A stretch of DNA of 64,000 bases from Bradyrhizobium sp. G127 (GCF_021502575.1 NZ_JAKFGN010000002.1:1426001-1490000), one strand, 5' to 3'; shown: positions 1-64,000, counted from the stretch's first letter. Translations and numbers: made by a program. Notes: generated by a model from the letters alone, not told the origin.

Positions 1-237
1 TATGAACTGGGCACTTCTGACCGAATTCCGTAAATTTCATAACAGCGAAATAACTGTGGGATCAGCGAATTTATCTGCGATATCAGGGAATGGTTTGGTA
101 GTTCACAGGCAAGAGTTGAATTCTCACACCCTTGTATAGGATTTCGCGGACGCGATCTGGTCTCCCTTTCGATTTTCAGATGCGGGAGCAGAGATGGCGG
201 ACACTGCGTTCCGACCCTATCGTGCCAAAAACGCCTT
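1..237. repeat. Non-coding left edge with imperfect ~21-bp periodic repeats
   Basis: No gene is recognised here. The stretch from about 20 to 100 repeats a short unit: CAGCGAA at 43, CAGCGAA at 63 and CAGGGAA at 84, with a weaker CCGAA copy at 21, so the period is 20-24 bp. A related repeat with an exact 21-bp period occurs at 18773-18850. A 45-codon open frame (2-139) runs through the repeats but looks like a by-product of their periodicity and resembles no family I know. Confidence 0.4.
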
Positions 238-250
238 ATGCTGATTGGAA

Positions 251-283
251 TAAAAGAAAAGGCCCCGATTAACGGAGCCCTTT
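251..283 (-). terminator. Probable Rho-independent terminator after the flavin monooxygenase gene
   Basis: On the minus strand a GC-rich stem (GGCTCCG pairing with CGGGGCC across a short TTAAT loop, one mismatch) is followed by a T-rich run (TTTTCTTTTA). It lies about 170 bases past the stop of the NMO-like gene, the last gene of the minus-strand catabolic run. Confidence 0.5.
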
Positions 284-454
284 CTGCCCTTCCGGATGAA
301 GCTTGGTCAAGCGGTGTTTCCGAAGACGTCGCTCGCGAAACCCCGTGTCGTCACGAAGGCGTCCCGTCATTCTTAGAGCACTTCGTTGACCGATACGCCG
401 GGCACGAGCGGCACCGGGCGATTGTTCGCGGCGCCTCGTGATCTTCGGTCAATA

Positions 455-1471
455 TCACGCTAGCGTCCCGGCTTTAAGGCTTCCACCGCGAGCGGCGAAG
501 GTTGCCGACGACAGGAAATTTTCCGAGGCATCGGTAAATTCTGCCTTGAGGCGCTTGACCAATTCTTCCACCGAAGGTGCGTCCGTGATTTGGCCAATCC
601 CCTGCCCGGCCCCCCAGATATCGCGCCAAGCCTTCGCTCCCATGTTCCCCCCAGAGCCAAAGTTCATCACCGACTTGTCTGCCACAGGAAGATTGTCGGG
701 ATCCAACCCGGCGGCCTTGATCGAAGGACGGAGATAGTTACCATGAATGCCAGTAAACAGATTTGTATAAACGATGTCGTCAGCCGCGTGATCGGCAACT
801 AAGGCTGCTTTATAGGAATCGGCGGCGCCGGCCTCTGCGGTAGCTATAAAGCGCGTACCCATGTAGGCGAGATCGGCTCCAAGCGCCAACGCTGACGCTA
901 CACTCCAACCGTCCGAAATCGAACCTGACAGGAGAATTGTGCCCTTGAACCACTGCCGGACCTCACGCACCAGCGCGAACGGCGACAACGTACCGGCATG
1001 GCCTCCAGCACCAGCGCAAACCAAGATCAAGCCGTCGACGCCTTGCTCAGCGGCCTTACGTGCGTGCTTAACATTGATGACGTCATGGAACACGACGCCC
1101 CCATAGGAATGCGCGGCCTTGACGATCTCAGCCGGTGGACGCAGCGATGTGATGATAATCGGCACCTTGTGCTTCACACACGTTTCCATGTCCGCAAATA
1201 GCCGGTCATTCGAAGCGTGACAGATCTGGTTGACGGCATACGGCGCCACTTTCTTGTCCGGATTTTGAGCACGATACTCGCCAAGTTCACCCTCAATGCG
1301 GGTGAGCCATTCACCCAACATATGAGCCGGACGAGCATTCAAAGCGGGAAATGAACCGACTATTCCCGCCTGGCACTGCGCGATCACGAGTTCAGGTCCT
1401 GAAACAATAAAAAGCGGCGAGCCGACGATCGGCAATTCAAGTGAATTCTTCAGAAACTCGGGAAGAGACAT
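455..1471 (-). CDS. NAD(P)H-dependent flavin oxidoreductase, nitronate monooxygenase (2-nitropropane dioxygenase) family
   Basis: This 338-aa protein has the TIM-barrel plan of the FMN-dependent nitronate monooxygenase / enoyl-reductase II family. Visible marks are the N-terminal GSPLFIVSGPELV segment and the phosphate-binding motif VCAGAGGHAGT around residue 152, followed by a barrel strand TILLSGSISDGWSV and the MGTRFIAT segment typical of the family. Members oxidise nitronates or act as flavin reductases, and some sit in CoA-dependent pathways as acyl or enoyl reductases. The gene is the last in the minus-strand catabolic run, with about 310 non-coding bases separating it from the SnoaL-like gene. 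The exact reaction cannot be told from sequence. Length is normal for the family. Confidence 0.85.
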   Translation of the reverse strand: MSLPEFLKNSLELPIVGSPLFIVSGPELVIAQCQAGIVGSFPALNARPAHMLGEWLTRIEGELGEYRAQNPDKKVAPYAVNQICHASNDRLFADMETCVKHKVPIIITSLRPPAEIVKAAHSYGGVVFHDVINVKHARKAAEQGVDGLILVCAGAGGHAGTLSPFALVREVRQWFKGTILLSGSISDGWSVASALALGADLAYMGTRFIATAEAGAADSYKAALVADHAADDIVYTNLFTGIHGNYLRPSIKAAGLDPDNLPVADKSVMNFGSGGNMGAKAWRDIWGAGQGIGQITDAPSVEELVKRLKAEFTDASENFLSSATFAARGGSLKAGTLA

Positions 1472-1781
1472 GAGGTAACTTTCTTTCGGCGTTCAGGGTG
1501 ACCGGCCAAACCTTGTTTAGCCGCTTGCGGATGAATAAGACGCAAAGGAATCCGGACGTCAGTCATGGAGACGCAACAACCTCGTAGTCAAAAAGCTATC
1601 CAGAAATTCCACATCAAATATTGGAAGCCCGTTGGCCATTACACCATTGTCGGACAGGGAATGCGTCTAGTTGATCGTCGGTTAGTTGCTTTCTCATCGG
1701 CTATTAAAGCTCAATGCGCTTATGGGCGAGGTCGCTCACTGTCTGAGCGTTGGCGTATACGTAAGCTCCTCACTCCAAAGC
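1472..1781. other. Intergenic stretch without recognised genes
   Basis: I see no conserved coding frame, RNA gene or clear operator. A plus-strand frame at 1565-1807 codes for a low-complexity, unrecognised 80-aa peptide that overlaps the 3' end of the SnoaL-like gene and is probably spurious. A separate promoter for the NMO-like gene could lie here but no convincing -35/-10 pair was found. Confidence 0.4.
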
Positions 1782-2210
1782 CTAACCAGACAGCAGCTTC
1801 TTCTTAGACGCGAGTCGTTCATTCATCGCGGATGCAAGCTCCTTTAAACCACTGAGTGGCCTTACCATGACCTCGAACTCGGTAATTTTACCCACCGCAT
1901 CGAACCGGATAAAGTCGATCCCCTTCAACTCCCGTCCATTCACTTTCGCTTCAAATTCAAGAACGACGTTGAGACCATCAGCGCTTACGCACTCGCGGTG
2001 ATAACGGAAATCCTGAAATACAGAGTTCGCAGTCGTCAGAACAAGAATTGCGGCGTCCCGTCCAGGATAGGGTTCATGTGCTACCGGAGATCGAAATACA
2101 ATCTCCTCTGCAAGTAACGGGAGCAGATCATCAGCCACATTTGTACTCATGAAATGATGCCAAACTGCTAGCGACGATTCAATGAAGCTACTGAGTCTCT
2201 TCTCAACCAT
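1782..2210 (-). CDS. SnoaL-like / NTF2-fold protein
   Basis: This 142-aa protein has the size and pattern of SnoaL-like NTF2-fold proteins: an N-terminal helix pair followed by a cone of strands, with motifs FRSPVAHEPYPGRDA and FEAKVNGRELKGIDFIRFD near residues 40-105. The fold covers small hydrolases, isomerases and non-enzymatic binding proteins. The gene follows livM with only 28 bases between them, so it is probably co-transcribed with the transporter. GGAAAG precedes the ATG at good spacing. Substrate and reaction are unknown; a ketosteroid-isomerase-like or polyketide-cyclase-like role is only a possibility. Confidence 0.75.
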   Translation of the reverse strand: MVEKRLSSFIESSLAVWHHFMSTNVADDLLPLLAEEIVFRSPVAHEPYPGRDAAILVLTTANSVFQDFRYHRECVSADGLNVVLEFEAKVNGRELKGIDFIRFDAVGKITEFEVMVRPLSGLKELASAMNERLASKKKLLSG

Positions 2211-2238
2211 GTGTTGCTTTCCTAGTTATTTTCACAAT

Positions 2239-3204
2239 TCAGAGCGATCGCTTGAAGAAATGAGCGATTTCGCCGATCACGCCGCGGCGGAAGGTCAGCA
2301 CGCAGATCACGAAGATCGCGCCCTGGATCACGGTGACCCACTGCCCGAACCCGGCCAGATACTGCTGCATGGCAATGATCACAAAGGCCCCGACCACGGG
2401 CCCGAACACGGTGCCGAGCCCGCCGACCAGCGTCATCAGCACGACTTCGCCGGACATGGTCCAGTGCACGTCGGTCAGCGATGCGTTCTGCGCCACGAAC
2501 ACCTTCACCGCACCGGCAAGACCCGCCAGGCTGCCGGACAGGACATAAGCCAGGAACTTGTACTGGTCAGTCTTGTAGCCGAGCGAGATCGCACGCTGCT
2601 CGTTCTCGCGGATCGATTTCAGGACTTCGCCGAATGGCGAGTTGATCGCACGATAGATCAGCAGGAAGCCGAGCAGGAAGATCACCAGAACCACGTAATA
2701 GAGCGTCGTCGCCTTCGACAGGCCGAGGAAGCCGAACATCATGCCCTGCGGAATGCCCTGGATGCCGTCTTCCCCGTGGGTGAAGGGTGTCTGCAGGTAG
2801 ATGAAGAACAGCAACTGCGACAACGCCAGCGTGATCATCGCGAAGTAGATGCCCTGCCGGCGGATGGCGATCAGCCCGGTAATGACGCTCAGCGCGCATG
2901 AGGCGGCGACACCCAGAATGATGCCGATCTCGGGCGACACGCCCCAGACCTTCAGCGCATGGGCGGTCACATAGCCCGCGGTGCCGAGGAACATGGCATG
3001 ACCGAACGACAGCAGGCCGCTGTAACCGATCAGAAGATTGAAGGCGCAGGCGAACAGAGCAAAGCACAGCGCCTGCATCACGAAGTAAGGATAAATCCCG
3101 GTCAGCGGCACAACAGCCAGCAACCCCGTCATGATGACGAAGGCGATCATCTCGTCGGCGGTGCGGCCCGTTGCGGGAACGGCGTTGTCGGTGTTTGTTG
3201 CCAT
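2239..3204 (-). CDS. HAAT-family ABC transporter permease (LivM-like)
   Basis: A 321-aa inner-membrane permease with about nine hydrophobic segments and the LivM signatures: the N-terminal FNLLIGYSGLLSFGHAMFLG block (about residue 57) and the cytoplasmic coupling segment GEVLKSIRENEQRAISLGY (about 192), which contacts the ATPases. It pairs with the adjacent LivH-like permease, starting one base after that gene's stop. HAAT transporters carry branched-chain amino acids but also amides, short-chain acids and aromatic acids. Here the surrounding acyl-CoA genes suggest a carboxylic acid. The C-terminal VLTFRRGVIGEI is typical of the family. Confidence 0.9.
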   Translation of the reverse strand: MATNTDNAVPATGRTADEMIAFVIMTGLLAVVPLTGIYPYFVMQALCFALFACAFNLLIGYSGLLSFGHAMFLGTAGYVTAHALKVWGVSPEIGIILGVAASCALSVITGLIAIRRQGIYFAMITLALSQLLFFIYLQTPFTHGEDGIQGIPQGMMFGFLGLSKATTLYYVVLVIFLLGFLLIYRAINSPFGEVLKSIRENEQRAISLGYKTDQYKFLAYVLSGSLAGLAGAVKVFVAQNASLTDVHWTMSGEVVLMTLVGGLGTVFGPVVGAFVIIAMQQYLAGFGQWVTVIQGAIFVICVLTFRRGVIGEIAHFFKRSL

Positions 3205-3205
3205 G

Positions 3206-4069
3206 TCAGTTCGCCCGTCCCGTCAGTCCCGTTGGCTTCACAAGCAGCACCAGCACCATCAGCACGAAGACCACGGTGTTGGATGCCTCGGGATAGGAAT
3301 ACTTGGTCAGACCTTCGATCACGCCGAGCGTGAAGCCGGTGATGATCGAGCCCATGATCGATCCCATGCCGCCGATCACGACGACCGCGAACACGACGAT
3401 GATGAGATCCGCGCCCATCAGCGGGCGCACCTGGTTGATCGGCGCGGACAGCACACCGGCCAGCGCCGCAAGGCCGACGCCGAGGCCGTAAGTCAGCGTG
3501 ATCATGCGCGGCACGTTGATGCCGAAGGCGCGCACCAGCGTCGGATTCTCCGTCGCGGCGCGCAGATATGCGCCGAGCCGCGTCCGCTCGATCATGTACC
3601 AGGTCGCGATGCAGACGATCAGCGAGAAGATCACGACCCAGCCGCGATAGATCGGCAGGTACATGAAGCCGAGATTGACGCCGCCCTTGAGAAGGTCGGG
3701 AATGGCATAAGGCAACCCGGACGATCCGAAATAGTTCTGGAACACGCCCTGAATGATCAGCGCCATGCCGAACGTCAGCAGCAAACCATACAGATGATCG
3801 AGGCCGGTCAGCCATTGCAGCATCGTGCGCTCGAGAATGATGCCGAAGCCGCCCACAACCAACGGCGCCAGGATCAGCGCCCACCAGTAGTTGATGCCCG
3901 CAAGGTTCAGCAGGAAGTACGCGACGAACGCGCCCATCATGTAGAGCGCGCCGTGCGCGAAGTTGATGATGTTGAGCATGCCGAAGATCACGGCCAACCC
4001 AAGGCTGAGCAGCGCGTAGAACGAGCCGTTGATCAATCCGACCAGAAGCTGGGCGTACAGGGATTGCAT
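3206..4069 (-). CDS. HAAT-family ABC transporter permease (LivH-like)
   Basis: This 287-aa membrane protein carries the LivH hallmarks: an opening QLLVGLINGSFYALLSLGLA helix, the motif NIINFAHGALYMMGAFV (about residues 34-50) and the coupling loop RAATENPTLVRAFGIN (about 150), followed by a GGMGSIMGSIITG segment. It forms the transmembrane channel with the LivM-like protein encoded next. The gene sits 66 bases after livF. Length is standard (about 285-300 aa). It belongs to the LivG-F-H-M block whose binding protein is probably the gene at 15896-17110. Confidence 0.9.
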   Translation of the reverse strand: MQSLYAQLLVGLINGSFYALLSLGLAVIFGMLNIINFAHGALYMMGAFVAYFLLNLAGINYWWALILAPLVVGGFGIILERTMLQWLTGLDHLYGLLLTFGMALIIQGVFQNYFGSSGLPYAIPDLLKGGVNLGFMYLPIYRGWVVIFSLIVCIATWYMIERTRLGAYLRAATENPTLVRAFGINVPRMITLTYGLGVGLAALAGVLSAPINQVRPLMGADLIIVVFAVVVIGGMGSIMGSIITGFTLGVIEGLTKYSYPEASNTVVFVLMVLVLLVKPTGLTGRAN

Positions 4070-4135
4070 ATGGTACTATCCAAAAAGGTGATTCAATAGT
4101 GCGACATTATGCGCGCTGATGTTCATCGTTGTGAC

Positions 4136-4882
4136 CTAGACTCCAAGATAAGTGTGCAATTTCTCCATGTTGGTCTGGAGTTCCGAGTTTGCGAATGTGT
4201 CGATGATCTTGCCGTGCTCGACGATGTAGAAGTGGTCGGCGACGGTCGAGGCGAAACGGAAGTTCTGCTCCACCAAGAGGATGGTGAAGCCCTCCGCCTT
4301 CAGCCGTGCGATCATCTTGCCGATCTGCTGGATGATGACCGGGGCAAGGCCCTCGGTCGGCTCGTCCAGCATCAGGAACCGCGCGCCGGTGCGCAGGATG
4401 CGCGCGATCGCCAGCATCTGCTGCTCGCCGCCGGACAGCTTGGTGCCCTGGCTGCCGAGACGCTCCTTCAGGTTCGGAAACAGCTCGAAGATCTGCTCCA
4501 GCGTCATGCCGCCGCTGCGGATCACCGGCGGCAGCAGGAAATTCTCCTTCACATCGAGGCTGGCGAAGATGCCGCGTTCTTCCGGGCAGAACGCCACGCC
4601 GAGCCGCGCGATCTTCTCCGCCGGCAGCCGGATGATCTCATTGCCCTCAAACGACACCGAGCCTGTGCGCTTGCCGATAATTCCCATCACCGACTTGAGC
4701 GTCGAGGTCTTGCCGGCGCCGTTGCGGCCGAGCAGCGTGACCACCTCGCCGGGACGAACCTCGAAGTTCATGCCGTGCAGGATGTGGGACTCGCCGTACC
4801 ACGCCTCGAGGTTCTTGACGGTGAGAACCGGCGAGCCGGCAGCGTTACTCACGGCCTGACTGTTCATAACCTGGCTATTCAT
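4136..4882 (-). CDS. HAAT-family ABC transporter ATPase (LivF-like)
   Basis: A 248-aa ATP-binding subunit of the LivF branch. The Walker A motif GRNGAGKTST, the signature LSGGEQQMLAIARIL and the Walker B FLMLDEPTEGLAP are all present, and the switch His/Gln region reads TILLVEQNF. I chose the ATG at 4882 because GGAG lies 7 bases upstream. It overlaps the end of livG by 8 bases, so translation is probably coupled. It drives the adjacent permeases together with LivG. Confidence 0.9.
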   Translation of the reverse strand: MNSQVMNSQAVSNAAGSPVLTVKNLEAWYGESHILHGMNFEVRPGEVVTLLGRNGAGKTSTLKSVMGIIGKRTGSVSFEGNEIIRLPAEKIARLGVAFCPEERGIFASLDVKENFLLPPVIRSGGMTLEQIFELFPNLKERLGSQGTKLSGGEQQMLAIARILRTGARFLMLDEPTEGLAPVIIQQIGKMIARLKAEGFTILLVEQNFRFASTVADHFYIVEHGKIIDTFANSELQTNMEKLHTYLGV

Positions 4883-5660
4883 GGCCGGCTCCAAGATAGG
4901 CTTCCTTGACCCGCGGGTCTTTGGTGAGCGTGGCGTAGTCGCCTTCCGCCAGCACCTTGCCGCGGGTCAGCACCGTGATGGTATCCGACAGGTTGGCGAC
5001 CACGTTCAGGTTATGCTCGACCATAAGGATCGTGTATTTCTGCGAAATGCGCTTGATCAGCGCCGCCACCTTGTCGATGTCCTCGTGGCCCATCCCGGCC
5101 ATCGGCTCATCGAGCAGCATCATCTCGGGATCGAGCGCCAAGGTTGTTGCGATCTCCAGCGCACGCTTTCGGCCGTAAGGCATTTCCACCGCAGGGGTCG
5201 AAGCGAACTCGCTCAGTCCGACGTCATCAAGCAATTCCCGCGCACGGTCATTGAAGCGATCCAGTACGGATTTTGACCGCCAGAACTCGAACGAGTTGCC
5301 GTGCTGCCGCTGCAGCGCAACGCGCACGTTCTCCAGCGCGGTGAGATGCGGAAACACAGCTGAAATCTGAAACGAGCGCACGAGGCCAAGCCGCGCCACA
5401 TCGGCCGGCGCCATCGCGGTGATATCCAGTCCCTTATACAGAATCTGGCCGCGGGTCGGCTTGAGGAACTTGGTCAGCAGGTTGAAACATGTGGTCTTGC
5501 CGGCCCCGTTCGGACCGATCAGAGCGTGAATAGTCCCCCGCCGCACCCGCAGATTGACGTCACTCACGGCCACAAAACCCGCGAATTCTTTCGTCAATCC
5601 GTGGGTTTCAAGAATAAACTCATCAGACAAGCGAGTGCTTCTGACATGCTGAAAGTTCAT
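4875..5660 (-). CDS. HAAT-family ABC transporter ATPase (LivG-like)
   Basis: This 261-aa protein has Walker A GPNGAGKTTCFN, a family-specific GLVRSFQISAVFPHLTALEN block, the LivG-type signature MPYGRKRALEIATTLA in place of LSGGQ, Walker B MMLLDEPMAGM and the switch MVEHNL. The C-terminal RVKEAYLGAGHE tail is diagnostic for LivG. The ATG at 5660 is preferred over an upstream ATG at 5693 because the extra residues are not family-like. Together with LivF it forms the ATPase heterodimer. Confidence 0.9.
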   Translation of the reverse strand: MNFQHVRSTRLSDEFILETHGLTKEFAGFVAVSDVNLRVRRGTIHALIGPNGAGKTTCFNLLTKFLKPTRGQILYKGLDITAMAPADVARLGLVRSFQISAVFPHLTALENVRVALQRQHGNSFEFWRSKSVLDRFNDRARELLDDVGLSEFASTPAVEMPYGRKRALEIATTLALDPEMMLLDEPMAGMGHEDIDKVAALIKRISQKYTILMVEHNLNVVANLSDTITVLTRGKVLAEGDYATLTKDPRVKEAYLGAGHE

Positions 5661-5736
5661 TCGAATTAAGCCTTCCAAATGCTGGCGCCGCAAGAAAAGC
5701 AGTATTGATTGGCCGTCTGACTCTGTCGGCAGGATC

Positions 5737-6177
5737 TCATTGACTGGGACGATCGATCAAAATAACCGCCTCCCCGAGCAATTTGATCTCCTCTCGCTGG
5801 TCTTTCATCCGCAGTGCAAGCTTCATTAAGCTTTCACCAGATTGGTCGAACAACTCGATCACATGCCCTTCGCAAGTCAGCCGAGAGCCCACCTCAGCGA
5901 CCGCTGTAAATCGACTTGAAAAATGACGGATACGGTGCGGCGGAACCACGTCCGTCAAAGCCTGGCCGGCGTACGCCATGACTAGCATCCCATGAGCAAA
6001 TACATCGGGAAAGCCAGCTGACTTTGCGAAGTCGATGTCGACATGGATTGGATTGAAATCGCCGGATGCACCACAATACAATGCGAGTCGGTGCCGGGTT
6101 ATTGGAGGGAAACTCTTATACACGACACGCCGTCCTATCGACGCAGCACCATTTGATGGATTCACAGAGCTATCCAT
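5737..6177 (-). CDS. MaoC-like hotdog dehydratase, C-terminal-type subunit
   Basis: A 146-aa single-hotdog protein with the R-hydratase motif: YCGASGDFNPIHVDIDFAKSAGF (about residues 32-54), where the Asp and His of GDFNPIH are the catalytic pair, then DVFAHGMLVMAYAGQAL. It should hydrate or dehydrate an enoyl-CoA / 3-hydroxyacyl-CoA. The ATG at 6177 overlaps the stop of the upstream FAS1-like dehydratase gene by 8 bases. The two probably form one enzyme with a catalytic and a substrate-binding half, as in actinobacterial and proteobacterial two-gene MaoC dehydratases. The longer frame upstream (to 6222) was rejected because the overlap start fits coupling and homology better. Confidence 0.85.
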   Translation of the reverse strand: MDSSVNPSNGAASIGRRVVYKSFPPITRHRLALYCGASGDFNPIHVDIDFAKSAGFPDVFAHGMLVMAYAGQALTDVVPPHRIRHFSSRFTAVAEVGSRLTCEGHVIELFDQSGESLMKLALRMKDQREEIKLLGEAVILIDRPSQ

Positions 6178-6616
6178 TCCGCACCATAATTGTACAAAGC
6201 GTGTCTGCGACGTGCACGTCATGTTGGTTTCTAAAATTGCTCTCGATCACAACACGGGTCAGCGCGCCTGCAGCTTTTACAGCGACATCTGCAACAGTCG
6301 AGACAATCGTTAGTGTATCGCCGACGACAACAGGCTCGTGATAGCTAAAGCTTTGTTCACCGTGCAACACGCGGGCAGGTTCGATCTGAAGTTCGGCAAG
6401 GAACTCGTATGGAGACTCATTGTCCAACATCTGGAGGCAAAACAAGTAAGTGGGTGGTATAGGAATAGCCGAGCAGCACCTGTCGTGCGCCGCCCTCTCC
6501 TCGCGATAGATTCGATTTTGCTCGTTCAGCGCATCCAGGAAATAGCGAAGCCGACGAGGCTCAGCATACGCTATTACTGGCGCGAAACTACGACCTACGT
6601 CCGACTGATCGACCAA
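6170..6616 (-). CDS. FAS1-like dehydratase (MaoC N-terminal-type hotdog) subunit
   Basis: This 148-aa protein matches the MaoC N-terminal / FAS1-like dehydratase hotdog: VGRSFAPVIAYAEPRRLRYF at the start, PPTYLFCLQML near residue 55, then LHGEQSFSYHEPVVVGDTLT (about residues 84-103). This half lacks the catalytic Asp-His pair and normally holds the acyl-CoA tail beside the MaoC partner encoded next. The start must be TTG at 6616: an in-frame TGA lies two codons upstream, and GAGGATGAG sits at the right distance for a ribosome-binding site. A fragment of an acyl-CoA dehydrogenase gene lies just upstream. Confidence 0.8.
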   Translation of the reverse strand: MVDQSDVGRSFAPVIAYAEPRRLRYFLDALNEQNRIYREERAAHDRCCSAIPIPPTYLFCLQMLDNESPYEFLAELQIEPARVLHGEQSFSYHEPVVVGDTLTIVSTVADVAVKAAGALTRVVIESNFRNQHDVHVADTLCTIMVRNG

Positions 6617-6744
6617 GACTCATCCTCATGATTGACACGCTCGCCTTCATTCAGGTTGTTGCTGCGGCCGATACTGCGGCAAATACGAGGGCTTTGAATG
6701 ACCGGACTGTAAGTCGATGCAAGGCGTCGAACATGACTCACGCC

Positions 6745-6834
6745 CGCGCGGGAGAATGGAGGCGCGGCCTCGCTGGTGTTGAATTTTCGGCAGGCCTCGC
6801 GGAAAATGACCTGATCTTCGGTAAAGCTGAGCAT
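6745..6834 (-). pseudogene. Remnant: N-terminus of an acyl-CoA dehydrogenase
   Basis: A frame starting at 6834 reads MLSFTEDQVIFREACRKF and then SEAAPPF, which closely resembles the first 25-30 residues of acyl-CoA dehydrogenases (the FTEDQ...R..F opening). After about 30 codons the similarity is lost and the frame runs into unrelated sequence. The rest of the gene (over 1 kb) is missing, so this looks like a deletion scar between the crotonase gene and the MaoC pair. Confidence 0.6.
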
Positions 6835-6936
6835 CGTTCACCCAATAGCGTTCTCAAGCGGCTTGGATACCGGCCTGCGGCGGCGAGCCCGGTTCTGGAT
6901 TAGTTAAAACCGGCGCTCTGCCAAAACAGCCGACGC

Positions 6937-7707
6937 TTACTTGCCCTTCCAGTTCGGGGCGCGCTTTTCGGCAAAAGCCGCCGCACCTTCGCGCGCATCC
7001 TCGGATGTGAAGACACGGCCGACGATCTCCTGCTGCTTCTTCCACATCTGATCGTCCGGCCAGAGCCGGGACTCGACGATCACCTGCTTCGATGCTTTCA
7101 CGGCGAGCGGGCCGTTGGAGCCGACAGCCGCGGCAAGCTCAAGCGCAGCCTCGATGGCAGGGCCATCGGTCACGCGGTTGATGATGCCGAGCTGATAGGC
7201 GCGGTCCGCGCCGAAGAACTCACCGGTCAAGGCGAATTCCATCGCGGCCCGGAACGGCATCTGACGCGGCATCCGCATCAATCCGCCGCCCGCTGCAGCC
7301 AGTCCGCGCTTTGCTTCGGGAATTCCGAACTTGGCATTGCGGTTGGCGACAATCATGTCGCAAGCCAGCGCGATTTCCATACCGCCTGCAAGCGCAAAGC
7401 CATCCACCGCTGCGATCAGCGGCTTCTTCGGCGGCGCTTCGGTCAGGCCTGCGAATCCGCGTCCCTGGATCGTCGGCCGCTCGCCCTTGAGAAAGCCCTT
7501 CAGGTCCATGCCCGAGCAGAAGGTGCCACCGGCACCTGTGATAATGCCAACCGTCAACGCATCGTCGGAATCGAGGCGATCCATGGCCGCCGCCACGCCT
7601 TGCGCAAGCGCAAGGTTAGCCGCGTTCTTCGCTTCTGGCCGGTTCAGGGTAACAATCAAAACAGTCCCGCGAACTTCCGTCAGAACAGGCGCACTGGGTT
7701 CAGACAT
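6937..7707 (-). CDS. Enoyl-CoA hydratase / crotonase-family protein
   Basis: A 256-aa crotonase. The oxyanion-hole segments are present: LNRPEAKNAANLALA (about residue 20) with ITGAGGTFCSGMDLKGF, then DGFALAGGMEIALACDMIVA. Both acidic positions expected of a hydratase can be seen (IPEAKRGL and AAMEFALTG). It should hydrate 2-enoyl-CoAs. I chose the ATG at 7707 because GGAG precedes it and because residues further upstream belong to an SDR remnant. It stands between caiB and the MaoC-type genes in the beta-oxidation block. Confidence 0.88.
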   Translation of the reverse strand: MSEPSAPVLTEVRGTVLIVTLNRPEAKNAANLALAQGVAAAMDRLDSDDALTVGIITGAGGTFCSGMDLKGFLKGERPTIQGRGFAGLTEAPPKKPLIAAVDGFALAGGMEIALACDMIVANRNAKFGIPEAKRGLAAAGGGLMRMPRQMPFRAAMEFALTGEFFGADRAYQLGIINRVTDGPAIEAALELAAAVGSNGPLAVKASKQVIVESRLWPDDQMWKKQQEIVGRVFTSEDAREGAAAFAEKRAPNWKGK

Positions 7708-7729
7708 CCGTTTCCACTCCCGTTTTATT

Positions 7730-7820
7730 TTATTGTCGAGACAATTCAGCGAGGCGCCATGCGAATGCCGTCGCTGCGCAAAGACCTGACGCGCCGCCAG
7801 TGACAACAGCGGCGATCGGC
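7730..7820 (-). pseudogene. Remnant: N-terminus of a short-chain dehydrogenase
   Basis: The minus-strand frame contains IAAVVTGGASGLCAAT, the nucleotide-binding opening of a type-II 3-hydroxyacyl-CoA-dehydrogenase-like SDR (TGGASGLG). The third glycine is changed to Cys and the frame ends about 12 codons later. The remaining 220 or so residues are absent. It abuts the intact crotonase gene, so a gene has been lost from the operon at this point. Confidence 0.55.
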
Positions 7821-7872
7821 GGCACGCTCCTGGACGACGTCTCGGAAATGGACGTTGTCCGCGGCGCCCATC

Positions 7873-8997
7873 TCACCGAGACCACCTTTCGGTTATATCG
7901 CAAAGCTTGTTGCACACCGTCGATGCATTGAACTGTATCTGTGATGCGGTTCGCGAGAAACGTGGTGCCGGACCTGGCTGGACAACGCCTTCGACGCTCA
8001 CGAATGTTTCTCGAGCGGAGAAATGAGGATGGGATGGCGCGTCCTGCATACTTAGTATGGGCGCAACGCAAGCATCGAGCCCTTGAAATACTTTGACCCA
8101 TTCCTCTTGAGATTTTGTTTTGAAGACTTTCGCAAACTTGATTTTGAGTGCGGGCCAGTTCGACTTATCATTCTGTGAGTCAACGTCGATCCCGGATAAC
8201 TGGAGGCCCTTCAAAAGGATAGCATAAAACTTCGACTCCAGTGCTCCCACGGCCACATACTTTCCGTCCGCACACTCATATGCACCGTAGAACGGCGCTG
8301 CTCCATCTATGATGTTTGCCTCCCGTTCCGCCAACCACTTGCCCTGTGCGTGCAGCGAATAGAAAAGCGACATCAGAGAGGTTGCACCGTCGCACATTGC
8401 TGCGTCTACCACCTGGCCCTTGCCTGAGTTACGGACCTCAAGCAGTGCGGCGAGAACACCCATAACGAGATACATTGCACCGCCACCATAGTCGCCAACG
8501 AGGTTCAACGGGGCGACGGGCCTCCCATTGGACTCGCCGATCGCAGCAAGTGCACCCGACAACGCAATGTAATTGATGTCGTGGCCTGCCGCCGCGGCCA
8601 GCGGTCCGTGCTGCCCCCATCCGGTCATACGTCCGTAAACCAACCTGGGATTACGATCACAAAGAATATCGGGGCCAAATCCCAGACGCTCCATTACGCC
8701 AGGGCGGAACCCCTCAATCACCACGTCCGCCAGGTCGCAGAGACCGACCACCGCACCGGCACTCACTGGATCCTTGAGATCTGCCTCAACGCGAAGACGG
8801 CCCCGGCTGAGAAAGTCCGTTTCACCGACAACGGTACCTGGTCTATCCACTCGAATGATGTCAGCCCCCATATCGGAAAGCAGCATCCCCGCGAACGGCA
8901 CCGGACCGATGGCCTCGAATTCTACAATGCGTAGTCCTTTGAGAGGACCGTTCGCAGAACATGGTGCTGATGGCGTCAGCTGAGACTGTACAGACAC
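7873..8997 (-). CDS. CaiB/BaiF family protein, alpha-methylacyl-CoA racemase-like
   Basis: This 374-aa protein belongs to the class III CoA-transferase fold. It opens with PLKGLRIVEFEAIGPVPFAGMLL. It shows the residues expected of alpha-methylacyl-CoA racemase: His and Asp in AAGHDINYIALSG (about residue 140), Asp in LVGDYGGGAMYL (about 170) and Glu in AVGALESKFY (about 250). A racemase would convert (2R)- to (2S)-methyl-branched acyl-CoA ahead of an acyl-CoA dehydrogenase. That fits a pathway for branched, isoprenoid or sterol-like side chains. A CoA-transferase role remains possible. Confidence 0.85.
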   Translation of the reverse strand: MSVQSQLTPSAPCSANGPLKGLRIVEFEAIGPVPFAGMLLSDMGADIIRVDRPGTVVGETDFLSRGRLRVEADLKDPVSAGAVVGLCDLADVVIEGFRPGVMERLGFGPDILCDRNPRLVYGRMTGWGQHGPLAAAAGHDINYIALSGALAAIGESNGRPVAPLNLVGDYGGGAMYLVMGVLAALLEVRNSGKGQVVDAAMCDGATSLMSLFYSLHAQGKWLAEREANIIDGAAPFYGAYECADGKYVAVGALESKFYAILLKGLQLSGIDVDSQNDKSNWPALKIKFAKVFKTKSQEEWVKVFQGLDACVAPILSMQDAPSHPHFSARETFVSVEGVVQPGPAPRFSRTASQIQFNASTVCNKLCDITERWSR

Positions 8998-9069
8998 TAT
9001 TTCGGATTCCCGACAATTCTACTTTAAATCATGCGAAGTAAGCCGCGCTAACGCTTTCACGAGCGCGCA

Positions 9070-9837
9070 TCAACCGTGCATCGTGAGGCCGCCAGAAACA
9101 CTAATTACTTGTCCGGTGATGTAGCTCGCCTCATCGCTCGCAAGAAACGCAACGATCCCCGCCATGTCCTGCGGCTCGCCCATGCGTCGCAAAGGAATGG
9201 CGCGAGCCATACGATCTAGTATGGCGCGAGCTTCACCTTCCTCCGCGATCCCTTCACTCATCATCGGCGTCTTTGTCGGTCCAGGGCATACAACATTCAA
9301 AAGAATCCCTGATCGCGCAAGCTCGCGAGCCAGAGTCTTGGACAGGGCAATCACACCAGCCTTACAGGCAGAGTAAACACCTTGGCCAGATGAACCGACG
9401 CGTCCTGCATCCGATGATATCGAGACGATTCGTCCGAATTTTCGCCGCTCCATATTCGTTGCGACGACATGAATCAGGTTGATTGGTCCCTTAAGGTTGG
9501 TCGCGATGACTTTGTCTCGAAGCTCTTCATCCGTCGCGAGGAAGCTGGTCATCTTGTCCCAGCCGGCATTGTTAACCAGCACATCGACGGGACCAAGCAC
9601 CCTCTCTGTTCTTTCAACAGCGAGCGTAACCGCGGCCAAGTCTGATATATCGAGATGCTCCACGTGGGTACTCACGCCAAACTCCGAAAGACTTTCCGCT
9701 ACTCGGTCTGCGCCGTTTCGGTTCCGGTCAAAAATGGCGACATTAACGCCCGCTTCCGCCAGCCGGCGACAGATGGCCTCGCCTATACCGCTACCGCCAC
9801 CGGTTATGATTGCGGTACGACCTGCTAGACCTCGCAT
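9070..9837 (-). CDS. SDR-family NAD(P)-dependent oxidoreductase (FabG-like)
   Basis: A 255-aa classical SDR. It has the cofactor motif TGGGSGIGEAICRRLAEAG near the start, NNAG in VDVLVNNAGW, Ser in SISSDAGRVG, and the YxxxK pair in GVYSACKAGVIALSKTLA. The C-terminus SYITGQVISVSGGLTMHG is FabG-like. It probably oxidises a 3-hydroxyacyl-CoA or a related alcohol in this pathway. The start at 9837 (MRGLAGRT) is favoured by GGAGAG six bases upstream. It lies 34 bases after the acyl-CoA dehydrogenase gene. Confidence 0.88.
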   Translation of the reverse strand: MRGLAGRTAIITGGGSGIGEAICRRLAEAGVNVAIFDRNRNGADRVAESLSEFGVSTHVEHLDISDLAAVTLAVERTERVLGPVDVLVNNAGWDKMTSFLATDEELRDKVIATNLKGPINLIHVVATNMERRKFGRIVSISSDAGRVGSSGQGVYSACKAGVIALSKTLARELARSGILLNVVCPGPTKTPMMSEGIAEEGEARAILDRMARAIPLRRMGEPQDMAGIVAFLASDEASYITGQVISVSGGLTMHG

Positions 9838-9871
9838 GTATGGCTCTCCACGTTGAAGCATTTGGATATCT

Positions 9872-11008
9872 CTAAGCAGCTCGCGTCACGTGCCGCTGAA
9901 TAATCATCTTCAAGACCTCGCTTGTTCCTTCGTAAATCTGCAGTACGCGCTGATCCCGATACAATTTTTCAACAATTGAACCTTGAATGCAGCCAGCTCC
10001 TCCGAAGATCTGGACTGCACTGCTGCAAACCCATTCCGCCATCTCGGATGCGAACAGTTTTGCCATCGAGGCCTCCACTACGCGCTGCTGACCCTCCTCC
10101 TTCAGCCGAGCAGCACGCAGGTAAAGCTGGCGAGCGGCTTCAATTCGTGTTGCCATATCAGCAAGTCGAAATCCGACAGCTTGATGATCAGCGATGGGTT
10201 TTCCAAAACTGTGGCGTTCAAGGGCATAGGCCGCGGCTGCATCATACGCCGCTTGAGCTACACCAACTGCTTGCGCTGCAACTCCAATACGGTTGGTCTC
10301 AAGACCCTCAAGAATGGTTTTGTAGCCACTTCCAACCGATCCCAGCACTGCATCGTCAGCCACCTCAAAGTTTTCGAGAGCGATCTGACAAATGTCCATA
10401 ATGCGATGGCCAAGCTTTTTCTCCTTCCGAACAACGTTGTAGCCGGGTGTGTTTGGTTTGATGAGAAACGCCGTCAGTCCATTTTTTCCAGCACTCTGAT
10501 CGGTCGAGGCAAGAAGGATCGCGACTCCCGCCGTGCTCCCTCCTGAGATGAATGCTTTCTCCCCATTAACGACCCAACGGCCATCTTTTCGGGTGGCAGT
10601 CGTCCGAACCTTGGAGAGATCCGATCCTGCATGAGATTCACTCAACAGAAGGGCGATGTAATGAGCTCCGTCTACGACTGGCCGCAGGTATTTCTCTTTC
10701 TGGTGATCGGTTCCGAACTCCAGAAGCTTTGACGCGAACGGATACGATATCCCGCCAATCTGGTTGCCGATTGCACAATCACCATACGATAGCTCTTCCA
10801 CCATAATGGCCCAGCTGATTACGCCACTATCCGAACCGCCCCACATCGTTGGCACGCAGACACCGTGAAGTCCGAGATTTCCAATTTTTTGCCAGATATG
10901 TTCTGGCACCATTCCCTGTTCTTCCCACTGCATGATGTTGGGGAGAATTTCGGAGCGCACGAACTTTCTGGTCATATCGCGAATGGCGATTTGATCTGCT
11001 GTCAGCAT
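9872..11008 (-). CDS. Acyl-CoA dehydrogenase
   Basis: A 378-aa FAD-dependent acyl-CoA dehydrogenase of normal length. The N-terminal helical domain (DQIAIRDMTRKFVRSEILP), the FAD-contacting middle domain (LLLSESHAGSDLSKVRTTA around residue 125) and the C-terminal helical domain are all complete. The catalytic Glu is visible in QIYEGTSEVLK (about residue 362). It introduces the 2,3 double bond in an acyl-CoA. The gene overlaps the acyl-CoA ligase gene by 7 bases, so the two are translated from one message. Confidence 0.92.
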   Translation of the reverse strand: MLTADQIAIRDMTRKFVRSEILPNIMQWEEQGMVPEHIWQKIGNLGLHGVCVPTMWGGSDSGVISWAIMVEELSYGDCAIGNQIGGISYPFASKLLEFGTDHQKEKYLRPVVDGAHYIALLLSESHAGSDLSKVRTTATRKDGRWVVNGEKAFISGGSTAGVAILLASTDQSAGKNGLTAFLIKPNTPGYNVVRKEKKLGHRIMDICQIALENFEVADDAVLGSVGSGYKTILEGLETNRIGVAAQAVGVAQAAYDAAAAYALERHSFGKPIADHQAVGFRLADMATRIEAARQLYLRAARLKEEGQQRVVEASMAKLFASEMAEWVCSSAVQIFGGAGCIQGSIVEKLYRDQRVLQIYEGTSEVLKMIIQRHVTRAA

Positions 11009-12507
11009 GATGCTTGGTATCCTTTCCCCCGCACCTGTGCAGGGCTTTCGACGAGGAGCCGCTTCAGAATCTTTCCGGTAGGTCCCTTTGGAAGCGCCTC
11101 TCGAAATTCAACCACCGACGGCACTTTGTACTTCGCGAGCTTTGCTTCGCAGAAGGCAATAACCTCACCTTCAGTAAGCTGATGATCAGGATTGAGAACG
11201 ATCACGGCTTTCACCGTTTCGCCATAACGTTCGTCGGGGATGCCGATGACTGCGCATTCCACGACTCCGGAAAACCCCAAAATAACTTCTTCCAGTTCCG
11301 CCGGGTAAATGTTTGCGCCGCCGCGAATGATCATGTCTTTCTTGCGGCCAACGATGAAGATGAAGCCATTCACATCCCGGCGAGCGAGATCTCCGCTATA
11401 GATCCATCCATCGCGGATCGTTTCAGCAGTCTCTTTCTCGCGCCTGAAATAGCCGGTCATGTTGCTTTGGCTTCTGAACACCAATTCCCCAACTTCGTCG
11501 GGGGCCGCATCCAGGCCGTCATCTCCTACTACTCGAACAGAACAGCCTGGCAATGCCTTGCCAGCCGACTCTGGAACGCCGCGCTTGAACTCGCGAGCGT
11601 CGTATCCCGTGATCGGCGTTCCTTCAGTCATTCCCCAAGCTTCAAATAACTCGAGGCCAAGCCGCTCCCGCGCTCTGGCTACGACCGTGGGTGCGAGACT
11701 CGATCCGGACGCGACAGCTATTCGAATGGACGACACGTCGAGTGCGTGCTGGCTTGCCCACTCGGTCATCATTACGTAGGCCGTGGGCACGCTCATTAGA
11801 ATGGTTATTCTCTCCTTTGCGATAGCGTCGAGAGCTTCTCCAGGATGAAACCTTTCTTGCAGAACGATTGTTGCGCCAACCGAAATGGCGCTGCATGCGT
11901 TGATGACTGAGTTGTAAATGAACGACAATGATCCCGCGATAAGGATCCTGTCGTCCTCCTTAAATTGGAAGACGTCTCGAACCCGAACAACGGTTGCTAC
12001 ATTGGCAGCATGACTGAGGATTGCTCCCTTGGGACGGCCCGTGGTTCCTGACGTATAGAAGATCGTCGAGGCATCGCTGTCAGCGCGGGCGATCCAGTCA
12101 GCGAGCGGGCTTTCGAGATTTGAATCTCCGAACTCCCTAAGCAGAAGCACAGACTTAAGACCCGCCCCGGCAACTCTATCCAGATGCGCCTTATCGACGA
12201 TAATGACTGCTGCTTCGCTGTCTGCGATGATGAAGGAAATTTCTGAGGCCGTCAGCGCTGTGTTGATCGGAACCAGCACCGCTCCGCTTCCCACGACCCC
12301 AAACAATGCCGCTATCCATTCCGCTTGATTGGATGCCAGAAGTACGACCCTGTCGCCGGGCCTGACACCGCGCTTGATCAATGATGCAGCGATGCGGCGC
12401 GCGTACAGATCAATCGTTGAGTAGCTATATTGCTGACCGCGGAAGATGACGCACGGCTTGTCAGCTTCCCGCCTCGCTGTTTTGGTCAATAGGTCTGTCA
12501 GGCTCAT
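11002..12507 (-). CDS. AMP-forming acyl-CoA ligase (ANL superfamily)
   Basis: This 501-aa enzyme carries the ANL motifs in order: the P-loop IFYTSGTTGRPKGA (about residues 150-163), AWGMTEGTP (about 290), YSGDLARRD (about 370) and the C-terminal catalytic Lys in LPKGPTGKILKRLL. It activates a free carboxylic acid with ATP and CoA, making it the entry step of the catabolic block. The acid is unknown; length fits medium-chain or aryl acid ligases. It precedes the acyl-CoA dehydrogenase gene, overlapping it, and lies 14 bases after the MBL-fold gene. Confidence 0.9.
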   Translation of the reverse strand: MSLTDLLTKTARREADKPCVIFRGQQYSYSTIDLYARRIAASLIKRGVRPGDRVVLLASNQAEWIAALFGVVGSGAVLVPINTALTASEISFIIADSEAAVIIVDKAHLDRVAGAGLKSVLLLREFGDSNLESPLADWIARADSDASTIFYTSGTTGRPKGAILSHAANVATVVRVRDVFQFKEDDRILIAGSLSFIYNSVINACSAISVGATIVLQERFHPGEALDAIAKERITILMSVPTAYVMMTEWASQHALDVSSIRIAVASGSSLAPTVVARARERLGLELFEAWGMTEGTPITGYDAREFKRGVPESAGKALPGCSVRVVGDDGLDAAPDEVGELVFRSQSNMTGYFRREKETAETIRDGWIYSGDLARRDVNGFIFIVGRKKDMIIRGGANIYPAELEEVILGFSGVVECAVIGIPDERYGETVKAVIVLNPDHQLTEGEVIAFCEAKLAKYKVPSVVEFREALPKGPTGKILKRLLVESPAQVRGKGYQASC

Positions 12508-12521
12508 GATCGATAAACCCC

Positions 12522-13412
12522 TCAGGTCTCGCCTTCGAACACAAACTTGAATGTCTCTCCCGCCCGCCGGATGAAACCCGCAGAAGGCGAGGGAAAATGC
12601 GCAGTTAAAATTCGGGTGTCGGTTTCGGCATAGCGATCAAGGAACTTCTTTCGAGTTTGTCGCGCTAGGTCCTTATCCCCGTCGCCGGCGGCACCCCAAT
12701 GGGGAAATGTGCATTGAATGGGGCTGTGCATGACGTCGCCCGTGAGGATGCCATCACATCCGCAGGAAGACAGACGGATGCTGATGTGACCAGGAGTATG
12801 GCCGGGGGTCGGTTCGATCCATAAATTGTCGTCTAATGAGAAGTCGCTCGAGACAAGATCTGCCTGTCCAGCATCTACGACAGGTAAAACACTGTCGTTG
12901 ATACAACCATCGCTATATTTCGCTCCCTTTTTATTCAGCTCCTCCCAGAAGGCAAACTCGTCTTTGGCAAAGATATAGCGGGCATTTGGAAAAGTCGGCA
13001 CCCATTGTCCGTTCATCAGCCGCGTATTCCAGCCAACGTGATCTGTGTGCAAATGAGTGCACATCACAAAATCGATCTGCTCGACGGAAACTCCGATATC
13101 TGCAAGCCCTTTCAGGTAGCGTTCACTCTCGCGCATGTTCCAGGCAGGCCAAAAGCGCCGCGGCTTGTGATTGCCTACGCAAGTGTCGATCAGAATCGTA
13201 TGGTGCTTAGTTCTCACAACGTAACTCTGGACAGCCGCTATGATCTTGTCCGTGCCGGGCTCAAGAAAACGCGGTTCCATCCAGCTTCTGTGCGGCGCTA
13301 AAGCATCAACCGTTGCGTCTGGAAAGAACGTGAAAAGCGGAAACTCTGGCTCCTCGCTTTCCAGTACTCGGTCGATGCGAATATCTCCAAGCATCCTAGA
13401 TGTATCTGACAT
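12522..13412 (-). CDS. MBL-fold metallo-hydrolase
   Basis: A 296-aa metallo-beta-lactamase-fold enzyme with the binuclear zinc motif CTHLHTDHVGWN (about residue 110), a downstream PGHTPGHISI His (about 205), the Asp of GILTGDVMHSPIQ and a final His in LTAHFP. This subfamily resembles lactonase-type hydrolases. In a CoA pathway it could hydrolyse a lactone or a thioester. The gene lies between the crotonase-like gene and the acyl-CoA ligase gene with 14-15 base gaps on each side. No signal peptide is seen, so it is cytoplasmic. Confidence 0.85.
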   Translation of the reverse strand: MSDTSRMLGDIRIDRVLESEEPEFPLFTFFPDATVDALAPHRSWMEPRFLEPGTDKIIAAVQSYVVRTKHHTILIDTCVGNHKPRRFWPAWNMRESERYLKGLADIGVSVEQIDFVMCTHLHTDHVGWNTRLMNGQWVPTFPNARYIFAKDEFAFWEELNKKGAKYSDGCINDSVLPVVDAGQADLVSSDFSLDDNLWIEPTPGHTPGHISIRLSSCGCDGILTGDVMHSPIQCTFPHWGAAGDGDKDLARQTRKKFLDRYAETDTRILTAHFPSPSAGFIRRAGETFKFVFEGET

Positions 13413-13427
13413 AAGTTGTTTCTCCGA

Positions 13428-14228
13428 TTACCCTCGGCCCCATGTGAAGTTTGCCGGTCGATTGGCACGAAAGGCGTCAACGCCCTCCCTGAAATCGACC
13501 TCGCTGAAACCGCGGACGCGAAGCTCTCGCACCTCGGACGAATCGAATTGAGCGCCATGGCGGATTGAATCGAATATCAGCTTGGCATTGCGAATCGATC
13601 GCTGCGAGTTGCGTAGCATCCGTCCGACGTAAGCCGCGCAATGTTCTTCAAAGTTTGCAGTCATATATGCTTGATTGATTAGTCCGACCTGACACGCTTC
13701 AAACGCATCAATCACTCGAGCGCTAAACAGTAACTCCTTGGCACGACTTTCACCCACCAGCGACGCTAACCGTCGCGTTGAGCTAGTGCTGTACGTGATC
13801 CCGAGCCGGGCAGGTGGCGCCGCAAAGCGACTGTCGCTTGTCGCTACACGGAGGTCACAAGCCATCGCGAGTTCGAGGCCGCCGCCCATGCAAAACCCGC
13901 GAATACAGGCCAGTGTCGGAAGATCGAAGTCACCAAGTGCCGCCTCAGCGGCTCGGATCGCATCCACATAGTTCTCAGCAGCCTGCTTACATTCTGAAGC
14001 GGACTGAAGTTCTTCGATATCTGCTCCCGCAGAAAAGGCGTCGTCACCCTGCCCTTCAACGATAAGCAGTTGAACTGATCGCTGCGCACGTATTTCGCGC
14101 AAGATCGCCGGGACGGAAAGCCACATAGAAAGAGACATCGCGTTTCGTTTCGCAGGGCGATCAATCACGAGGCGAGCGACCTGCCCGTCGTACCGCACCC
14201 GGATCAATCCGTCGTTCGAGTTCATCAT
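13428..14228 (-). CDS. Crotonase-fold protein lacking the usual hydratase glutamate
   Basis: A 266-aa crotonase with the family opening VIDRPAKRNAMSLSM, the oxyanion segments FSAGADIEEL and IRGFCMGGGLELAMACDLRVA, and the second acidic segment GESRAKELLFSARV. Where classical enoyl-CoA hydratases have Pro-Glu followed by a Gly-rich loop, this protein reads FAAPPARLGITYSTSST, so the first catalytic Glu is replaced by Pro. It may be an isomerase, decarboxylase or hydrolase rather than a hydratase. It is the first gene of the block downstream of a TetR-type operator. Confidence 0.82.
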   Translation of the reverse strand: MMNSNDGLIRVRYDGQVARLVIDRPAKRNAMSLSMWLSVPAILREIRAQRSVQLLIVEGQGDDAFSAGADIEELQSASECKQAAENYVDAIRAAEAALGDFDLPTLACIRGFCMGGGLELAMACDLRVATSDSRFAAPPARLGITYSTSSTRRLASLVGESRAKELLFSARVIDAFEACQVGLINQAYMTANFEEHCAAYVGRMLRNSQRSIRNAKLIFDSIRHGAQFDSSEVRELRVRGFSEVDFREGVDAFRANRPANFTWGRG

Positions 14229-14320
14229 GTTTATATTTTCGTTGCTTAAACTTGATCGCTGGAGCGCGAGAGCGCCGCCATTCCTGCAGAATTACTCCTT
14301 TGGCCAAGGATGCACAAGAC

Positions 14321-14351
14321 AAAAATGAGGATTGCCTCATTCCTCATTTTT
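14321..14351 (-). promoter_or_regulatory. TetR-type operator ahead of the beta-oxidation genes
   Basis: The core ATGAGGATTGCCTCAT is an inverted repeat (ATGAGG/CCTCAT, spacer ATTG), with a third arm CTCATTTTT. A nearly identical site lies at 17171-17199. On the minus strand a possible promoter follows: TTGTGC, 17 bases, TAATTC. It is 93 bases ahead of the crotonase-like start. The likely binder is the TetR protein encoded at 17187-17846. Confidence 0.7.
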
Positions 14352-14729
14352 ACGGATCGTGACTTCGCGACGGGCGGATGGGCGAATACGAACAACTCCA
14401 CTGAGCTGAGCTCCCGATGAAGGTCACTCCGATCCAGCATTCGTGATGCCTCACGCCTTCACTGCAAAGCCAGTTTTCAGGCCAATGCCTTTACGTCGGC
14501 TGTCTACTCGACAATTTCTTCCGCCTATGTTCCAAGCAACTTGCGCGGTTTAGTGATCAATCCGCGACCAGGCCCTTTGAAGCAGACGTGGCGTGCTGTG
14601 CGGTATGAGATTTTGCACACGCGACAAATAACCCTCAGCCACGGACGGCTCCTCTTTGCATTGCTTTGATAATCACTCTGCAAAGCACTATTGTTGTCGA
14701 GCCTTGAAACGTGGCTTCGTGGCTCTTGG
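14352..14729. other. Intergenic stretch with no recognised gene
   Basis: This stretch lies between the end of the MDR oxidoreductase gene and the operator of the beta-oxidation block. Short open frames are present on both strands but none resembles a family I know. No RNA gene or clear terminator was seen. It may hold decayed sequence, as do other gaps in this cluster. Confidence 0.4.
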
Positions 14730-15746
14730 TCAAGCTTTGGGCGCCGATACCCTTATCAGACGCTTGCCGCGATTCTCTCCCGCTAGCAGTCCGATCAGCG
14801 CATCTGGCGTGTTTTCGAGACCATCAATTATTTCTTCGCGCACTTGAAGCTTGCCGGCGTTTACCCACGAGCGCAGCTCCGCCAGCGCTGCCTCACGTTC
14901 GGCGATGAAGTCAGTAAATATAAAGCCCTGCACCGTGAGACGCTTGATCACGATCAATCCCGGCACACCGCGGGGGCCAGTCGTTGGAGGCACGCCATCA
15001 TAAGCGGAGACGGCTCCGCAGCAGACTATGCGGCCATATTTGCTCATTTGTGGCAGGCAGGCTTCGAAAATATCTCCGCCGACGTTGTCAAAATAGACGT
15101 TGATGCCATTTGGAGCGGCGACCTTCAGGGACTTGAATAGAGGCTCCTCTTTGTAATTGATTGCAGAGTCAAAACCCAATTCCGAAAGTAGCCACTTGCA
15201 TTTCTCCCTGCTGCCGGCGATCCCGATGACACGGCAATCCTTCAATTTTGCAATCTGGCCTGCAAAGGCGCCAACAGAGCCAGCAGCAGCCGAGACTACA
15301 ACTGTATCTCCGGACTTCGGTTTTCCGACGTAAAGCAAGCCGAAATAAGCGGTAAGGCCCGCAATGCCATAGACGCTCAAATAATGCGTTATGGCTTCCG
15401 TGCGCGGCAGTTTAACGAGGCCCTCCGCGCTCACGACGGCAAAATCCTGCCAACCGGCATCACCCAACACCAGATCGCCGGCAAAGAAGCCCGGCACCTT
15501 CGATTCTACAACTTCTGCAATCGTGCCGCCGGCCATCACGGCGTTTTGGTCGACAGCTTCGCGATAGGTAACGCCCTGCATCCATGCCCGATTAGCCGCA
15601 TCGAGCGAAATGTAAAGAACGCGGACGAGCACCTCCCCCACCTTGGGTTTAGGGATTGCAGCTTCTGCCATCCTAAAATTCTGCGGAGTTAGCTTGCCTG
15701 CCGGCTTCTCGACCAGCATTATCTGCCGATTGACGGCTGTGGGCAT
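14730..15746 (-). CDS. Zinc-independent MDR oxidoreductase (curcumin/leukotriene-B4 reductase-like), NADP-dependent
   Basis: A 338-aa medium-chain dehydrogenase/reductase. The N-terminal GroES-like part contains LYISLDAANRAWM, typical of the CurA / PTGR branch. The Rossmann part has VVVSAAAGSVGAFAGQIAKL (about residues 148-167) and FDNVGGDIFEACLPQM. There are no zinc-ligand cysteines, as expected for this branch. Members reduce the double bond of enones and enals with NADPH. The gene is separated by about 150 bases from the binding-protein gene upstream and about 500 from the next downstream gene. Confidence 0.87.
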   Translation of the reverse strand: MPTAVNRQIMLVEKPAGKLTPQNFRMAEAAIPKPKVGEVLVRVLYISLDAANRAWMQGVTYREAVDQNAVMAGGTIAEVVESKVPGFFAGDLVLGDAGWQDFAVVSAEGLVKLPRTEAITHYLSVYGIAGLTAYFGLLYVGKPKSGDTVVVSAAAGSVGAFAGQIAKLKDCRVIGIAGSREKCKWLLSELGFDSAINYKEEPLFKSLKVAAPNGINVYFDNVGGDIFEACLPQMSKYGRIVCCGAVSAYDGVPPTTGPRGVPGLIVIKRLTVQGFIFTDFIAEREAALAELRSWVNAGKLQVREEIIDGLENTPDALIGLLAGENRGKRLIRVSAPKA

Positions 15747-15793
15747 AGAATCATTCCTTTGAAAGACGGCTGCGCATCATCTTCGAGTGCATC

Positions 15794-15809
15794 GCGGCAA
15801 GGTTGCCGC
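15794..15809. other. Hairpin between the binding-protein and MDR genes
   Basis: A perfect 7-bp inverted repeat GCGGCAA / TTGCCGC with a 2-base centre lies 85 bases past the stop of the binding-protein gene. There is no T-run on the minus strand, so it is more likely a transcript-stabilising or processing hairpin than a full terminator. Confidence 0.35.
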
Positions 15810-15895
15810 TTTGCTCCCTGAGTATCGTGGCGCTTTACAAGCACGAGCGCTCCAAACTTTCAGTCGTCGGACGATGGTCGAGCTTTGGATCGCGC

Positions 15896-17110
15896 CTATT
15901 TTGCGCCCTGATTAACTAGAGCACACCCTCCATCGGACATTGCTCGGTAAGCTTCAGATCCCGGCAACTCGCCGATTAACTTGTAGAAATCGTTGGGGTA
16001 CTTCGACTCGGAGGGAGCCTTGACTTGCATCAAAAGCATTTTGTGCAAAACACTGCCATCCGCACGGATCTCTACGTTCTTATTGTAAAAATCATTTACG
16101 CGCATCTCGCGCATCTTGCGGGCTACCGCCTTCGCCTCATCAGTGCCCGCTGCCTGGATAGCCTTCAGATAGTGCGTAACTGCCGTGTAAAGACCAGCCT
16201 GCATCATATTGGGAAGCTTTCCGCCTGAATAAGCCATGTAGCGCTTTGTCCAGGCCCGCGTTTCGTCGTTCAAGTCCCAGTAGAAAGAGGTGGCGAGTCG
16301 AAGGCCCTGGGCTACATCTAATCCAAGGCTATCAATGTCGTTTATATAGAACAGCATGCTCGCCAAGCTCTGGCCCGGCTTCAAGATTCTAAATTCTTTC
16401 ACCTGCTTGATGAGGTTGATTGTGTCACCACCCGCGGTGGCGAGTGCAAGAACGGTAAAGGGCTTCGCCGCAGCTTGCAGAAGAAATGATGAGAAGTCAG
16501 GCGAGTTGAGAGGCGTTTTAACGCTACCCAGCACCGTCCCTCCAGCATCTGTTATGAATTTCGTTGCGTCACGTTGCATGGCATGACCGAACGCAAAGTC
16601 GGCCGTGACGAAGAACCACTCTTTCCCACCGCCGCGAACAATTGCTCGAGCAAGGACATTCGACAACGCGTATGTATCGTATGTCCATTGCGTCGACGTT
16701 TCGTTGCACGATTTGCCTGTGAGCTCAGATGTGGCCGCGCTCGCGATTAGAAACGTTTTGTTCTTTTCGCGCGCAACCTGCTGAACCGCGAGCGCCACGC
16801 TTGAGCTTGCGCCATCTGCGAATGCATCGACTTTCTCGGTATCGGCCCATCTGCGCGCAATGGAAGAGCCGATATCAGGCTTATGCTGGTGATCCGCCGA
16901 CAACACCTCGATCGGCTTTCCGAGAACCAACCCTCCAAAATCGTCAACTGCCATTTTTGCAGCCAAGACTGAAGCTTGCCCGGTGCCATACGCAAATTGC
17001 CCGCTTTGATCGTTGATCACTCCAATCCGCACGACATCGTCTGATATTTGGGCAATGGCAGAAGATGCCAGATAGAAAAAGCAAATTACCCCGAGAAACA
17101 GCGATCGCAT
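15896..17110 (-). CDS. HAAT-family ABC transporter periplasmic substrate-binding protein
   Basis: A 404-aa type I periplasmic binding protein. The start at 17110 has AGGGGATGTC just upstream and gives a clean signal peptide (MRSLFLGVICFFYLASSAIA). The mature protein opens DDVVRIGVINDQSGQFAYGTG, a Leu/Ile/Val-binding-protein-like beginning. It later shows ADHQHKPDIGSSIARRWAD. It lacks its own permease genes next door; the LivGFHM set at 2239-5660 is the probable partner. The gene lies downstream of a TetR-type operator and directly after tetR, so it probably responds to the same inducer. Confidence 0.88.
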   Translation of the reverse strand: MRSLFLGVICFFYLASSAIAQISDDVVRIGVINDQSGQFAYGTGQASVLAAKMAVDDFGGLVLGKPIEVLSADHQHKPDIGSSIARRWADTEKVDAFADGASSSVALAVQQVAREKNKTFLIASAATSELTGKSCNETSTQWTYDTYALSNVLARAIVRGGGKEWFFVTADFAFGHAMQRDATKFITDAGGTVLGSVKTPLNSPDFSSFLLQAAAKPFTVLALATAGGDTINLIKQVKEFRILKPGQSLASMLFYINDIDSLGLDVAQGLRLATSFYWDLNDETRAWTKRYMAYSGGKLPNMMQAGLYTAVTHYLKAIQAAGTDEAKAVARKMREMRVNDFYNKNVEIRADGSVLHKMLLMQVKAPSESKYPNDFYKLIGELPGSEAYRAMSDGGCALVNQGAK

Positions 17111-17170
17111 GACATCCCCTCCCATTTTTATATTGGGAGCAGACTGCCTCAACCTTCAGCCCACGTCAAC

Positions 17171-17199
17171 AAAAATGAGGATTGCCTCATTTCTCATTT
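17171..17199 (-). promoter_or_regulatory. TetR-type operator between tetR and the binding-protein gene
   Basis: The core ATGAGGATTGCCTCAT matches the site at 14321-14351 base for base, and the flanking CTCATTT arm is also kept (one base differs). It overlaps the last codons and stop of tetR. On the minus strand a strong -35-like TTGACG follows directly, but the -10 at 17-base spacing (CAGTCT) is weak. Confidence 0.7.
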
Positions 17200-17846
17200 A
17201 CGGGACTAAACAAGGCTCGTTTCACCAGTTTTCGATAGGCATCAAAAACCTTCTTGGGAACGGGCTTCGTTCGATCCGCTTGAACAACATATTCCTCTGC
17301 GTAATACGTTCTCACTGCAAGAAGCGCAGTCGCAATCGCTTTGATTTCGCCCGGTTCATAACCAACGATTTCACGCCTCGCCACGCTACGCTTGAGCGCG
17401 CGAACGTATCCGTCCGTCATAAGCTTAGCATAATTTTTGTAGGCAACCGGCGCGAGGGCCTGTGACTCGACGACCAAACGAACAAACCAGGGTTTTTCGC
17501 GAACAAACTCCAGAAATACGCGTAGGCGTTCCACATCCCGATCCACGCCTGCGCTGTGCGGGTCCACTTCTGCACGCATGAAGTCGAGTAGCTCAGCTGC
17601 GTAAGAGGGGAGCAAAATGTCGAAAATATCCTGCCTATTGCTGAAGTAATTGTAGATCGTGCCTTGAGCTACGTTCGCCGCCTCCGCGATCCGCGCGATA
17701 TTCGCTTCTGCATAGCCGATTCTACCAACTAATTCGGCCGTCGCAGAAATAAGCTTTCTGCGAGTATCGATGCTCTTCTCGGCTCGAGTCATAGGCTTGG
17801 TAAGTCGCTTTAAAGGTGTAGGCGTCGGTGCCGGAGAGCGGGACAT
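17187..17846 (-). CDS. TetR/AcrR-family transcriptional regulator
   Basis: A 219-aa repressor with a basic N-terminal extension (residues 1-25) and a TetR helix-turn-helix: KLISATAELVGRIGYAEA then IARIAEAANVAQGTIYNYF (about residues 30-70). The C-terminal ligand domain is not close to a named subfamily. It most likely binds the two identical palindromes at 14321-14351 and 17171-17199 and is released by an acyl-CoA or the imported acid. The second site overlaps its own 3' end, not its own promoter, so autoregulation is not evident. Confidence 0.9.
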   Translation of the reverse strand: MSRSPAPTPTPLKRLTKPMTRAEKSIDTRRKLISATAELVGRIGYAEANIARIAEAANVAQGTIYNYFSNRQDIFDILLPSYAAELLDFMRAEVDPHSAGVDRDVERLRVFLEFVREKPWFVRLVVESQALAPVAYKNYAKLMTDGYVRALKRSVARREIVGYEPGEIKAIATALLAVRTYYAEEYVVQADRTKPVPKKVFDAYRKLVKRALFSPVNEK

Positions 17847-18096
17847 ATCTACTTCTCTTTCTTAGGCATTAAGCCAATCTGACCTGACGTATATTTCAGC
17901 CAGCAGGACAGAGACTACTGCATTGCTGCGCTCCGATCCACAAGGAGCATTGCGACCCCGTCTGCGTTGCAGACGGCCGGCAGCTCATAGATGAGTGCGA
18001 TCAAGTCGGATTGAAGTGCGCGCGCCATTTCGACAGCGACAGTGGTCTCCGTCAGGCTGTGAAAGATTTAACGTTCAGGCGCCGCGCGGTTTACCG
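17847..18096. other. Intergenic stretch upstream of tetR
   Basis: No gene, RNA or palindrome resembling the TetR operator was found. The tetR promoter should lie in the right-hand part near 17850-17900. The adjoining segment is made of transposase and monooxygenase fragments. Confidence 0.35.
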
Positions 18097-18252
18097 TTAA
18101 AGGCTCGCATTAGCGTGTTCCAATCGAGTGCCGGGCGCAATGTAGACCCCCTTCTCACCCCAGCTTCGCGAGACATTTGCGTAGATCTCGGCCGTCATCT
18201 TCGCGTCGGAGTCTGATCGAATGTGCTCTGGCACCCCTTTGGTGAGATCACG
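18097..18252 (-). pseudogene. Remnant: IS3-family transposase (OrfB) fragment
   Basis: A minus-strand frame ending in TAA at 18097 reads KGVPEHIRSDSDAKMTAEI followed by GEKGVYIAPGTRLEHANASL. This matches the DDE core of IS3-family OrfB, where VPEHIRSDNGPEF and YIEPGSPWENGYNES are usual. The catalytic Asp region is degraded (DNGPE to DSDAK) and the element ends are gone. It is a decayed insertion-sequence scar. Confidence 0.5.
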
Positions 18253-18334
18253 TCCGCCAGTCGACACTAAACGCTACTGCGACAGGCAACCTGGCCGCAG
18301 CCCAAGATTGCGCGTTCGCCATCGGTATTGCCGC

Positions 18335-18698
18335 TCAGGCGTTGGCAGAGGGAAGCACCCTCGCCAGGTAGTCGCTGACAGGATGGCGGCCGGTCGAGTC
18401 GAAGGTGGCACCCACATATCCGTCCGGCCGAATGAGCAGGAAGCCGCCCTCGGCCAGGCCGACTTCGTTCGACGGATCCCGCAGTTCCGCCCGTTCGCCG
18501 CCGGTGACCACTCGCAACCCCTCACGTGCAGCCACGACCGGGCGGTAGTCGTGCGCCGACATAAGCAAGGTCCAGTGCGGGCCGGTAAGCACATCGTACA
18601 GCCGACGAGGTTGTTCAGCGGCGTCGGTCAACCTCGCATCGGGCACCCGTTTGCCGGCGTGAAACCGGGCATCGCGCGCCGAGCCATTGCTATGCAGT
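18335..18698 (-). pseudogene. Remnant: C-terminus of an FAD-dependent aromatic monooxygenase
   Basis: The frame reads HAGKRVPDARLTDAAEQPRR, then RLYDVLTGPHWTLL and FLLIRPDGYVGA. This is the C-terminal thioredoxin-like domain of PheA/TfdB-type FAD monooxygenases (phenol or pentachlorophenol hydroxylase-like). The open frame continues upstream of its first ATG to about 18698, but the FAD and substrate domains (about 400 residues) are missing. It is a truncated relic, not a working gene. Confidence 0.65.
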
Positions 18699-18772
18699 AG
18701 TCTCTATCGCGCTGGTCCAAAATATCCGTCAGGTCATCGACGCAAGAAACCGCTGCCGCGCAGCGCTTGTAT

Positions 18773-18850
18773 GAGAATTTCCCTAAAATAGTTACAGGAA
18801 AAAATTACCTAGAAACAGGGAAAACTGGGTTCTGAACAGGGACTACAGTA
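18773..18850. repeat. Four imperfect tandem copies of a 21-bp unit
   Basis: ACAGG blocks start at 18794, 18815 and 18836, exactly 21 bases apart, and a diverged copy starts at 18773. Units read like ACAGGGAAAACTGGGTTCTGA. The 21-bp (7-codon) period recalls the repeats at the left window edge. The region 18699-19037 has no recognised gene. Confidence 0.55.
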
Positions 18851-18927
18851 ACCGTGATCAGGAATCACACTTACGGTTGCCTGTGCCAGCCCGGGACGCT
18901 CGCTACTTAACGAAGACATTGCTTTTC

Positions 18928-18956
18928 GCCTAATGCTGAGTTGTTTAGGCTAAACA
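18928..18956. other. Overlapping inverted repeats downstream of the cytochrome c gene
   Basis: TGTTTAG-G-CTAAACA (18942-18956) is a perfect palindrome. GCCTAA (18928-18933) also pairs with TTAGGC (18945-18950). The site is about 80 bases past the cytochrome stop on its transcript side. It could be a transcript-end hairpin or an operator. No T-run follows. Confidence 0.35.
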
Positions 18957-19037
18957 CCGTGAACTTCGGCATTCAGTCCGACTGGCTGCCGACACGACGA
19001 TCATCCAAGACTAGCGAGCTTGTTTCGTGCCAAGCAT

Positions 19038-19421
19038 TTACTTTCTCTTCCCATCGGCATCGAATTGCTTGAGAAACGCGACGAGGTCGATGGTCTTTTG
19101 CTCGTCCTTGAGTCCGGCATAGATCATCTTGGTGCCCGGAACTTTCGCCTTGGGGTCCTTGATGTATTCGCGGAAGGTCGCCTCGTCCCAAGTGATCCCG
19201 GAATCTTTGTTGGCTGCCGAATAAGAATAGCCCGCAACGCTGCCCGCCTTACGGCCGATGATGCCGTTGAGCATAGGTCCAACGCCGTTCTTCGCGCTCT
19301 CGCCGATCTGGTGGCAGGCCTTACACACCGCAAACACCTTCTCGCCCGCAGCTGCGTCCTGAGCACTGGCCTGACCCGCACCCGCGACAGCCAATATTGC
19401 AACGAAAACCAATTCTCGCAT
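19038..19421 (-). CDS. Periplasmic class I cytochrome c (c2/c550-like)
   Basis: A 127-aa protein with a signal peptide (ending near QASAQ) and one haem c site CKACH at about residues 33-37. A distal Met ligand is likely in VPGTKMIYAGL (about residue 99). The IGRKAGSVAGYSYSAANKDSG segment is typical of mitochondrial/c2-like cytochromes. It follows nosX by 93 bases on the same strand, so it may donate electrons to NosZ in the periplasm, as small cytochromes do in alphaproteobacterial denitrifiers. The role in N2O reduction is inferred from position. Confidence 0.88.
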   Translation of the reverse strand: MRELVFVAILAVAGAGQASAQDAAAGEKVFAVCKACHQIGESAKNGVGPMLNGIIGRKAGSVAGYSYSAANKDSGITWDEATFREYIKDPKAKVPGTKMIYAGLKDEQKTIDLVAFLKQFDADGKRK

Positions 19422-19514
19422 TTTGTGCTCCTGTTGTAGTGGCCCCGTGGGGTCGGGATTCTTCGGCCGTTTAGCCCGCCATTGATGCGCTTTCGGATAC
19501 GTCGATGGAATGTC

Positions 19515-20513
19515 TCAAGCACCGAAAACCAACAAAGTTCCGCTTGCGTCAATGATACGGGCCTGCACATCAGGTCGAATGGCTACGATATCCTGAATGC
19601 GCGACACCGGCATCAGGCTAAACGCAGTCGAAAGTGCGTCCGCTTCGGTGGCCGTCGGCGCAATAACGCTTAGGCTCGCATAGCGCGACGGGCTTCGTCC
19701 GGTCGCAGGGTCAAACAGATGTGTAAAGCGGCCTTTTGAATCGAACTGAAAGCCGGCGCCCGCCGACGTCGCGACAGCACGATCCACAAGGTCGATGGTT
19801 TCGGTGATTGCGCCGGCCCGGTCGCAATCGGCGAGACCAACACGCCATGGGGCGCCATCGGGTCGCGCCCCGATCGCCCGAATTTCTCCCATATTGACGA
19901 GGGTTGTCGACAATCCCGCGCTGCGCAACCGTTCGACAACGCGGTCTGTGGCGAAACCCTGCGCGATACCGTTCAGCGTAATGGCGGCACCGCGCCTGAC
20001 CAGCGCAACACGATCCTCGTTCACGAATACACCCTTGTGGCCAACTTTCGCCAGCGCTTCAGTGATCCTGTGCGGAGCAGGCCCTTCGCTATCGGGCATC
20101 TCCGCAGAGAAATGATCAGCATAGAGCCGCCACAGCGGCTGCACCGTTGGGTCGAATGCGCCGCCGGTGAGATCGGAAAAATGCAGCGCGGCTTGCAGCA
20201 GCGCTACCATGTCGGGAGCGGGAGAAACAAGAAACCCAGTTCGATTGAGCGTCGAGATCGCCGAATCTGCCCGGTACAGACTGAACTGCTGCTCGAGCCG
20301 TCGCACATCGAGAACACAGCGCTCGACCAGTCGGCCGGCCTCCGCCCGATCAGAATGATAGATCTCGATCGACACTTGCGCACCAAGGGCCGATCCGCGC
20401 CACTGCACCGCATCGCCGGACGCGACGGCTTGCTCACCGGTCAGCAGCGAAGATCCGGCTGCCGTAGCGGCAATGACGATGAGGCGCCTGCGGGTAAGAC
20501 CTTGCTCGAGCAT
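19515..20513 (-). CDS. nosX: NosX, ApbE-type FAD:protein FMN transferase
   Basis: A 332-aa ApbE-family protein with a twin-arginine-like export signal (LTRRRLIVIAATAAGSSLL). Conserved ApbE segments include VRRLEQQFSLYRADSAISTLN, TGGAFDPTVQPLW and LNGIAQGFATDRVVERL. NosX attaches FMN covalently to the periplasmic domain of NosR, which sustains NosZ activity. It is the last nos gene, 13 bases after nosL, in the standard order nosRZDFYLX. Length is typical. Confidence 0.92.
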   Translation of the reverse strand: MLEQGLTRRRLIVIAATAAGSSLLTGEQAVASGDAVQWRGSALGAQVSIEIYHSDRAEAGRLVERCVLDVRRLEQQFSLYRADSAISTLNRTGFLVSPAPDMVALLQAALHFSDLTGGAFDPTVQPLWRLYADHFSAEMPDSEGPAPHRITEALAKVGHKGVFVNEDRVALVRRGAAITLNGIAQGFATDRVVERLRSAGLSTTLVNMGEIRAIGARPDGAPWRVGLADCDRAGAITETIDLVDRAVATSAGAGFQFDSKGRFTHLFDPATGRSPSRYASLSVIAPTATEADALSTAFSLMPVSRIQDIVAIRPDVQARIIDASGTLLVFGA

Positions 20514-20526
20514 CGGCTAATCCTCG

Positions 20527-21075
20527 TCAGTTGAGCCGCACGTCCGGACGATCATGCTTGCTCTGGTCATGGGGGACGTCGCTGCCGAGCACATAGGTCG
20601 CAGGAATTTGGGTGAACGTCACCACCCGGCCGCCGTTGGCCGCGACAAACGCGTCAGCAGCCTCGCGACTTCCGAACGGAACAGCTTCGGCCGCTCCCAT
20701 CCCGCCCTGGATTCGACTCTCGATCACAAACAGCGCCTTGCGCGCGTCGATCCAGTTGGTCTCACCCGGATTTTCCCAACTCTTCGCTTGCCCCATATCT
20801 GAAACATAGATCGCACGGATGTCGCGTGGCTGGTCGGGCATCAGGGTAAAAGCCACGGTGTCCCTCACCGAGGTAAACCAGAACGGGTCGATCCGGCTCG
20901 CCGTAATAATCTGGCCTTTCGGGCCGGGGTGCTCGAGCAGATTCATGCCACAGAACACTCCCATCGCATCGCTGTTGAGTGCGACCGGCGGCGGCGCGAC
21001 CGAACTGGCTGGATCCTGATTGCATCCGGCCAGCAAAATGGTGGCGGCGAAGGCGAATAGCATCCGCAGGATCAT
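20527..21075 (-). CDS. nosL: NosL, copper-binding lipoprotein
   Basis: A 182-aa lipoprotein with lipobox LLAGC (Cys about residue 18). The CGMNLLEHPGPKGQI segment (about residues 42-56) provides the Cys and Met copper ligands characteristic of NosL. DPFWFTSVRDTVAFTLMP and YVSDMGQAKSWENPG follow the family pattern. NosL delivers Cu(I) to apo-NosZ through the NosDFY complex. The start overlaps the end of nosY by 4 bases. Confidence 0.93.
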   Translation of the reverse strand: MILRMLFAFAATILLAGCNQDPASSVAPPPVALNSDAMGVFCGMNLLEHPGPKGQIITASRIDPFWFTSVRDTVAFTLMPDQPRDIRAIYVSDMGQAKSWENPGETNWIDARKALFVIESRIQGGMGAAEAVPFGSREAADAFVAANGGRVVTFTQIPATYVLGSDVPHDQSKHDRPDVRLN

Positions 21076-21899
21076 AACTCCCTCCGTGCAAAGAATGCCG
21101 TCGCAAGCCCGAGCGGTGCGGCAATCCAGATCAGCAGGCCCAGCAATAGCGCGCCAATTCCGGCCCCAGTCGACCCAGCCAGTCCGGCCATCCCCGAAAA
21201 CTGGCTGACATTGAAGCCGGTCAAATTGGTCAGCCGGTAAAGATCGGTCGGATTGAGAAAGAGCAGAGCTTCGAGGACGGAAGCTGAAATGAAGCGCCCC
21301 TGATCGACCACCAAAATGCCGAGCAGCCCCATGTCAAACACCAGCACCATCAACAACCAGATGCCGACCGAAGCACCCGCAGCCGTACCGCGGTCGCGAA
21401 CCAGGCTGCTGATCAGATATCCGATCGCGACAAAGACCGCACCAAGCAAAATCGAGGTCCCGAGCATAAAGGCGAAAGCATACCAGCTTGCCGCCAGTAC
21501 CGATGCGCCGGTGATCGTGAGAGCGACCGCCGCCGCGCCATAGCCGATCACAGTAGCGAACGCGAGAATCAGGACATGGCCGCAGAACTTTCCGAGCAGA
21601 ACCTGATAGCGGCCGACCGGATAGCTAAGCAGCAAAATCATTGTGCCGCGTTCCATTTCGCCGACCACCGCGTCATGCGAGATCAGAAGCGCAATCAGCG
21701 GCAGCAGAAAGATCGTGAGACTGGACAAGCTAACGACCACTACGTCGAGCGCGCCGGCGCCGACATTGCCGGTCGGCGCACTGCCGAGAAATGTCAGGGA
21801 CAGCGACAGGGCCGCCAGCAGCAATGTTGTGGCAAGAACCCAGCGATTGCGCATTCCCTCCTTGATCTCCTTGCTGGCGATAATGACAATATTCCTCAC
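21072..21899 (-). CDS. nosY: NosY, ABC-2-type membrane permease of the NosDFY complex
   Basis: A 275-aa inner-membrane protein with about six hydrophobic helices. It begins NIVIIASKEIKEGMRNRWV, the usual cytoplasmic elbow of ABC-2 permeases, and contains GEMERGTMILLLSYPVGR in the coupling region. It forms the transmembrane dimer of NosDFY, which matures the CuZ cluster of NosZ. It overlaps nosF and nosL by 4 bases each, so the genes are translationally coupled. Confidence 0.93.
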   Translation of the reverse strand: MRNIVIIASKEIKEGMRNRWVLATTLLLAALSLSLTFLGSAPTGNVGAGALDVVVVSLSSLTIFLLPLIALLISHDAVVGEMERGTMILLLSYPVGRYQVLLGKFCGHVLILAFATVIGYGAAAVALTITGASVLAASWYAFAFMLGTSILLGAVFVAIGYLISSLVRDRGTAAGASVGIWLLMVLVFDMGLLGILVVDQGRFISASVLEALLFLNPTDLYRLTNLTGFNVSQFSGMAGLAGSTGAGIGALLLGLLIWIAAPLGLATAFFARREL

Positions 21900-22795
21900 G
21901 CGGCATTCTCCCGAAGAAAATGAGCGTAGAGATCATCGAGGGTCGGCGATGCGATCTCGATATTGGTGACACTGGGGTCGCTGGCCGCGACGCGCAGCAA
22001 CTCCATCTTGCTGATCTCATCGGATACCAGCATGACGCGACCTCGCGGTGTTGCGATACTCGCGCCGTTCATCCACGGTGGGCCGCTGGCGCCAGGTGCA
22101 AGATCGAGCGAGACCCGGATCGGGAGGCGCGAGATCGAACGCAGTTCAGCCAGGGTACCCCGCGCAACCAAAAGCCCGCGGTTCATGATCAGCACGTGCT
22201 CGGCGCGATCCTCAAGCTCAGTGAGCGCGTGCGAGGAGATCAAAACAGTGGCGCCGTCGTCCCGCAATTCGCCGAGGATTTCATAGAAGGTCTGGCGCAG
22301 CGCGGGATCGAGCCCTGTCGTCGGTTCATCCAGCAGCAGTACACGCGGCCGGCCGAGCAAAGCCTGGGCCAGACCCAGACGCTGCCGCATGCCCTTGGAG
22401 TAGGTTCCGACCCTGCGGTCAGCCGCATCCATCAAACCGACGCGGTCGAGCACCGGCCACGCCGAGGCCTGCCGGATCCGCTTCAGCCGCGCATAGAATG
22501 CCAGCGTTTCGCGTCCGGTCAGCGCCGCGTTGAATGCAACATTCTCCGGCAAGTAACCGAGTTGCCGGCGCGCGGAGAATTCGCCAGCCGCCGGATCCTC
22601 ACCCAAAACGTGGATCGCGCCGCAGTCGGCGTGAATGAGGCCTAGCATCAGTTTGATCAGCGTCGTCTTGCCGGCACCATTGTGGCCGACCAGCGCGCTC
22701 AATTGTCCCGGACCAAGATCGAACGAGACGTTGCGCAGCGCCTTGACGGCACCGTAGCTCTTCTCCACGCCATCGACGGAGACGATACTGCTCAT
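21896..22795 (-). CDS. nosF: NosF, ABC ATPase of the NosDFY complex
   Basis: A 299-aa ATPase. Walker A is GHNGAGKTTLIK (about residue 37), the signature is YSKGMRQRLGLAQALL, Walker B is VLLLDEPTTGLDP and the switch region reads LISSHALTELE. The LGYLPENVAFN Q-loop region (Leu-Pro-Glu-Asn) is characteristic of NosF. It powers NosY/NosD for CuZ assembly and sulphur/copper delivery. It overlaps nosD by 4 bases. Confidence 0.93.
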   Translation of the reverse strand: MSSIVSVDGVEKSYGAVKALRNVSFDLGPGQLSALVGHNGAGKTTLIKLMLGLIHADCGAIHVLGEDPAAGEFSARRQLGYLPENVAFNAALTGRETLAFYARLKRIRQASAWPVLDRVGLMDAADRRVGTYSKGMRQRLGLAQALLGRPRVLLLDEPTTGLDPALRQTFYEILGELRDDGATVLISSHALTELEDRAEHVLIMNRGLLVARGTLAELRSISRLPIRVSLDLAPGASGPPWMNGASIATPRGRVMLVSDEISKMELLRVAASDPSVTNIEIASPTLDDLYAHFLRENAA

Positions 22796-24153
22796 CGCAG
22801 GCTCCGGCTGATCGATGGTTTCGGCGGTGGCGCGATCAATGGACGGGTATCGACCACCCCTCCAGGATAAAGCGCCGGAAATTGCGCCTGGGCCCAGCGC
22901 AGCACCTGCACCGCTGGGCTATTGATCAACACCTTCGCCGATGGTGCAGTCCACAATACGCGGTCGACCAGATCATTGGGACGATAAGCAGTATCCGCAA
23001 TACCATCGCCGTTGAGATCGAAGGCTGGATTGTCGCTCCAGTAATTGCCACGGCCACCCTTCGACCAGTCGAGGTCGCGCGTGCCTACATATTTCACCTG
23101 ATTGCGGTTGCCAACGAAGGCGTTGCCGGCGATCTCGTTGCCTTCCGATCCCGCGGTGAAATGGACCCCGATGCCACAGCGCTCAAACCAGTTGTTGCGA
23201 AACTTGTTGTGGTTGGTGTTGTAGATAAAGACGCATTTTTCCGGTCCGAAGCGAAGGCCCGGTGTAGGCTTTATCTCTGGAACCATATCCCGCTCTTCGT
23301 CCGAGCCTGGGTCCCGACTGCTTGCGATATGGTCGCGCGAGCCGCCAGCTACCCAGTTGCCATCGATCTCAGCGTAATTGGCGTAGTTGAACAGCATGCC
23401 GTAGTCACGGTCGCGATCACTGATATTGTTGCGAATGATCAGCCGGTTCGAATACATGATGGCGTAGCCGACATGATTTCCGACGGAAACGTTACCGCTC
23501 ACTTCACTATCGTTGGTGTACATGTAGTGCACTGCGAACCGCACCTGTTCGAAGCGGTTGTTGATAAAGCGATCCTTGCGGCTGGCGATAGTGAAGATGC
23601 CGTCACGTCCGTAGCGAAAGATATTATCGGCGATGGTAACATCGGGCGCGTTCCATAGCGACACGCCGTTGCCGGCCTCATTGAGCCGTCCGCCGCGCAC
23701 GCCTTCGACGACATTGTGCAAGACGCGAGATCCCGCTGCGCCATGAACATAAATGCCGAACAGGTTGCCTTCGAAGCGGTTGTTTTCGATCAGCGCCCGT
23801 TCGGCGGTCTTTTGCAGGAACACACCGGAATCCATGGCCTGCATATCGTGTCCCGACCCCCGGATTGTCACGCCGCGAATAGTGACGTCGGGCGCCGTTA
23901 TAGCGACGACGCTACCCGTGCCGCCGCCATCCAGCACCGCGCCGGGCCGTCCCTTCAACACGACGCGCCGGTCAATCCTGATCCCACCCTTGTAATGGCC
24001 AGGAGCAAGTTCGATGACATCTTCATCCTGCGCCCCGTCCAGCACCGTCTGCAACGCCTGCTCCGGTGCAACCTTGAGCGTCGCCGCCCCGGCGGAATCA
24101 TAGATGCCGGCGGCGAATATCGCCGCCGGAAGGATGCGAAGGGAACGATGCAC
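22792..24153 (-). CDS. nosD: NosD, periplasmic beta-helix copper-maturation protein
   Basis: A 453-aa exported protein with an N-terminal signal and a right-handed beta-helix built of repeats such as GVTIRGSGHD, ALIENNRFEGNLFGIYV and RLIIRNNISDRDRDYGMLF (CASH / NosD repeats, about residues 80-330). The C-terminal NYWSDNPAFDLNGDGIADT segment is family-typical. It docks on NosFY and transfers copper from NosL toward NosZ. The gene starts 13 bases after nosZ. Confidence 0.93.
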   Translation of the reverse strand: MHRSLRILPAAIFAAGIYDSAGAATLKVAPEQALQTVLDGAQDEDVIELAPGHYKGGIRIDRRVVLKGRPGAVLDGGGTGSVVAITAPDVTIRGVTIRGSGHDMQAMDSGVFLQKTAERALIENNRFEGNLFGIYVHGAAGSRVLHNVVEGVRGGRLNEAGNGVSLWNAPDVTIADNIFRYGRDGIFTIASRKDRFINNRFEQVRFAVHYMYTNDSEVSGNVSVGNHVGYAIMYSNRLIIRNNISDRDRDYGMLFNYANYAEIDGNWVAGGSRDHIASSRDPGSDEERDMVPEIKPTPGLRFGPEKCVFIYNTNHNKFRNNWFERCGIGVHFTAGSEGNEIAGNAFVGNRNQVKYVGTRDLDWSKGGRGNYWSDNPAFDLNGDGIADTAYRPNDLVDRVLWTAPSAKVLINSPAVQVLRWAQAQFPALYPGGVVDTRPLIAPPPKPSISRSLR

Positions 24154-24166
24154 TTGTGGTTCCTAC

Positions 24167-26122
24167 TCAAACCGACTTGGGCTCGACAAACATGCGGCCC
24201 TTCATTTCCATGTGCATGGCGTGACAAAACCATGAACAATAGTACCAATACACGCCCGCTTTATCCGCCGTGAACGACACCGAAGCCGTCGCCATCGGCG
24301 CAACCTCCATGTTGATGCCGTAGTTCACGATACAGAATCCGTGCGTCAGATCTTCCACAGCGTCAATGTTGGTGACGTAGACGGTGACCTCATCACCCTG
24401 CTTCACCTGGAACTGCTCCAGACCAAACGCCGGCGCGGTGGAGGTCATGTAGACGCGAACCTTGTTACCGTCCCGTATGACCTTGGAGTCGGCCTCAAGG
24501 TCGATCTTGTCAGCCTTGGCCTGCTTGACCGCATCGGCAAAGAACGGATCGGCGCGATCCCAAATCGAGATCGGATTGATCTTGGAACGGTGAACAATGG
24601 TGGCATCATGCGGTTCAGCAAAGCTCGGACCGTCATGCACCAGCTTCATCTGGTCTCCCGAGATATCGATCAACTGATCGTTCTCAGGCTTCAGCGGCCC
24701 GACATTGAGGAAGCGGTCCTTTGAGAACTTGTTGAGCGAGATCAGCCATTTTCCATCCGCCTCTTTGGTCTGTCCCATTGAGGTGTGATTGTGGCCGGGC
24801 TGATAATGCACGTCGAGCTTCTGCAGGATCGGGTCAACCTTTTCGCCTTTGAAGGCACGCTTGGCGAGATCGATGTTCCATTTGCAGACCTGGCTGTCCA
24901 GGAACAGGGTCGTATAGGCATTGCCTTTCCCGTCATACGCGGTGTGCAATGGTCCAAGACCGAGTTCAGGCTCCGCGACTACGACGTCGCGCGGCTTGAT
25001 CTTGTCATCGAACAACTGATCAAACAACCGAACATCCATTACAGTGACAGTCGGCGAGAGTTTGCCAGCGGCAACAATATGAATACCGTCCGGCGCAGTG
25101 TTCATGCCGTGCGGACTGTTTGAGACCGGGACATAGCGCGTATAGGGTGAGCCCTTTCGGCCATCGATCACGGGCACGCCGTTCATTTCCTTGAAGTCAC
25201 CCTTCTTCACGGCTTCTTCGATGCGCTTGATATTGAAGATGGTGACCCAGTCCTGCTCACTCGCAGTCATCTCGGCAAGCGTAACGCCCTCTTCCGAATT
25301 GTAGCACGTGGCGAAGGCATACTTGCCCTGGTAGTCGGCATCGACGTTATCGAGATTGCCGCTGACGATAATCTGCCACGCCACCTTCATGGTATCGCCG
25401 TCGATTGCGCTGAGGATCGAACGATATTGCTTCGGATCGTCCAGGATTTTGCCGTCGTTAGGCAGCGGGACGCCATCTTCGCCGTTGGCGAATACGTATC
25501 CGGTCCGCGGATATTTCTGCACGCGCAGGCCGTGAACCGTATGCTGATTCGGTAACTGAATGATCTTGTCGCATTTCATGACATCGAGACGAACACGAGC
25601 GACACGGGTATTGGCCTTATCGTTCATGAAGGCATAGCGGCCGTCATAAGTGCCGTCGGTAAACGAAATATGAGGATGATGCAGGTCGCCATTCAGGTAC
25701 GTGCCGCCACGGTTCTTGAGGAATTCGCGAGTCTCGGGCAGCAGCCCTTCAGTCAGCACCTTCAAGCTTTCGTTCGTCTGCCCCCAGCCAGTGGCGCTGC
25801 AACGGTTGAACACGGGAACGCGCATCAACTCGCGCATCGATGGGAGACCGACGATGCGCATTTCACCGGACTGGCCGCTGGAGAAGAACGTGTAATATTC
25901 ATCAAGCTCGCCGGGAGCCACTTCTGCCTTCTGAAGCACTGCGGGTCGCGCGGCGGGAGCCTTCGGTGCCGCCGTCTTAGTTTGCGCGTCCGCAACCGTG
26001 ACGAACCCCTTGCCGTCAGTGCCAAGGGCAACACCGCCGGCGAGACCCACGCCGGCAGCCGCCGCGGTTGTTCCAAGTAGAGTGCGTCGGCTGACGTGGG
26101 TTCCGTTCTCGTTATCGCTCAT
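24167..26122 (-). CDS. nosZ: NosZ, nitrous oxide reductase (clade I, Tat-exported)
   Basis: A 651-aa periplasmic reductase (N2O to N2). The twin-arginine signal [14 protein letters not shown] near residue 11 marks clade I. The seven-bladed propeller holds the CuZ histidines, seen in [16 protein letters not shown] and PLHTAYDG, and the [13 protein letters not shown] and FAEPHDAT segments. The C-terminal cupredoxin carries the CuA site in [16 protein letters not shown]. All key residues look intact and length is normal. It lies 17 bases after nosR, giving an operon with the whole maturation set. Confidence 0.97.
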
Positions 26123-26139
26123 AATAGCCTCCTAGGCTT

Positions 26140-28443
26140 TCAAGTGGCAGGTGGAGTGATGGCGTCGGCCGGCAAGTTGATCGGCTTGCTGCCGGCGGTG
26201 ATGATTGTGTTGGGGCCCTTGCCGCCGCTGCGCATCGCGGGCGAAGACAGCGCTTCGCGCTTCTCGCGTTTCAGCCGCACCTGAATCATATGCGGGCAAC
26301 GGTGATCGTCGAAATAGAGCTCCTGGCAATGCATGCAGTAGATACACTCGTTGACGTTGATGTGACCCTCCGGATGAATTGCCTGCACCGGACATTCATT
26401 GGCGCAGCGCTGGCAGGGCGAACCACATTCGGGCCACCGGCGCAGCCACTCGAACATCCGGACGCGCCCCGGAATCGCCAGTGCAGCACCAAGCGGGCAC
26501 ATGTAGCGGCAGAAGAATCGCTCGACGAACAAGCCGGCGGAAAGCGTGGTCAGGGCGTAGACGACGTAGGGCCATTCGCGTGCGAACTTCAGGACGATCG
26601 TGGTCTTGAAGGGCTCCACTTCAGCGAGTTGCTCTGCGAAAGCGGTCGAGTACAGGGACATACCGAACAGGCCGAGAAAAATGATATACTTGATTGGCCA
26701 CAGCCGCTCGTGAAGGCCCCACGGCAATCGGTATTGCGGAATCTTCACTGCCTGGGCGACGTTGTTAAGCAGTTCCTGCAGTGCGCCAAACGGGCAAAGC
26801 CAGCCACAGAATGGCCCGCGCCCCCAGAACAGCAGTCCCGCGGCGATCGAAGCCCAAAGCAGAAAGATCAGCGGAGCCGACAGGAAGTATTCCCAGCTGA
26901 AGCCAGTCAGCAGAGAATTGGCAAACGTCAAAACGTTGACCACCGAGAGCTGTGCATTCGCGTACCAACCGAGCCAAACCAGAATGAAAAGCAGGTAGCC
27001 GCGACGGACCCACGCATAAATCTTTGGACGTCGTACCAAGGCATTCTGAAAGAAGAAAATCAGTGTTAGCGCGCCCAGCGCGACAATGGTCGTGCTGATC
27101 TTGACGATGTTATCCCGCCAGATTTTCATCCACAGCGGCTCGTCTTCACCCACAGGAAAAGTTGCCGCGCCAGCCGATGCGGCGGCAGGTGGCGCCGACG
27201 CCGCCGGTGTAGCCGGCTGCCGGACGGGCGCGGCCGGCTCGCGCTTCATGTAACTCTCCGGCAGCGTGTACCCGAGATCGAAGGTGAGCCACGCCTTGTC
27301 CCGGGTGCCGACGACCCGCTGAACCAACAGCTGCAGCACCCATGGCTCGGTCGGATCGAATGCGAATTCTGGCGGTACCGTGAACAGAGCAACCTCCGGA
27401 AAGTCGGGAGCACCTTCGGCGGCAAGGTCCCCCAGTCTGGTATGATCGCGGTCGCGGAAACGGATGCTGTTGGTATCTTGAATCAATTCGATGCGGTCGA
27501 ATATGCCGCCGCGAACGTAAGCATTCCCCTTGAACGAATACCTGCCCGATCCCGCGACGACCAAGGCTTGTTGACCTGGCTTGAGCCGGCCAGCGAGACG
27601 GTTAAATCCATCATCGCCGAGCAAGCTGCGGCCGATGGTAGGAACCGCAACATTGGCGACGTAGAGGTCGATGAAGGTGTCATCAGGATCGCCCTCTTCT
27701 GGACGTGCTGCGGCCCCCGCATTGCCGGACTTTTCAAATGCCGTGTTCACCTCGCCGACGGAAAGAATCAATCGACGCACTGAACCGTCGCCGACGAGGC
27801 TCTGCCAATCGCGAATCTCGTTCTTGCCGGTATCCACCGTCTTCGCCGCCAGCGGCACCACCGGAGCAACGGCGCTGCTCTGAGCGCCAAGCCGTCCGCC
27901 TTTGATCAGTTTCGTTGCTGAGCGAACGATACTGTCACCCATCACGAGCACAGTAACAGTCGCGCCGCTGACGATATCGACTTGCGGCGCGCGCGCATTT
28001 CCCTGCGCCACACTTCCCATGTCGGCACCGATCAGCTTATTGACGGCCTCCATGACACGCTTTTCCGGGATGCCCAAAAGAACGATGGGCTCCTTGTGCT
28101 CGACGAGCTTGAGACCGGTGATCATACCCCTCGGCGTAATGCCGACCAGAAGCTGGATCGGCTTGCCGGAATAACCCGTTGCGTTGGCAAAATCAGAATT
28201 CAGGTAGACGAAACCGACAATTTGATCGTCTTTGTAAGCCGCCACGATTGCGGGATCGCCCTGCGGCGGCCCGAAGCGATTGGCGCCCGAAATGAGTTCC
28301 GACGGCTCCGCCTTGCTCAGGTATTCAGTGAGCCGGCCTGCAGCTCGTGCTTCCGCAGCACAAAAAATCGCGGCAACAAGGATCAAAGCCGCAACACATA
28401 CGGCCACAATCTTCTGGAGCTTAACAACGATTACATGTTTCAA
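26140..28443 (-). CDS. nosR: NosR, membrane flavo-iron-sulphur protein for N2O respiration
   Basis: A 767-aa protein with a signal peptide, a periplasmic FMN-binding domain with the flavinylation Thr in VSGATVTVLV (about residue 160), several membrane helices (about 470-690), the cytoplasmic Cys motifs CGWLCPFGALQELL and CRYMCPLGAAL, and two 4Fe-4S sets CGSPCQRCANECP and CIYCMHCQELYFDDHRCP. It passes quinol-derived electrons to NosZ and is needed for its expression and activity. It heads the nos operon. A possible minus-strand promoter (TTGACC, 17 bases, GAACAT at 28514-28542) lies upstream, but no clear FNR/FixK box was found. Confidence 0.96.
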   Translation of the reverse strand: MKHVIVVKLQKIVAVCVAALILVAAIFCAAEARAAGRLTEYLSKAEPSELISGANRFGPPQGDPAIVAAYKDDQIVGFVYLNSDFANATGYSGKPIQLLVGITPRGMITGLKLVEHKEPIVLLGIPEKRVMEAVNKLIGADMGSVAQGNARAPQVDIVSGATVTVLVMGDSIVRSATKLIKGGRLGAQSSAVAPVVPLAAKTVDTGKNEIRDWQSLVGDGSVRRLILSVGEVNTAFEKSGNAGAAARPEEGDPDDTFIDLYVANVAVPTIGRSLLGDDGFNRLAGRLKPGQQALVVAGSGRYSFKGNAYVRGGIFDRIELIQDTNSIRFRDRDHTRLGDLAAEGAPDFPEVALFTVPPEFAFDPTEPWVLQLLVQRVVGTRDKAWLTFDLGYTLPESYMKREPAAPVRQPATPAASAPPAAASAGAATFPVGEDEPLWMKIWRDNIVKISTTIVALGALTLIFFFQNALVRRPKIYAWVRRGYLLFILVWLGWYANAQLSVVNVLTFANSLLTGFSWEYFLSAPLIFLLWASIAAGLLFWGRGPFCGWLCPFGALQELLNNVAQAVKIPQYRLPWGLHERLWPIKYIIFLGLFGMSLYSTAFAEQLAEVEPFKTTIVLKFAREWPYVVYALTTLSAGLFVERFFCRYMCPLGAALAIPGRVRMFEWLRRWPECGSPCQRCANECPVQAIHPEGHINVNECIYCMHCQELYFDDHRCPHMIQVRLKREKREALSSPAMRSGGKGPNTIITAGSKPINLPADAITPPAT

Positions 28444-28561
28444 AGGTGGACACTCCCGATCGCAGGGGCGTTGGTCGGGTCTGCGCGAACATCGTTGTCC
28501 AGCTATGTGGTGAATGTTCTACTTTCCGATAGAATAGGTCAACCTTTCTGCGAGGCCCGAC

Positions 28562-29452
28562 ATGCGCAAAGATCAGCTCCTGGCCGCGGGGCCCCCGGCT
28601 CCGGTTCAAAATCTTCGGGAACTCTACGCGATCGCATCCGAAATGGCGGAGCGGGCCTACCAGCGCTATGGGGAGCTCGCGGCAAGAAACGACGAAAATT
28701 TTTGGCCGGTGCGCTGCGTGTTTGAGGTGCTGACGACCCGCGAGCGCGATCGCGAACGAAGCTTGATTGCGGCATGTACGGGGGCCTGCGGCGGACCGCC
28801 GAGCGCGTCCGATCTTCGCTGGATTCCAATTGATCTGGTTCCTGCGGACGAATTGGCGGATCTCCGAAATTCGGGCCTGTCGACGACCTATACCGCGTGG
28901 ACGCTCGCGGTCAGGCATCGCCAGCGAGCCTTTGTGTTCTGGACGTATGTGATCGCTCTTGCAGATGATCCAGAGGTCCGAAAGAAGGCAGAAGAACTGG
29001 CGCAGGAGGCATTGCGAGATGGTAATCTGTTGCGGCGGGAACGTCGGCTGGCTTGGCGAGAGGTCAACATGAGCGCCGCCCATTCGAGCAAAAGTGAATG
29101 GGAGCCTGTTTCCGCAGCGCTCCTCGAAAGCCTGCTCTACAAGGACATCATTACGTGGTCGGAGAAATTGCCATCCGCACAGCGCGCGCGTCTTCTGGCG
29201 CTCAATCCGTTTCCCCCCCCGCAAATTGGTCTCGCCGACAGCAGCGGGAATCGAACTGATACTATCGAAATTGAGCCGATCAGGCGTCGGGCCCTCCAGC
29301 GCGCGGAACAGCTCTCGAACATTTATCTTGATGACGCGGACAATGCCCCCGACCAAGATAGTATGGAACTGGCCCAAAAACTTGCGGCACGTTCCATCAT
29401 GCGTCTGGCCGGCCTGCGCGACATCGCCTCCGCCGACCAAAGCTCTGCCTGA
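28562..29452 (+). CDS. Ferritin-like-fold protein, divergent from nosR
   Basis: A 296-aa, mostly helical protein. The segment SEMAERAYQRYGELAARNDE (about residues 27-46) and the later ADDPEVRKKAEELAQEAL then RDGNLLRRERRLAWRE (about 140-172) look like the helices of rubrerythrin / ferritin-like proteins, with paired acids. The usual E-x-x-H of the last helix is not seen: the place reads EALRDGN, so a full di-iron site is doubtful. Residues 175-296 have no recognised domain. It shares a 118-base divergent promoter region with nosR, which hints at a link to denitrification or oxidative stress. Assignment is tentative. Confidence 0.6.
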   Translation: MRKDQLLAAGPPAPVQNLRELYAIASEMAERAYQRYGELAARNDENFWPVRCVFEVLTTRERDRERSLIAACTGACGGPPSASDLRWIPIDLVPADELADLRNSGLSTTYTAWTLAVRHRQRAFVFWTYVIALADDPEVRKKAEELAQEALRDGNLLRRERRLAWREVNMSAAHSSKSEWEPVSAALLESLLYKDIITWSEKLPSAQRARLLALNPFPPPQIGLADSSGNRTDTIEIEPIRRRALQRAEQLSNIYLDDADNAPDQDSMELAQKLAARSIMRLAGLRDIASADQSSA

Positions 29453-29597
29453 TCCATCCCGGCAACCCTTAGAAGCCGTGGTGGTTTCCCCGTACGCATC
29501 CGAAGCGCCGGGCGATATCACGAGGCGCTCGCTGCATCGGCCAAGTTACCTCTTATAACGCCGGGGTTCTTAGGACGTGTGGTGTCACCGCGGCCGG

Positions 29598-29981
29598 TCA
29601 TTTCGCCTTTTCCTCGGATTCGCGATCCAGACCCGTCTCGCCGATGTCCCTGCCGGGCTGATCGCTGAAATGGTTTGCCAGCTTTTGGGGAACTCCGTTC
29701 CATGTATCCGCATCGTCCGGTGGACGCTTCTTCTGCGTAATGTTCGGCCAAGAGGATGCGAACCTGCGGTTAAGATTCAACCATTGGGATTCAGCCCCAG
29801 GATCGGAATCCGGGACAATAGCCTCCGCAGGACACTCAGGCACACACACTCCACAATCGATGCATTCGTCTGGATGAATCACAAGCATGTTCTTGCCTTC
29901 GTAAAAGCAGTCCACCGGACATACTTCGACGCAATCCATGTACTTGCATTTAATGCAGTTCTCGAGAACGACATGCGTCAT
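29598..29981 (-). CDS. FdxA-type 7Fe/8Fe ferredoxin with extended C-terminus
   Basis: A 127-aa ferredoxin. The cluster motifs [18 protein letters not shown] (about residues 9-26) and [12 protein letters not shown] (about 40-51) are typical of FdxA, where the first set usually carries a 3Fe-4S and the second a 4Fe-4S cluster. The tail after residue 75 is hydrophilic and longer than in some homologues. ATG at 29981 (MTHVVLEN) with GGGAG upstream is a better start than the upstream frame start at 30026. It sits between the ferritin-like and DUF2249 genes near nos. A paralogue lies at 46682-47035. Confidence 0.9.
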
Positions 29982-30061
29982 TTGAAGCTCCCGACCGCCT
30001 TCCTCCGGCGTTGCCCATGTGCTCAAGGCGCGCCGAACGACAGCCGTCGATCATAAAGCTG

Positions 30062-30337
30062 TTAACCGACAGATTCGTCCGAACCCGCTTCCCGCTTGAG
30101 CAGAACCCGTAAGACATCCGGTCCCTGTTCCAAATAGGTCCACTTGCACTGGCTGTCGAAACCTACCTCTAACTGATAGCGCAGCGGCCGCGGATCGTGG
30201 TCGGCTACTAGTTGAATGCTATCTCCCACTTCCAGATGATCGAATAGCTGGAAGATGATCGAATGACGGTGTTGGGGAGCAATGTCCCTCACATCGACGA
30301 CGTGCAAAAACAGGAGCCTGTGACGTACCGTTACCAT
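30062..30337 (-). CDS. DUF2249-domain protein
   Basis: A 91-aa protein matching DUF2249: VVDVRDIAPQHRHSIIFQLF (about residues 13-32), then LVADHDPRPLRYQLEV and WTYLEQGPDVLRVLL. DUF2249 proteins have a SirA-like small fold and recur in nitric oxide and denitrification loci; the biochemical role is unclear. A near-perfect NsrR-like palindrome ends one base before the ATG at 30337, so either the message is nearly leaderless or translation starts further in, for example at a TTG around 30308. The gene precedes the ferredoxin gene by 80 bases on the same strand. Confidence 0.85.
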   Translation of the reverse strand: MVTVRHRLLFLHVVDVRDIAPQHRHSIIFQLFDHLEVGDSIQLVADHDPRPLRYQLEVGFDSQCKWTYLEQGPDVLRVLLKREAGSDESVG

Positions 30338-30338
30338 T

Positions 30339-30360
30339 AGATGTATTAAGAATGCATCTT
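30339..30360 (-). promoter_or_regulatory. NsrR-like palindrome upstream of the DUF2249 gene
   Basis: Arms AGATGTATT and AATGCATCT flank a 3-base centre AAG, with 8 of 9 positions complementary. The minus strand reads AAGATGCATT-CTT-AATACATCT, which agrees with the NO-sensing NsrR consensus (ATGYATTT-N-AAATRCAT). It directly abuts the start codon, so binding would block transcription or initiation. Confidence 0.6.
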
Positions 30361-30429
30361 ATCAGGTTTATTCGCGGCTGCAACATCGAATGATTCTAGA
30401 ATCACTCGCATGCTCGTCCCGAAGTTCGG

Positions 30430-30720
30430 CAAGATGCCAACTACCGTTGCTGCGCCGGAGTATTGCCCAGTGGATTCAGGAAAAAGCCTATGGCGGGCTA
30501 TCCGGGTCGATCAAGCGCCTGCTCGATCAGCTCGCGAAAGCTATGGCCGCCAAGCCCAACGGGCGGCTGGAGCTTCCGCGCCGGATCAAGCCCGGTTCGG
30601 AGCTGGTCCGGACATGGAAGGGCAAGACCTACAGCGTCGTGTTTCGCCCTGACGGATTTGCCTATGACGGCAAGACCTATGCCGGTCTGTCCGAGATCGC
30701 CTCGCTGATTGCCGCGCGTT
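30430..30720 (+). pseudogene. Remnant: DUF2924 protein, paralogue of the gene at 54821-55309
   Basis: The frame reads LLRRSIAQWIQEKAYG, then KRLLDQLAKAMAAKPNG, RRIKPGSELVRTWKGKTY and PDGFAYDGKTYAGLSEIASL. This aligns residue for residue with the DUF2924 protein encoded at 54821-55309. About 45 N-terminal residues are missing. At about 30718 the sequence switches into a pirin fragment in another frame. It is a broken relic of the DUF3489-DUF2924-recombinase type of mobile cassette. Confidence 0.75.
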
Positions 30721-30883
30721 CACGCTCGACGCAGAAAGCGATGCCTCGGTTCTACTCGTCAGTGGCAAACCCATTGAGGAGCCGGTTGTCATGCACGGCC
30801 CGTTCGTCATGAACACTGTCGGCGAAATCAAACAAGCCATGGTCGATTTTCAGAGCGGGAAGTTCGGACAGATTCCCGCCTGA
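30719..30883 (+). pseudogene. Remnant: C-terminus of a pirin-family protein
   Basis: The frame reads SDASVLLVSGKPIEEPVV, then HGPFVMNTVGEIKQAMVDF and SGKFGQIPA before a TGA. This is the conserved end of pirin-type cupins (GEPI-EPV-GPFVMNT-EI-QA). Only about 54 of some 230-300 residues remain. It is joined to the DUF2924 fragment upstream and is followed by an isochorismatase fragment, a common neighbour of pirin genes in rhizobia. Confidence 0.75.
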
Positions 30884-30990
30884 GCATATTTCGGAAGCCG
30901 GTCACTTTCGTCTTCCGACTGTGTTCACGTCGGAACGTGAACATTCGCAGGGCACCTTGGCCAATTAAACCCGAAGAGGAGGAGTGAACC

Positions 30991-31215
30991 ATGACCGCAT
31001 TTGCGAGTATCGCCAACTTCAATGGCCAGCGCCCTGTCATCGATCCCGATGACGCAGCAATGCTCCTGATCGATTATCAGAGTGGCTTGTTTCAAACTGC
31101 AGCCGACATGCCGATGACAACCTTGCGCAATCATACAATGGAGCAAAATCCACCTACTCGTCTCCCTAGTTCGCGCGATCGATTCTCCAAAAGCCTATTA
31201 CCCATGAATTATTGA
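30991..31215 (+). pseudogene. Remnant: N-terminus of an isochorismatase-family hydrolase
   Basis: A good ribosome-binding site (AGGAGGAG) precedes the ATG. The first 48 codons read like a YcaC-type cysteine hydrolase: FNGQRPVIDPDDAAMLLIDY, then QSGLFQTAADMPMTTLRNH, with the first catalytic Asp in LLIDY. After about 31137 the sequence is unrelated and stops at 31215, while intact homologues have about 200-220 residues. The catalytic Cys and Lys are absent, so it cannot be active. Confidence 0.7.
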
Positions 31216-31350
31216 AAACCTGATTTCAGAATCTTGATCGCCAAAGTCCGCCAAAATCGTGCCAGTTACAACGACTTGGCAGTATTAATCGGGCATCCGA
31301 ACGCATGGAGTGATATTTCGAGCTTTCATAAATCGATAACTTGCCGACGT

Positions 31351-32640
31351 TTAGACATCACGTGGTGGAAGGATCGTACCTTCGACCTCGCCAAAACCAA
31401 TTCGGTATCCATCTCCCTGGCACCAGCCGGAGAGGCAAACGCGGTCGCCGTCTTCCAGAAATGAACGCGTCATTCCGTTGCCAAGGCCCAAAGGCTCCGC
31501 TCCATTCCAGGAGAGCTCAAGCATGCTTCCGCACTGAGAGCGTTCCGGTCCGCTGATGGTACCTGAACCAAGAACGTCCCCAATCTGCATCGAGCAACCG
31601 CTGGAGGCGTGGTGCATTAGTTGCTGCACAGGCGACCAATACATGTAGCTAAAATTTGTCTGCGCGATCCGGCGCGCGGTTTGTAGCTCTGCTGGGACAA
31701 GATCGACAACAAGCTGAATGTCGTAATTGTTCTGCCCCGTCTGTTGAAGATAAGGCAATGGAGCCGGTGCCTGCCCCGGTCCGGGCACCCGAAACGGTTC
31801 AAGAGCCTCACGCGTGACAATCCAGGGGCTGAGCGAAGTCCCGAATGCCTTGCCCTGAAACGGACCGAGAGGAACGTACTCCCACTGCTGAATATCGCGG
31901 GCGCTCCAGTCATTGAGAAGGGCGAACCCGAAGATCATTTCTTCAGCCCGCTGCTCCGTCAACATGCTTCCCATTTCTGAACCTTGGCCCACAATCGCCG
32001 CCAACTCGAGTTCGAAGTCGAGCCGTGTGGTAGGACCAAATCGAGGCGCATCTTCCGAAGCCGACTTCAGTTGTCCCTTGGGTCTGTGAATCGGAGTGCC
32101 GCTCACAACCACGGTGGATCCACGACCGTTATATCCGATCGGAATATGCAGCCAGTTCGCCTGAAGTGCATTTGACGCGCCACGAAACATCACGCCGACA
32201 TTGGTGGCGTGTTCTTTCGATGAATAAAAGTCCGTATATCCCGCCACGACTATCGGCAGGTGCAAAGTAGCTGATTCGATCCTGTCAAAAGCCTCCACCC
32301 GCAGTTGCTCGTTATCACGCAACTCGGGATTGTCATGCTGAAGCAGCTTGGAGATTCGACGCCGGGTGCGGGACCAGGTGGATGGTCCCAGCGCCATGAA
32401 GGCATTGAGAGACGATTTCGCGAGCGTCGAATCAAAGCATTCAAATTCGAACAAACCAGCTTTTTCGATCACCGATAAGTCGAGTATCTGGTCCCCGATC
32501 GCAACTCCCACGCGTGGCGTGGACTTGCGAGGCGTTGAGAACACGCCATACGGAAGATTCTGAATTGGAAAATGAGACGTAGACCCTGCTTCTATAAACG
32601 ATCGCAGCGCAGGATCGTTTGGATGGAATTCAGACAACAT
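31351..32640 (-). CDS. fahA: Fumarylacetoacetase
   Basis: A 429-aa enzyme with an N-terminal SH3-like domain and the fumarylacetoacetase core. Metal and catalytic residues are visible: YTDFYSSKEHATNVGVMFR (Asp and His, about residues 131-149), RLDFELELAAIVG (two Glu, about 205), and LLNDWSARDIQQWEYVPLGP with the following FQGKAFGTSLSPW (Asp, Lys). It cleaves 4-fumarylacetoacetate to fumarate and acetoacetate, the last step of homogentisate breakdown. No homogentisate dioxygenase gene is nearby, so a related acylpyruvate could be the substrate. The ATG at 32640 has a GAGG box upstream and follows the RidA gene. Confidence 0.9.
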   Translation of the reverse strand: MLSEFHPNDPALRSFIEAGSTSHFPIQNLPYGVFSTPRKSTPRVGVAIGDQILDLSVIEKAGLFEFECFDSTLAKSSLNAFMALGPSTWSRTRRRISKLLQHDNPELRDNEQLRVEAFDRIESATLHLPIVVAGYTDFYSSKEHATNVGVMFRGASNALQANWLHIPIGYNGRGSTVVVSGTPIHRPKGQLKSASEDAPRFGPTTRLDFELELAAIVGQGSEMGSMLTEQRAEEMIFGFALLNDWSARDIQQWEYVPLGPFQGKAFGTSLSPWIVTREALEPFRVPGPGQAPAPLPYLQQTGQNNYDIQLVVDLVPAELQTARRIAQTNFSYMYWSPVQQLMHHASSGCSMQIGDVLGSGTISGPERSQCGSMLELSWNGAEPLGLGNGMTRSFLEDGDRVCLSGWCQGDGYRIGFGEVEGTILPPRDV

Positions 32641-32674
32641 ACCTGCCTCAGATTTCATTGCAACAAACAGGCAG

Positions 32675-33064
32675 TCAGTCCAGACAAGCAACCGCTTCGA
32701 CTTCAACCATCATTCTCGGGTCGATCAACCTTCTGACTTCGACAAGAGTCGCTGCAGGACGATCCACAAAGAAAGGAAACCGGACGTCGCGCGTCTCATT
32801 GTTGAAGACATCGATATCGGTCACAAAAATTGTATACTTAATGATCTGACTGAACGTAGCGCCGGCGGCGGCCAGCACATCGGCCAAATTGGCGAAGCAC
32901 TGCGCCACCTGCGCGCGAATGTCGCCTTCACCGACAACATCGCCGTCCGCGTTTCTGGATGTTATGCCTGCCGTATAAAGCATGCGCCCCGACGCAACGA
33001 CGCCCAGCGAAAATGGGACTTTCTTTTCATAACCCTTATTCAGGACCAAAGGTTCTTTTGACAT
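32675..33064 (-). CDS. RidA (YjgF/YER057c/UK114) family protein
   Basis: A 129-aa RidA-fold protein that should form trimers. The conserved Arg/Glu region reads IDPRMMVEVEAVA at the C-terminus, and LYTAGITSRNADGDVVGEGDI plus CFANLADVLAAAGATFSQIIK match the family. Members hydrolyse reactive enamines/imines or act as deaminases in catabolic pathways. It sits between the acyl-CoA synthetase and fumarylacetoacetase genes on the same strand. A second RidA is encoded at 36025-36420. Confidence 0.87.
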   Translation of the reverse strand: MSKEPLVLNKGYEKKVPFSLGVVASGRMLYTAGITSRNADGDVVGEGDIRAQVAQCFANLADVLAAAGATFSQIIKYTIFVTDIDVFNNETRDVRFPFFVDRPAATLVEVRRLIDPRMMVEVEAVACLD

Positions 33065-33106
33065 TTATTGGACTCCCCAGATTTCACATCGCGCTTTCGA
33101 TAACAA

Positions 33107-34990
33107 TCAGACGAACTTCAGAACTGCGTCATGCACGACCCACATCGAGTCGATGACGGTACAATCGAGCTGGACCATGCCAACATGCCGCTCAAGCGGA
33201 ACGAAGCACGCTGACAGCGCCTCGACCACTGATGCGACCAATTCGCAATCGGCCTTTGAAGCATCTGTCGCTGCGCTGGCCAGCGAACATTCCGCCATCG
33301 CCTTTGTTGCCGGCAACACAACGTGCGCGGTTTCAGTGCCCCAGCCCGATCGGAATTGAACCGTTGCCACGAGTCCAAAGACTGGATCATTGTGAAGGAC
33401 GACCGCGAAGGGCTTTCCACCCGTCTGTCCAAGGCGGGCATTACCATCGAGCACGCCCAGCTTTTCCAGCAGATGAACCGCGCGTTCGCCGGTGAACTCA
33501 CTCCCCTCCTGAACCAGCTGCAACCGATCTAACGCAAGCGCCTGATCGCGATGCAGGCGTAGTTCTGATTCAGCCAGCTCCAGTCGCTTCTTTGATTCGG
33601 TCCATGTCGCCACACTCGAAAGAGCCTGCGCCGCCCGCGTCAGATCCATGAAAACGGGAATGCCCGCCTCTTCCAGTTCCAGCCTTCTGGCGACTTCGCC
33701 GGTCGCAACGATCGAAACCAGCTTTGTTGTTTCGCTAGCAGCCTGTTTGAGGCTCTCGCAAAATCGATCGATCATGAAACCCGGTGCATAGAACGTCGCG
33801 AATCCGACATCAGGAGACTGGAGGGCGGCTCGCACGGCCTCGCCGACAAAGGCTCCCGAGTTCACGATGCTGCCCGTGAAATCGATTGGATTTTGCACCG
33901 ATCCGTAACGGGGAATTCCCGTCTGGAGCGTTTTCTGCGCCTCGCCGCTGAGCGCAGCCATTCTCACTCCGCACCTCACGAAGAGGTCCGACAAGACTGC
34001 GCCAACAGCGCCGGAGATCGTCATCACCGCCGCGCTTGGGCCAATGGATCTGCGCCGAAGGAATTGGGCGAGATAGGCAATATCGCCGAGATGCAGGATG
34101 TCTCGGCCTTGAATGACGCCCAGGCGCTCGAAGCCGGCCTGATATATTGCGGGGTCGCCAGCGACAGCGCCTGTATGAGCTTTAGCTGCGGAAGCGCCGC
34201 TCGGCGTGTCTCCGACTTTGAGGAGAGCGAGCAACTGGCCCCGGGCCTGCATTGCTTCCGCCACCTTGCGGAATCGCCGGCCGTCCCGAATGCCTTCGAC
34301 ATAGCCGACGATCGCGCGCGTCTCCGGGCGATCTGAGAGGTATTGAAGGTATTCCGAGAATTCGACGCAGGCTTCGTTTCCCGTATTGATCACGACGTTA
34401 AATTTTACATCGAGCTCGCGGCCCGCTGCGTAAATGGCTGAGCACATGCTGCCGCTTTGCGTCACCAGCCCGACAGTACGCGGCGCCTTTGGCGGCTCGG
34501 TATTTCGGAATATGGCCGTGAATGTGCTGTATGAGTGATTGTCGAGATTACCAAAACCCATGCAGTTCGGGCCGGCGACAACCAGGCCAAGTTCATTCGC
34601 ACATCCTACAAGCTCGTTCTGCAGGCTGATGCCTTCATCATCACCCGCCTCTGCAAAGCCGGCCGCGTAGATAACCGCAGCGCGAATGCCCTTGCGAGCA
34701 GCCTCACGAAGGACCGGAACCACCTCCTCCGCGCCGACAGCGACGACGATCAAATCGACCGGATGCGGAAGACTCTCAATGCTCGGGAAGCATTTAAGGC
34801 CGTCAATTTCGCTGTATTTGGGATTAATGGGAAGTATCGGGCCGGCGAATCCATGCATCTTGAGCAGCGCAATCGGAACGCCACCCAATCGCATCAGATT
34901 GGCGGACGCTCCGTATATCGCGATGGATGAGGGATCAATCAGCGGCCTGAGACGCTCGGCTGAATCCTGTTCTCGCTGCATGATATTCAT
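33107..34990 (-). CDS. NDP-forming acyl-CoA synthetase-like protein with a shortened ATP-grasp part
   Basis: A 627-aa protein of the acetyl-CoA synthetase (ADP-forming) superfamily. It has a CoA-binding Rossmann domain (SSIAIYGASANLMRLGG, about residues 20-36), then CoA-ligase flavodoxin-like domains (VGLVTQSGSMCSAIYAAGRE about 170; SAAKAHTGAVAGD about 260, with the phosphohistidine-type His). The C-terminal ATP-grasp domain is normally about 220 residues, but only about 130 remain. The segment usually reading PVVLK...HKTEAGGV is missing, while NDPVFGLVATVQF is kept. It may be inactive, work with another ATP-grasp subunit, or have a changed role. It follows the 3-hydroxyacyl-CoA dehydrogenase gene by 8 bases. 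Confidence 0.82.
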   Translation of the reverse strand: MNIMQREQDSAERLRPLIDPSSIAIYGASANLMRLGGVPIALLKMHGFAGPILPINPKYSEIDGLKCFPSIESLPHPVDLIVVAVGAEEVVPVLREAARKGIRAAVIYAAGFAEAGDDEGISLQNELVGCANELGLVVAGPNCMGFGNLDNHSYSTFTAIFRNTEPPKAPRTVGLVTQSGSMCSAIYAAGRELDVKFNVVINTGNEACVEFSEYLQYLSDRPETRAIVGYVEGIRDGRRFRKVAEAMQARGQLLALLKVGDTPSGASAAKAHTGAVAGDPAIYQAGFERLGVIQGRDILHLGDIAYLAQFLRRRSIGPSAAVMTISGAVGAVLSDLFVRCGVRMAALSGEAQKTLQTGIPRYGSVQNPIDFTGSIVNSGAFVGEAVRAALQSPDVGFATFYAPGFMIDRFCESLKQAASETTKLVSIVATGEVARRLELEEAGIPVFMDLTRAAQALSSVATWTESKKRLELAESELRLHRDQALALDRLQLVQEGSEFTGERAVHLLEKLGVLDGNARLGQTGGKPFAVVLHNDPVFGLVATVQFRSGWGTETAHVVLPATKAMAECSLASAATDASKADCELVASVVEALSACFVPLERHVGMVQLDCTVIDSMWVVHDAVLKFV

Positions 34991-34998
34991 TGGATACC

Positions 34999-36018
34999 TC
35001 AGATGGGTTCAGGATTTGCGACCAGGTCCCCGAGAGATTGAACGATGCGCCAAAGCCGGGCGTCGCGCTCTCTCAGCAACTGCAAATTGGATCGCTCGCC
35101 GTAATCGTAGAAGCCGCGGCCGGTCGTTACGCCATGGTGGCCCTCGGCAACGAGTTTTGTGATGGAGGCTGGTTCGCGATCGACAGGCGCATCGAGGATA
35201 TCCGGGTCGCGCAGATTTCGGAGGCTCAAATTCAATCCGGTGTAATCGTAACGCTGCATGACGCCGAGCAACTGCATGCGCGGCGCAAGACTTGTCCGTA
35301 CTGCAATGTCCAACGCCGCTGGCGTGATCACGCCGGTTTCGATCATATGAAACGCTTCGCGGCCGAGCGCGCGCAACAGTCGATTGATGATAAATCCGGG
35401 AATGAACTTGTTCAGCGCAACAGGGACTTTTCCCAGCGCGGACAGAATCGCGATGGCTTCGTCCTGCAAGCCGATTCTTGTCTGCTCGGAAGCGACAACT
35501 TCCACAAGAGGCATAATGTGAGGCGGCGCAAACCAGTGAGCCACCAACAATCGCTCGATGACGGATGGCCCCGCCAACTCGAAAACGTTCAATGTGGATG
35601 TGTTGCTCCAGATCACGGCATCGCGCGGAGCAAAAGCACCGATCTTCTCAAAGACCGCCGCCTTGACGGCCCTGTTCTCGGATACGGCTTCGATCACGAG
35701 CGCCGTATCTGCAAGAATCTGATCAACAAACGTGTGTGCCGAAACGCGGCTGCAGACAGCCTCCAGCGAGCCTTCCGGACTCAAACCCAGATCGATCTTC
35801 AATTGCTGCGCATCGCGCAGGGCCTGCATTCCCGCTTCAAGCGCGGAAGGGCTTGTGTCGCAAAGGTCGACTTCAAATCCCGCATCTGCAAAACTAAGAG
35901 CGATCCCGGGACCCATCACGCCGCCGCCGATGAGGACGATTCGGGATTTACTGGGCGCGAACGCTCGCCCCGCAAGGGTCAGGTTGACCCGTCCCTCTGA
36001 ACTGTCATGGCTGACCAC
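34999..36018 (-). CDS. 3-Hydroxyacyl-CoA dehydrogenase family protein
   Basis: A 339-aa two-domain dehydrogenase. The NAD-binding motif VLIGGGVMGPGIALSFADAG (about residues 27-46) has the expected GxGxxG pattern. The catalytic His and neighbours lie in AHWFAPPHIMPLVEVV (about 160), and PGFIINRLLRALGREA opens the C-terminal helical domain. GVTTGRGFYDYGE near the end is also typical. It oxidises 3-hydroxyacyl-CoA with NAD. The reading frame opens with GTG at 36018, six bases after the RidA gene, and may really start a little downstream. Confidence 0.88.
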   Translation of the reverse strand: MVSHDSSEGRVNLTLAGRAFAPSKSRIVLIGGGVMGPGIALSFADAGFEVDLCDTSPSALEAGMQALRDAQQLKIDLGLSPEGSLEAVCSRVSAHTFVDQILADTALVIEAVSENRAVKAAVFEKIGAFAPRDAVIWSNTSTLNVFELAGPSVIERLLVAHWFAPPHIMPLVEVVASEQTRIGLQDEAIAILSALGKVPVALNKFIPGFIINRLLRALGREAFHMIETGVITPAALDIAVRTSLAPRMQLLGVMQRYDYTGLNLSLRNLRDPDILDAPVDREPASITKLVAEGHHGVTTGRGFYDYGERSNLQLLRERDARLWRIVQSLGDLVANPEPI

Positions 36019-36024
36019 GATCGC

Positions 36025-36420
36025 TTAGTCCCGCATCGCGATGGCTTCGACTTCAAGAAGAAGCTCGGGCCGCGCCAATGAACCCACTCCGACCATCGTG
36101 CTCGCCGGCGTTTCACCGGGACCGAAAAACTTCTGCCGGACCTCGCGAATGATGACAGCTTTCTCGGGCGACAGATCGCGCACAAAGAGCACGGTCTTGA
36201 CTACGTCTGACATCGACGCGCCCGCCGCAGTCAGAGCCTTCTGAATGTTCTCGTAGACCTGCCGGGTCTGAGCCGCGAGATCTCCGACGCCGACCACCTT
36301 ACCGTCCGCATCGTAGGAGACTTGGCCCGATACATAGACCGCCGTGCGGTGCGTCGATTTGACGACGTGGGCAAAACCTTTCGGGCTCGACATTCCGGGC
36401 GGATTAATCGGCGTATTCAT
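36025..36420 (-). CDS. RidA family protein
   Basis: A 131-aa RidA-fold protein: HRTAVYVSGQVSYDADGKVV, then QVYENIQKALTAAGASMSDV, and the active Arg/Glu stretch LARPELLLEVEAIAMRD at the C-terminus. It is the first gene of the catabolic run leading to the dehydrogenase, synthetase, second RidA and fumarylacetoacetase genes. An IclR-type palindrome lies about 15 bases upstream of its ATG, so its expression is probably set by the IclR protein at 36518-37318. Confidence 0.87.
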   Translation of the reverse strand: MNTPINPPGMSSPKGFAHVVKSTHRTAVYVSGQVSYDADGKVVGVGDLAAQTRQVYENIQKALTAAGASMSDVVKTVLFVRDLSPEKAVIIREVRQKFFGPGETPASTMVGVGSLARPELLLEVEAIAMRD

Positions 36421-36433
36421 GGAAGGCTCCTTT

Positions 36434-36450
36434 GTACCGCATAGCGGAAT
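36434..36450 (-). promoter_or_regulatory. IclR-type operator ahead of the RidA-led operon
   Basis: CCGCATAGCGG (CCGC/GCGG, 3-base centre) followed by AAT. Its reverse complement, CCGCTATGCGG, occurs exactly at 37334-37344 ahead of the iclR gene. The pattern TTCCGC-N3-GCGGAA is usual for IclR-family sites. Confidence 0.65.
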
Positions 36451-36517
36451 ATATTATAGCTCAGGTCGCCTTCGCTGTAAATCGAATCCCGCAATCGCAG
36501 CCTTCATGCCCTCGCAA

Positions 36518-37318
36518 TCAAATGTCCAGCCGCGAGCGAACGGCAGCTTTTATCCTCTCTGCCGTATCGCCCAGTTGAGGGCCAATTTCCCGAAGCAAGC
36601 GATCGCGCGTGAGGGAAGCGGCCGGACCACCGCAATTCAGGCCGAGCAGATCCCGGCTGCCGTCGATCTGCAAAGGCACGGCTACAACGCCAACATCGTC
36701 CTTCTCATCGGACATGACGAAACCGTGCTGGGAGAACTCCGCACGAGCGATTTTGATCTGACCGAGATCATGCTTGCGTTCGGCGTCCGAAGCCGCGAGA
36801 GCCGCCTGGCGTGCTTCTTCCGTCATTCCGCACAGAATTGCCCGCCCGATAATCGACTTTGCCAGCGGAAGCCTTGCGCCGATGTCAAGCCCTACAGTGA
36901 GCGGAGCCGATGATCTGCAGTGAGCAACGTAGATAACGACGTCGCCATGGCGCACGCCCAGCGAAACCGCGGCCATGGCGCTATCAGCCAGTTCCTGCAT
37001 GAAAGGCCTCGCAATGCGGCCCACCTCAAAATGAGCCAGCGCGCGGTGGCCGAGACCAAGCACAGGCAGATCAAGAGCGTAGAGCTCCCGCTCGGACGAA
37101 TATCGAAGGTAACCCAGCGCGGTCAGCGTGAATGTCAGTCGCGAGATCGTGGTTTTGGGTAATCCCGTCAGTCGCGCGATTTCCTTGTTCGGTAACCATT
37201 CCCGGCTCGCCGAGAAGCATCGGAGGACGTCGAGTCCCCGCGCCAGCGCCGAGACGAAACGCCGGTCCTCCTCATAAGCTGCTCGGTTCCTCTTGGCCGG
37301 CCTGCCGATCCTGCTCAT
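36518..37318 (-). CDS. IclR-family transcriptional regulator
   Basis: A 266-aa regulator with an N-terminal winged helix-turn-helix (SALARGLDVLRCFSASREWL, then NKEIARLTGLPKTTISRL, about residues 24-62) and a C-terminal GAF-like effector domain (ARLPLAKSIIGRAIL, VAVPLQIDGSRDLLGLN). It should control the RidA-led operon downstream and perhaps the divergent MDR gene at 37416. Matching palindromes lie on both sides (36437-36447 and 37334-37344). The inducer is probably an aromatic or short-chain acid of this pathway. Confidence 0.92.
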   Translation of the reverse strand: MSRIGRPAKRNRAAYEEDRRFVSALARGLDVLRCFSASREWLPNKEIARLTGLPKTTISRLTFTLTALGYLRYSSERELYALDLPVLGLGHRALAHFEVGRIARPFMQELADSAMAAVSLGVRHGDVVIYVAHCRSSAPLTVGLDIGARLPLAKSIIGRAILCGMTEEARQAALAASDAERKHDLGQIKIARAEFSQHGFVMSDEKDDVGVVAVPLQIDGSRDLLGLNCGGPAASLTRDRLLREIGPQLGDTAERIKAAVRSRLDI

Positions 37319-37332
37319 TCAAATCTCCTTGT

Positions 37333-37347
37333 CCCGCTATGCGGAAT
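37333..37347. promoter_or_regulatory. IclR-type operator in the iclR / MDR divergent region
   Basis: CCGCTATGCGGAAT is the exact reverse complement of the site at 36437-36447. It lies 15 bases ahead of the iclR ATG and about 70 ahead of the divergent MDR gene, which also has a half-site ATTCCGC next to its ribosome-binding site (about 37400-37406). Autoregulation and divergent control are both possible. Confidence 0.65.
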
Positions 37348-37415
37348 AAGCTATTCTGTGTCCTGTCACAACCCAATGCTGTAGGCATTCTAACGGTTCA
37401 TTCCGCAAGGTGATT

Positions 37416-38393
37416 ATGAAAGCTGTTCTGTGTACCGACTGGGGACTTCCCGAAACCCTGACAGTTCAAGCCGTTGCAGATCTGCAACCGGGCGACGGCG
37501 AGGTCGTTGTTGAAGTCCATGCCGCCGGCGTCAATTTTCCGGACGCCCTGATCATCCAGCGCAAATACCAGTTTCAGCCGGACCTCCCGTTTTCCCCGGG
37601 CGGCGAAGTGGCTGGGGTTATTCGCGCCATTGGGCCAAATGTCCGCGACTGGAAGATCGGTGACCGAGTGATCGGCAGTTCGACCTGGGGCGGGTTCGCA
37701 GAGCAAGCCATGATCAAGGCGGAGCGACTGGTCCCGATTCCCGATGAGATGGATTTTACAGCCGCCTCCGCGTTCGTTCTCGCGCACGGGACAAGCCTTC
37801 ATGGGCTAAAAGACAGGGCGCATCTCGTTGCCGGCGAAACGCTTCTCGTGTTGGGCGCGGCAGGAGGCGTCGGAATTGCCGCAATCGAGATCGGGAAAGC
37901 AATGGGCGCGCGGGTCATCGCCGCGGCATCGAGCGAAGATAAACTGGAGTTCTGTCGCCAGCATGGCGCAGATGCCACCATCAACTACAGCACCGAGGAC
38001 CTCCGCGACCGCCTCAAAGTGCTGACCGACGGCGTGGGGCCTGATGTCATTTATGATCCGATCGGAGGCAGTTATTCAGAGACGGCCTTTCGCACGATTG
38101 CCTGGGGGGGCCGCCATCTCATCGTCGGATTTGCGTCGGGCGAAGTGCCTAAGCTGCCCCTCAACTTGCCTTTGTTGAAAAGCGCATCCGTGGTCGGCGT
38201 GTTTCTTGGATCATTCCTCAGGCGAGGACCATCTGTTGTGAAGGAGCATATGCGCCATCTCATGGAGATGTACACCACGGGAAAGATCAAGCCATCGATC
38301 ACCAAGGTATACTCTCTGGAGGAGGCTCATCTCGCGCTGCGCGACGTCATGGAGCGCCGTGTCATGGGTAAAGTTGTGTTAGTCCCGCGCTAG
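37416..38393 (+). CDS. NADPH:quinone oxidoreductase-like MDR protein
   Basis: A 325-aa MDR enzyme. The start at ATG 37416 (MKAVLCTDWG) has AAGG upstream. The GroES-like domain has VEVHAAGVNFPDALIIQ, the quinone-oxidoreductase signature, then the Rossmann motif LVLGAAGGVGIAAIEIGKAM (about residues 142-161) and DVIYDPIGGSYSE. No zinc-binding Cys cluster is seen. Such enzymes reduce quinones or enoyl-CoA/enone substrates. It is divergent from iclR and carries an IclR half-site at its start, so it may be a member of the same regulon. Confidence 0.88.
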   Translation: MKAVLCTDWGLPETLTVQAVADLQPGDGEVVVEVHAAGVNFPDALIIQRKYQFQPDLPFSPGGEVAGVIRAIGPNVRDWKIGDRVIGSSTWGGFAEQAMIKAERLVPIPDEMDFTAASAFVLAHGTSLHGLKDRAHLVAGETLLVLGAAGGVGIAAIEIGKAMGARVIAAASSEDKLEFCRQHGADATINYSTEDLRDRLKVLTDGVGPDVIYDPIGGSYSETAFRTIAWGGRHLIVGFASGEVPKLPLNLPLLKSASVVGVFLGSFLRRGPSVVKEHMRHLMEMYTTGKIKPSITKVYSLEEAHLALRDVMERRVMGKVVLVPR

Positions 38394-38421
38394 TCGCATC
38401 AATCAGTAGGCCAGTTCACAA

Positions 38422-39345
38422 ATGCAAGAACGCATTCGCATTGGTGAAGAAATCTCCTTCCGCAAGCTGGAAATCTTCCTGGCTTACATGAAAGCCGGAA
38501 ACTTCTCGGCGGCATCGGGGCAGCTTGGAATTAGTCCGGTAAGCGTTCACCGGGCAATTCACTCGCTTCAGGAAGGAGTTCGGTGCAACCTTTTCATTCA
38601 TAAAGGGCGTGAACTGGTTCCGACCGAGGCGGCATTCGTGTTTGCGCGTGTGGCGACGGAAGTTCTCGATCGAATGGAAAGCGGCATTGATGCCGCCCGG
38701 GAGGCCGCCGGCTACGCATCCAACAAACTGCGAATTGGCTCGCTCTACTCGCTGACGAGCCACATGATGCCGGAGATCATCAAGTCGGTTGCATCGAGAA
38801 AACCGAACCTTCAGTGCGAACTCGTTCTAGGCCGCTCGAAACTGGACCTGCTGCCCAAGCTCAGGGATGGAGGACTGGATGCGGTGTTCTGCGAAGTCAC
38901 TGACGCTCCGGACCTCCTCTCGATTCCCATCTTCGACGACAGGGTCTATTTTGCGGCTCCACAGAATTCCAGATACTCGAACCTCCCGGAGATCGATCTT
39001 AGCGAATGCTCGGGTGAGCGGGTTGTAACTCTCAAGGACGGCCTGTTCACCGTCGCAAATCTGACGGAAAAGTTTCCGCAGTTCCGTCCAACCTATGCGA
39101 TGGAAGTCGTCGACATTTTCACCCTAATGAATCTTATCGCCAGCGGTGTCGCCTGCGCGCTGGCTCCAGGGCGAATTTGCAAGATGTACGAACATCTCGT
39201 CGACTTCATTCCTCTTGTGAAGAGCCAGCAGGTTTTCCAGACGATGGGCGTGTCTTTCCTGGCATCTCGTGAGCGAGATCCGAACCTGCTGGCACTTTGT
39301 GCCGTTGTCCGCGGCTATATTCGTCGAACGCAACTGCCGATTTGA
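38422..39345 (+). CDS. LysR-family transcriptional regulator
   Basis: A 307-aa LysR-type regulator. The winged helix-turn-helix is in RKLEIFLAYMKAGNFSAASG then QLGISPVSVHRAIHSLQEGV (about residues 14-53). The effector domain follows with the RIGSLYSLTSHMMPEI strand and GGLDAVFCEVTDAPDLLSI. It is convergent with the livF gene of the second transporter and only 28 bases after the MDR gene. It might regulate the transporter/electron-transfer operon or the MDR gene. No clear T-N11-A box was found. Confidence 0.9.
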   Translation: MQERIRIGEEISFRKLEIFLAYMKAGNFSAASGQLGISPVSVHRAIHSLQEGVRCNLFIHKGRELVPTEAAFVFARVATEVLDRMESGIDAAREAAGYASNKLRIGSLYSLTSHMMPEIIKSVASRKPNLQCELVLGRSKLDLLPKLRDGGLDAVFCEVTDAPDLLSIPIFDDRVYFAAPQNSRYSNLPEIDLSECSGERVVTLKDGLFTVANLTEKFPQFRPTYAMEVVDIFTLMNLIASGVACALAPGRICKMYEHLVDFIPLVKSQQVFQTMGVSFLASRERDPNLLALCAVVRGYIRRTQLPI

Positions 39346-39359
39346 CCGGGAATTTCGGC

Positions 39360-40058
39360 CTATACCTCGAGCCACTCCCGAGAGATGCTTTTATCCCGCC
39401 GAAGATCATCCGGAGTGCCTTCGAAAACGATCTTCCCGTGGCCCATTACATAAAGCCGGTGGGATATTTTCATCGCGATCGACAGCTTTTGCTCGACCAG
39501 CAAGATAGACACACCACGGCGCGCGACGTCGGCGATGAGTTCTCCGATCTGCTGAACTATAAGGGGAGCGAGTCCCTCGGTCGGTTCATCAATCATGATC
39601 AGGTCAGGATCGCCGAGCAGGGTCCGGCACATGGTCAGCATTTGCTTCTCGCCGCCGGATAAGACCCCGGCAGCCGTATCCGCGCGTTGCTGCAAATTTG
39701 GGAACATGCCGAGCATCTCTTCCAGATTCCAGCGCACGGATTTCTTCCCGGATTTCTGACCGAGAACGAGGTTCTCCCGAACCGTTAATGTTGGGAAAAT
39801 ATCCCGGTTCTCCGGCACATATCCGAGACCAAGGTTCGCAATCCGATAGCTAGGAAGACCGGCGATTTCGTTGCCTTTAAACCTGATGGATCCCTTCGGC
39901 GCGACTTGTCCAATAACAGACTTTACAAAGGTCGATCGCCCTACGCCATTCCGGCCAAGCAGACTGACAACTTCGCCTGAGCCAATCGTCAAATCAACTC
40001 CCTGGAGAATGTGGCTCTTTCCATAATAGGCATGCAGCCCATCGACTTTGAGAATCAT
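39360..40058 (-). CDS. HAAT-family ABC transporter ATPase (LivF-like), second system
   Basis: A 232-aa ATPase with Walker A GRNGVGRSTFVK, which is unusual: the standard GxxGxGKS/T reads GVGRS, so the catalytic Lys is replaced by Arg. The signature LSGGEKQMLTMCRTL, Walker B LIMIDEPTEGLAP and switch ILLVEQKLS are normal. This could weaken ATP hydrolysis at one of the two sites of the LivF/LivG pair. It overlaps livG by 4 bases and is last in the transporter operon. Confidence 0.88.
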   Translation of the reverse strand: MILKVDGLHAYYGKSHILQGVDLTIGSGEVVSLLGRNGVGRSTFVKSVIGQVAPKGSIRFKGNEIAGLPSYRIANLGLGYVPENRDIFPTLTVRENLVLGQKSGKKSVRWNLEEMLGMFPNLQQRADTAAGVLSGGEKQMLTMCRTLLGDPDLIMIDEPTEGLAPLIVQQIGELIADVARRGVSILLVEQKLSIAMKISHRLYVMGHGKIVFEGTPDDLRRDKSISREWLEV

Positions 40059-40804
40059 GCCGCCTCCTCTCCGAGATAGGCTTCCTTCACGCGAGGGTCG
40101 TTCCGGATCTCGTTCGGGGTCCCACTCGCGATGACTTTACCATACACAAGCACCGATATTCTGTCAGCGAGGCCGAAAACGACGCTCATGTCGTGCTCGA
40201 CAATAAGCAGCGTTTTATTCTCGGTCAGACGGCGAATGAGGTGCACGATCTGAGCCGTTTCTGCATGGCTCATTCCGGCCGTCGGCTCATCCAGCAATAT
40301 GACATCCGCACCGCCGGCAATGGTGATTCCGATCTCAAGCGCGCGTTGTTCCGCGTAAGTCAGCAGCCCCGCCGAGACATCCCGCCGTGCCGTGAGGTTG
40401 AGACTTTCCAGTATCTGCCACGCACGATCATGAACATCGGAAAGACCGTCGATGTTCTTCCAGAAGGCATATCGATAGCCAAGCGGCCACAAGAGAGCGC
40501 ACCGAACGTTCTCCCAAACACTTAGATTTGGAAAAACGTTCGTGACCTGAAAACTTCGGGACAGGCCATTTCTGTTGATGGCATAGGGTCGCCACCCAAC
40601 AACGGATTGCCCGAAGATTTTCACTTCTCCCGACGTCGGCCGAATATGCCCGCTGATGATGTTGAATGTTGTCGACTTCCCCGCACCGTTCGGTCCGATC
40701 AAGGCATGCCGCTCGCCCTGGGCAACCGACAGACTGAGATCGTCCAGAATTCTCGCTGCTCCGAAGCTCTTACAGACGGATTGCAACGTGATTGCATCGG
40801 TCAT
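40055..40804 (-). CDS. HAAT-family ABC transporter ATPase (LivG-like), second system
   Basis: A 249-aa ATPase. Walker A GPNGAGKSTTFN, the LivG-type block GLSRSFQVTNVFPNLSVWEN, the signature LTYAEQRALEIGITIAG, Walker B VILLDEPTAGMSH, switch IVEHDMSVV and the RVKEAYLGEEAA tail are all present. It pairs with the LivF-like protein encoded next. It overlaps both flanking genes by 4 bases, so the four transporter genes are tightly coupled. Confidence 0.92.
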   Translation of the reverse strand: MTDAITLQSVCKSFGAARILDDLSLSVAQGERHALIGPNGAGKSTTFNIISGHIRPTSGEVKIFGQSVVGWRPYAINRNGLSRSFQVTNVFPNLSVWENVRCALLWPLGYRYAFWKNIDGLSDVHDRAWQILESLNLTARRDVSAGLLTYAEQRALEIGITIAGGADVILLDEPTAGMSHAETAQIVHLIRRLTENKTLLIVEHDMSVVFGLADRISVLVYGKVIASGTPNEIRNDPRVKEAYLGEEAA

Positions 40805-42090
40805 AGTAGAACTCCGCGCTCTTGAGCAAGATGTTCGGCCGTTGACCGCGCCTCCTCCAAGAATTTCCAGATTTTCTTTAAGATAACAGCACCGATTCCG
40901 ATCAATATGATCGAAACCACGGGAATTGAAGGGCTCGAAATTGCGAGCTTCAATCCGAGGACTGAGATCGAAGCGGTCTCACCCAGCAAACGATGGACTA
41001 CAAACTCAAGCGCCAGTATCGCTCCAGCCAAAACACTCGCGACTGGAATCAGCACCCACAGGTATGCTCGCATCATGCCGGCCAACGCACCGGCCCTTGA
41101 GAGCCGCAAATGATAAAGGATGATCCCTCCAATTCCGCCCGGCGCATAAACAACCACCGAGATGAACAGAAGGCCGAAATACAGCTGCCAGACTGACGTG
41201 TAATCGCTGAGGGAGAGAGATAGGTAGGTCACGACAATCGCACCGATGACGGGACCGAAAAACGTTCCTGTTCCACCGATGAACGATGAGAAGATTACCG
41301 ATGCCGACTTCGTCCAGCCCAGGTCGGTGAAGTTAGCACTTTCAAAGCTGAGTGACGCGAGCGCTCCCGCAATCCCTGCAAAGAGGCCAGCAAAGCAGAA
41401 CGCCATGTACCTGATGACATGGGGATCGTATCCGACGAACTGAGTGCGTTCTGCATTGTCCCGTACGGCATTGCACATGCGCCCGAATGGAGTTCGCGTA
41501 ATAGCAAACATCATCAGTACGGCGAGAAGCGACCACGCCGCGACAAGGTAATACACCTCAAGTTGAGTGGAAAAGGTGGCACCAAAGAACGGCGGCAATT
41601 TTGTTCTATCCGTGCTGACGCCATCGTCGCCGCCGAAGAAGCTGACGAGAATCAGGGCCGCCGATACCGCCAGCTCACTGACGCCGAGCGAAATCATGGA
41701 GAACACCGTCCCGCTGCGCTTTGTAGCTACCCATCCGATGGCGGCAGCGAAGACGAGGCCTGCGACCCCGCCCACTATCGGCACCACTATGAGAGGAACC
41801 GGCAAGCCAAGTCGAGGAATGGCATTCATCGCATGAATCGCGAAGAACGCGCCCAAGCCGTAGTAGACGGCGTGGCCGAATGACAGCATTCCCGTTTGCC
41901 CAAGCAGCATATTATACGAGAGGGCAAAGACGATGCTTATGCAAACGAGATTCAGTGTACTGATCGCACCGGCCGACGAGAATACCAGCGGCAAGCCGGC
42001 TACCACCGCCGCGGCGATCAGCCAGATCATCCACCGACGTGTCGCAACCGCTATTGAATTCGTGCGCCCGCTTAGGAGTATGTCCGTCAT
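40801..42090 (-). CDS. HAAT-family ABC transporter permease (LivM-like), extended, second system
   Basis: A 429-aa permease, about 80-100 residues longer than most LivM proteins. It has the core NMLLGQTGMLSFGHAVYYG (about residues 59-77) and the coupling segment GRMCNAVRDNAERTQFVGYD (about 205). The extra C-terminal part adds hydrophobic helices (around residues 345-360 and 395-412) and a charged tail. The extension is seen in some HAAT systems for aromatic or short-chain acids. It overlaps livH and livG by 4 bases. Confidence 0.9.
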   Translation of the reverse strand: MTDILLSGRTNSIAVATRRWMIWLIAAAVVAGLPLVFSSAGAISTLNLVCISIVFALSYNMLLGQTGMLSFGHAVYYGLGAFFAIHAMNAIPRLGLPVPLIVVPIVGGVAGLVFAAAIGWVATKRSGTVFSMISLGVSELAVSAALILVSFFGGDDGVSTDRTKLPPFFGATFSTQLEVYYLVAAWSLLAVLMMFAITRTPFGRMCNAVRDNAERTQFVGYDPHVIRYMAFCFAGLFAGIAGALASLSFESANFTDLGWTKSASVIFSSFIGGTGTFFGPVIGAIVVTYLSLSLSDYTSVWQLYFGLLFISVVVYAPGGIGGIILYHLRLSRAGALAGMMRAYLWVLIPVASVLAGAILALEFVVHRLLGETASISVLGLKLAISSPSIPVVSIILIGIGAVILKKIWKFLEEARSTAEHLAQERGVLL

Positions 42091-43034
42091 ACGTCACGCC
42101 TTCCCATCAGGCCCATGGGTCTGAACATCAGGACCAGTATGAGCAGCGCGTAGGGAATAATGGGCGCGACCTGCGCGACAGAGACGTTCCACACATCGGC
42201 CAATATCGATCCGCCATGAGATCTTGCGAGCGGACCGAAAGCAGACGCTAATGAGCTATTGACCGATACGGCAAACGTCTGGATGAGGCCAATCCCCAGC
42301 GACGCGATGAATGCACCGGGCAGAGATCCCAATCCACCGACCACGACGATCACGAACAGCATAGCAATGAGTGAGCCGGCCATTGTTGATTGAGTCTGGA
42401 GAATCGGTCCTGCGATGACGCCGGCCAATGCAGCAAGTCCCGTACCCACGCCAAAAACGACCATGAAGATTCGATCGACGTTATGCCCGAGCTGGCTGAC
42501 CATCAAGGGATGCGTCAGGGACGCCTGAACGATCAATCCGATCCGCGTCTTCTTTATCACGAGCAGCAGCGCAACGAAAATTGCGATTGCGATTGCAAAC
42601 ATGAACACCTTGTAAGCGGGGTAAGTCAGCGAATTCACATAGAAGGCCGGAAAATCCAAAGCCGATGGCCCGCGATAGTCGACGGGATCCTTGCCCCAGA
42701 TCATCTGCACGACTTCTTCGATGACAAAGGCCAGTCCAAACGTAAACAGAAGTTCGGCCAAATGGCCGTTCCTATGAACTCTTCGAAGCCCGAAATGCTC
42801 GACGGCGGCACCGAAAGCACCGACCACGATCGGAGCGACAAAAAGCGCGATCCAGAAATCCGTCCAGCGGCTAATCTGATAGGCGACAAAAGCGCCGAGC
42901 ATGTAGAAGCCCGCATGCGCGAAGTTGAGCACGCCGAGCATGCTGTAAACGACCGTCAGACCGCTCGCAATCAGGAAGAGAAGCATTCCGTACAAGAGAC
43001 CGTTGAGGGTCGAAATAATTAGCAGCTCGGTCAT
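42087..43034 (-). CDS. HAAT-family ABC transporter permease (LivH-like), second system
   Basis: A 315-aa membrane permease: ISTLNGLLYGMLLFLIASGL at the N-terminus, then VLNFAHAGFYMLGAFVAY, the coupling loop VQASLTHPLMVSQLGHNV, and GGLGSLPGAFIASLGIGL. The start at 43034 (MTELL) is chosen because homologues begin here; an upstream start at 43052 is also open. The gene follows the binding-protein gene by 41 bases. Confidence 0.9.
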   Translation of the reverse strand: MTELLIISTLNGLLYGMLLFLIASGLTVVYSMLGVLNFAHAGFYMLGAFVAYQISRWTDFWIALFVAPIVVGAFGAAVEHFGLRRVHRNGHLAELLFTFGLAFVIEEVVQMIWGKDPVDYRGPSALDFPAFYVNSLTYPAYKVFMFAIAIAIFVALLLVIKKTRIGLIVQASLTHPLMVSQLGHNVDRIFMVVFGVGTGLAALAGVIAGPILQTQSTMAGSLIAMLFVIVVVGGLGSLPGAFIASLGIGLIQTFAVSVNSSLASAFGPLARSHGGSILADVWNVSVAQVAPIIPYALLILVLMFRPMGLMGRRDV

Positions 43035-43075
43035 TACTCTATAGTTCCCCAATCAACAGTGACGCCGTGATTACT

Positions 43076-44323
43076 TCAGCGCGCAGGTCGCTTCATCTGA
43101 CAGGTCGTCTTGGTGAGCGTTTGATCGGCCGGAATCACCGCCCGTACGCGATTCCCCCAACCCGTGTTCTCCTCGTCGAATGGCTCGTCTTTGGACAGCG
43201 CACCCGTGGAGGCCACATAGATCGGCTGGAAGAACTGATGATCGTCCTTTCTCATGAAGCCCTGTCCGCCGTTGAACACGTCGAACTTCATGTCTTCGAG
43301 AGCGAACGCAACGTCCTTTGGCTCGAATGACTTGGCCTCCTCCACCGCCTTCGCAAACATTATGATCTCGTTGGCCTGGCGCGGCGCATACAAGACAAAA
43401 TCCTTTCCATATTTCTCACGCCACGCGGCTTCAAACGCACGAGACGATGCGTGGTCCACATTGGCGAGTCCTTCAACGACGCCAAACACTTTGTGATCGA
43501 GATTCACCTGCTTAAGCGTAATTGGAATGCCGGCCGTCGCCACGCCGTAATACGTGTACCAATCCACGTTGAGGCCGAGCGTGCCCGCAGCCTTCAGCAA
43601 GAGAGCCAAATCCTGGCCCCAGTTTCCTGTGATGACACTGTCAGCGCCGGAAGCCTGAATCTTCGCGATATATGGAGAGAAATCCGTGACCTTGAAGAAT
43701 GGATGCAGTTCGTCGCCGACAATCTCGATATCAGAACGCTTCGACTGAATGATCTCGCGCGCCGCGGCCCTCACTGACTTTCCATAGGAATAATCCTGAT
43801 TGATCAGGTAGACCTTCTTGATAGCGGCGTTCTTCTTTATGTAATTCCCGATCGCTTCCATCTTGACGTCGGAATTTGCATCCCACGCGAAGTGCCAGAA
43901 ATTGCACTTCTCATTGACGAGAACCGGATCGATGGCGGAGTAGTTGAAGTACAGGACTTCTTTACCGGGATTTCGATCGTTGTATTTTGCAATGAACTCG
44001 GAGATCGCAACGCCGAATGCCGAGCCGTTGCCCTGCGTGATGAAGCGAATGCCCGAATCGATTGCCTTTTGTGTCTGAAGAACTGACTCCTGTGCGTTTG
44101 TCTTGTTGTCGAACGGCACAATCTCAAGCTTTCGGCCCTGAATGCCGCCTTTCGCATTCATCTGCTCCGCAATGAACTGGAATGCCTTAAGACGCGCAAC
44201 TCCGACACTGGCGCCACCGCCCGAGAGAGCATCGACATAAGCGAGCCGAACAGCTTCTTGCGCACATACCCGACCTCCGCCGACAAGCAGAGCGCAAAGC
44301 GCAAAGACGAACTTAATAGACAT
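43076..44323 (-). CDS. HAAT-family ABC transporter periplasmic substrate-binding protein, second system
   Basis: A 415-aa type I binding protein with a signal peptide (MSIKFVFALCALLVGGG to VCAQ). The mature part begins EAVRLAYVDALSGGGASVGV. It carries IVPFDNKTNAQESVLQTQKA and YLINQDYSYGKSVRAAAREI, which place it in the Leu/Ile/Val-binding-like group. It sits at the head of its livHMGF genes in one operon with the Fe-S protein upstream. The C-terminus contains one of only two Cys and could be a ligand-gate difference. The ligand is unknown. Confidence 0.9.
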   Translation of the reverse strand: MSIKFVFALCALLVGGGRVCAQEAVRLAYVDALSGGGASVGVARLKAFQFIAEQMNAKGGIQGRKLEIVPFDNKTNAQESVLQTQKAIDSGIRFITQGNGSAFGVAISEFIAKYNDRNPGKEVLYFNYSAIDPVLVNEKCNFWHFAWDANSDVKMEAIGNYIKKNAAIKKVYLINQDYSYGKSVRAAAREIIQSKRSDIEIVGDELHPFFKVTDFSPYIAKIQASGADSVITGNWGQDLALLLKAAGTLGLNVDWYTYYGVATAGIPITLKQVNLDHKVFGVVEGLANVDHASSRAFEAAWREKYGKDFVLYAPRQANEIIMFAKAVEEAKSFEPKDVAFALEDMKFDVFNGGQGFMRKDDHQFFQPIYVASTGALSKDEPFDEENTGWGNRVRAVIPADQTLTKTTCQMKRPAR

Positions 44324-44406
44324 ATAATGATCCCCTCACAGTTGCTCGATTTGCGAGCTTTCATTTCAGCTGCGATCATCTTAGCAAATCGCATGCCATG
44401 ATCAGG

Positions 44407-45723
44407 TCAGCGAGCGAAGCTACACAGACCACCTCTGAATTCAGCCGACGTGAAGACTTCCGGAAGGACTGCTGCAAGCTCATCCAGATCAATATCGATT
44501 CCATTCGCCTTCAGCATGGGCGCAGCCTCCCGTGCGATCTGGGCCCAGTCATCGATCAAGCGGAAAGGCTCGACTGTGTCACGGCAGGGTTCAGCGCCCA
44601 TCGCCTGCACCAGAAGCTCGGTGAAATTGATGACATCGAAACCATGCTTCTTTCCATCAGTTGCGAGTTGCAGATGGCAGGGATGGAACAGCGACACCAG
44701 CGCATCGACATCGTCACGTTGGCTTAGTTTGATGGTCTCCGCGCGCACATGAGCTTTCAACTCCGGAGATCGATTCGAACCTGAAGCACCGCATGTATAC
44801 CCAGGCTCCTGGGCAACCTCGACAATCGTGAGTCCAGGGATGCATCTCAGGAGCCGGATAACATTGTTTCCGATGTACTCCATGCCGGCATGCGTATGGA
44901 CGACGACACGCTTGTTGATCGGCGTGACAAAGCGCTTCTTCAACTCCTCTTCCTGCTCGATCAGGAATTTCGTGATGTGATCCAGATCGAATTTGACCTG
45001 CCTGTATCCTTTGATCGTTTCACCGAGATGCAATTGGCACGATGGGCACCAGCTCAGCACCTTGTCGGGAGAGAAACCTCCAAACTTGGTCAGCGTTTGA
45101 TCGGTGACGCGACCGCCCTTCGAGACTTCGCCCTCCCATTTGCTGTGCACGATGCCACAGCACGAGGATGGCCCTCCCATGACCTCATAGTCGATATTCA
45201 GTTCATCCAGAACCGTCATCACGTTGAACAACACGTGCGGTGTTCTGATCGGATTGCATCCTGTGTAGAAAATGACATCGGCTTCCCGCGCCTGTGGCGG
45301 CCTCAGGAGACGCGCAACGTCATCCGGAATCAATTGCATGGACACCATGATCCGGATGGCGCGAGCCATTTTCCGGAAGGCGTGCGGCGTGGGATTATCC
45401 GTCTGCGAGACTTTTGAGCACGCAAGCATAACCATGCGGCGCGGATTGATGCCTTCCGGACAGGCCGGGATGCAATCCCCACAACCATTGCACTGGTTCA
45501 GCCATGTGGCTGATGCTTGGGGCAGCGGGGTTGAACTGGACATGTAGTCCAACAAACCTTTGACCACGCCGGAAGGATCCGCAATAGAAAGGCCCGGAGC
45601 GAAAGGCACCACTGGGCAAGCCTCGACGCATTTACCGCAACGCGTGCACGCGTCGAGAATCTCGTCCCAAGTCTTTTGGGTGTATTCTTCGAGCGTAAGG
45701 TCGGAAGACAGAGCCTGATTCAT
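44407..45723 (-). CDS. CCG-domain iron-sulphur oxidoreductase (HdrD/GlcF-like)
   Basis: A 438-aa protein. Two 4Fe-4S motifs lie at the N-terminus: CTRCGKCVEACP (about residues 26-37) and CNGCGDCIPACPEGINPRRM (about 79-98). They are followed by two cysteine-rich CCG-type domains. The first is intact (SSCCG, about 212); the second reads GYTCGASG where CCG is usual. Such proteins move electrons in heterodisulphide reductase, glycolate oxidase and anaerobic glycerol-3-phosphate dehydrogenase complexes. It lies between the ferredoxin/reductase genes and the transporter operon, so it is probably the acceptor or donor in this redox module. Partner enzyme unknown. Confidence 0.85.
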   Translation of the reverse strand: MNQALSSDLTLEEYTQKTWDEILDACTRCGKCVEACPVVPFAPGLSIADPSGVVKGLLDYMSSSTPLPQASATWLNQCNGCGDCIPACPEGINPRRMVMLACSKVSQTDNPTPHAFRKMARAIRIMVSMQLIPDDVARLLRPPQAREADVIFYTGCNPIRTPHVLFNVMTVLDELNIDYEVMGGPSSCCGIVHSKWEGEVSKGGRVTDQTLTKFGGFSPDKVLSWCPSCQLHLGETIKGYRQVKFDLDHITKFLIEQEEELKKRFVTPINKRVVVHTHAGMEYIGNNVIRLLRCIPGLTIVEVAQEPGYTCGASGSNRSPELKAHVRAETIKLSQRDDVDALVSLFHPCHLQLATDGKKHGFDVINFTELLVQAMGAEPCRDTVEPFRLIDDWAQIAREAAPMLKANGIDIDLDELAAVLPEVFTSAEFRGGLCSFAR

Positions 45724-45866
45724 GCGTTTCTCCAGCCTCGGCTCGTTGCCACATCCGTTGCGTGATCAGTCGGTGATTCCCGACAGTGCCGCGTCAGCCC
45801 AGGTTCGGTTCGATAGTGATGGTCAATGGATGGGTTTTCTAGAATCGTTTTATTTCGCTCAGCCGA

Positions 45867-45893
45867 GGATCGTTTCCTTTCCCGGAACGATCC
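45867..45893 (-). other. Strong hairpin immediately after the ferredoxin reductase gene
   Basis: GGATCGTT and AACGATCC form a perfect 8-bp stem with an 11-base loop, directly after the reductase stop codon and about 145 bases ahead of the Fe-S protein gene. It lacks a T-tail, so it is more likely an attenuator or processing hairpin that separates the two transcript parts. Confidence 0.5.
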
Positions 45894-46670
45894 CTATCGT
45901 TCAGCGAACGCGCGCTCGAATACATAGTGCCCCGCAGCGCCCGTTCCTTCGGAGGATTGGAAGCCGCTTTGGTCCAGTAATCCCTGTATATCGCGGAGCA
46001 TTTCGGGACTTCCGCACAGCATCACGCGATCTGTTTCAGCTTGCAGCTGCGGTAACTTGGTAATCTGCGCCAGAGTGCCATCTTCGATCAGGGTCGTTAT
46101 TCTCCCTGTGGTATGAAATGGCTCCCTTGTCACGGTGGGGACATAGATAAGCTGATTGCGAATGAATTCTCCCATCAGCTCGCATTTCGGCAGATCGCCG
46201 GAGATGCGCTCGGAGAAAGCTAACTCGTTACGTTCTCTCACCGAATGAACCAGCACGACTTTCTCGAAACGTTCATAGGTTTGCGGATCCTGGATGATGC
46301 TGAGAAAAGGAGCCAGTCCAGTTCCGGTTGCGAACAGATACGCGTTCTTTCCTGGAAGAAGATCGTCAACGAGCAGAGTTCCGACCGGCTTGTCACTCAC
46401 CAGGATCTGATCTCCCACCTTTACGTTCTGAAGACGTTCGGTGAAAGGTCCACCGGGAATCTTTATGCTCAGGAACTCCAGATGGTCTTCGTACTTGCTG
46501 CTGGCGATGCTGTATGCGCGCAAGAGAGGCCTGTTCTCCAACCGCAGCCCGATCATGACGAAGTGACCGCTCTCGAAACGCAAGGTCTTGCTGCGCGTCG
46601 TTCGAAAGCTAAACAGCCGATCACTCCAGTGCGTAACGGAAGTGATCATTTCTTCATTATATTTTGCCAT
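45894..46670 (-). CDS. Ferredoxin-NADP(+) reductase (Fpr-type)
   Basis: A 258-aa flavoprotein of the bacterial Fpr type. The FAD motif RAYSIASSKYEDHL (about residues 51-64), the NADP phosphate loop LFATGTGLAPFLSIIQDP (about 110-127) and the C-terminal GHYVFERAFAER, with an aromatic/basic end, are visible. It transfers electrons between NADPH and the ferredoxin encoded 11 bases upstream. The ATG at 46670 is chosen because the residues before it (to 46745) overlap the ferredoxin gene in another frame and are not family-like. Confidence 0.9.
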   Translation of the reverse strand: MAKYNEEMITSVTHWSDRLFSFRTTRSKTLRFESGHFVMIGLRLENRPLLRAYSIASSKYEDHLEFLSIKIPGGPFTERLQNVKVGDQILVSDKPVGTLLVDDLLPGKNAYLFATGTGLAPFLSIIQDPQTYERFEKVVLVHSVRERNELAFSERISGDLPKCELMGEFIRNQLIYVPTVTREPFHTTGRITTLIEDGTLAQITKLPQLQAETDRVMLCGSPEMLRDIQGLLDQSGFQSSEGTGAAGHYVFERAFAER

Positions 46671-46681
46671 TCTATTGCACC

Positions 46682-47035
46682 TTACGCATCGGCCGGATTG
46701 TTCGTGCCGAAGAACCGCACAAATTTCTTGTCCTTCCCCGCCCACTCGGCCGCATCGGCTGGCGGTTCTTGCCTCTCCTCAATCGTGGGCCAAAGCCTCG
46801 CATACTTGGCGTTGAAATCGATCCACGCGCCAGCGTCCCGTTGGGAGTCGGCCTTGATAGCTTGTTCGGGACATTCGGGAACACAGACGCCGCAGTCGAT
46901 ACAATCATCCTGGCTGATAACCAGCATGTGCTCGCCGATATGGAAGCAGTCGACTGGACAGACTTCGACACAGTCGGTGTACATGCATCTTATGCAGCCG
47001 TCCGTAACAACGTGAGGCACGTGGCGAATCTCCAA
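46682..47035 (-). CDS. FdxA-type 7Fe/8Fe ferredoxin
   Basis: A 117-aa ferredoxin with [18 protein letters not shown] (about residues 14-31) and [16 protein letters not shown] (about 45-60), the FdxA pattern. The tail has the acidic WPTIEERQEPPADAAEW typical of the family. It is the first gene of a run containing the ferredoxin-NADP reductase, CCG protein and HAAT transporter. An ISNCY element sits about 200 bases upstream, so the original promoter region may have been altered. Confidence 0.92.
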   Translation of the reverse strand: MEIRHVPHVVTDGCIRCMYTDCVEVCPVDCFHIGEHMLVISQDDCIDCGVCVPECPEQAIKADSQRDAGAWIDFNAKYARLWPTIEERQEPPADAAEWAGKDKKFVRFFGTNNPADA

Positions 47036-47241
47036 AACAGCACGCTAAGGACAATTTCCGCGCACAGTAGGGGGCGTGTTTCGGCATAACAATTACGCTT
47101 CGCCCCCGATTGTTACGCGGAGCGAACGGCTTCCTTGCAAGCAACCGATTAAATGTAAGGCTATTCAAGGTCTCGCTTGGGTGAATCCCACGGAGGCCGA
47201 TTGCCGAGACCATGAGTTCTGCGACTGGCTGTGGTGATGTA

Positions 47242-48777
47242 GCAGCAAAGCTAAAATGTCAGCACTGAGCAAAGTTCAAATGTCAGTTTCTGGTCCCGTT
47301 GGGGACTTTGGAGGCTGTCATTACGATGGGCATAGTGTTGATGAGCAAGCGCGAGCTGAACCGTCTTGATGTTCTGGCACGGCTGGATAGCGATAGACTG
47401 ACCGTGCTCGCTGCGGCTGGCTTGATGAACATTACGCCGCGGCAGACGTATCGGCTGTTGAGCAGATATCGCGAAGGCGGTGCTTCAGCGATCGCCAACC
47501 AGCGCCGTGGCCGCCCCTCGAACAACCGGTTGTCCGACGAGGTGCGGGATCACGCGATCGCTCTGGTCCGCCAATTCAACCACGACTTCGGACCGACATT
47601 GGCGGCCGAGAAGCTGGCGGAGCGTCATGATCTCAAGATCTCACGGGAGACGGTGCGCAACTGGATGCGGCGGGCCGGAATCTGGGTATCGCGGGCCGAG
47701 CGCAAGCGCATCCAGCAGCCTCGGTATCGCCGCGAGCATGTTGGCGAGTTGGTTCAGATCGACGGCTCCGAGCATCGCTGGCTTGAGGATCGCGGGGCTC
47801 CCTGTACGCTGCTGGTATTCGTCGATGATGCAACAAGCCGACTGATGGAGCTGCGTTTTGTCGCCTCGGAGAGCACATTTGCGTACTTCGCGGCGGTGAA
47901 GGCTTATCTCGGTCGCCACGGCAAGCCGGTTGCTTTCTACTCCGACAAGCATTCGATCTTCCGGGTGTCGAACGAGGACGCGGTTAGCGGCAATGGAATG
48001 GCTCAGTTCGGACAGGCCTTATCGGAGCTCAACATCGAGATTCTCTGCGCCAATACCAGCCAGGCAAAGGGCCGAGTCGAGCGCGCACATTCGACACTGC
48101 AGGATCGCCTGGTGAAGGAGTTGCGGCTCGCCGGCATCAGCACGTTAGACGAGGCTAATGCCTTCCTGCCCGGCTTTATCGCTCACTATAACGGCCGATT
48201 TGGTAAGCCGCCCGCCCGCGACAAGGATCTGCATCGCGTGATCGATCCCCGCCAAGATCTCGATCAGATTCTCTGTTGGCGGGAGTAGCGAACGGTCTCG
48301 CATCAGCTTGTCTTGAACTACAACCAGATGAAGCTAACGCTCAAGGCCGAGGGCCTGGCGACTCGTCTGCGCGGCAAGACGGTCGAGATCTACGACTATC
48401 CCGATGGGCGACTGGAGGTTCGCTGGAAAGGCAGATCGTTGCCTTACGTGGCCTTCGACAAGCTTCAGCGGGTCAGCCACGCCGCGATCGTGGAGAACAA
48501 GCGGCTTGGCGAGGTGTTGGCCTGGATCAAGGAACAGCAGGATAATCAGCCCTGGTACAGCCGCCTCCCTGAAGAGCCACGCCGCTCGGATCAGAAGGCT
48601 GGGTTTATGAAGGTTCGGGCCGAGCGGATCAAAGCCTCAAAATCAGTCTCGAAACCTTCCCGCAAACGGCGACGCCGCTCCGATATGATGGTCTGCGCGG
48701 CGCCGTCTTTCGTCCCCTGACCGGCTGCCTTGTGACATTTCTACTTTGCGCAGATCGTGACATCTCAACTCGGCTGC
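47242..48777 (+). mobile_element. ISNCY-type insertion sequence (about 1.54 kb)
   Basis: The transposase frame is flanked by imperfect inverted ends. The left end starts GCAGCAAAGCTAAAATGTCA and has a second AAATGTCA block 25 bases on. The right end, read inward on the other strand, starts GCAGCCGAGTTGAGATGTCA and likewise has a second AAATGTCA block. The ends carry two TGACATTT boxes each, probably transposase sites. No clear target duplication could be seen. Confidence 0.6.
47326..48720 (+). pseudogene. ISNCY-family transposase interrupted by an in-frame amber stop
   Basis: A helix-turn-helix N-terminus (MNITPRQTYRLLSRYREG) is followed by a DDE core: LVQIDGSEHRWLEDRG (first Asp), FYSDKHSIFR (second Asp) and QAKGRVERAHSTLQDRLV (Glu). 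TAG at 48286-48288 follows WRE. The same frame continues with RTVSHQLVLNYNQMKL and DYPDGRLEVRWKGRSL to 48720, which is the normal family C-terminus. A single nonsense change (for example GAG to TAG) therefore split the gene. The likely start is ATG 47326 (MGIVLMSKREL), as in homologues. Confidence 0.85.
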
Positions 48778-48865
48778 AACAGGCGCTCGCTCAGAATTGA
48801 AGGCAGCCAAAAGCACTTCGAATATCCTATACTTCGGCTGCATCGATCATTCGAAAGTATCCTCC

Positions 48866-49576
48866 ATGCCTCCAAAAGATCCGCTACGGATACCGACCAC
48901 CATCGCCGAGGCGATTCATACTGTCGAGAAAAAGCACGTTCTTTCACAGGGCGCAAACATCGTGATGCATGTTGGGCGGATGAATCTGAACGCGGGCAAG
49001 CATCTTCACCTCGTCGTGCTCGATTATAAGCCATCACCGTCCAACGAAAGCACTTTCATTCCCCTGCAATCAGGCAATACGTTTCGTGCGATTGAAGACT
49101 TAACCGGCCAGCGCCGCGAGTATCCTATTGAGCTATTAGACGGTGGTTGGGTGTCGCATGATGCGGTTGTCACGCTCCAAGATGGCACCACGTTACGCGC
49201 GGTGGAAGTCGTACGAGGTCGCCTTCCATATAAATTTACCCCAATGGATGAAAAAATCATCCATGCCGCCATTTCGGTCGCGAAGATTGAAAGCGCTGTC
49301 TATCGGTCTTTCCGTCAAGGATTACCTGAGGAAGATGCGAAGCGAAGAATGGTCGTGGGGGACGAGTTGATTGAGTTCGGTGAATTCATTGACGGCTTTA
49401 AATTCATCGACTTCAGTAAGTTGGCTCAGGTTGAAAAGCCGGTCCTCCTGCTCCTGAATATCAAAGGGAAATTTGAACAACTTTTTCCCTTAGAAAAATC
49501 TCCCTCCGAACAGAAAATTTCCAACACGCTAGCTTCGGTAGGCTTCTGGAAGCCAAAACGCAGACCAAAATCGTAA
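48866..49576 (+). CDS. Unrecognised protein downstream of the IS element
   Basis: A 236-aa protein (259 aa if the first ATG at 48797 is used). I recognise no family. It has a mixed alpha/beta pattern, with IVMHVGRMNLNAGKHLHLVV near the start, SHDAVVTLQDGTTLRAVEVV in the middle and LPEEDAKRRMVVGDELIEF followed by hydrophobic strand VLLLLNIKGKFEQLF. There is no signal peptide or membrane segment. It lies directly beyond the right end of the IS, and no clear ribosome-binding site precedes either ATG. The element may have separated it from its promoter or trimmed its N-terminus. The next gene encodes the methyltransferase. Confidence 0.5.
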   Translation: MPPKDPLRIPTTIAEAIHTVEKKHVLSQGANIVMHVGRMNLNAGKHLHLVVLDYKPSPSNESTFIPLQSGNTFRAIEDLTGQRREYPIELLDGGWVSHDAVVTLQDGTTLRAVEVVRGRLPYKFTPMDEKIIHAAISVAKIESAVYRSFRQGLPEEDAKRRMVVGDELIEFGEFIDGFKFIDFSKLAQVEKPVLLLLNIKGKFEQLFPLEKSPSEQKISNTLASVGFWKPKRRPKS

Positions 49577-49682
49577 ATTTACGGTCCCTTTTTTAGCCAC
49601 ATTTCCAGTTGGATCCGGGCTGGTGACGACGCCCCGGAGATGTGAATATTTATAGCTTCATTCAATTTGGGATGGAGCTCCG

Positions 49683-51011
49683 ATGCGAACGCCTACGGTT
49701 GAAACCGCATTACTCTCATCGCTTAGGCGAAGTACCCGCAATGCGCGTACCCACTCAAAAAAACAAATCTTACAGATCGCCGATAGTATTCGCACCTTCG
49801 GCTGGACCCAGCCCATATTGGCGGATGACAATGGGAATGTAATCGCCGGCCATGGACGAATGGCAGCCGCTTTGGAGCTCAAACTCAAAGCAGTCCCTGT
49901 CATCTATTGCACCGGGCTGACCGAATCCCAAAAGCGCGCCCTTGCGCTGGCAGATAACAAGATTGCCACTAACGCGGGATGGGATCGAACGCTATTGGCA
50001 ATCGAACTTGGCGAGCTTACTGCGCTGCTAACTGAACTCAATCTCGATCTTCACATTACGGGCTTCGAGCCTGCCGAAATCGACAGCTTATTAAGCGACC
50101 AAGTCGATTCCGAAATGGAGCCCGACGACATAATCCCCGCGATCGAGACTACGGCTGTCAGTCGCCCAGATGATATATGGACGCTCTCCAAACATCGGCT
50201 GTTGTGCGGAGATTCCAGAGAACCCGGCCATATCAAGAAGCTGATGGGCAACGCGCGCGCTGCGATGGTCTTCGCGGATCCGCCCTACAACGTTCGGGTT
50301 AGTTCGGTGCAGGGACGCGGAAAGATCAAGCACCGCGAGTTTGCCTCTGCTTCCGGCGAGATGTCGCACGCCCAATTCACCGAGTTCCTCACACAGTGGA
50401 TGCTTCTGGCCGCTCGGTATTCTGAAGATGGCGCAATTGTCTTCTGCTGCATGGATTGGCGACATCTTGCCGAATGCCTCGCTGCAGGAGAACAGGCGTT
50501 CACTGCGCTGAAGAACATCATCGCCTGGGTCAAGTCCAATGCCGGGCAAGGCAGCTTTTATCGGTCTCAACACGAGTTAATTCTTGTTTTCAAGAACGGG
50601 GACGCACCCCATCAAAACAACATTGAACTCGGCAAGTACGGTCGAGCTCGATCGAACGTTTGGCAGTACGCCGGCGTCAATTCATTCCGCAAAGACCGAC
50701 TTGCTGAATTGACCGTTCATCCAACCGTGAAGCCGGTCGCCTTGGTCGCCGACGCCATGCGTGACTGCTCGCGTCGTGGCGACATTGTGCTCGATCCGTT
50801 CATGGGATCTGGCACCACCATTTTGGCCGCGGAGAAAGTCGGTCGTCGCGCCTATGGGATCGAAATCGATCCTCTGTACGTCGATGTTGCCATCCGACGT
50901 TGGCAGGAATTCACCAAACGCGACGCGATTCTAGTGGCCACCGGCCACACCTTCGACGAGGTGGCCGCAGAGCGATCCACCTCCCCTGCTCTCAAACGCG
51001 TGAGTATCTGA
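49683..51011 (+). CDS. ParB-domain DNA adenine/cytosine-N4 methyltransferase
   Basis: A 442-aa fusion. Residues about 15-80 are a ParB/Sulfiredoxin-like domain (ADSIRTFGWTQPILADDNGN, VIAGHGRMAAALEL). Residues 160-410 are a beta-class amino-methyltransferase with motif IV DPPY at 199-202 ahead of motif I DPFMGSGTT at 371-379 and IEID at 393-396. It should methylate adenine N6 or cytosine N4 using SAM. The order IV before I is that of CcrM-like enzymes. No restriction enzyme gene is adjacent. It is the first of a triad with DUF5681 and terminase genes, a common set in prophage-like islands of this group. GGAG precedes ATG 49683. Confidence 0.9.
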   Translation: MRTPTVETALLSSLRRSTRNARTHSKKQILQIADSIRTFGWTQPILADDNGNVIAGHGRMAAALELKLKAVPVIYCTGLTESQKRALALADNKIATNAGWDRTLLAIELGELTALLTELNLDLHITGFEPAEIDSLLSDQVDSEMEPDDIIPAIETTAVSRPDDIWTLSKHRLLCGDSREPGHIKKLMGNARAAMVFADPPYNVRVSSVQGRGKIKHREFASASGEMSHAQFTEFLTQWMLLAARYSEDGAIVFCCMDWRHLAECLAAGEQAFTALKNIIAWVKSNAGQGSFYRSQHELILVFKNGDAPHQNNIELGKYGRARSNVWQYAGVNSFRKDRLAELTVHPTVKPVALVADAMRDCSRRGDIVLDPFMGSGTTILAAEKVGRRAYGIEIDPLYVDVAIRRWQEFTKRDAILVATGHTFDEVAAERSTSPALKRVSI

Positions 51012-51014
51012 CAA

Positions 51015-51449
51015 ATGGCATCGATTCCAAAAATTAAACGCGTCTTCCGAAAGCGGGTGCGGCTGGAGCCCAGCGACGATGATGTTGGCTATGGGAAGCC
51101 GCCTCGTTCCCGACAGTTCAAAGCCGGCCAAAGCGGCAATCCAAAAGGTCGCCCAAAGGGAACCAAGAGCGCCGCAGCTATCCTGCTCAAGATTCTCAAT
51201 CACAAGATCGAACTACGCCAGAACGGCAAGGTTCGAACGATCACTGTGCTTGAGGGAATTCTTCACAAGCTTGCAGAGGATTCCCTGCGGGGCAACACCA
51301 AGAGCGCCGCGTTCGTTCTTAATCAACTGGCCGCTATCGCACCCACGTCCGGCACCGAATCCGAAGTCAATCCCGATGATAGGGCTGTGCTGGACGCTTA
51401 CCTGCGCAACTTCCAATCCACACTCGGTGGAAAGGAGAAATTGCCGTGA
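51015..51449 (+). CDS. DUF5681-domain protein, terminase-small-subunit-like
   Basis: A 144-aa basic protein with the DUF5681 signature FKAGQSGNPKGRPKGTKSAA (about residues 35-54), followed by a helical region (ILLKILNHKIELRQNGK, LHKLAEDSLRGNTKSAAFVL). Genes of this type regularly sit directly before a terminase large-subunit gene, and the protein is thought to play the small-subunit (DNA recognition) role. Here the gene starts 3 bases after the methyltransferase stop and overlaps the terminase gene by 4 bases. Confidence 0.85.
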   Translation: MASIPKIKRVFRKRVRLEPSDDDVGYGKPPRSRQFKAGQSGNPKGRPKGTKSAAAILLKILNHKIELRQNGKVRTITVLEGILHKLAEDSLRGNTKSAAFVLNQLAAIAPTSGTESEVNPDDRAVLDAYLRNFQSTLGGKEKLP

Positions 51450-52840
51450 AGGACCAAGATCTGCTGTATTCCATCCTGCGCAACGATTTCGAGAGCTTCC
51501 TTCATCGCTGCTTTTTAATGCTCAATCCGGGTGCTGAGTACCTCCCGAATTGGCACATCAAAGCGATTGCGCACCAGCTCCAACGCATTCGCGATGGCAA
51601 GGTCAACCGTCTCATCCTCAACATGCCGCCGCGATATTTGAAGTCGCTGACGGTATCGGTGATACTGCCGGCCTTCTTGTTAGGTCATGATCCTCGAATG
51701 AAGATCTTTGGTGTAAGCTACAGCAATGACCTCTCGGCCAAACATGCGGCGGATTTTCGGGCAATCATTCAATCTGATTGGTATCGAAAAGCATTTCCGA
51801 GCATGCGCATTGCCCGAATCGCCGATTCCGACGTCTTTACCACCAGACGTGGCTTCCGCCGATCGACCTCCGTTTCGGCAACGCTCACTGGTCTCGGCGG
51901 CGACATGATTATTCTGGATGATCCCCAGAAGCCGGTGGATGCGCAATCCGACACCCTGCGGAATTCCCTGAATCAATGGTTCACAAACACACTCTTGTCT
52001 CGGCTCGATAACAAAGCGACAGGCGTGATCATTCTGGTCATGCAGCGGGTTCATCTTCACGACCTGACAGGCTTTCTGGTCGAAAACTCCGAAGACTGGA
52101 ACGTCTTGAGCCTGCCTGCCATCGCCGAGGTCGATGAGAAGGTCGAGATCGGTGAAGGGCAGTTCCACGCGCGCCGCGCTGGCCAACCTCTTCATCCCGC
52201 GTACGAGACTCTCGCAACGCTGGAAAAGCTTCGCACCGAAATGGGTTCGGGCATCTTCGGGGCCCAGTATCAGCAATCTCCCGTTCCAGACGGTGGAGGA
52301 ATGATCAAGCGTGATTGGCTGCGCTATTACGATCAATTGCCGGAACGCACCTACCGCACCAAAGTGATCCAAAGCTGGGACACGGCGGCAAAAGTTGGCA
52401 CCCAGAACGACTGGTCAGTCTGCACGACATGGTTGCTGGTGGATAAACACTTCTACCTGATGGACGTCACAAGGGGACGTTATGAATATCCCCAGCTACG
52501 CGCCACGGCGATCGCGCTCGCGCAACGATACGATCCGCTTAAAATACTGGTCGAGGACGCCTCGACTGGTATCGCTCTGGCTCAGGAACTTAAGCAAAGC
52601 GGTATCTACGCCGTCAAGCCCGTGCCCATCGAGCGTGATAAGCCGGGCCGCCTGTTCGTGCATCAAGCCAAGTTCGAGGCTGGTTTGGTGCTGTTTCCGA
52701 AGAAGGCACCTTTTTTAGCGCAGCTCGAAACCGAGCTTCTGGCTTTCCCGCAAGGCAAGCACGATGATCAGGTCGACAGTCTTAGCCAAGCGCTCTCCTA
52801 TAAGGGCGGCTACGATACAACCCTGTCGTGGGTCGGTTGA
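51446..52840 (+). CDS. Phage terminase large subunit-like ATPase/nuclease
   Basis: A 464-aa terminase. The N-terminal ATPase has a modified Walker A LNMPPRYLKSLTVSVILP (about residues 57-74) and Walker B DMIILDDPQKPVD (about 153). The RNase H-like nuclease domain shows IQSWDTAAKVG, ILVEDASTGIALAQEL and HDDQVDSLSQAL as likely metal-binding acids. It would package DNA in a phage. No portal, capsid or tail genes are found in the window, so this is a terminase outside an intact prophage. Length is near normal. Confidence 0.9.
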   Translation: MKDQDLLYSILRNDFESFLHRCFLMLNPGAEYLPNWHIKAIAHQLQRIRDGKVNRLILNMPPRYLKSLTVSVILPAFLLGHDPRMKIFGVSYSNDLSAKHAADFRAIIQSDWYRKAFPSMRIARIADSDVFTTRRGFRRSTSVSATLTGLGGDMIILDDPQKPVDAQSDTLRNSLNQWFTNTLLSRLDNKATGVIILVMQRVHLHDLTGFLVENSEDWNVLSLPAIAEVDEKVEIGEGQFHARRAGQPLHPAYETLATLEKLRTEMGSGIFGAQYQQSPVPDGGGMIKRDWLRYYDQLPERTYRTKVIQSWDTAAKVGTQNDWSVCTTWLLVDKHFYLMDVTRGRYEYPQLRATAIALAQRYDPLKILVEDASTGIALAQELKQSGIYAVKPVPIERDKPGRLFVHQAKFEAGLVLFPKKAPFLAQLETELLAFPQGKHDDQVDSLSQALSYKGGYDTTLSWVG

Positions 52841-52954
52841 AGCGCGATCAATTGGTAAGTAGCTGCGACGCAGCGCGGCCCGGGTGCGTTTGGGTCATCA
52901 CCGGTCACCAGAGCTTCTCTCCGCACCAAGGAAGTGACGCATCCTCGTAGTCAG

Positions 52955-53524
52955 TCAGAGCTTGCGGATGGATGAAAAGCGCATGGTGAACACCGGACTC
53001 TTCATCGATCCCGCCAAAGTTACGCTTTGCTCTCCGACGCAATCGAGGTTCGACGGAAAGAACCCACCAGAAAACCGCACGGTGTCACCTCTCCTCAATG
53101 CAGCCAGAGATTTGAAGAACTGGGTGTCGGGATCGATCAAGGTATTATCAGAATAGTCCGACAGGGCGTTATTCCAGGTCGAGACCTGCAAGCCTGGACT
53201 AAGTTCGAGCGTAATCACACCTTTACCATCGCCATTGGTGGAGAGATAGGCCACCTTTCCGATCCATCCTGAGGCGCTCTGACCTTGAAGGGCGCTACAG
53301 ATCGCCTCCTGTCGGGCATTGCGCATTCCTCCCGCAGCCAATTCATTAGGAGCCGAGTTAAATTTGGATCGCGCCTGCGTGATCGCCGCCATGAAGCGAG
53401 CCTGATCAGATGGAAGGGGGATGCTTGGGGCTGGCGGAGCCGCACTTCGACCGCCGCCGACCACGGCTCCGACGACGATAAATCCTAGCGCGCAGCCCAG
53501 GGCCGCCTTGATCGCAATATTCAT
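52955..53524 (-). CDS. Small membrane-anchored or exported protein of unknown function
   Basis: A 189-aa protein. ATG 53524 has GGGAG upstream and starts a hydrophobic segment (MNIAIKAALGCALGFIVVGA) that could be a signal anchor, then a Pro/Ala-rich linker. The folded part contains FNSAPNELAAGGMRNARQEA, WIGKVAYLSTNGDGKGVITL, and STWNNALSDYSDNTLIDP with RGDTVRFSGGFFPSNLDCV. The last segments suggest a small OB-like beta-barrel that occurs in several proteobacterial islands. It is divergent from the XRE regulator. Function unknown. Confidence 0.65.
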   Translation of the reverse strand: MNIAIKAALGCALGFIVVGAVVGGGRSAAPPAPSIPLPSDQARFMAAITQARSKFNSAPNELAAGGMRNARQEAICSALQGQSASGWIGKVAYLSTNGDGKGVITLELSPGLQVSTWNNALSDYSDNTLIDPDTQFFKSLAALRRGDTVRFSGGFFPSNLDCVGEQSVTLAGSMKSPVFTMRFSSIRKL

Positions 53525-53668
53525 GGACCACTCCCAGTTGCCTCGGTGTCCCCTTCCGCCGCATCTCAAAGGCTCGACGTGGGTCGACCAGCACATCGCT
53601 TCCTGTCGGGCTGAAGTCCACGCCACACTCGGCTGTCGGTAGCACTATCACCAACCTCGGTTAATATA

Positions 53669-53699
53669 ATCCTATTTTGGGATAATCCATTTTCAGGAT
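53669..53699. promoter_or_regulatory. Twin operators in the XRE divergent region
   Basis: Two tandem copies of ATCC-N7-GGAT: ATCCTATTTTGGGAT (53669-53683) and ATCCATTTTCAGGAT (53685-53699), 16 bases centre to centre. They lie 38-68 bases ahead of the XRE gene and 145 ahead of the divergent membrane-protein gene. They are the likely autoregulatory sites of the XRE protein. Confidence 0.6.
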
Positions 53700-53736
53700 C
53701 AGATTACTCGCCGCCGATTCACGGCCTTGGCGGCGC

Positions 53737-54012
53737 ATGCAAAAGACCCTCAAATCCGCGGATTATGCCCGGCTGATCGACCTGCTTGTCGCCGTGCGGA
53801 AATCAGCGGACGTTCGCCAGCAGGCTTTGGCCAAGAAACTCGGGCGACCTCAATCCTTTGTCGCGAAATATGAGAACGGCGAGCGCCGCCTCGATATCAT
53901 CGAGTTCACGGCCATCGCGCGCGCGCTTGGCGCCGATCCCGTCAAGCTGTTCAAGGACTACGTTGGCGGAAAAGGCGCGCCCAAGGCCGCCTTAAAGCGT
54001 CCGATCAAATAA
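53737..54012 (+). CDS. XRE-family helix-turn-helix regulator
   Basis: A 91-aa Cro/CI-type regulator. The helix-turn-helix is RQQALAKKLGRPQSFVAKYE (about residues 27-46), followed by NGERRLDIIEFTAIARALGA, a pattern common in small XRE proteins of mobile islands. It probably binds the twin ATCC-N7-GGAT sites upstream. No toxin-type partner is adjacent; the next gene on the same strand is a 74-aa helical protein gene 134 bases away. The ribosome-binding site is weak. Confidence 0.88.
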   Translation: MQKTLKSADYARLIDLLVAVRKSADVRQQALAKKLGRPQSFVAKYENGERRLDIIEFTAIARALGADPVKLFKDYVGGKGAPKAALKRPIK

Positions 54013-54037
54013 GTCGTGCGGCTTTGGGCTTCTTTTT

Positions 54038-54054
54038 GGATCATTTTGTGATCC
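54038..54054. other. Perfect hairpin/palindrome after the XRE gene
   Basis: GGATCA-TTTTG-TGATCC. It shares the ATC-ATTTT-GAT look of the twin operators upstream of the XRE gene, so it may be a third site ahead of the downstream cassette. The T-run lies on the wrong side for a terminator of the XRE gene. Confidence 0.35.
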
Positions 54055-54146
54055 GGACCGGCTGATAAGAGCCACTAGATTGCTGCGTTTCTGCTCGACT
54101 TCCCCAACACGTGGAGCGTCACTGTCGTCGTAAAACCGGAGGCAAG

Positions 54147-54371
54147 ATGATGGATCGCAAAATTACTGAACAGGCAATTGGCCTGATCCTCACCGAGATC
54201 GGTATTCGCCTTGGCGAGGCCGCCCGGATCGCCAAGGCCGCTGAGGCCTGCGCGCTGGCCGGCAGCGTCAGTGAAGGCGTCAGAGTCTCGATGGATCTCG
54301 AACAGATTTTCTATGAGACCGGTCGTCTGCAGGATGCGGCTTCGCTACTGAACCGGTTGTCGAGCGACTAA
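54147..54371 (+). CDS. Small helical protein of unknown function
   Basis: A 74-aa protein (MMDRKITEQ...). The ATG at 54147 has GGAGG six bases upstream. It appears all-helical: EQAIGLILTEIGIRLGEAA, then SVSEGVRVSMDLEQIFYETG and DAASLLNRLSS. I recognise no family, but similar small genes occur beside DUF3489/DUF2924 recombinase cassettes. It is 99 bases before the DUF3489 gene. Confidence 0.6.
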   Translation: MMDRKITEQAIGLILTEIGIRLGEAARIAKAAEACALAGSVSEGVRVSMDLEQIFYETGRLQDAASLLNRLSSD

Positions 54372-54470
54372 GAATCTCTCTCCTACCCAAAGGTTCTCCG
54401 CCTGTCGGCAACCGACGGGCTTGCGGCAGTGGCAGCACAGGATGCTGTCGTTCATGCAAGGAGAACCGGA

Positions 54471-54824
54471 ATGGCCACCAACAATCGAAAACCTTCGCGC
54501 AAGACCGGGCGTAAATCCACACCGGCACCAAAGCGATCGACGAAACCGGCCTCCAAGGCTCTGCCGCCCGTCGCACCGAAGAAGCCGGTCACGCCGAAGA
54601 CGCCGAACGTGGCCATGTCCAAGCAGGACAAGGTCCTCGATATGCTGCGCGCGCCCTCCGGCACCACCATCGCCGCCATTATGAAGGCGACCGAGTGGCA
54701 GCAACATTCGGTGCGCGGCTTCTTTGCAGGCACGGTGCGCAAAAAGCTCAAGCTGAACCTAACTTCGGTCAAAACCGATGACCAACGCGTCTACCGGATC
54801 GCAAAGCCGGGCATCGGGAAATGA
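54471..54824 (+). CDS. DUF3489-domain protein
   Basis: A 117-aa protein with a basic, Pro/Lys-rich N-terminal half (about residues 1-48) and a DUF3489 winged-helix-like C-terminus: KQDKVLDMLRAPSGTTIAAI, then TEWQQHSVRGFFAGTVRKKL. DUF3489 genes travel with DUF2924 and large serine recombinases in alphaproteobacteria, so it may be a DNA-binding accessory. AAGGAG precedes the ATG at 54471. The end overlaps the DUF2924 gene by 4 bases. Confidence 0.85.
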   Translation: MATNNRKPSRKTGRKSTPAPKRSTKPASKALPPVAPKKPVTPKTPNVAMSKQDKVLDMLRAPSGTTIAAIMKATEWQQHSVRGFFAGTVRKKLKLNLTSVKTDDQRVYRIAKPGIGK

Positions 54825-55309
54825 GCCAGCTTCCCTCCTCCATGAAACCAGCCGATCCAGCCGTGGAAGCGGAGCTCGATCGGCTGGCGACAGCTCCCAT
54901 CGTCGAATTGCGCAAACGATATCGAGAGGTGCTTCGAACGGATCCGCCGAAAGCTTTCGGCCCGGACCTGCTGCGCCGGAGCATCGCTCACCGGATTCAA
55001 GAAAAGGCCTATGGCAGATTATACGGCCCGACCAAGCGCCTGCTCGACCAGCTTGTGAAAGCCATGACCGCCAAGCCCAATGGAAAGCTTGATTTGCCGC
55101 GCCGGATCAAGCCCGGCTCAGAGCTGGTCCGGACATGGAAGGGAAAAACCTACCGGGTCGTGGTCCGGCCGGACGGGTTTGCCTATGACGGCAAGACCTA
55201 TGAAGGTCTCTCCGAGATCGCGTCCTTAATTGCCGGTACCAACTGGAATGGACCGCGCTTCTTCGGGCTGCGGTCGAAGACAGAAAAGGCCACGTCGGAT
55301 GGCAAGTAG
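54821..55309 (+). CDS. DUF2924-domain protein
   Basis: A 162-aa protein of the DUF2924 family: ELDRLATAPIVELRKRYREV, DLLRRSIAHRIQEKAYG, RRIKPGSELVRTWKGKTYRV and DGFAYDGKTYEGLSEIASLI. It is encoded between DUF3489 and recombinase genes, overlapping both (4 and 11 bases). DUF2924 is assumed to assist the recombinase. A truncated copy about 80% alike in the shared part lies at 30430-30720, showing that cassettes of this type have inserted more than once. Confidence 0.88.
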   Translation: MSQLPSSMKPADPAVEAELDRLATAPIVELRKRYREVLRTDPPKAFGPDLLRRSIAHRIQEKAYGRLYGPTKRLLDQLVKAMTAKPNGKLDLPRRIKPGSELVRTWKGKTYRVVVRPDGFAYDGKTYEGLSEIASLIAGTNWNGPRFFGLRSKTEKATSDGK

Positions 55310-56834
55310 CGCTCCCAAACCCCTGCGTTGCGCCATCTACACCCGCAAATCGACCGAACATGGCCTCGAGCTGGAATTCAACTCGCTCGATGCGCAGCGA
55401 GAGGCTTGCGAGGCGTATATCAAGAGCCAGGCGTCACTCGGCTGGAAGGTCATCAGCCAGCCCTATGACGATCCGGCTTTCTCCGGCGGCAACCTTGAGC
55501 GCCCTGCCCTCAAGCAACTGCTCAAAGATATTGAAGCAGGTAAGGTCGACGTCGTCGTGGTCTACAAGATCGACCGCCTCACCCGCTCGCTGGCTGACTT
55601 TGCCAAACTGGTCGAGGCATTCGACGCCAGATCGATTTCATTCGTCGCCGTCACCCAGCAGTTCAATACGACGACCTCGATGGGACGACTGACGCTCAAC
55701 ATCCTTCTCTCCTTCGCTCAGTTCGAGCGGGAGCTGTCCTCCGAGCGCGTCCGGGATAAGGTTGCCGCCTCTCGGCGCAAAGGAAAGTGGACCGGCGGCA
55801 CGGTGCCGCTCGGCTACGAGGCTCGGGACAAGAAGCTCGTCATCAATGCCACCGAAGCAGAGTCCGTCCGTATAATTTTCCGACGCTATGTCGAACTGCA
55901 ATCTTTTGGCCGCCTCGTGACCGATCTCGACAAGCGCGGCATCGTCACCAAACGGCGGAATACCAAGGTCAAGAAGTTCAACGGTGGCATTCCGTTCACC
56001 TATGGCCCACTCGCTCATTTCCTCAAAAACCGGATTTACATTGGCGAAACTGGTCACAGCGGTAAATGGTATCCCGGCGAGCACAAGGCCATTGTTGACC
56101 GCAAAATCTTCGACAAAGTTCAAGAACTCCTAGCGGCCAGTACCAACAAAAGGAAAATCAAACGATCGGAAAGCGGCGCGCTTCTGATGGGAAAGCTGTT
56201 CGACGATCGGGGCAATGCCATGAGCCCGAGCTTTTCGTCAAAGAACGGCGCCCGCTATCGCTTCTATGTCAGCTCCGCAATCCTACGTGGCCGCAAACTG
56301 GAAGCCGGATCGGTAGCGCGCGTCTCCGCAACCGACATCGAACGGACGCTGATCAATGCTTTGCGCCAACGGCTAAAGATTGATCAGGCTGTGCTGGATG
56401 CAGATGTTATCGGCACTTACGTCGCACGTGCAGACCTGAGCAGCCGCGTCGTCAAAATCACCACCACACCTGCGGCGAAAATTCGATCGAACAAATTCTC
56501 GATCGCTTGGTGGATGCGCCAGCCGGGCTCGGCAACTATCATTCAATCGAACAGCGCAAACCAACTTGACCCAAAGCTGGTGCAGGCCATTGTTCGAGCC
56601 CATGCATGGCTGCATGATCTGAAGAACGGCAAATTTGACACCGTCGAGACGCTGGCTGCCTCGGTCAAGCTGCATCCGAAGTTGGTGCGACAGGAACTGC
56701 GATATGCGTTCCTCATGCCGCCCATTACTGCAGCCATTCTTAACGGCGACCAACCAGCGACATTGACCTTAGCTCAGATTCCTAAAACACTGCCCCTTAC
56801 ATGGCGCGAGCAATGCAAGGTGCTCAGCTTCTGA
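55299..56834 (+). CDS. Large serine recombinase
   Basis: A 511-aa site-specific recombinase. The resolvase domain has the catalytic Ser at about residue 18 in YTRKSTEHGLELEFNSLDAQ, then DVVVVYKIDRLTRSLADFAK and NILLSFAQFERELSSERVRD. The recombinase domain follows (IPFTYGPLAHFLKNRIYIGE, about 230) with a zinc-ribbon-like region and a C-terminal DNA-binding part. The ATG at 55299 overlaps the DUF2924 stop, giving translational coupling. It likely moved this island; attachment sites were not identified. Confidence 0.92.
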   Translation: MASSAPKPLRCAIYTRKSTEHGLELEFNSLDAQREACEAYIKSQASLGWKVISQPYDDPAFSGGNLERPALKQLLKDIEAGKVDVVVVYKIDRLTRSLADFAKLVEAFDARSISFVAVTQQFNTTTSMGRLTLNILLSFAQFERELSSERVRDKVAASRRKGKWTGGTVPLGYEARDKKLVINATEAESVRIIFRRYVELQSFGRLVTDLDKRGIVTKRRNTKVKKFNGGIPFTYGPLAHFLKNRIYIGETGHSGKWYPGEHKAIVDRKIFDKVQELLAASTNKRKIKRSESGALLMGKLFDDRGNAMSPSFSSKNGARYRFYVSSAILRGRKLEAGSVARVSATDIERTLINALRQRLKIDQAVLDADVIGTYVARADLSSRVVKITTTPAAKIRSNKFSIAWWMRQPGSATIIQSNSANQLDPKLVQAIVRAHAWLHDLKNGKFDTVETLAASVKLHPKLVRQELRYAFLMPPITAAILNGDQPATLTLAQIPKTLPLTWREQCKVLSF

Positions 56835-57217
56835 ACCAAGACTTCAGAAACGCACATCCGATGTTATGGAATGTGAAGGTCCGCATTGAGTCGACCACAA
56901 AGTAGGCCAACTATAGACCTTCAGTGGATAGGTGAACTCAGCGATGAGACGGCTCCGGCGAGCTATACAATAAGAGGCCGTGCAGAGGCTAAGCAGTTTG
57001 GCCAATTTCCTCAGGTTCTGTACTGCAGCAGCGAGCAAACTGGTCGCACCCCACATGGTACCGAGCCTAAGGGTTGGCAGTGGGCGTACCCCCCCCTCAA
57101 TGGATATAATCGGCGTTCATACACCAAAGATAGGAAAAATCCTCTTTTCAAGGCCGAGTTCCCCGAACAAGCTTATATTGGTGCTTTCGGATTCGAATCA
57201 TTAGCGTTGCCGCTGAA
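56835..57217. other. Intergenic stretch between recombinase and helicase genes
   Basis: No known gene is seen. A 177-aa plus-strand frame (56886-57419) crosses it and runs into the helicase gene in another frame; its sequence resembles no family and is probably spurious. The promoter of the helicase-nuclease pair should be here. A homopolymer CCCCCCC at about 57090-57096 stands out. Confidence 0.45.
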
Positions 57218-60200
57218 ATGGATTACGGCTCTATGGCGCGGGTTCCCACGCATGGCAAGTCGACACTCGATGCACGGTTCAGCTTTGCCGATAGCGGGTT
57301 TGTCGGTGGGAGCGAGGGCTGGCATTCACAACTTCGCTTTGCCACGGGTATTGCGGATGGCGAGCACTATCTTCTGCGCCTCTTCAAGAAGACCGGAACG
57401 GCGCTCGACGAAGATCTGAAGCGGCTCATCACGCACGGGCTCAGGCGGGTGCGCCGCGTTCTCTCATCGCGGCGTGCACGCCAGCTCCTGGTCGAGATCA
57501 TTGAAATCGTCGAGGACCAAGATGAGATCGGTATCCTGATGGTCGATCCCGGCAGTCCCATTTGTGGGTCATCGCATAGGGTCCGCGCTCGGGAAAGCCG
57601 CCTGCTTACGCCGACCGGCCGCAAGGCGTTTTGGCGCAATATCGTGCGCGTCGCCGAAGGACTCGCACTTTGTCATGATGCGGGCATCGTGCATGGCGCC
57701 GTCAGCGAACACGCAATCTTCTCGCATAATGATGAAAAGGAAGATTTCCGTCTCGGCGGTTACGAAGCGTGCGTGCACCTCGCCGATGGCGATATGATGG
57801 GCGGTGCCGGACATCTTGTACGGCCGTCCGGCACCGTTTCGTTCCGGCGGGACTGGAGCGATCTTGGCCAGGCTGCATCGCGTATCCTTGGCGTTACCGA
57901 GGATGGTGGCGGCCCCTCTCTACTGTCGATCGAACGGCGCATGCTCAATCGCCTAGCCAATCCGCCGCACTACCAGCTTTTCGACGGCAACATTGTCCTG
58001 AGCGAGCTGGCCGAGGTCGTGGCTGATCTTGACCGGTCAGGGTCAAGCGCCGAAGGCGAGCTCGTTCTCTATCCTTCGGCTCAAGTTATTCAAAGCGATC
58101 TTCCCGCACTCACGTCCGGCACCGTCCGGGCAGATGACCGGGACGCAGTTCTTCGGTTTGTCGACGAAGATCTGAGCGGACCTTCGGTACGGACCGTTGT
58201 TGTAGATCAGGCCTATGTACGTGTCGTCACCGATCTTGCCGCCTATGGGGTGAAAGTCGTCGATGATTGTGTCGGCATGATTCAAAATGCTAACAAAAGG
58301 CGGCCTGACGACTATATTTACGATGCCACCGAGGTTTCTCACAGGCTCCATCTGGCGCGAACCCGAAAAGGCGCTGAAGAACGGGTGCGCAAGCTCGGAC
58401 CGGGTGCCAAGCCGTGGATCGACACCAGCGGCGATAGTCGCGCGGCACAACGAGCCGACGATGTTCCAACCTGGTACGCCCTGATTCTCCTCGAAGCGTT
58501 TACCTGGCTACGTGAACAGTTTCGGATCTATCCCGTCGAGGTGCTTCACCCGCCGTCGGACGGAGACACCGATTTGGCCTGGATCGCATCCCGTGAGGAT
58601 GACGCTCGAGATATCCGGCGCAAAATGATGGGACTGCGTCCAGCGTACGACGCGTTAGGCCGCGAACTGAAGTACGACGACGGCAAGCCGAATTGGACCC
58701 TTTCGCGCCTTGATGCGCTCGCCGGCGATCGCGAACGGCTCCCCGAGCTCAGTTATGAGGGAACGGGCGGCATTGTCGATGGCCGCCTGGCTTTCACATT
58801 CGCGACCAGCGAAGCCGTGGTGCCGGGACAGACCCTGTATCTTCGCCCTCGTCGCGATAGCGGATTCGAACGCGCTATTCGCCGTCGCCTTCAGAATATC
58901 GTGGCGGCCCGGACCAATATTGAACTCTTGAGAGCAATCGACGATCCGGCACAGGTCGCGTTGGACGATGTGCTGCGCGATATTGCAGCTCCGGGCAAAA
59001 CGCCGCCCCAGGATATGGATGCGTCGAAAAAGACAGCATGGGACGCCATTCTGGCCGGCAAGTCGATTAACGTCGTTGTCGGCCCTCCCGGCGTCGGCAA
59101 GACCTTCCTGATCTCGCATCTCGTCAGGGGTATTCTGGAAAAAACACCGGATGCCCGCCTGCTGGTCTCGGCGCAAAACCACGAGACCTTGATTCAGATG
59201 GAGGACGAACTCAAAAAGACGCTTGCGGGTGGCACGACGATCGTCGTTCGTGTCGAGCGCACGCGATTGACCGATGAAGTGAGTCCGCTGCGCGCGAGCT
59301 CGATTGGCCTGCTCCAGTCGGTTTCGGCCGCGGGCCATGCCGCTGAGGGCGCGATGGTCAATCAACGCTACCAAATCAAGCAGTCGCTGCAACCCGATGT
59401 GTCGGAAGCGGCCATCGCGGAAAGGGTGTTTCGCGATACCGATAATCTGTTGCTGCGTTCATCTGATGTCACGCTTGCGACGACGTCGTCGCACATCATC
59501 GAAGAAATGATTGCGGACGGCGATCAATTCGACTGGGTCATCGTCGAGGAAGCCGCTCGCGCCAATGGCGCGGAACTGATCGGCGCGTTGCTGCTGGGCA
59601 ACAGGCGAATCATGGTTGGAGATCACAATCAGCTTTCTCCTTTCGACGCAGCCCAACGGCAGAAGTTCTATGATGCCGAACGCGCGGAAGAGCTGCTGCG
59701 AGGCGCGAAACAGCAGCTTGAAACCATCCCCGATCTTCCGTCGGAAATCTACGAAGCCCTTGATACCATCAAGTCGAATGCGCTTTTGCAGAAGGAAGTG
59801 CTCGCGACGGCAGCTCGGCTTGAAGAGCCATTCCGATCGATCGCGGAGCGCGAAGAACAACGAGAGAAGGATACAGGGCGATCGAGCACGATTGTCAACA
59901 CCCTCCTCGAACAGAGCCGCATGCACCCCGCTATCGGCGATCTCGTTTCAAACACGTTCTACAAGAAGAACCTCGTTCCCTCCGATCGCGTCAAGCATCG
60001 CGCGCTGACCGTTACGTCGGCTGCTCCACACCTCGCTGCGCCGATCGTTCTTCTCGATTTTCCGCCACTCAGCTTGACCAAAAAGCGGAATTTCGAAGTG
60101 AAGGTGGAACGCTCATATCGCAACGAACTCGAGGCGCACGCTTTGATCGCGGCTTTGAAAGGCTTGCGACCGGTTGTCGGCAAGGATGGCAGCCGACCAA

Positions 60201-60691
60201 CGCTGGTGATCCTTTCGCCTTATGCAGCACAGGTCAAATGGCTCAAGCGTTTGCTTCATCAACAGGTCAGGAAAGACAAGACCTTGTTCGGCTTCGCCAG
60301 TCCGCGCAGCAACGGAGAGTTTATCTTTACGAGCGACAGCTTCCAGGGCGGCGAGGCCGACGTCGTCATCGCCAGTCTCACGCGTAACAATGTCATGGTG
60401 GGATCGCGTGCGTTGGGATTCGTCAAGAGTTCACAACGCATGAATGTGCTGCTCAGCCGCGCCAGGCAAAAGCTAGTTCTTGCCACCAGCCAACACTTCA
60501 TTCGCGACGTGGTCGAGGGAATAGATCCCGACGGCAACAAAGATGAGCTCGAGTTCCTTCGCAGGATGCTGAAGGAGCTCGCGACGCTCGCGAAAACTGA
60601 ATACGATCTGGTCAGGAAAGACGCGCCCGTCGTCAAGGTCAAGGGAGCTTCCATCATCACGGTCGATGAGAATGGGAGATTCCCCGCGTGA
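57218..60691 (+). CDS. Pseudokinase-SF1 helicase fusion, MkoA-like (Mokosh type I)
   Basis: A 1157-aa two-part protein. Residues about 30-260 resemble a protein kinase: a lysine segment YLLRLFKK (51-58), DAGIVHGAVSEHAIF (154-168) in the place of the HRD loop, and FRLGGYE (177-183) in place of DFG. The catalytic Asp residues are absent, so it should be a pseudokinase. Residues about 600-1100 are a Upf1/COG1112-type SF1 helicase: Walker A GPPGVGKT (622-629), motif II VIVEEAA (774-780), GDHNQLSPF (801-809), QSRMHP (899-904), DSFQGGEADVVI (1040-1051), MNVLLSRAR (1075-1083). A middle region (270-590) is unassigned. GTGA overlap couples it to the PLD gene. Start ATG 57218 or 57233; neither has a strong ribosome-binding site. 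Confidence 0.85.
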   Translation: MDYGSMARVPTHGKSTLDARFSFADSGFVGGSEGWHSQLRFATGIADGEHYLLRLFKKTGTALDEDLKRLITHGLRRVRRVLSSRRARQLLVEIIEIVEDQDEIGILMVDPGSPICGSSHRVRARESRLLTPTGRKAFWRNIVRVAEGLALCHDAGIVHGAVSEHAIFSHNDEKEDFRLGGYEACVHLADGDMMGGAGHLVRPSGTVSFRRDWSDLGQAASRILGVTEDGGGPSLLSIERRMLNRLANPPHYQLFDGNIVLSELAEVVADLDRSGSSAEGELVLYPSAQVIQSDLPALTSGTVRADDRDAVLRFVDEDLSGPSVRTVVVDQAYVRVVTDLAAYGVKVVDDCVGMIQNANKRRPDDYIYDATEVSHRLHLARTRKGAEERVRKLGPGAKPWIDTSGDSRAAQRADDVPTWYALILLEAFTWLREQFRIYPVEVLHPPSDGDTDLAWIASREDDARDIRRKMMGLRPAYDALGRELKYDDGKPNWTLSRLDALAGDRERLPELSYEGTGGIVDGRLAFTFATSEAVVPGQTLYLRPRRDSGFERAIRRRLQNIVAARTNIELLRAIDDPAQVALDDVLRDIAAPGKTPPQDMDASKKTAWDAILAGKSINVVVGPPGVGKTFLISHLVRGILEKTPDARLLVSAQNHETLIQMEDELKKTLAGGTTIVVRVERTRLTDEVSPLRASSIGLLQSVSAAGHAAEGAMVNQRYQIKQSLQPDVSEAAIAERVFRDTDNLLLRSSDVTLATTSSHIIEEMIADGDQFDWVIVEEAARANGAELIGALLLGNRRIMVGDHNQLSPFDAAQRQKFYDAERAEELLRGAKQQLETIPDLPSEIYEALDTIKSNALLQKEVLATAARLEEPFRSIAEREEQREKDTGRSSTIVNTLLEQSRMHPAIGDLVSNTFYKKNLVPSDRVKHRALTVTSAAPHLAAPIVLLDFPPLSLTKKRNFEVKVERSYRNELEAHALIAALKGLRPVVGKDGSRPTLVILSPYAAQVKWLKRLLHQQVRKDKTLFGFASPRSNGEFIFTSDSFQGGEADVVIASLTRNNVMVGSRALGFVKSSQRMNVLLSRARQKLVLATSQHFIRDVVEGIDPDGNKDELEFLRRMLKELATLAKTEYDLVRKDAPVVKVKGASIITVDENGRFPA

Positions 60692-62427
60692 AAATCTACC
60701 TTCCGGCCTGGCACTATCGTGCGCGCGCCATCGTCCAGCGCACTTGGGGATGGAGCCCGATCGAGGAAATGATCTTGCTGGCGCTCGATCGCGCGCCGGA
60801 TACGATTGAGGGTGTTGCCAAGTCGCTCAGAATTCCTGTCCAAGTCGCTGGCTCGACCATCGCGCGGTTGATGCAATTTGGCCTGGTCGAGCTTCGCCTG
60901 TCACCCGTTCCCCAGCTGGCAACAAGCAGTGTCGGTCGCGACTTCATCCGGCTCGGAGGCGCTTTGCCAGAGCGAACCGAAGATCGCGAGATTCACATCA
61001 GTCTCGTGCTGGAGAAAGTCGGACACTCCGTCTTTCGCAACCGCGACGTCGAAACCGCCCCACTCAATCGATTTGTCCACACGGATCACAAGGTCAACTT
61101 CCCACCGGGACCTGATGAGACCGATGACACAATGGCCGCGCGGGTCACCCAGTTCGTGGCCGGCATGCTGCGCCCCGGCGAATGGCTGCGCGGTGTGCAG
61201 ACGATCAATTCGGTCCTCGAAAGAAAATACCTTGCCATCGATCTCAACGACGTCAAGAACGGTTTGCTCCCCGAGGGAGCCAGTCAGGACTTGATCGGAG
61301 CCCTTCAGGCAACGATCAAGACCGGCGTTCTTCCCGAGGCCAGCGATCCTCAGCAAAGCCGGTCACCGACCATCGATACCATGATGTCGGACGACCAATT
61401 GATTGTTGGCGGCGACCAACACCTGGAACGCTTCGAACACATCGTCGATCAGGCCGAAGAAGATGTCTTTGTACTGTCGACCTTTATCACGCCGCACGAC
61501 GGCAAGTACACGGATCGCCACGAACGTGTCCGCGCGGCGCTCGAGCGGGCATGCCTGCGTGGCGTGCGCTGCCACCTGTTCTATGGCACGGCGCTGGACG
61601 CCGAGAGAAGAAATGCCATTGCGATGCAGGAGCTCAATGTCCGGCTCTCCTCGGTACGGCGCGCGCGTGGCCTCGTGCTTGCGCAGCGAGACTCGGTTCG
61701 AAGTCATGTGAAATGTCTTGCCGCAGATGATGGCCGAGGAGGTGCTGTGGTCGTGCTCGGCTCCTCCAACTGGCTGTCGTCCCCTTTTTCAGCCGTTGAG
61801 CTGTCTGCCGAACTCACCGAAAATCACGCGGCTGCGGCCGGCTTGGACCTTCTGCGTTCGATTATCTCGCCTCTTTCCAGCGCCAGTCGTTCGGTTGAAA
61901 CGCTTCAGTTCATGGCGTCGGACTTGAGGCGCACCCGAAGCTCCTTGTCACTCAGGACCGAGACCGGCCAGAGTATCCCGATACGGATGACGATCCTTCA
62001 AGCCGACGACCATGAGCGAGTGCTCCGATGGGTCGCGCACGAGGCCGATGAACGGTTCGTCTGCTGCAGCAATAAGGTTGGAGCCACCATGGTACCCGGG
62101 CTGTTCAACCCGGCCGAAATCGCGGGCCGCCGCCTCGGCGACGTCCGTGTTTATTATTCGCGTTCGTCGGGACCCATTAAGCGGCGGCACGTCAAAGCCC
62201 ATCGCGACCGACTAAATGGGGTCGTTGATCTGATTGCCGTGGAGGATCCGCAAGTTCACGCGAAATTCCTCTTGTGGGGCAACGATCATGCCGTGGTGAG
62301 TACGATGAATTGGGGCTCTCAATCGGGTTCGCCCGATAATCCCCTCGACGAGATTGGGCTGCATCTGGAGGGATCGGGGCTGGCTACGTCGCTCTTGGCC
62401 AAGTTCGAAAAACAGCTCGAGGATTGA
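60688..62427 (+). CDS. PLD-superfamily nuclease, MkoB-like (Mokosh type I)
   Basis: A 579-aa protein beginning with GTG overlapping the helicase stop. Residues about 24-75 form a winged helix (PDTIEGVAKSLRIP, then VAGSTIARLMQFGLVELR). The C-terminal half holds two PLD (HxK) motifs: SHVKCLAADD (about 339-348) with GSSN at 358-361, and QVHAKFLLWGNDH (522-534) with STMNWGS at 538-544, which together should make one nuclease active site. No signal peptide is seen, so this is a cytoplasmic nuclease and not a secreted phospholipase. It is translationally linked to the helicase gene. Confidence 0.87.
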   Translation: MKIYLPAWHYRARAIVQRTWGWSPIEEMILLALDRAPDTIEGVAKSLRIPVQVAGSTIARLMQFGLVELRLSPVPQLATSSVGRDFIRLGGALPERTEDREIHISLVLEKVGHSVFRNRDVETAPLNRFVHTDHKVNFPPGPDETDDTMAARVTQFVAGMLRPGEWLRGVQTINSVLERKYLAIDLNDVKNGLLPEGASQDLIGALQATIKTGVLPEASDPQQSRSPTIDTMMSDDQLIVGGDQHLERFEHIVDQAEEDVFVLSTFITPHDGKYTDRHERVRAALERACLRGVRCHLFYGTALDAERRNAIAMQELNVRLSSVRRARGLVLAQRDSVRSHVKCLAADDGRGGAVVVLGSSNWLSSPFSAVELSAELTENHAAAAGLDLLRSIISPLSSASRSVETLQFMASDLRRTRSSLSLRTETGQSIPIRMTILQADDHERVLRWVAHEADERFVCCSNKVGATMVPGLFNPAEIAGRRLGDVRVYYSRSSGPIKRRHVKAHRDRLNGVVDLIAVEDPQVHAKFLLWGNDHAVVSTMNWGSQSGSPDNPLDEIGLHLEGSGLATSLLAKFEKQLED

Positions 62428-62590
62428 TCCTTCCGGACCATATCAGTCTAGAAATTCTGCCATCGAAATATTCGGCAGTGGTCAAATTGCGCTGAGGTGA
62501 AGCCCCTACAGCGAGCGCCTGAGCAATTTACCCCTGCAACGCGTCGCCTGTTCTGCGACAACAATACCGCTTCGCAACACGGTGAGCTAC

Positions 62591-63490
62591 TTAAGCGGCA
62601 GACCGATTGGAATCAGAGATTTTCTGAAACTCTGCGAGCAGCTCCGGAAAGCTCTGGGCGAGGTATCGCACCACACGGGCGTTTTCGATTAATCTATTCA
62701 AATAGCCGGTTGCTACCACCAAATCGAGGTGGTCAGTTCCGTATGACTGCTCCACGAGCCGAAATTCGCGGTCAAGATTTGCGGACTCCTGCTCCATCAG
62801 CGCCACCTGATCGTCGGTTAATCCTTCAATGTGTTTGGGCTTAGCTGCATCGACCAGCAAAGCCTGCGGCGTGGCTCCTAACAATGACTTCGCGTACGTG
62901 ATCGAATACTTGTTCATTGCCACCATCAATTGCGCCGCTTCGATTTGGCGCATCGGCAACATCTTTTTGAGTTCGGCGAATGTCGAGATAGGGACATGCT
63001 TATCCTTGAGCATCTCTACCGTCTCGGCACATATTCCTTCCAGGAGACGCTTCTTTAGACGGACATGAGCAACATTCACGTTTAGAACCTTAGCAATCCG
63101 TTCTTCCGGCACCCCGCGCTTGATCGCCGCGAGTATCATGTTGCGTTCTTGAATGATCGCAATTCGGCTTACCCTTTTATTGTAGGTAAAAGCCTCGTCA
63201 TCTGTCGCAATGATGCACGTAACTTCCGTCCATCCTTGCTCCTGGAGAACCGACAATCTTAGGTGCCCATCAAGCAGCAGATATTTGCCCTTCTCACTCC
63301 TATCGCGCGCTACAACAGGAGGCTCAACGATTCCGATCTCGCGGATGGATGACTGAATCTGCGAATACTTTGGAGTTTTCTTGACCGCTCCACTAACCAG
63401 ACGAAGCGGTTGAATCGCGCTAATCTCGATAACAACGCTCTCTCGCTCGAACGCCATTGCTACCGGTCGTTTTTCAAGCTTTCTGGACAT
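62591..63490 (-). CDS. ParB/RepB-like partition-type DNA-binding protein
   Basis: A 299-aa protein. The N-terminal ParB/Srx nuclease-like domain has SIREIGIVEPPVVARDRSEK then YLLLDGHLRLSVLQEQGW (about residues 48-85). A helix-turn-helix follows (GVPEERIAKVLNVNVAHVRL, about 125-144), then a RepB-like C-terminal region. ATG 63490 overlaps the stop of the upstream ParB-like gene by one base. Such pairs occur in integrative elements. No ParA gene is visible in the window. It is convergent with the helicase-nuclease pair. Confidence 0.85.
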   Translation of the reverse strand: MSRKLEKRPVAMAFERESVVIEISAIQPLRLVSGAVKKTPKYSQIQSSIREIGIVEPPVVARDRSEKGKYLLLDGHLRLSVLQEQGWTEVTCIIATDDEAFTYNKRVSRIAIIQERNMILAAIKRGVPEERIAKVLNVNVAHVRLKKRLLEGICAETVEMLKDKHVPISTFAELKKMLPMRQIEAAQLMVAMNKYSITYAKSLLGATPQALLVDAAKPKHIEGLTDDQVALMEQESANLDREFRLVEQSYGTDHLDLVVATGYLNRLIENARVVRYLAQSFPELLAEFQKISDSNRSAA

Positions 63491-64000
63491 CAAGCCACAT
63501 CTCCTCGTTCCATGCGACTCATGAGTTTCTTTGGCATCGAATCTAGTTTTTCGGCCTTCAGAAGCGATATGAATTTTTCGTCGCCAAATAACTCACGCAT
63601 TGCATGTGCAATGAAAATCAGGCGATTGCGCGTAGCGTCCGCCTTACGGATAAGAAGCCGCTTTCGATCAGTATCTTCGCGATAGACCCTGACGAGCGAA
63701 CGGGTTGAAAGCTTTTGCCCGCCCTTTTTGGGCTCGGCGTCAAATCTGCGACCCCGGCGACGCCTGTTTTCAACAAGCCGTTTGACAATCATAAGCTTTC
63801 GACCGCGAAGAAGGTTCTTTTCATAAGCCTGCTGAAGAGCTTCCTGCACGCCGACGTCATCTGCTTCAGCTATCTCAACAGCAACGCTTACAGGGATATG
63901 TCCAGATTCCACGGCGCGCAAAAGACGTTGCTCACCTTGAGCAAGAAGCCGACCAACACCGCGAACGTATTCGAATGACAGGCCGGTTTTCTTGGCAATC
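63490..64000 (-). CDS. ParB/RepB-like protein, partial (runs off the right window edge)
   Basis: The open frame extends without a stop to position 64000, so the gene's 5' part lies outside the window. The visible 169 residues include IAKKTGLSFEYVRGVGRLLA, the end of a ParB helix-turn-helix, then ESGHIPVSVAVEIAEADD and a basic C-terminal stretch RRRRGRRF. The internal TTG at 63921 is not needed as a start. It is the upstream partner of the ParB-like gene at 62591-63490 and a likely paralogue with a different C-terminus. Confidence 0.85.
   Translation of the reverse strand, partial: IAKKTGLSFEYVRGVGRLLAQGEQRLLRAVESGHIPVSVAVEIAEADDVGVQEALQQAYEKNLLRGRKLMIVKRLVENRRRRGRRFDAEPKKGGQKLSTRSLVRVYREDTDRKRLLIRKADATRNRLIFIAHAMRELFGDEKFISLLKAEKLDSMPKKLMSRMERGDVA

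Follow-up and report, generated by a model that had tools for sequence, protein, structure and literature searches.

Type I Mokosh systems are defined by a helicase and a PLD nuclease encoded by separate genes, together with an STK domain (PMC11672841). Type II is a single fused gene without a kinase domain (PMC11672841). A NERD domain has also been listed for type I (PMC10952713), and the mechanism of Mokosh is still listed as unknown in a 2026 review (PMC12926258).

The locus described here lies in a 64,000-nucleotide stretch of Bradyrhizobium sp. G127 (NZ_JAKFGN010000002.1:1426001-1490000), which is called the window below. The genome around the operon is 4.76 Mb in size and Afipia-like, and among named relatives that have the operon, Afipia sp. 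OHSU_II-C1 is the nearest (98% protein identity). Two ORFs on the plus strand, encoding proteins of 1157 and 579 aa, overlap by the four nucleotides GTGA (Table 1), exactly where a first-pass annotation of the sequence had placed them and at the lengths it gave. The 4-nt overlap is also seen in distant relatives. Since several MkoA relatives begin with MAR, five residues downstream of the annotated ATG, the true start of MkoA may be residue 6 (position 57233). Plasmid pSR5 of Aminobacter has a third ORF, encoding a hypothetical protein, that shares 4 nt with the mkoB end (L084:15156-16301) and is possibly an accessory gene.

The first-pass annotation had assigned the pair to Mokosh type I, and the PADLOC profiles bear this out from end to end. 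MkoA matches PDLC03920 with E 1.4e-212 (residues 17-1127), and MkoB matches PDLC03922 with E 6.4e-85 (residues 2-575). Because both proteins match over their full length, a chance match is excluded. The two profiles outscore every housekeeping and every other defence family in PADLOC, Pfam, and NCBIfam; a better match to a housekeeping or DNA-repair family, the outcome that the annotation had set against Mokosh, is absent. The locus has a COG1112/Upf1-type helicase, a PLD nuclease in a separate gene, and a kinase fold on the helicase. If a catalytically competent STK is part of the definition, this locus departs from it, as the HRD Asp, the Asn, and the DFG Asp are lost. The PADLOC MkoA seed family does not demand a competent STK, and dead-kinase members score full-length on it. 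NERD has no Pfam match in MkoA; as it is found only in a long subtype described below, it is not general to type I. On sequence evidence, the operon is a Mokosh type I system of the PLD subtype (PDLC03920/PDLC03922), with which it shares gene order, the 4-nt overlap, domain order, and the full-length match. A pseudokinase, motif II EEA, and the PLD HxK motifs are common to all relatives of this subtype that were read. The window copy shows no difference in kind from them; its own traits are a beta-3 Lys to Arg change, shared with its subclade, and a Gly in place of Asp in the second HxKx4D of MkoB.

Other described systems are less similar. Mokosh type II (MkoC) shares the helicase and PLD domains, but the MkoC matches are weak (43 and 25 bits), and the window has two separate genes and a kinase-like domain instead of one fused protein. 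DISARM DrmC has the PLD domain in common (23.9 bits against a curated cutoff of 133) and the PLuB helicase has the helicase core in common (PLuB_AAA, 107 bits against a cutoff of 999), but the partner genes of both systems are absent. The NCBIfam models for IGHMBP2, RecD, PLuB, and DrmC all score far under their cutoffs.

Table 1. Features of the mkoA-mkoB operon and of the adjoining element (positions in the window)
Feature	Position	Strand	Evidence
mkoA: pseudokinase and SF1 Upf1-like helicase, 1157 aa, ATG start	57218..60691	+	PADLOC PDLC03920, 707 bits, profile 7-1103/1112
mkoB: winged helix and tandem PLD nuclease, 579 aa, GTG start	60688..62427	+	PADLOC PDLC03922, 285 bits, profile 7-601/610
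MkoA kinase-like domain, predicted catalytically dead, residues 17-265	57266..58012	+	profile search against PDB kinases, alignment, dN/dS 0.07-0.08
MkoA HGA in place of HRD	57692-57700	+	alignment
MkoA GGY in place of DFG	57755-57763	+	alignment
MkoA middle region, residues 270-590, unassigned	58025..58987	+	coverage 93-100% in relatives
MkoA SF1 helicase core, residues 600-1095	59015..60502	+	AAA_11/AAA_12, motifs in alignment
MkoA Walker A GPPGVGKT	59081-59104	+	alignment
MkoA motif II EEAA	59546-59557	+	alignment
MkoB winged helix, residues 22-70	60751..60897	+	PF12802 20.2 bits, sub-cutoff; hhalign E 1e-4 to long-form MkoB
MkoB first PLD half-site, H340-V-K342-x4-D347 ... S359-x-N361	61705..61770	+	invariant in 15 relatives
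MkoB second PLD half-site, H524-A-K526 ... N541	62257..62310	+	H, K, N invariant in 15 relatives
Phage-like element: ParB-type methyltransferase, DUF5681, terminase large subunit, DUF2924, large serine recombinase; not part of Mokosh	48784..56834	+	Pfam
20-mer directly after recombinase stop, candidate end/attachment sequence	56853..56872	+	two genomic occurrences only

A kinase-like N-terminus had been proposed for MkoA, and a profile of 16 MkoA N-termini, searched against PDB, does find protein kinases: GCN2 (E 2e-9), MNK, the pseudokinase CASK (1e-7), and PKR. One of the MkoA relatives has a canonical kinase domain, and the N-terminus can be aligned with it too (hhalign E 1e-6, probability 91). 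Calling it a pseudokinase is justified as well. In the alignment, HRD is changed to HGA, the catalytic Asn to Ala, and DFG to GGY, in addition to the beta-3 change, and both catalytic Asp residues (HRD and DFG) are absent in all 30 sampled MkoA of the PLD-subtype lineage. Judged from the alignment, the domain looks catalytically dead.

Pairwise dN/dS, calculated against relatives at dS of ~0.5-1.1, is as low in this domain (Table 1) as in the middle region (0.07-0.09), the helicase (0.10-0.12), and MkoB (0.09-0.11), or lower. Constraint on the kinase-like domain thus equals or exceeds that on the helicase, and this speaks for a non-catalytic role and against decay. The same strong constraint would suit an unusual enzyme that signals in defence, either one that needs no Mg, as in CASK, or a nucleotidyl or phosphoryl transferase of another kind, and CASK, itself atypical in lacking the DFG Asp, is the best PDB match of the single sequence. 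Such an enzyme is improbable, however, since CASK keeps HRD in the alignment while MkoA has lost both the Asp of HRD and the catalytic Asn, and the window's subclade lacks the beta-3 Lys as well. Within what a pairwise dN/dS test can show, it is hardly credible that the operon is a decaying, non-functional copy. Although the kinase residues are gone and one PLD Asp is Gly in the window copy, both ORFs are intact, pairwise dN/dS is ~0.1 across all domains and both genes and lowest in the kinase-like domain, and the kinase losses are common to the whole clade.

The remainder of MkoA carries the SF1 Upf1-like helicase expected from the annotation (AAA_12 117 bits and AAA_11 71 bits in Pfam; UPF1, NAM7, and IGHMBP2 matches in PDB). 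Its core retains Walker A, motif III, motif V, and motif VI in the alignment. Motif II is EEAA, and EEA instead of DEA is found in all MkoA of the window's lineage (30/30). The middle region diverges faster, and every PLD-subtype member has it. By this coverage it is a part of the family and not a distinguishing one; the suggestion that the middle region and the winged helix of the nuclease set this locus apart does not hold, both being family features. An AF2 model of MkoA built with nine relatives (mean pLDDT 35, pTM 0.24) was left unused.

MkoB has the winged helix and the two HxK PLD motifs that were read from the sequence at first. The winged helix is MarR-like, with a PF12802 (MarR_2) score below the cutoff of 27 bits, and PLDc_2 scores above its cutoff (34 bits). 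PLD enzymes cut without metal via a phospho-histidine. The PLD His, Lys, and Asn are invariant among 15 diverse relatives, and all 22 MkoB partners read from the pseudokinase lineage retain both HxK motifs. A fold search with a weak AF2 model of MkoB (pLDDT 49) gave two-site PLDs, including the nucleases PLD3 and PLD4. Because motif II of the helicase is EEA and the second HxKx4D of this MkoB has Gly for Asp, full catalytic competence of the pair is only assumed.

Type I itself falls into two subtypes. In a comparison of 37 distinct MkoA, taken from records of genomes and plasmids, long forms (~1400-1650 aa, PDLC03921) have a NERD domain, a first kinase-like domain without DFG, and a second one in which HGD, Asn, and Asp are intact. 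A helicase-core tree (42 rows, IQ-TREE, with midpoint rooting that gives no direction) places two groups apart with 100/100 support, and kinase state changes on it once. Branches are long in the lineage without the window, and the inner order there is uncertain. Motif II in that other lineage is DEA or DES. It includes one genome (G074) whose MkoA lacks NERD and carries only one kinase domain, of canonical type (Pkinase 104 bits). The MkoB partners split in the same way as MkoA. Seven long-form partners were read, and two HxK motifs occur in none of them, although three carry one stray HxK near the C-terminus; the five of these seven that were scanned, and the G074 partner, have no match to a PLD family even at E = 1. 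In profile comparisons the only part common to long-form and window MkoB is the N-terminal winged-helix region (E 1e-4 and 8e-4); no C-terminal homology was found between them, including between the long-form C-terminal half and the second PLD half. A long-form MkoB profile has no match in PDB. Judged from these profiles, long-form MkoB could hide a degenerate PLD fold, which is neither shown nor excluded. Long forms are the type found in E. coli, where 312 of 5426 complete genomes match the long-form helicase DNA. Two E. coli loci were read whole (L168/L169). Their MkoA has 1650 or 1652 aa, and their MkoB, annotated as hypothetical protein, has 478 aa without any HxK.

The NERD subtype (PDLC03921/PDLC03923; E. 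coli) shares with the window the helicase core, kinase-like domain(s), a winged-helix MkoB, and overlapping genes. It differs by the extra NERD nuclease domain, a second kinase-like domain with catalytic residues, motif II DEA, and MkoB without detectable PLD. Tentatively, and at somewhat less than even odds, type I seems to unite two catalytic designs on a shared core of helicase and winged helix. One would combine a dead kinase with a PLD effector in MkoB, as here. The second design, that of E. coli, would have an MkoB with no working PLD and would leave catalysis to MkoA, with its NERD nuclease and live kinase. In that case the winged-helix MkoB would serve as an adaptor able to gain a nuclease, and E. 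coli-type MkoB would be wrongly called a PLD nuclease. This two-design division of type I may be new. Note that the co-occurrence of PLD, dead kinase, and EEA was rejected as proof of functional coupling, since it amounts to a single change on the tree. With only one split, the subtype pattern defines lineages and does not link the presence of PLD functionally to the loss of the kinase.

At the thresholds used, MkoA matches are sporadic: 19/300 genomes of the family, 10/398 of the order, 3/385 in a class sample, and 14/399 in a phylum sample. Relatives exist on rhizobial and agrobacterial plasmids, most of which are conjugative, and an Aminobacter relative in a defence-island setting adjoins Hachiman, AbiE, and Lit genes. 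The similarity of the helicase core to Upf1 and IGHMBP2 would allow for a housekeeping helicase/nuclease pair of RNA decay or DNA repair. This is very improbable, however, given such a sporadic occurrence, the mobile settings of the relatives, and the low scores of the housekeeping models. An MkoA with 84% identity lies inside a 21.5-kb region that Afipia- and Bradyrhizobium-named records share at 100% identity and a Sphingorhabdus bin at 99.9%, the identity extending over >55 kb among three genomes (21471 bases in each of L030, L032, L034, L035, and L039; flanks L118-L121 and L134-L135). These identical 21-kb loci across genera may reflect the transfer of a large element in the very recent past, or else contamination, which is possible because some of the records are metagenome bins.

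An 8-kb phage-like element ends just upstream of mkoA. The first-pass annotation had placed the operon on a recombinase-bearing island, and an element with a recombinase does adjoin mkoA. Mokosh as the cargo of this element finds no support: the 20-mer that follows the recombinase, a candidate end of the element, sits between the element and mkoA, without a second copy past Mokosh. In the genome the 20-mer is found at two places only, each after a copy of the recombinase of the element. The second copy of the element (74% identity) is on the same contig, ~33 kb further on and beyond the window (window-relative 81590-89722). Beyond its recombinase end there is a complete Wadjet type I (JetABCD) with an LmuB-like gene (window-relative 90767-99972; L004:10767-19972). 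In six other genomes, 5 of 11 recombinase-end flanks have a defence system (Lamassu twice, CBASS, Wadjet, and Mza), compared to 0/11 on the other side and 0/9 in arbitrary regions; a few single-gene matches occur in these controls. Fisher p is 0.035 for the comparison with the other side and 0.003 for that with all controls. The counts take in clear multi-gene matches only and come from a small, post hoc sample. A literature search for DUF2924 with a recombinase returned only Wolbachia papers.

Several other features of the surroundings were recorded. A partial third copy of the DUF2924 gene (30444-30725, 81% identity over residues 49-142) is perhaps a remnant of the phage-like element. A transposase-like ORF (HTH_32, rve_3) is present at 47238-48781, and this segment is found inverted beside mkoA in Afipia OHSU_II-C1 (L026:7078-8623, 87% identity). 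Convergent to mkoB (62591-64000 and L003:3490-5933), there are two tandem RepB/ParB-like genes (PF07506), which overlap by 4 nt, and then another large serine recombinase.

Wadjet is an anti-plasmid system, and here it lies ~30 kb downstream of Mokosh. Together with the many relatives on conjugative plasmids, where excluding competitors would pay, and with phage records, in which no relative of MkoA or MkoB was found, this proximity would fit an operon that mainly blocks plasmids or conjugative elements and not phages. Such a role is unlikely, as plasmid carriage is common among all defence systems and Mokosh has been reported as an anti-phage system (PMC11672841).

The main reading, to which we give a probability of roughly 0.7, is that the window holds a complete PLD-subtype operon of Mokosh type I, maintained by selection, which acts through an MkoA-MkoB complex. 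The Upf1-like helicase of MkoA would sense or load on foreign nucleic acid, presumably RNA as assumed from the helicase family, and move along it. Docking of the nuclease, either to MkoA or to the substrate, would be the task of the MkoB winged helix, in both subtypes alike, and the strand would then be cut by the tandem PLD site. The kinase-like domain, without phosphorylation, would serve as a folded scaffold or as an allosteric switch that couples the state of the helicase to the nuclease. Complex formation, the substrate, this order of events, and an anti-phage effect are what we infer from the domains.

With a dead but constrained kinase joined to a Upf1-like helicase, MkoA offers a clear case for testing whether a pseudokinase can act as a switch in bacterial immunity. 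The two-design reading of type I is also testable by point mutation, as the mutations expected to abolish defence differ between the two subtypes. Since the catalytic sites apparently reside in different proteins in each subtype, findings on one should not be extended to the other.
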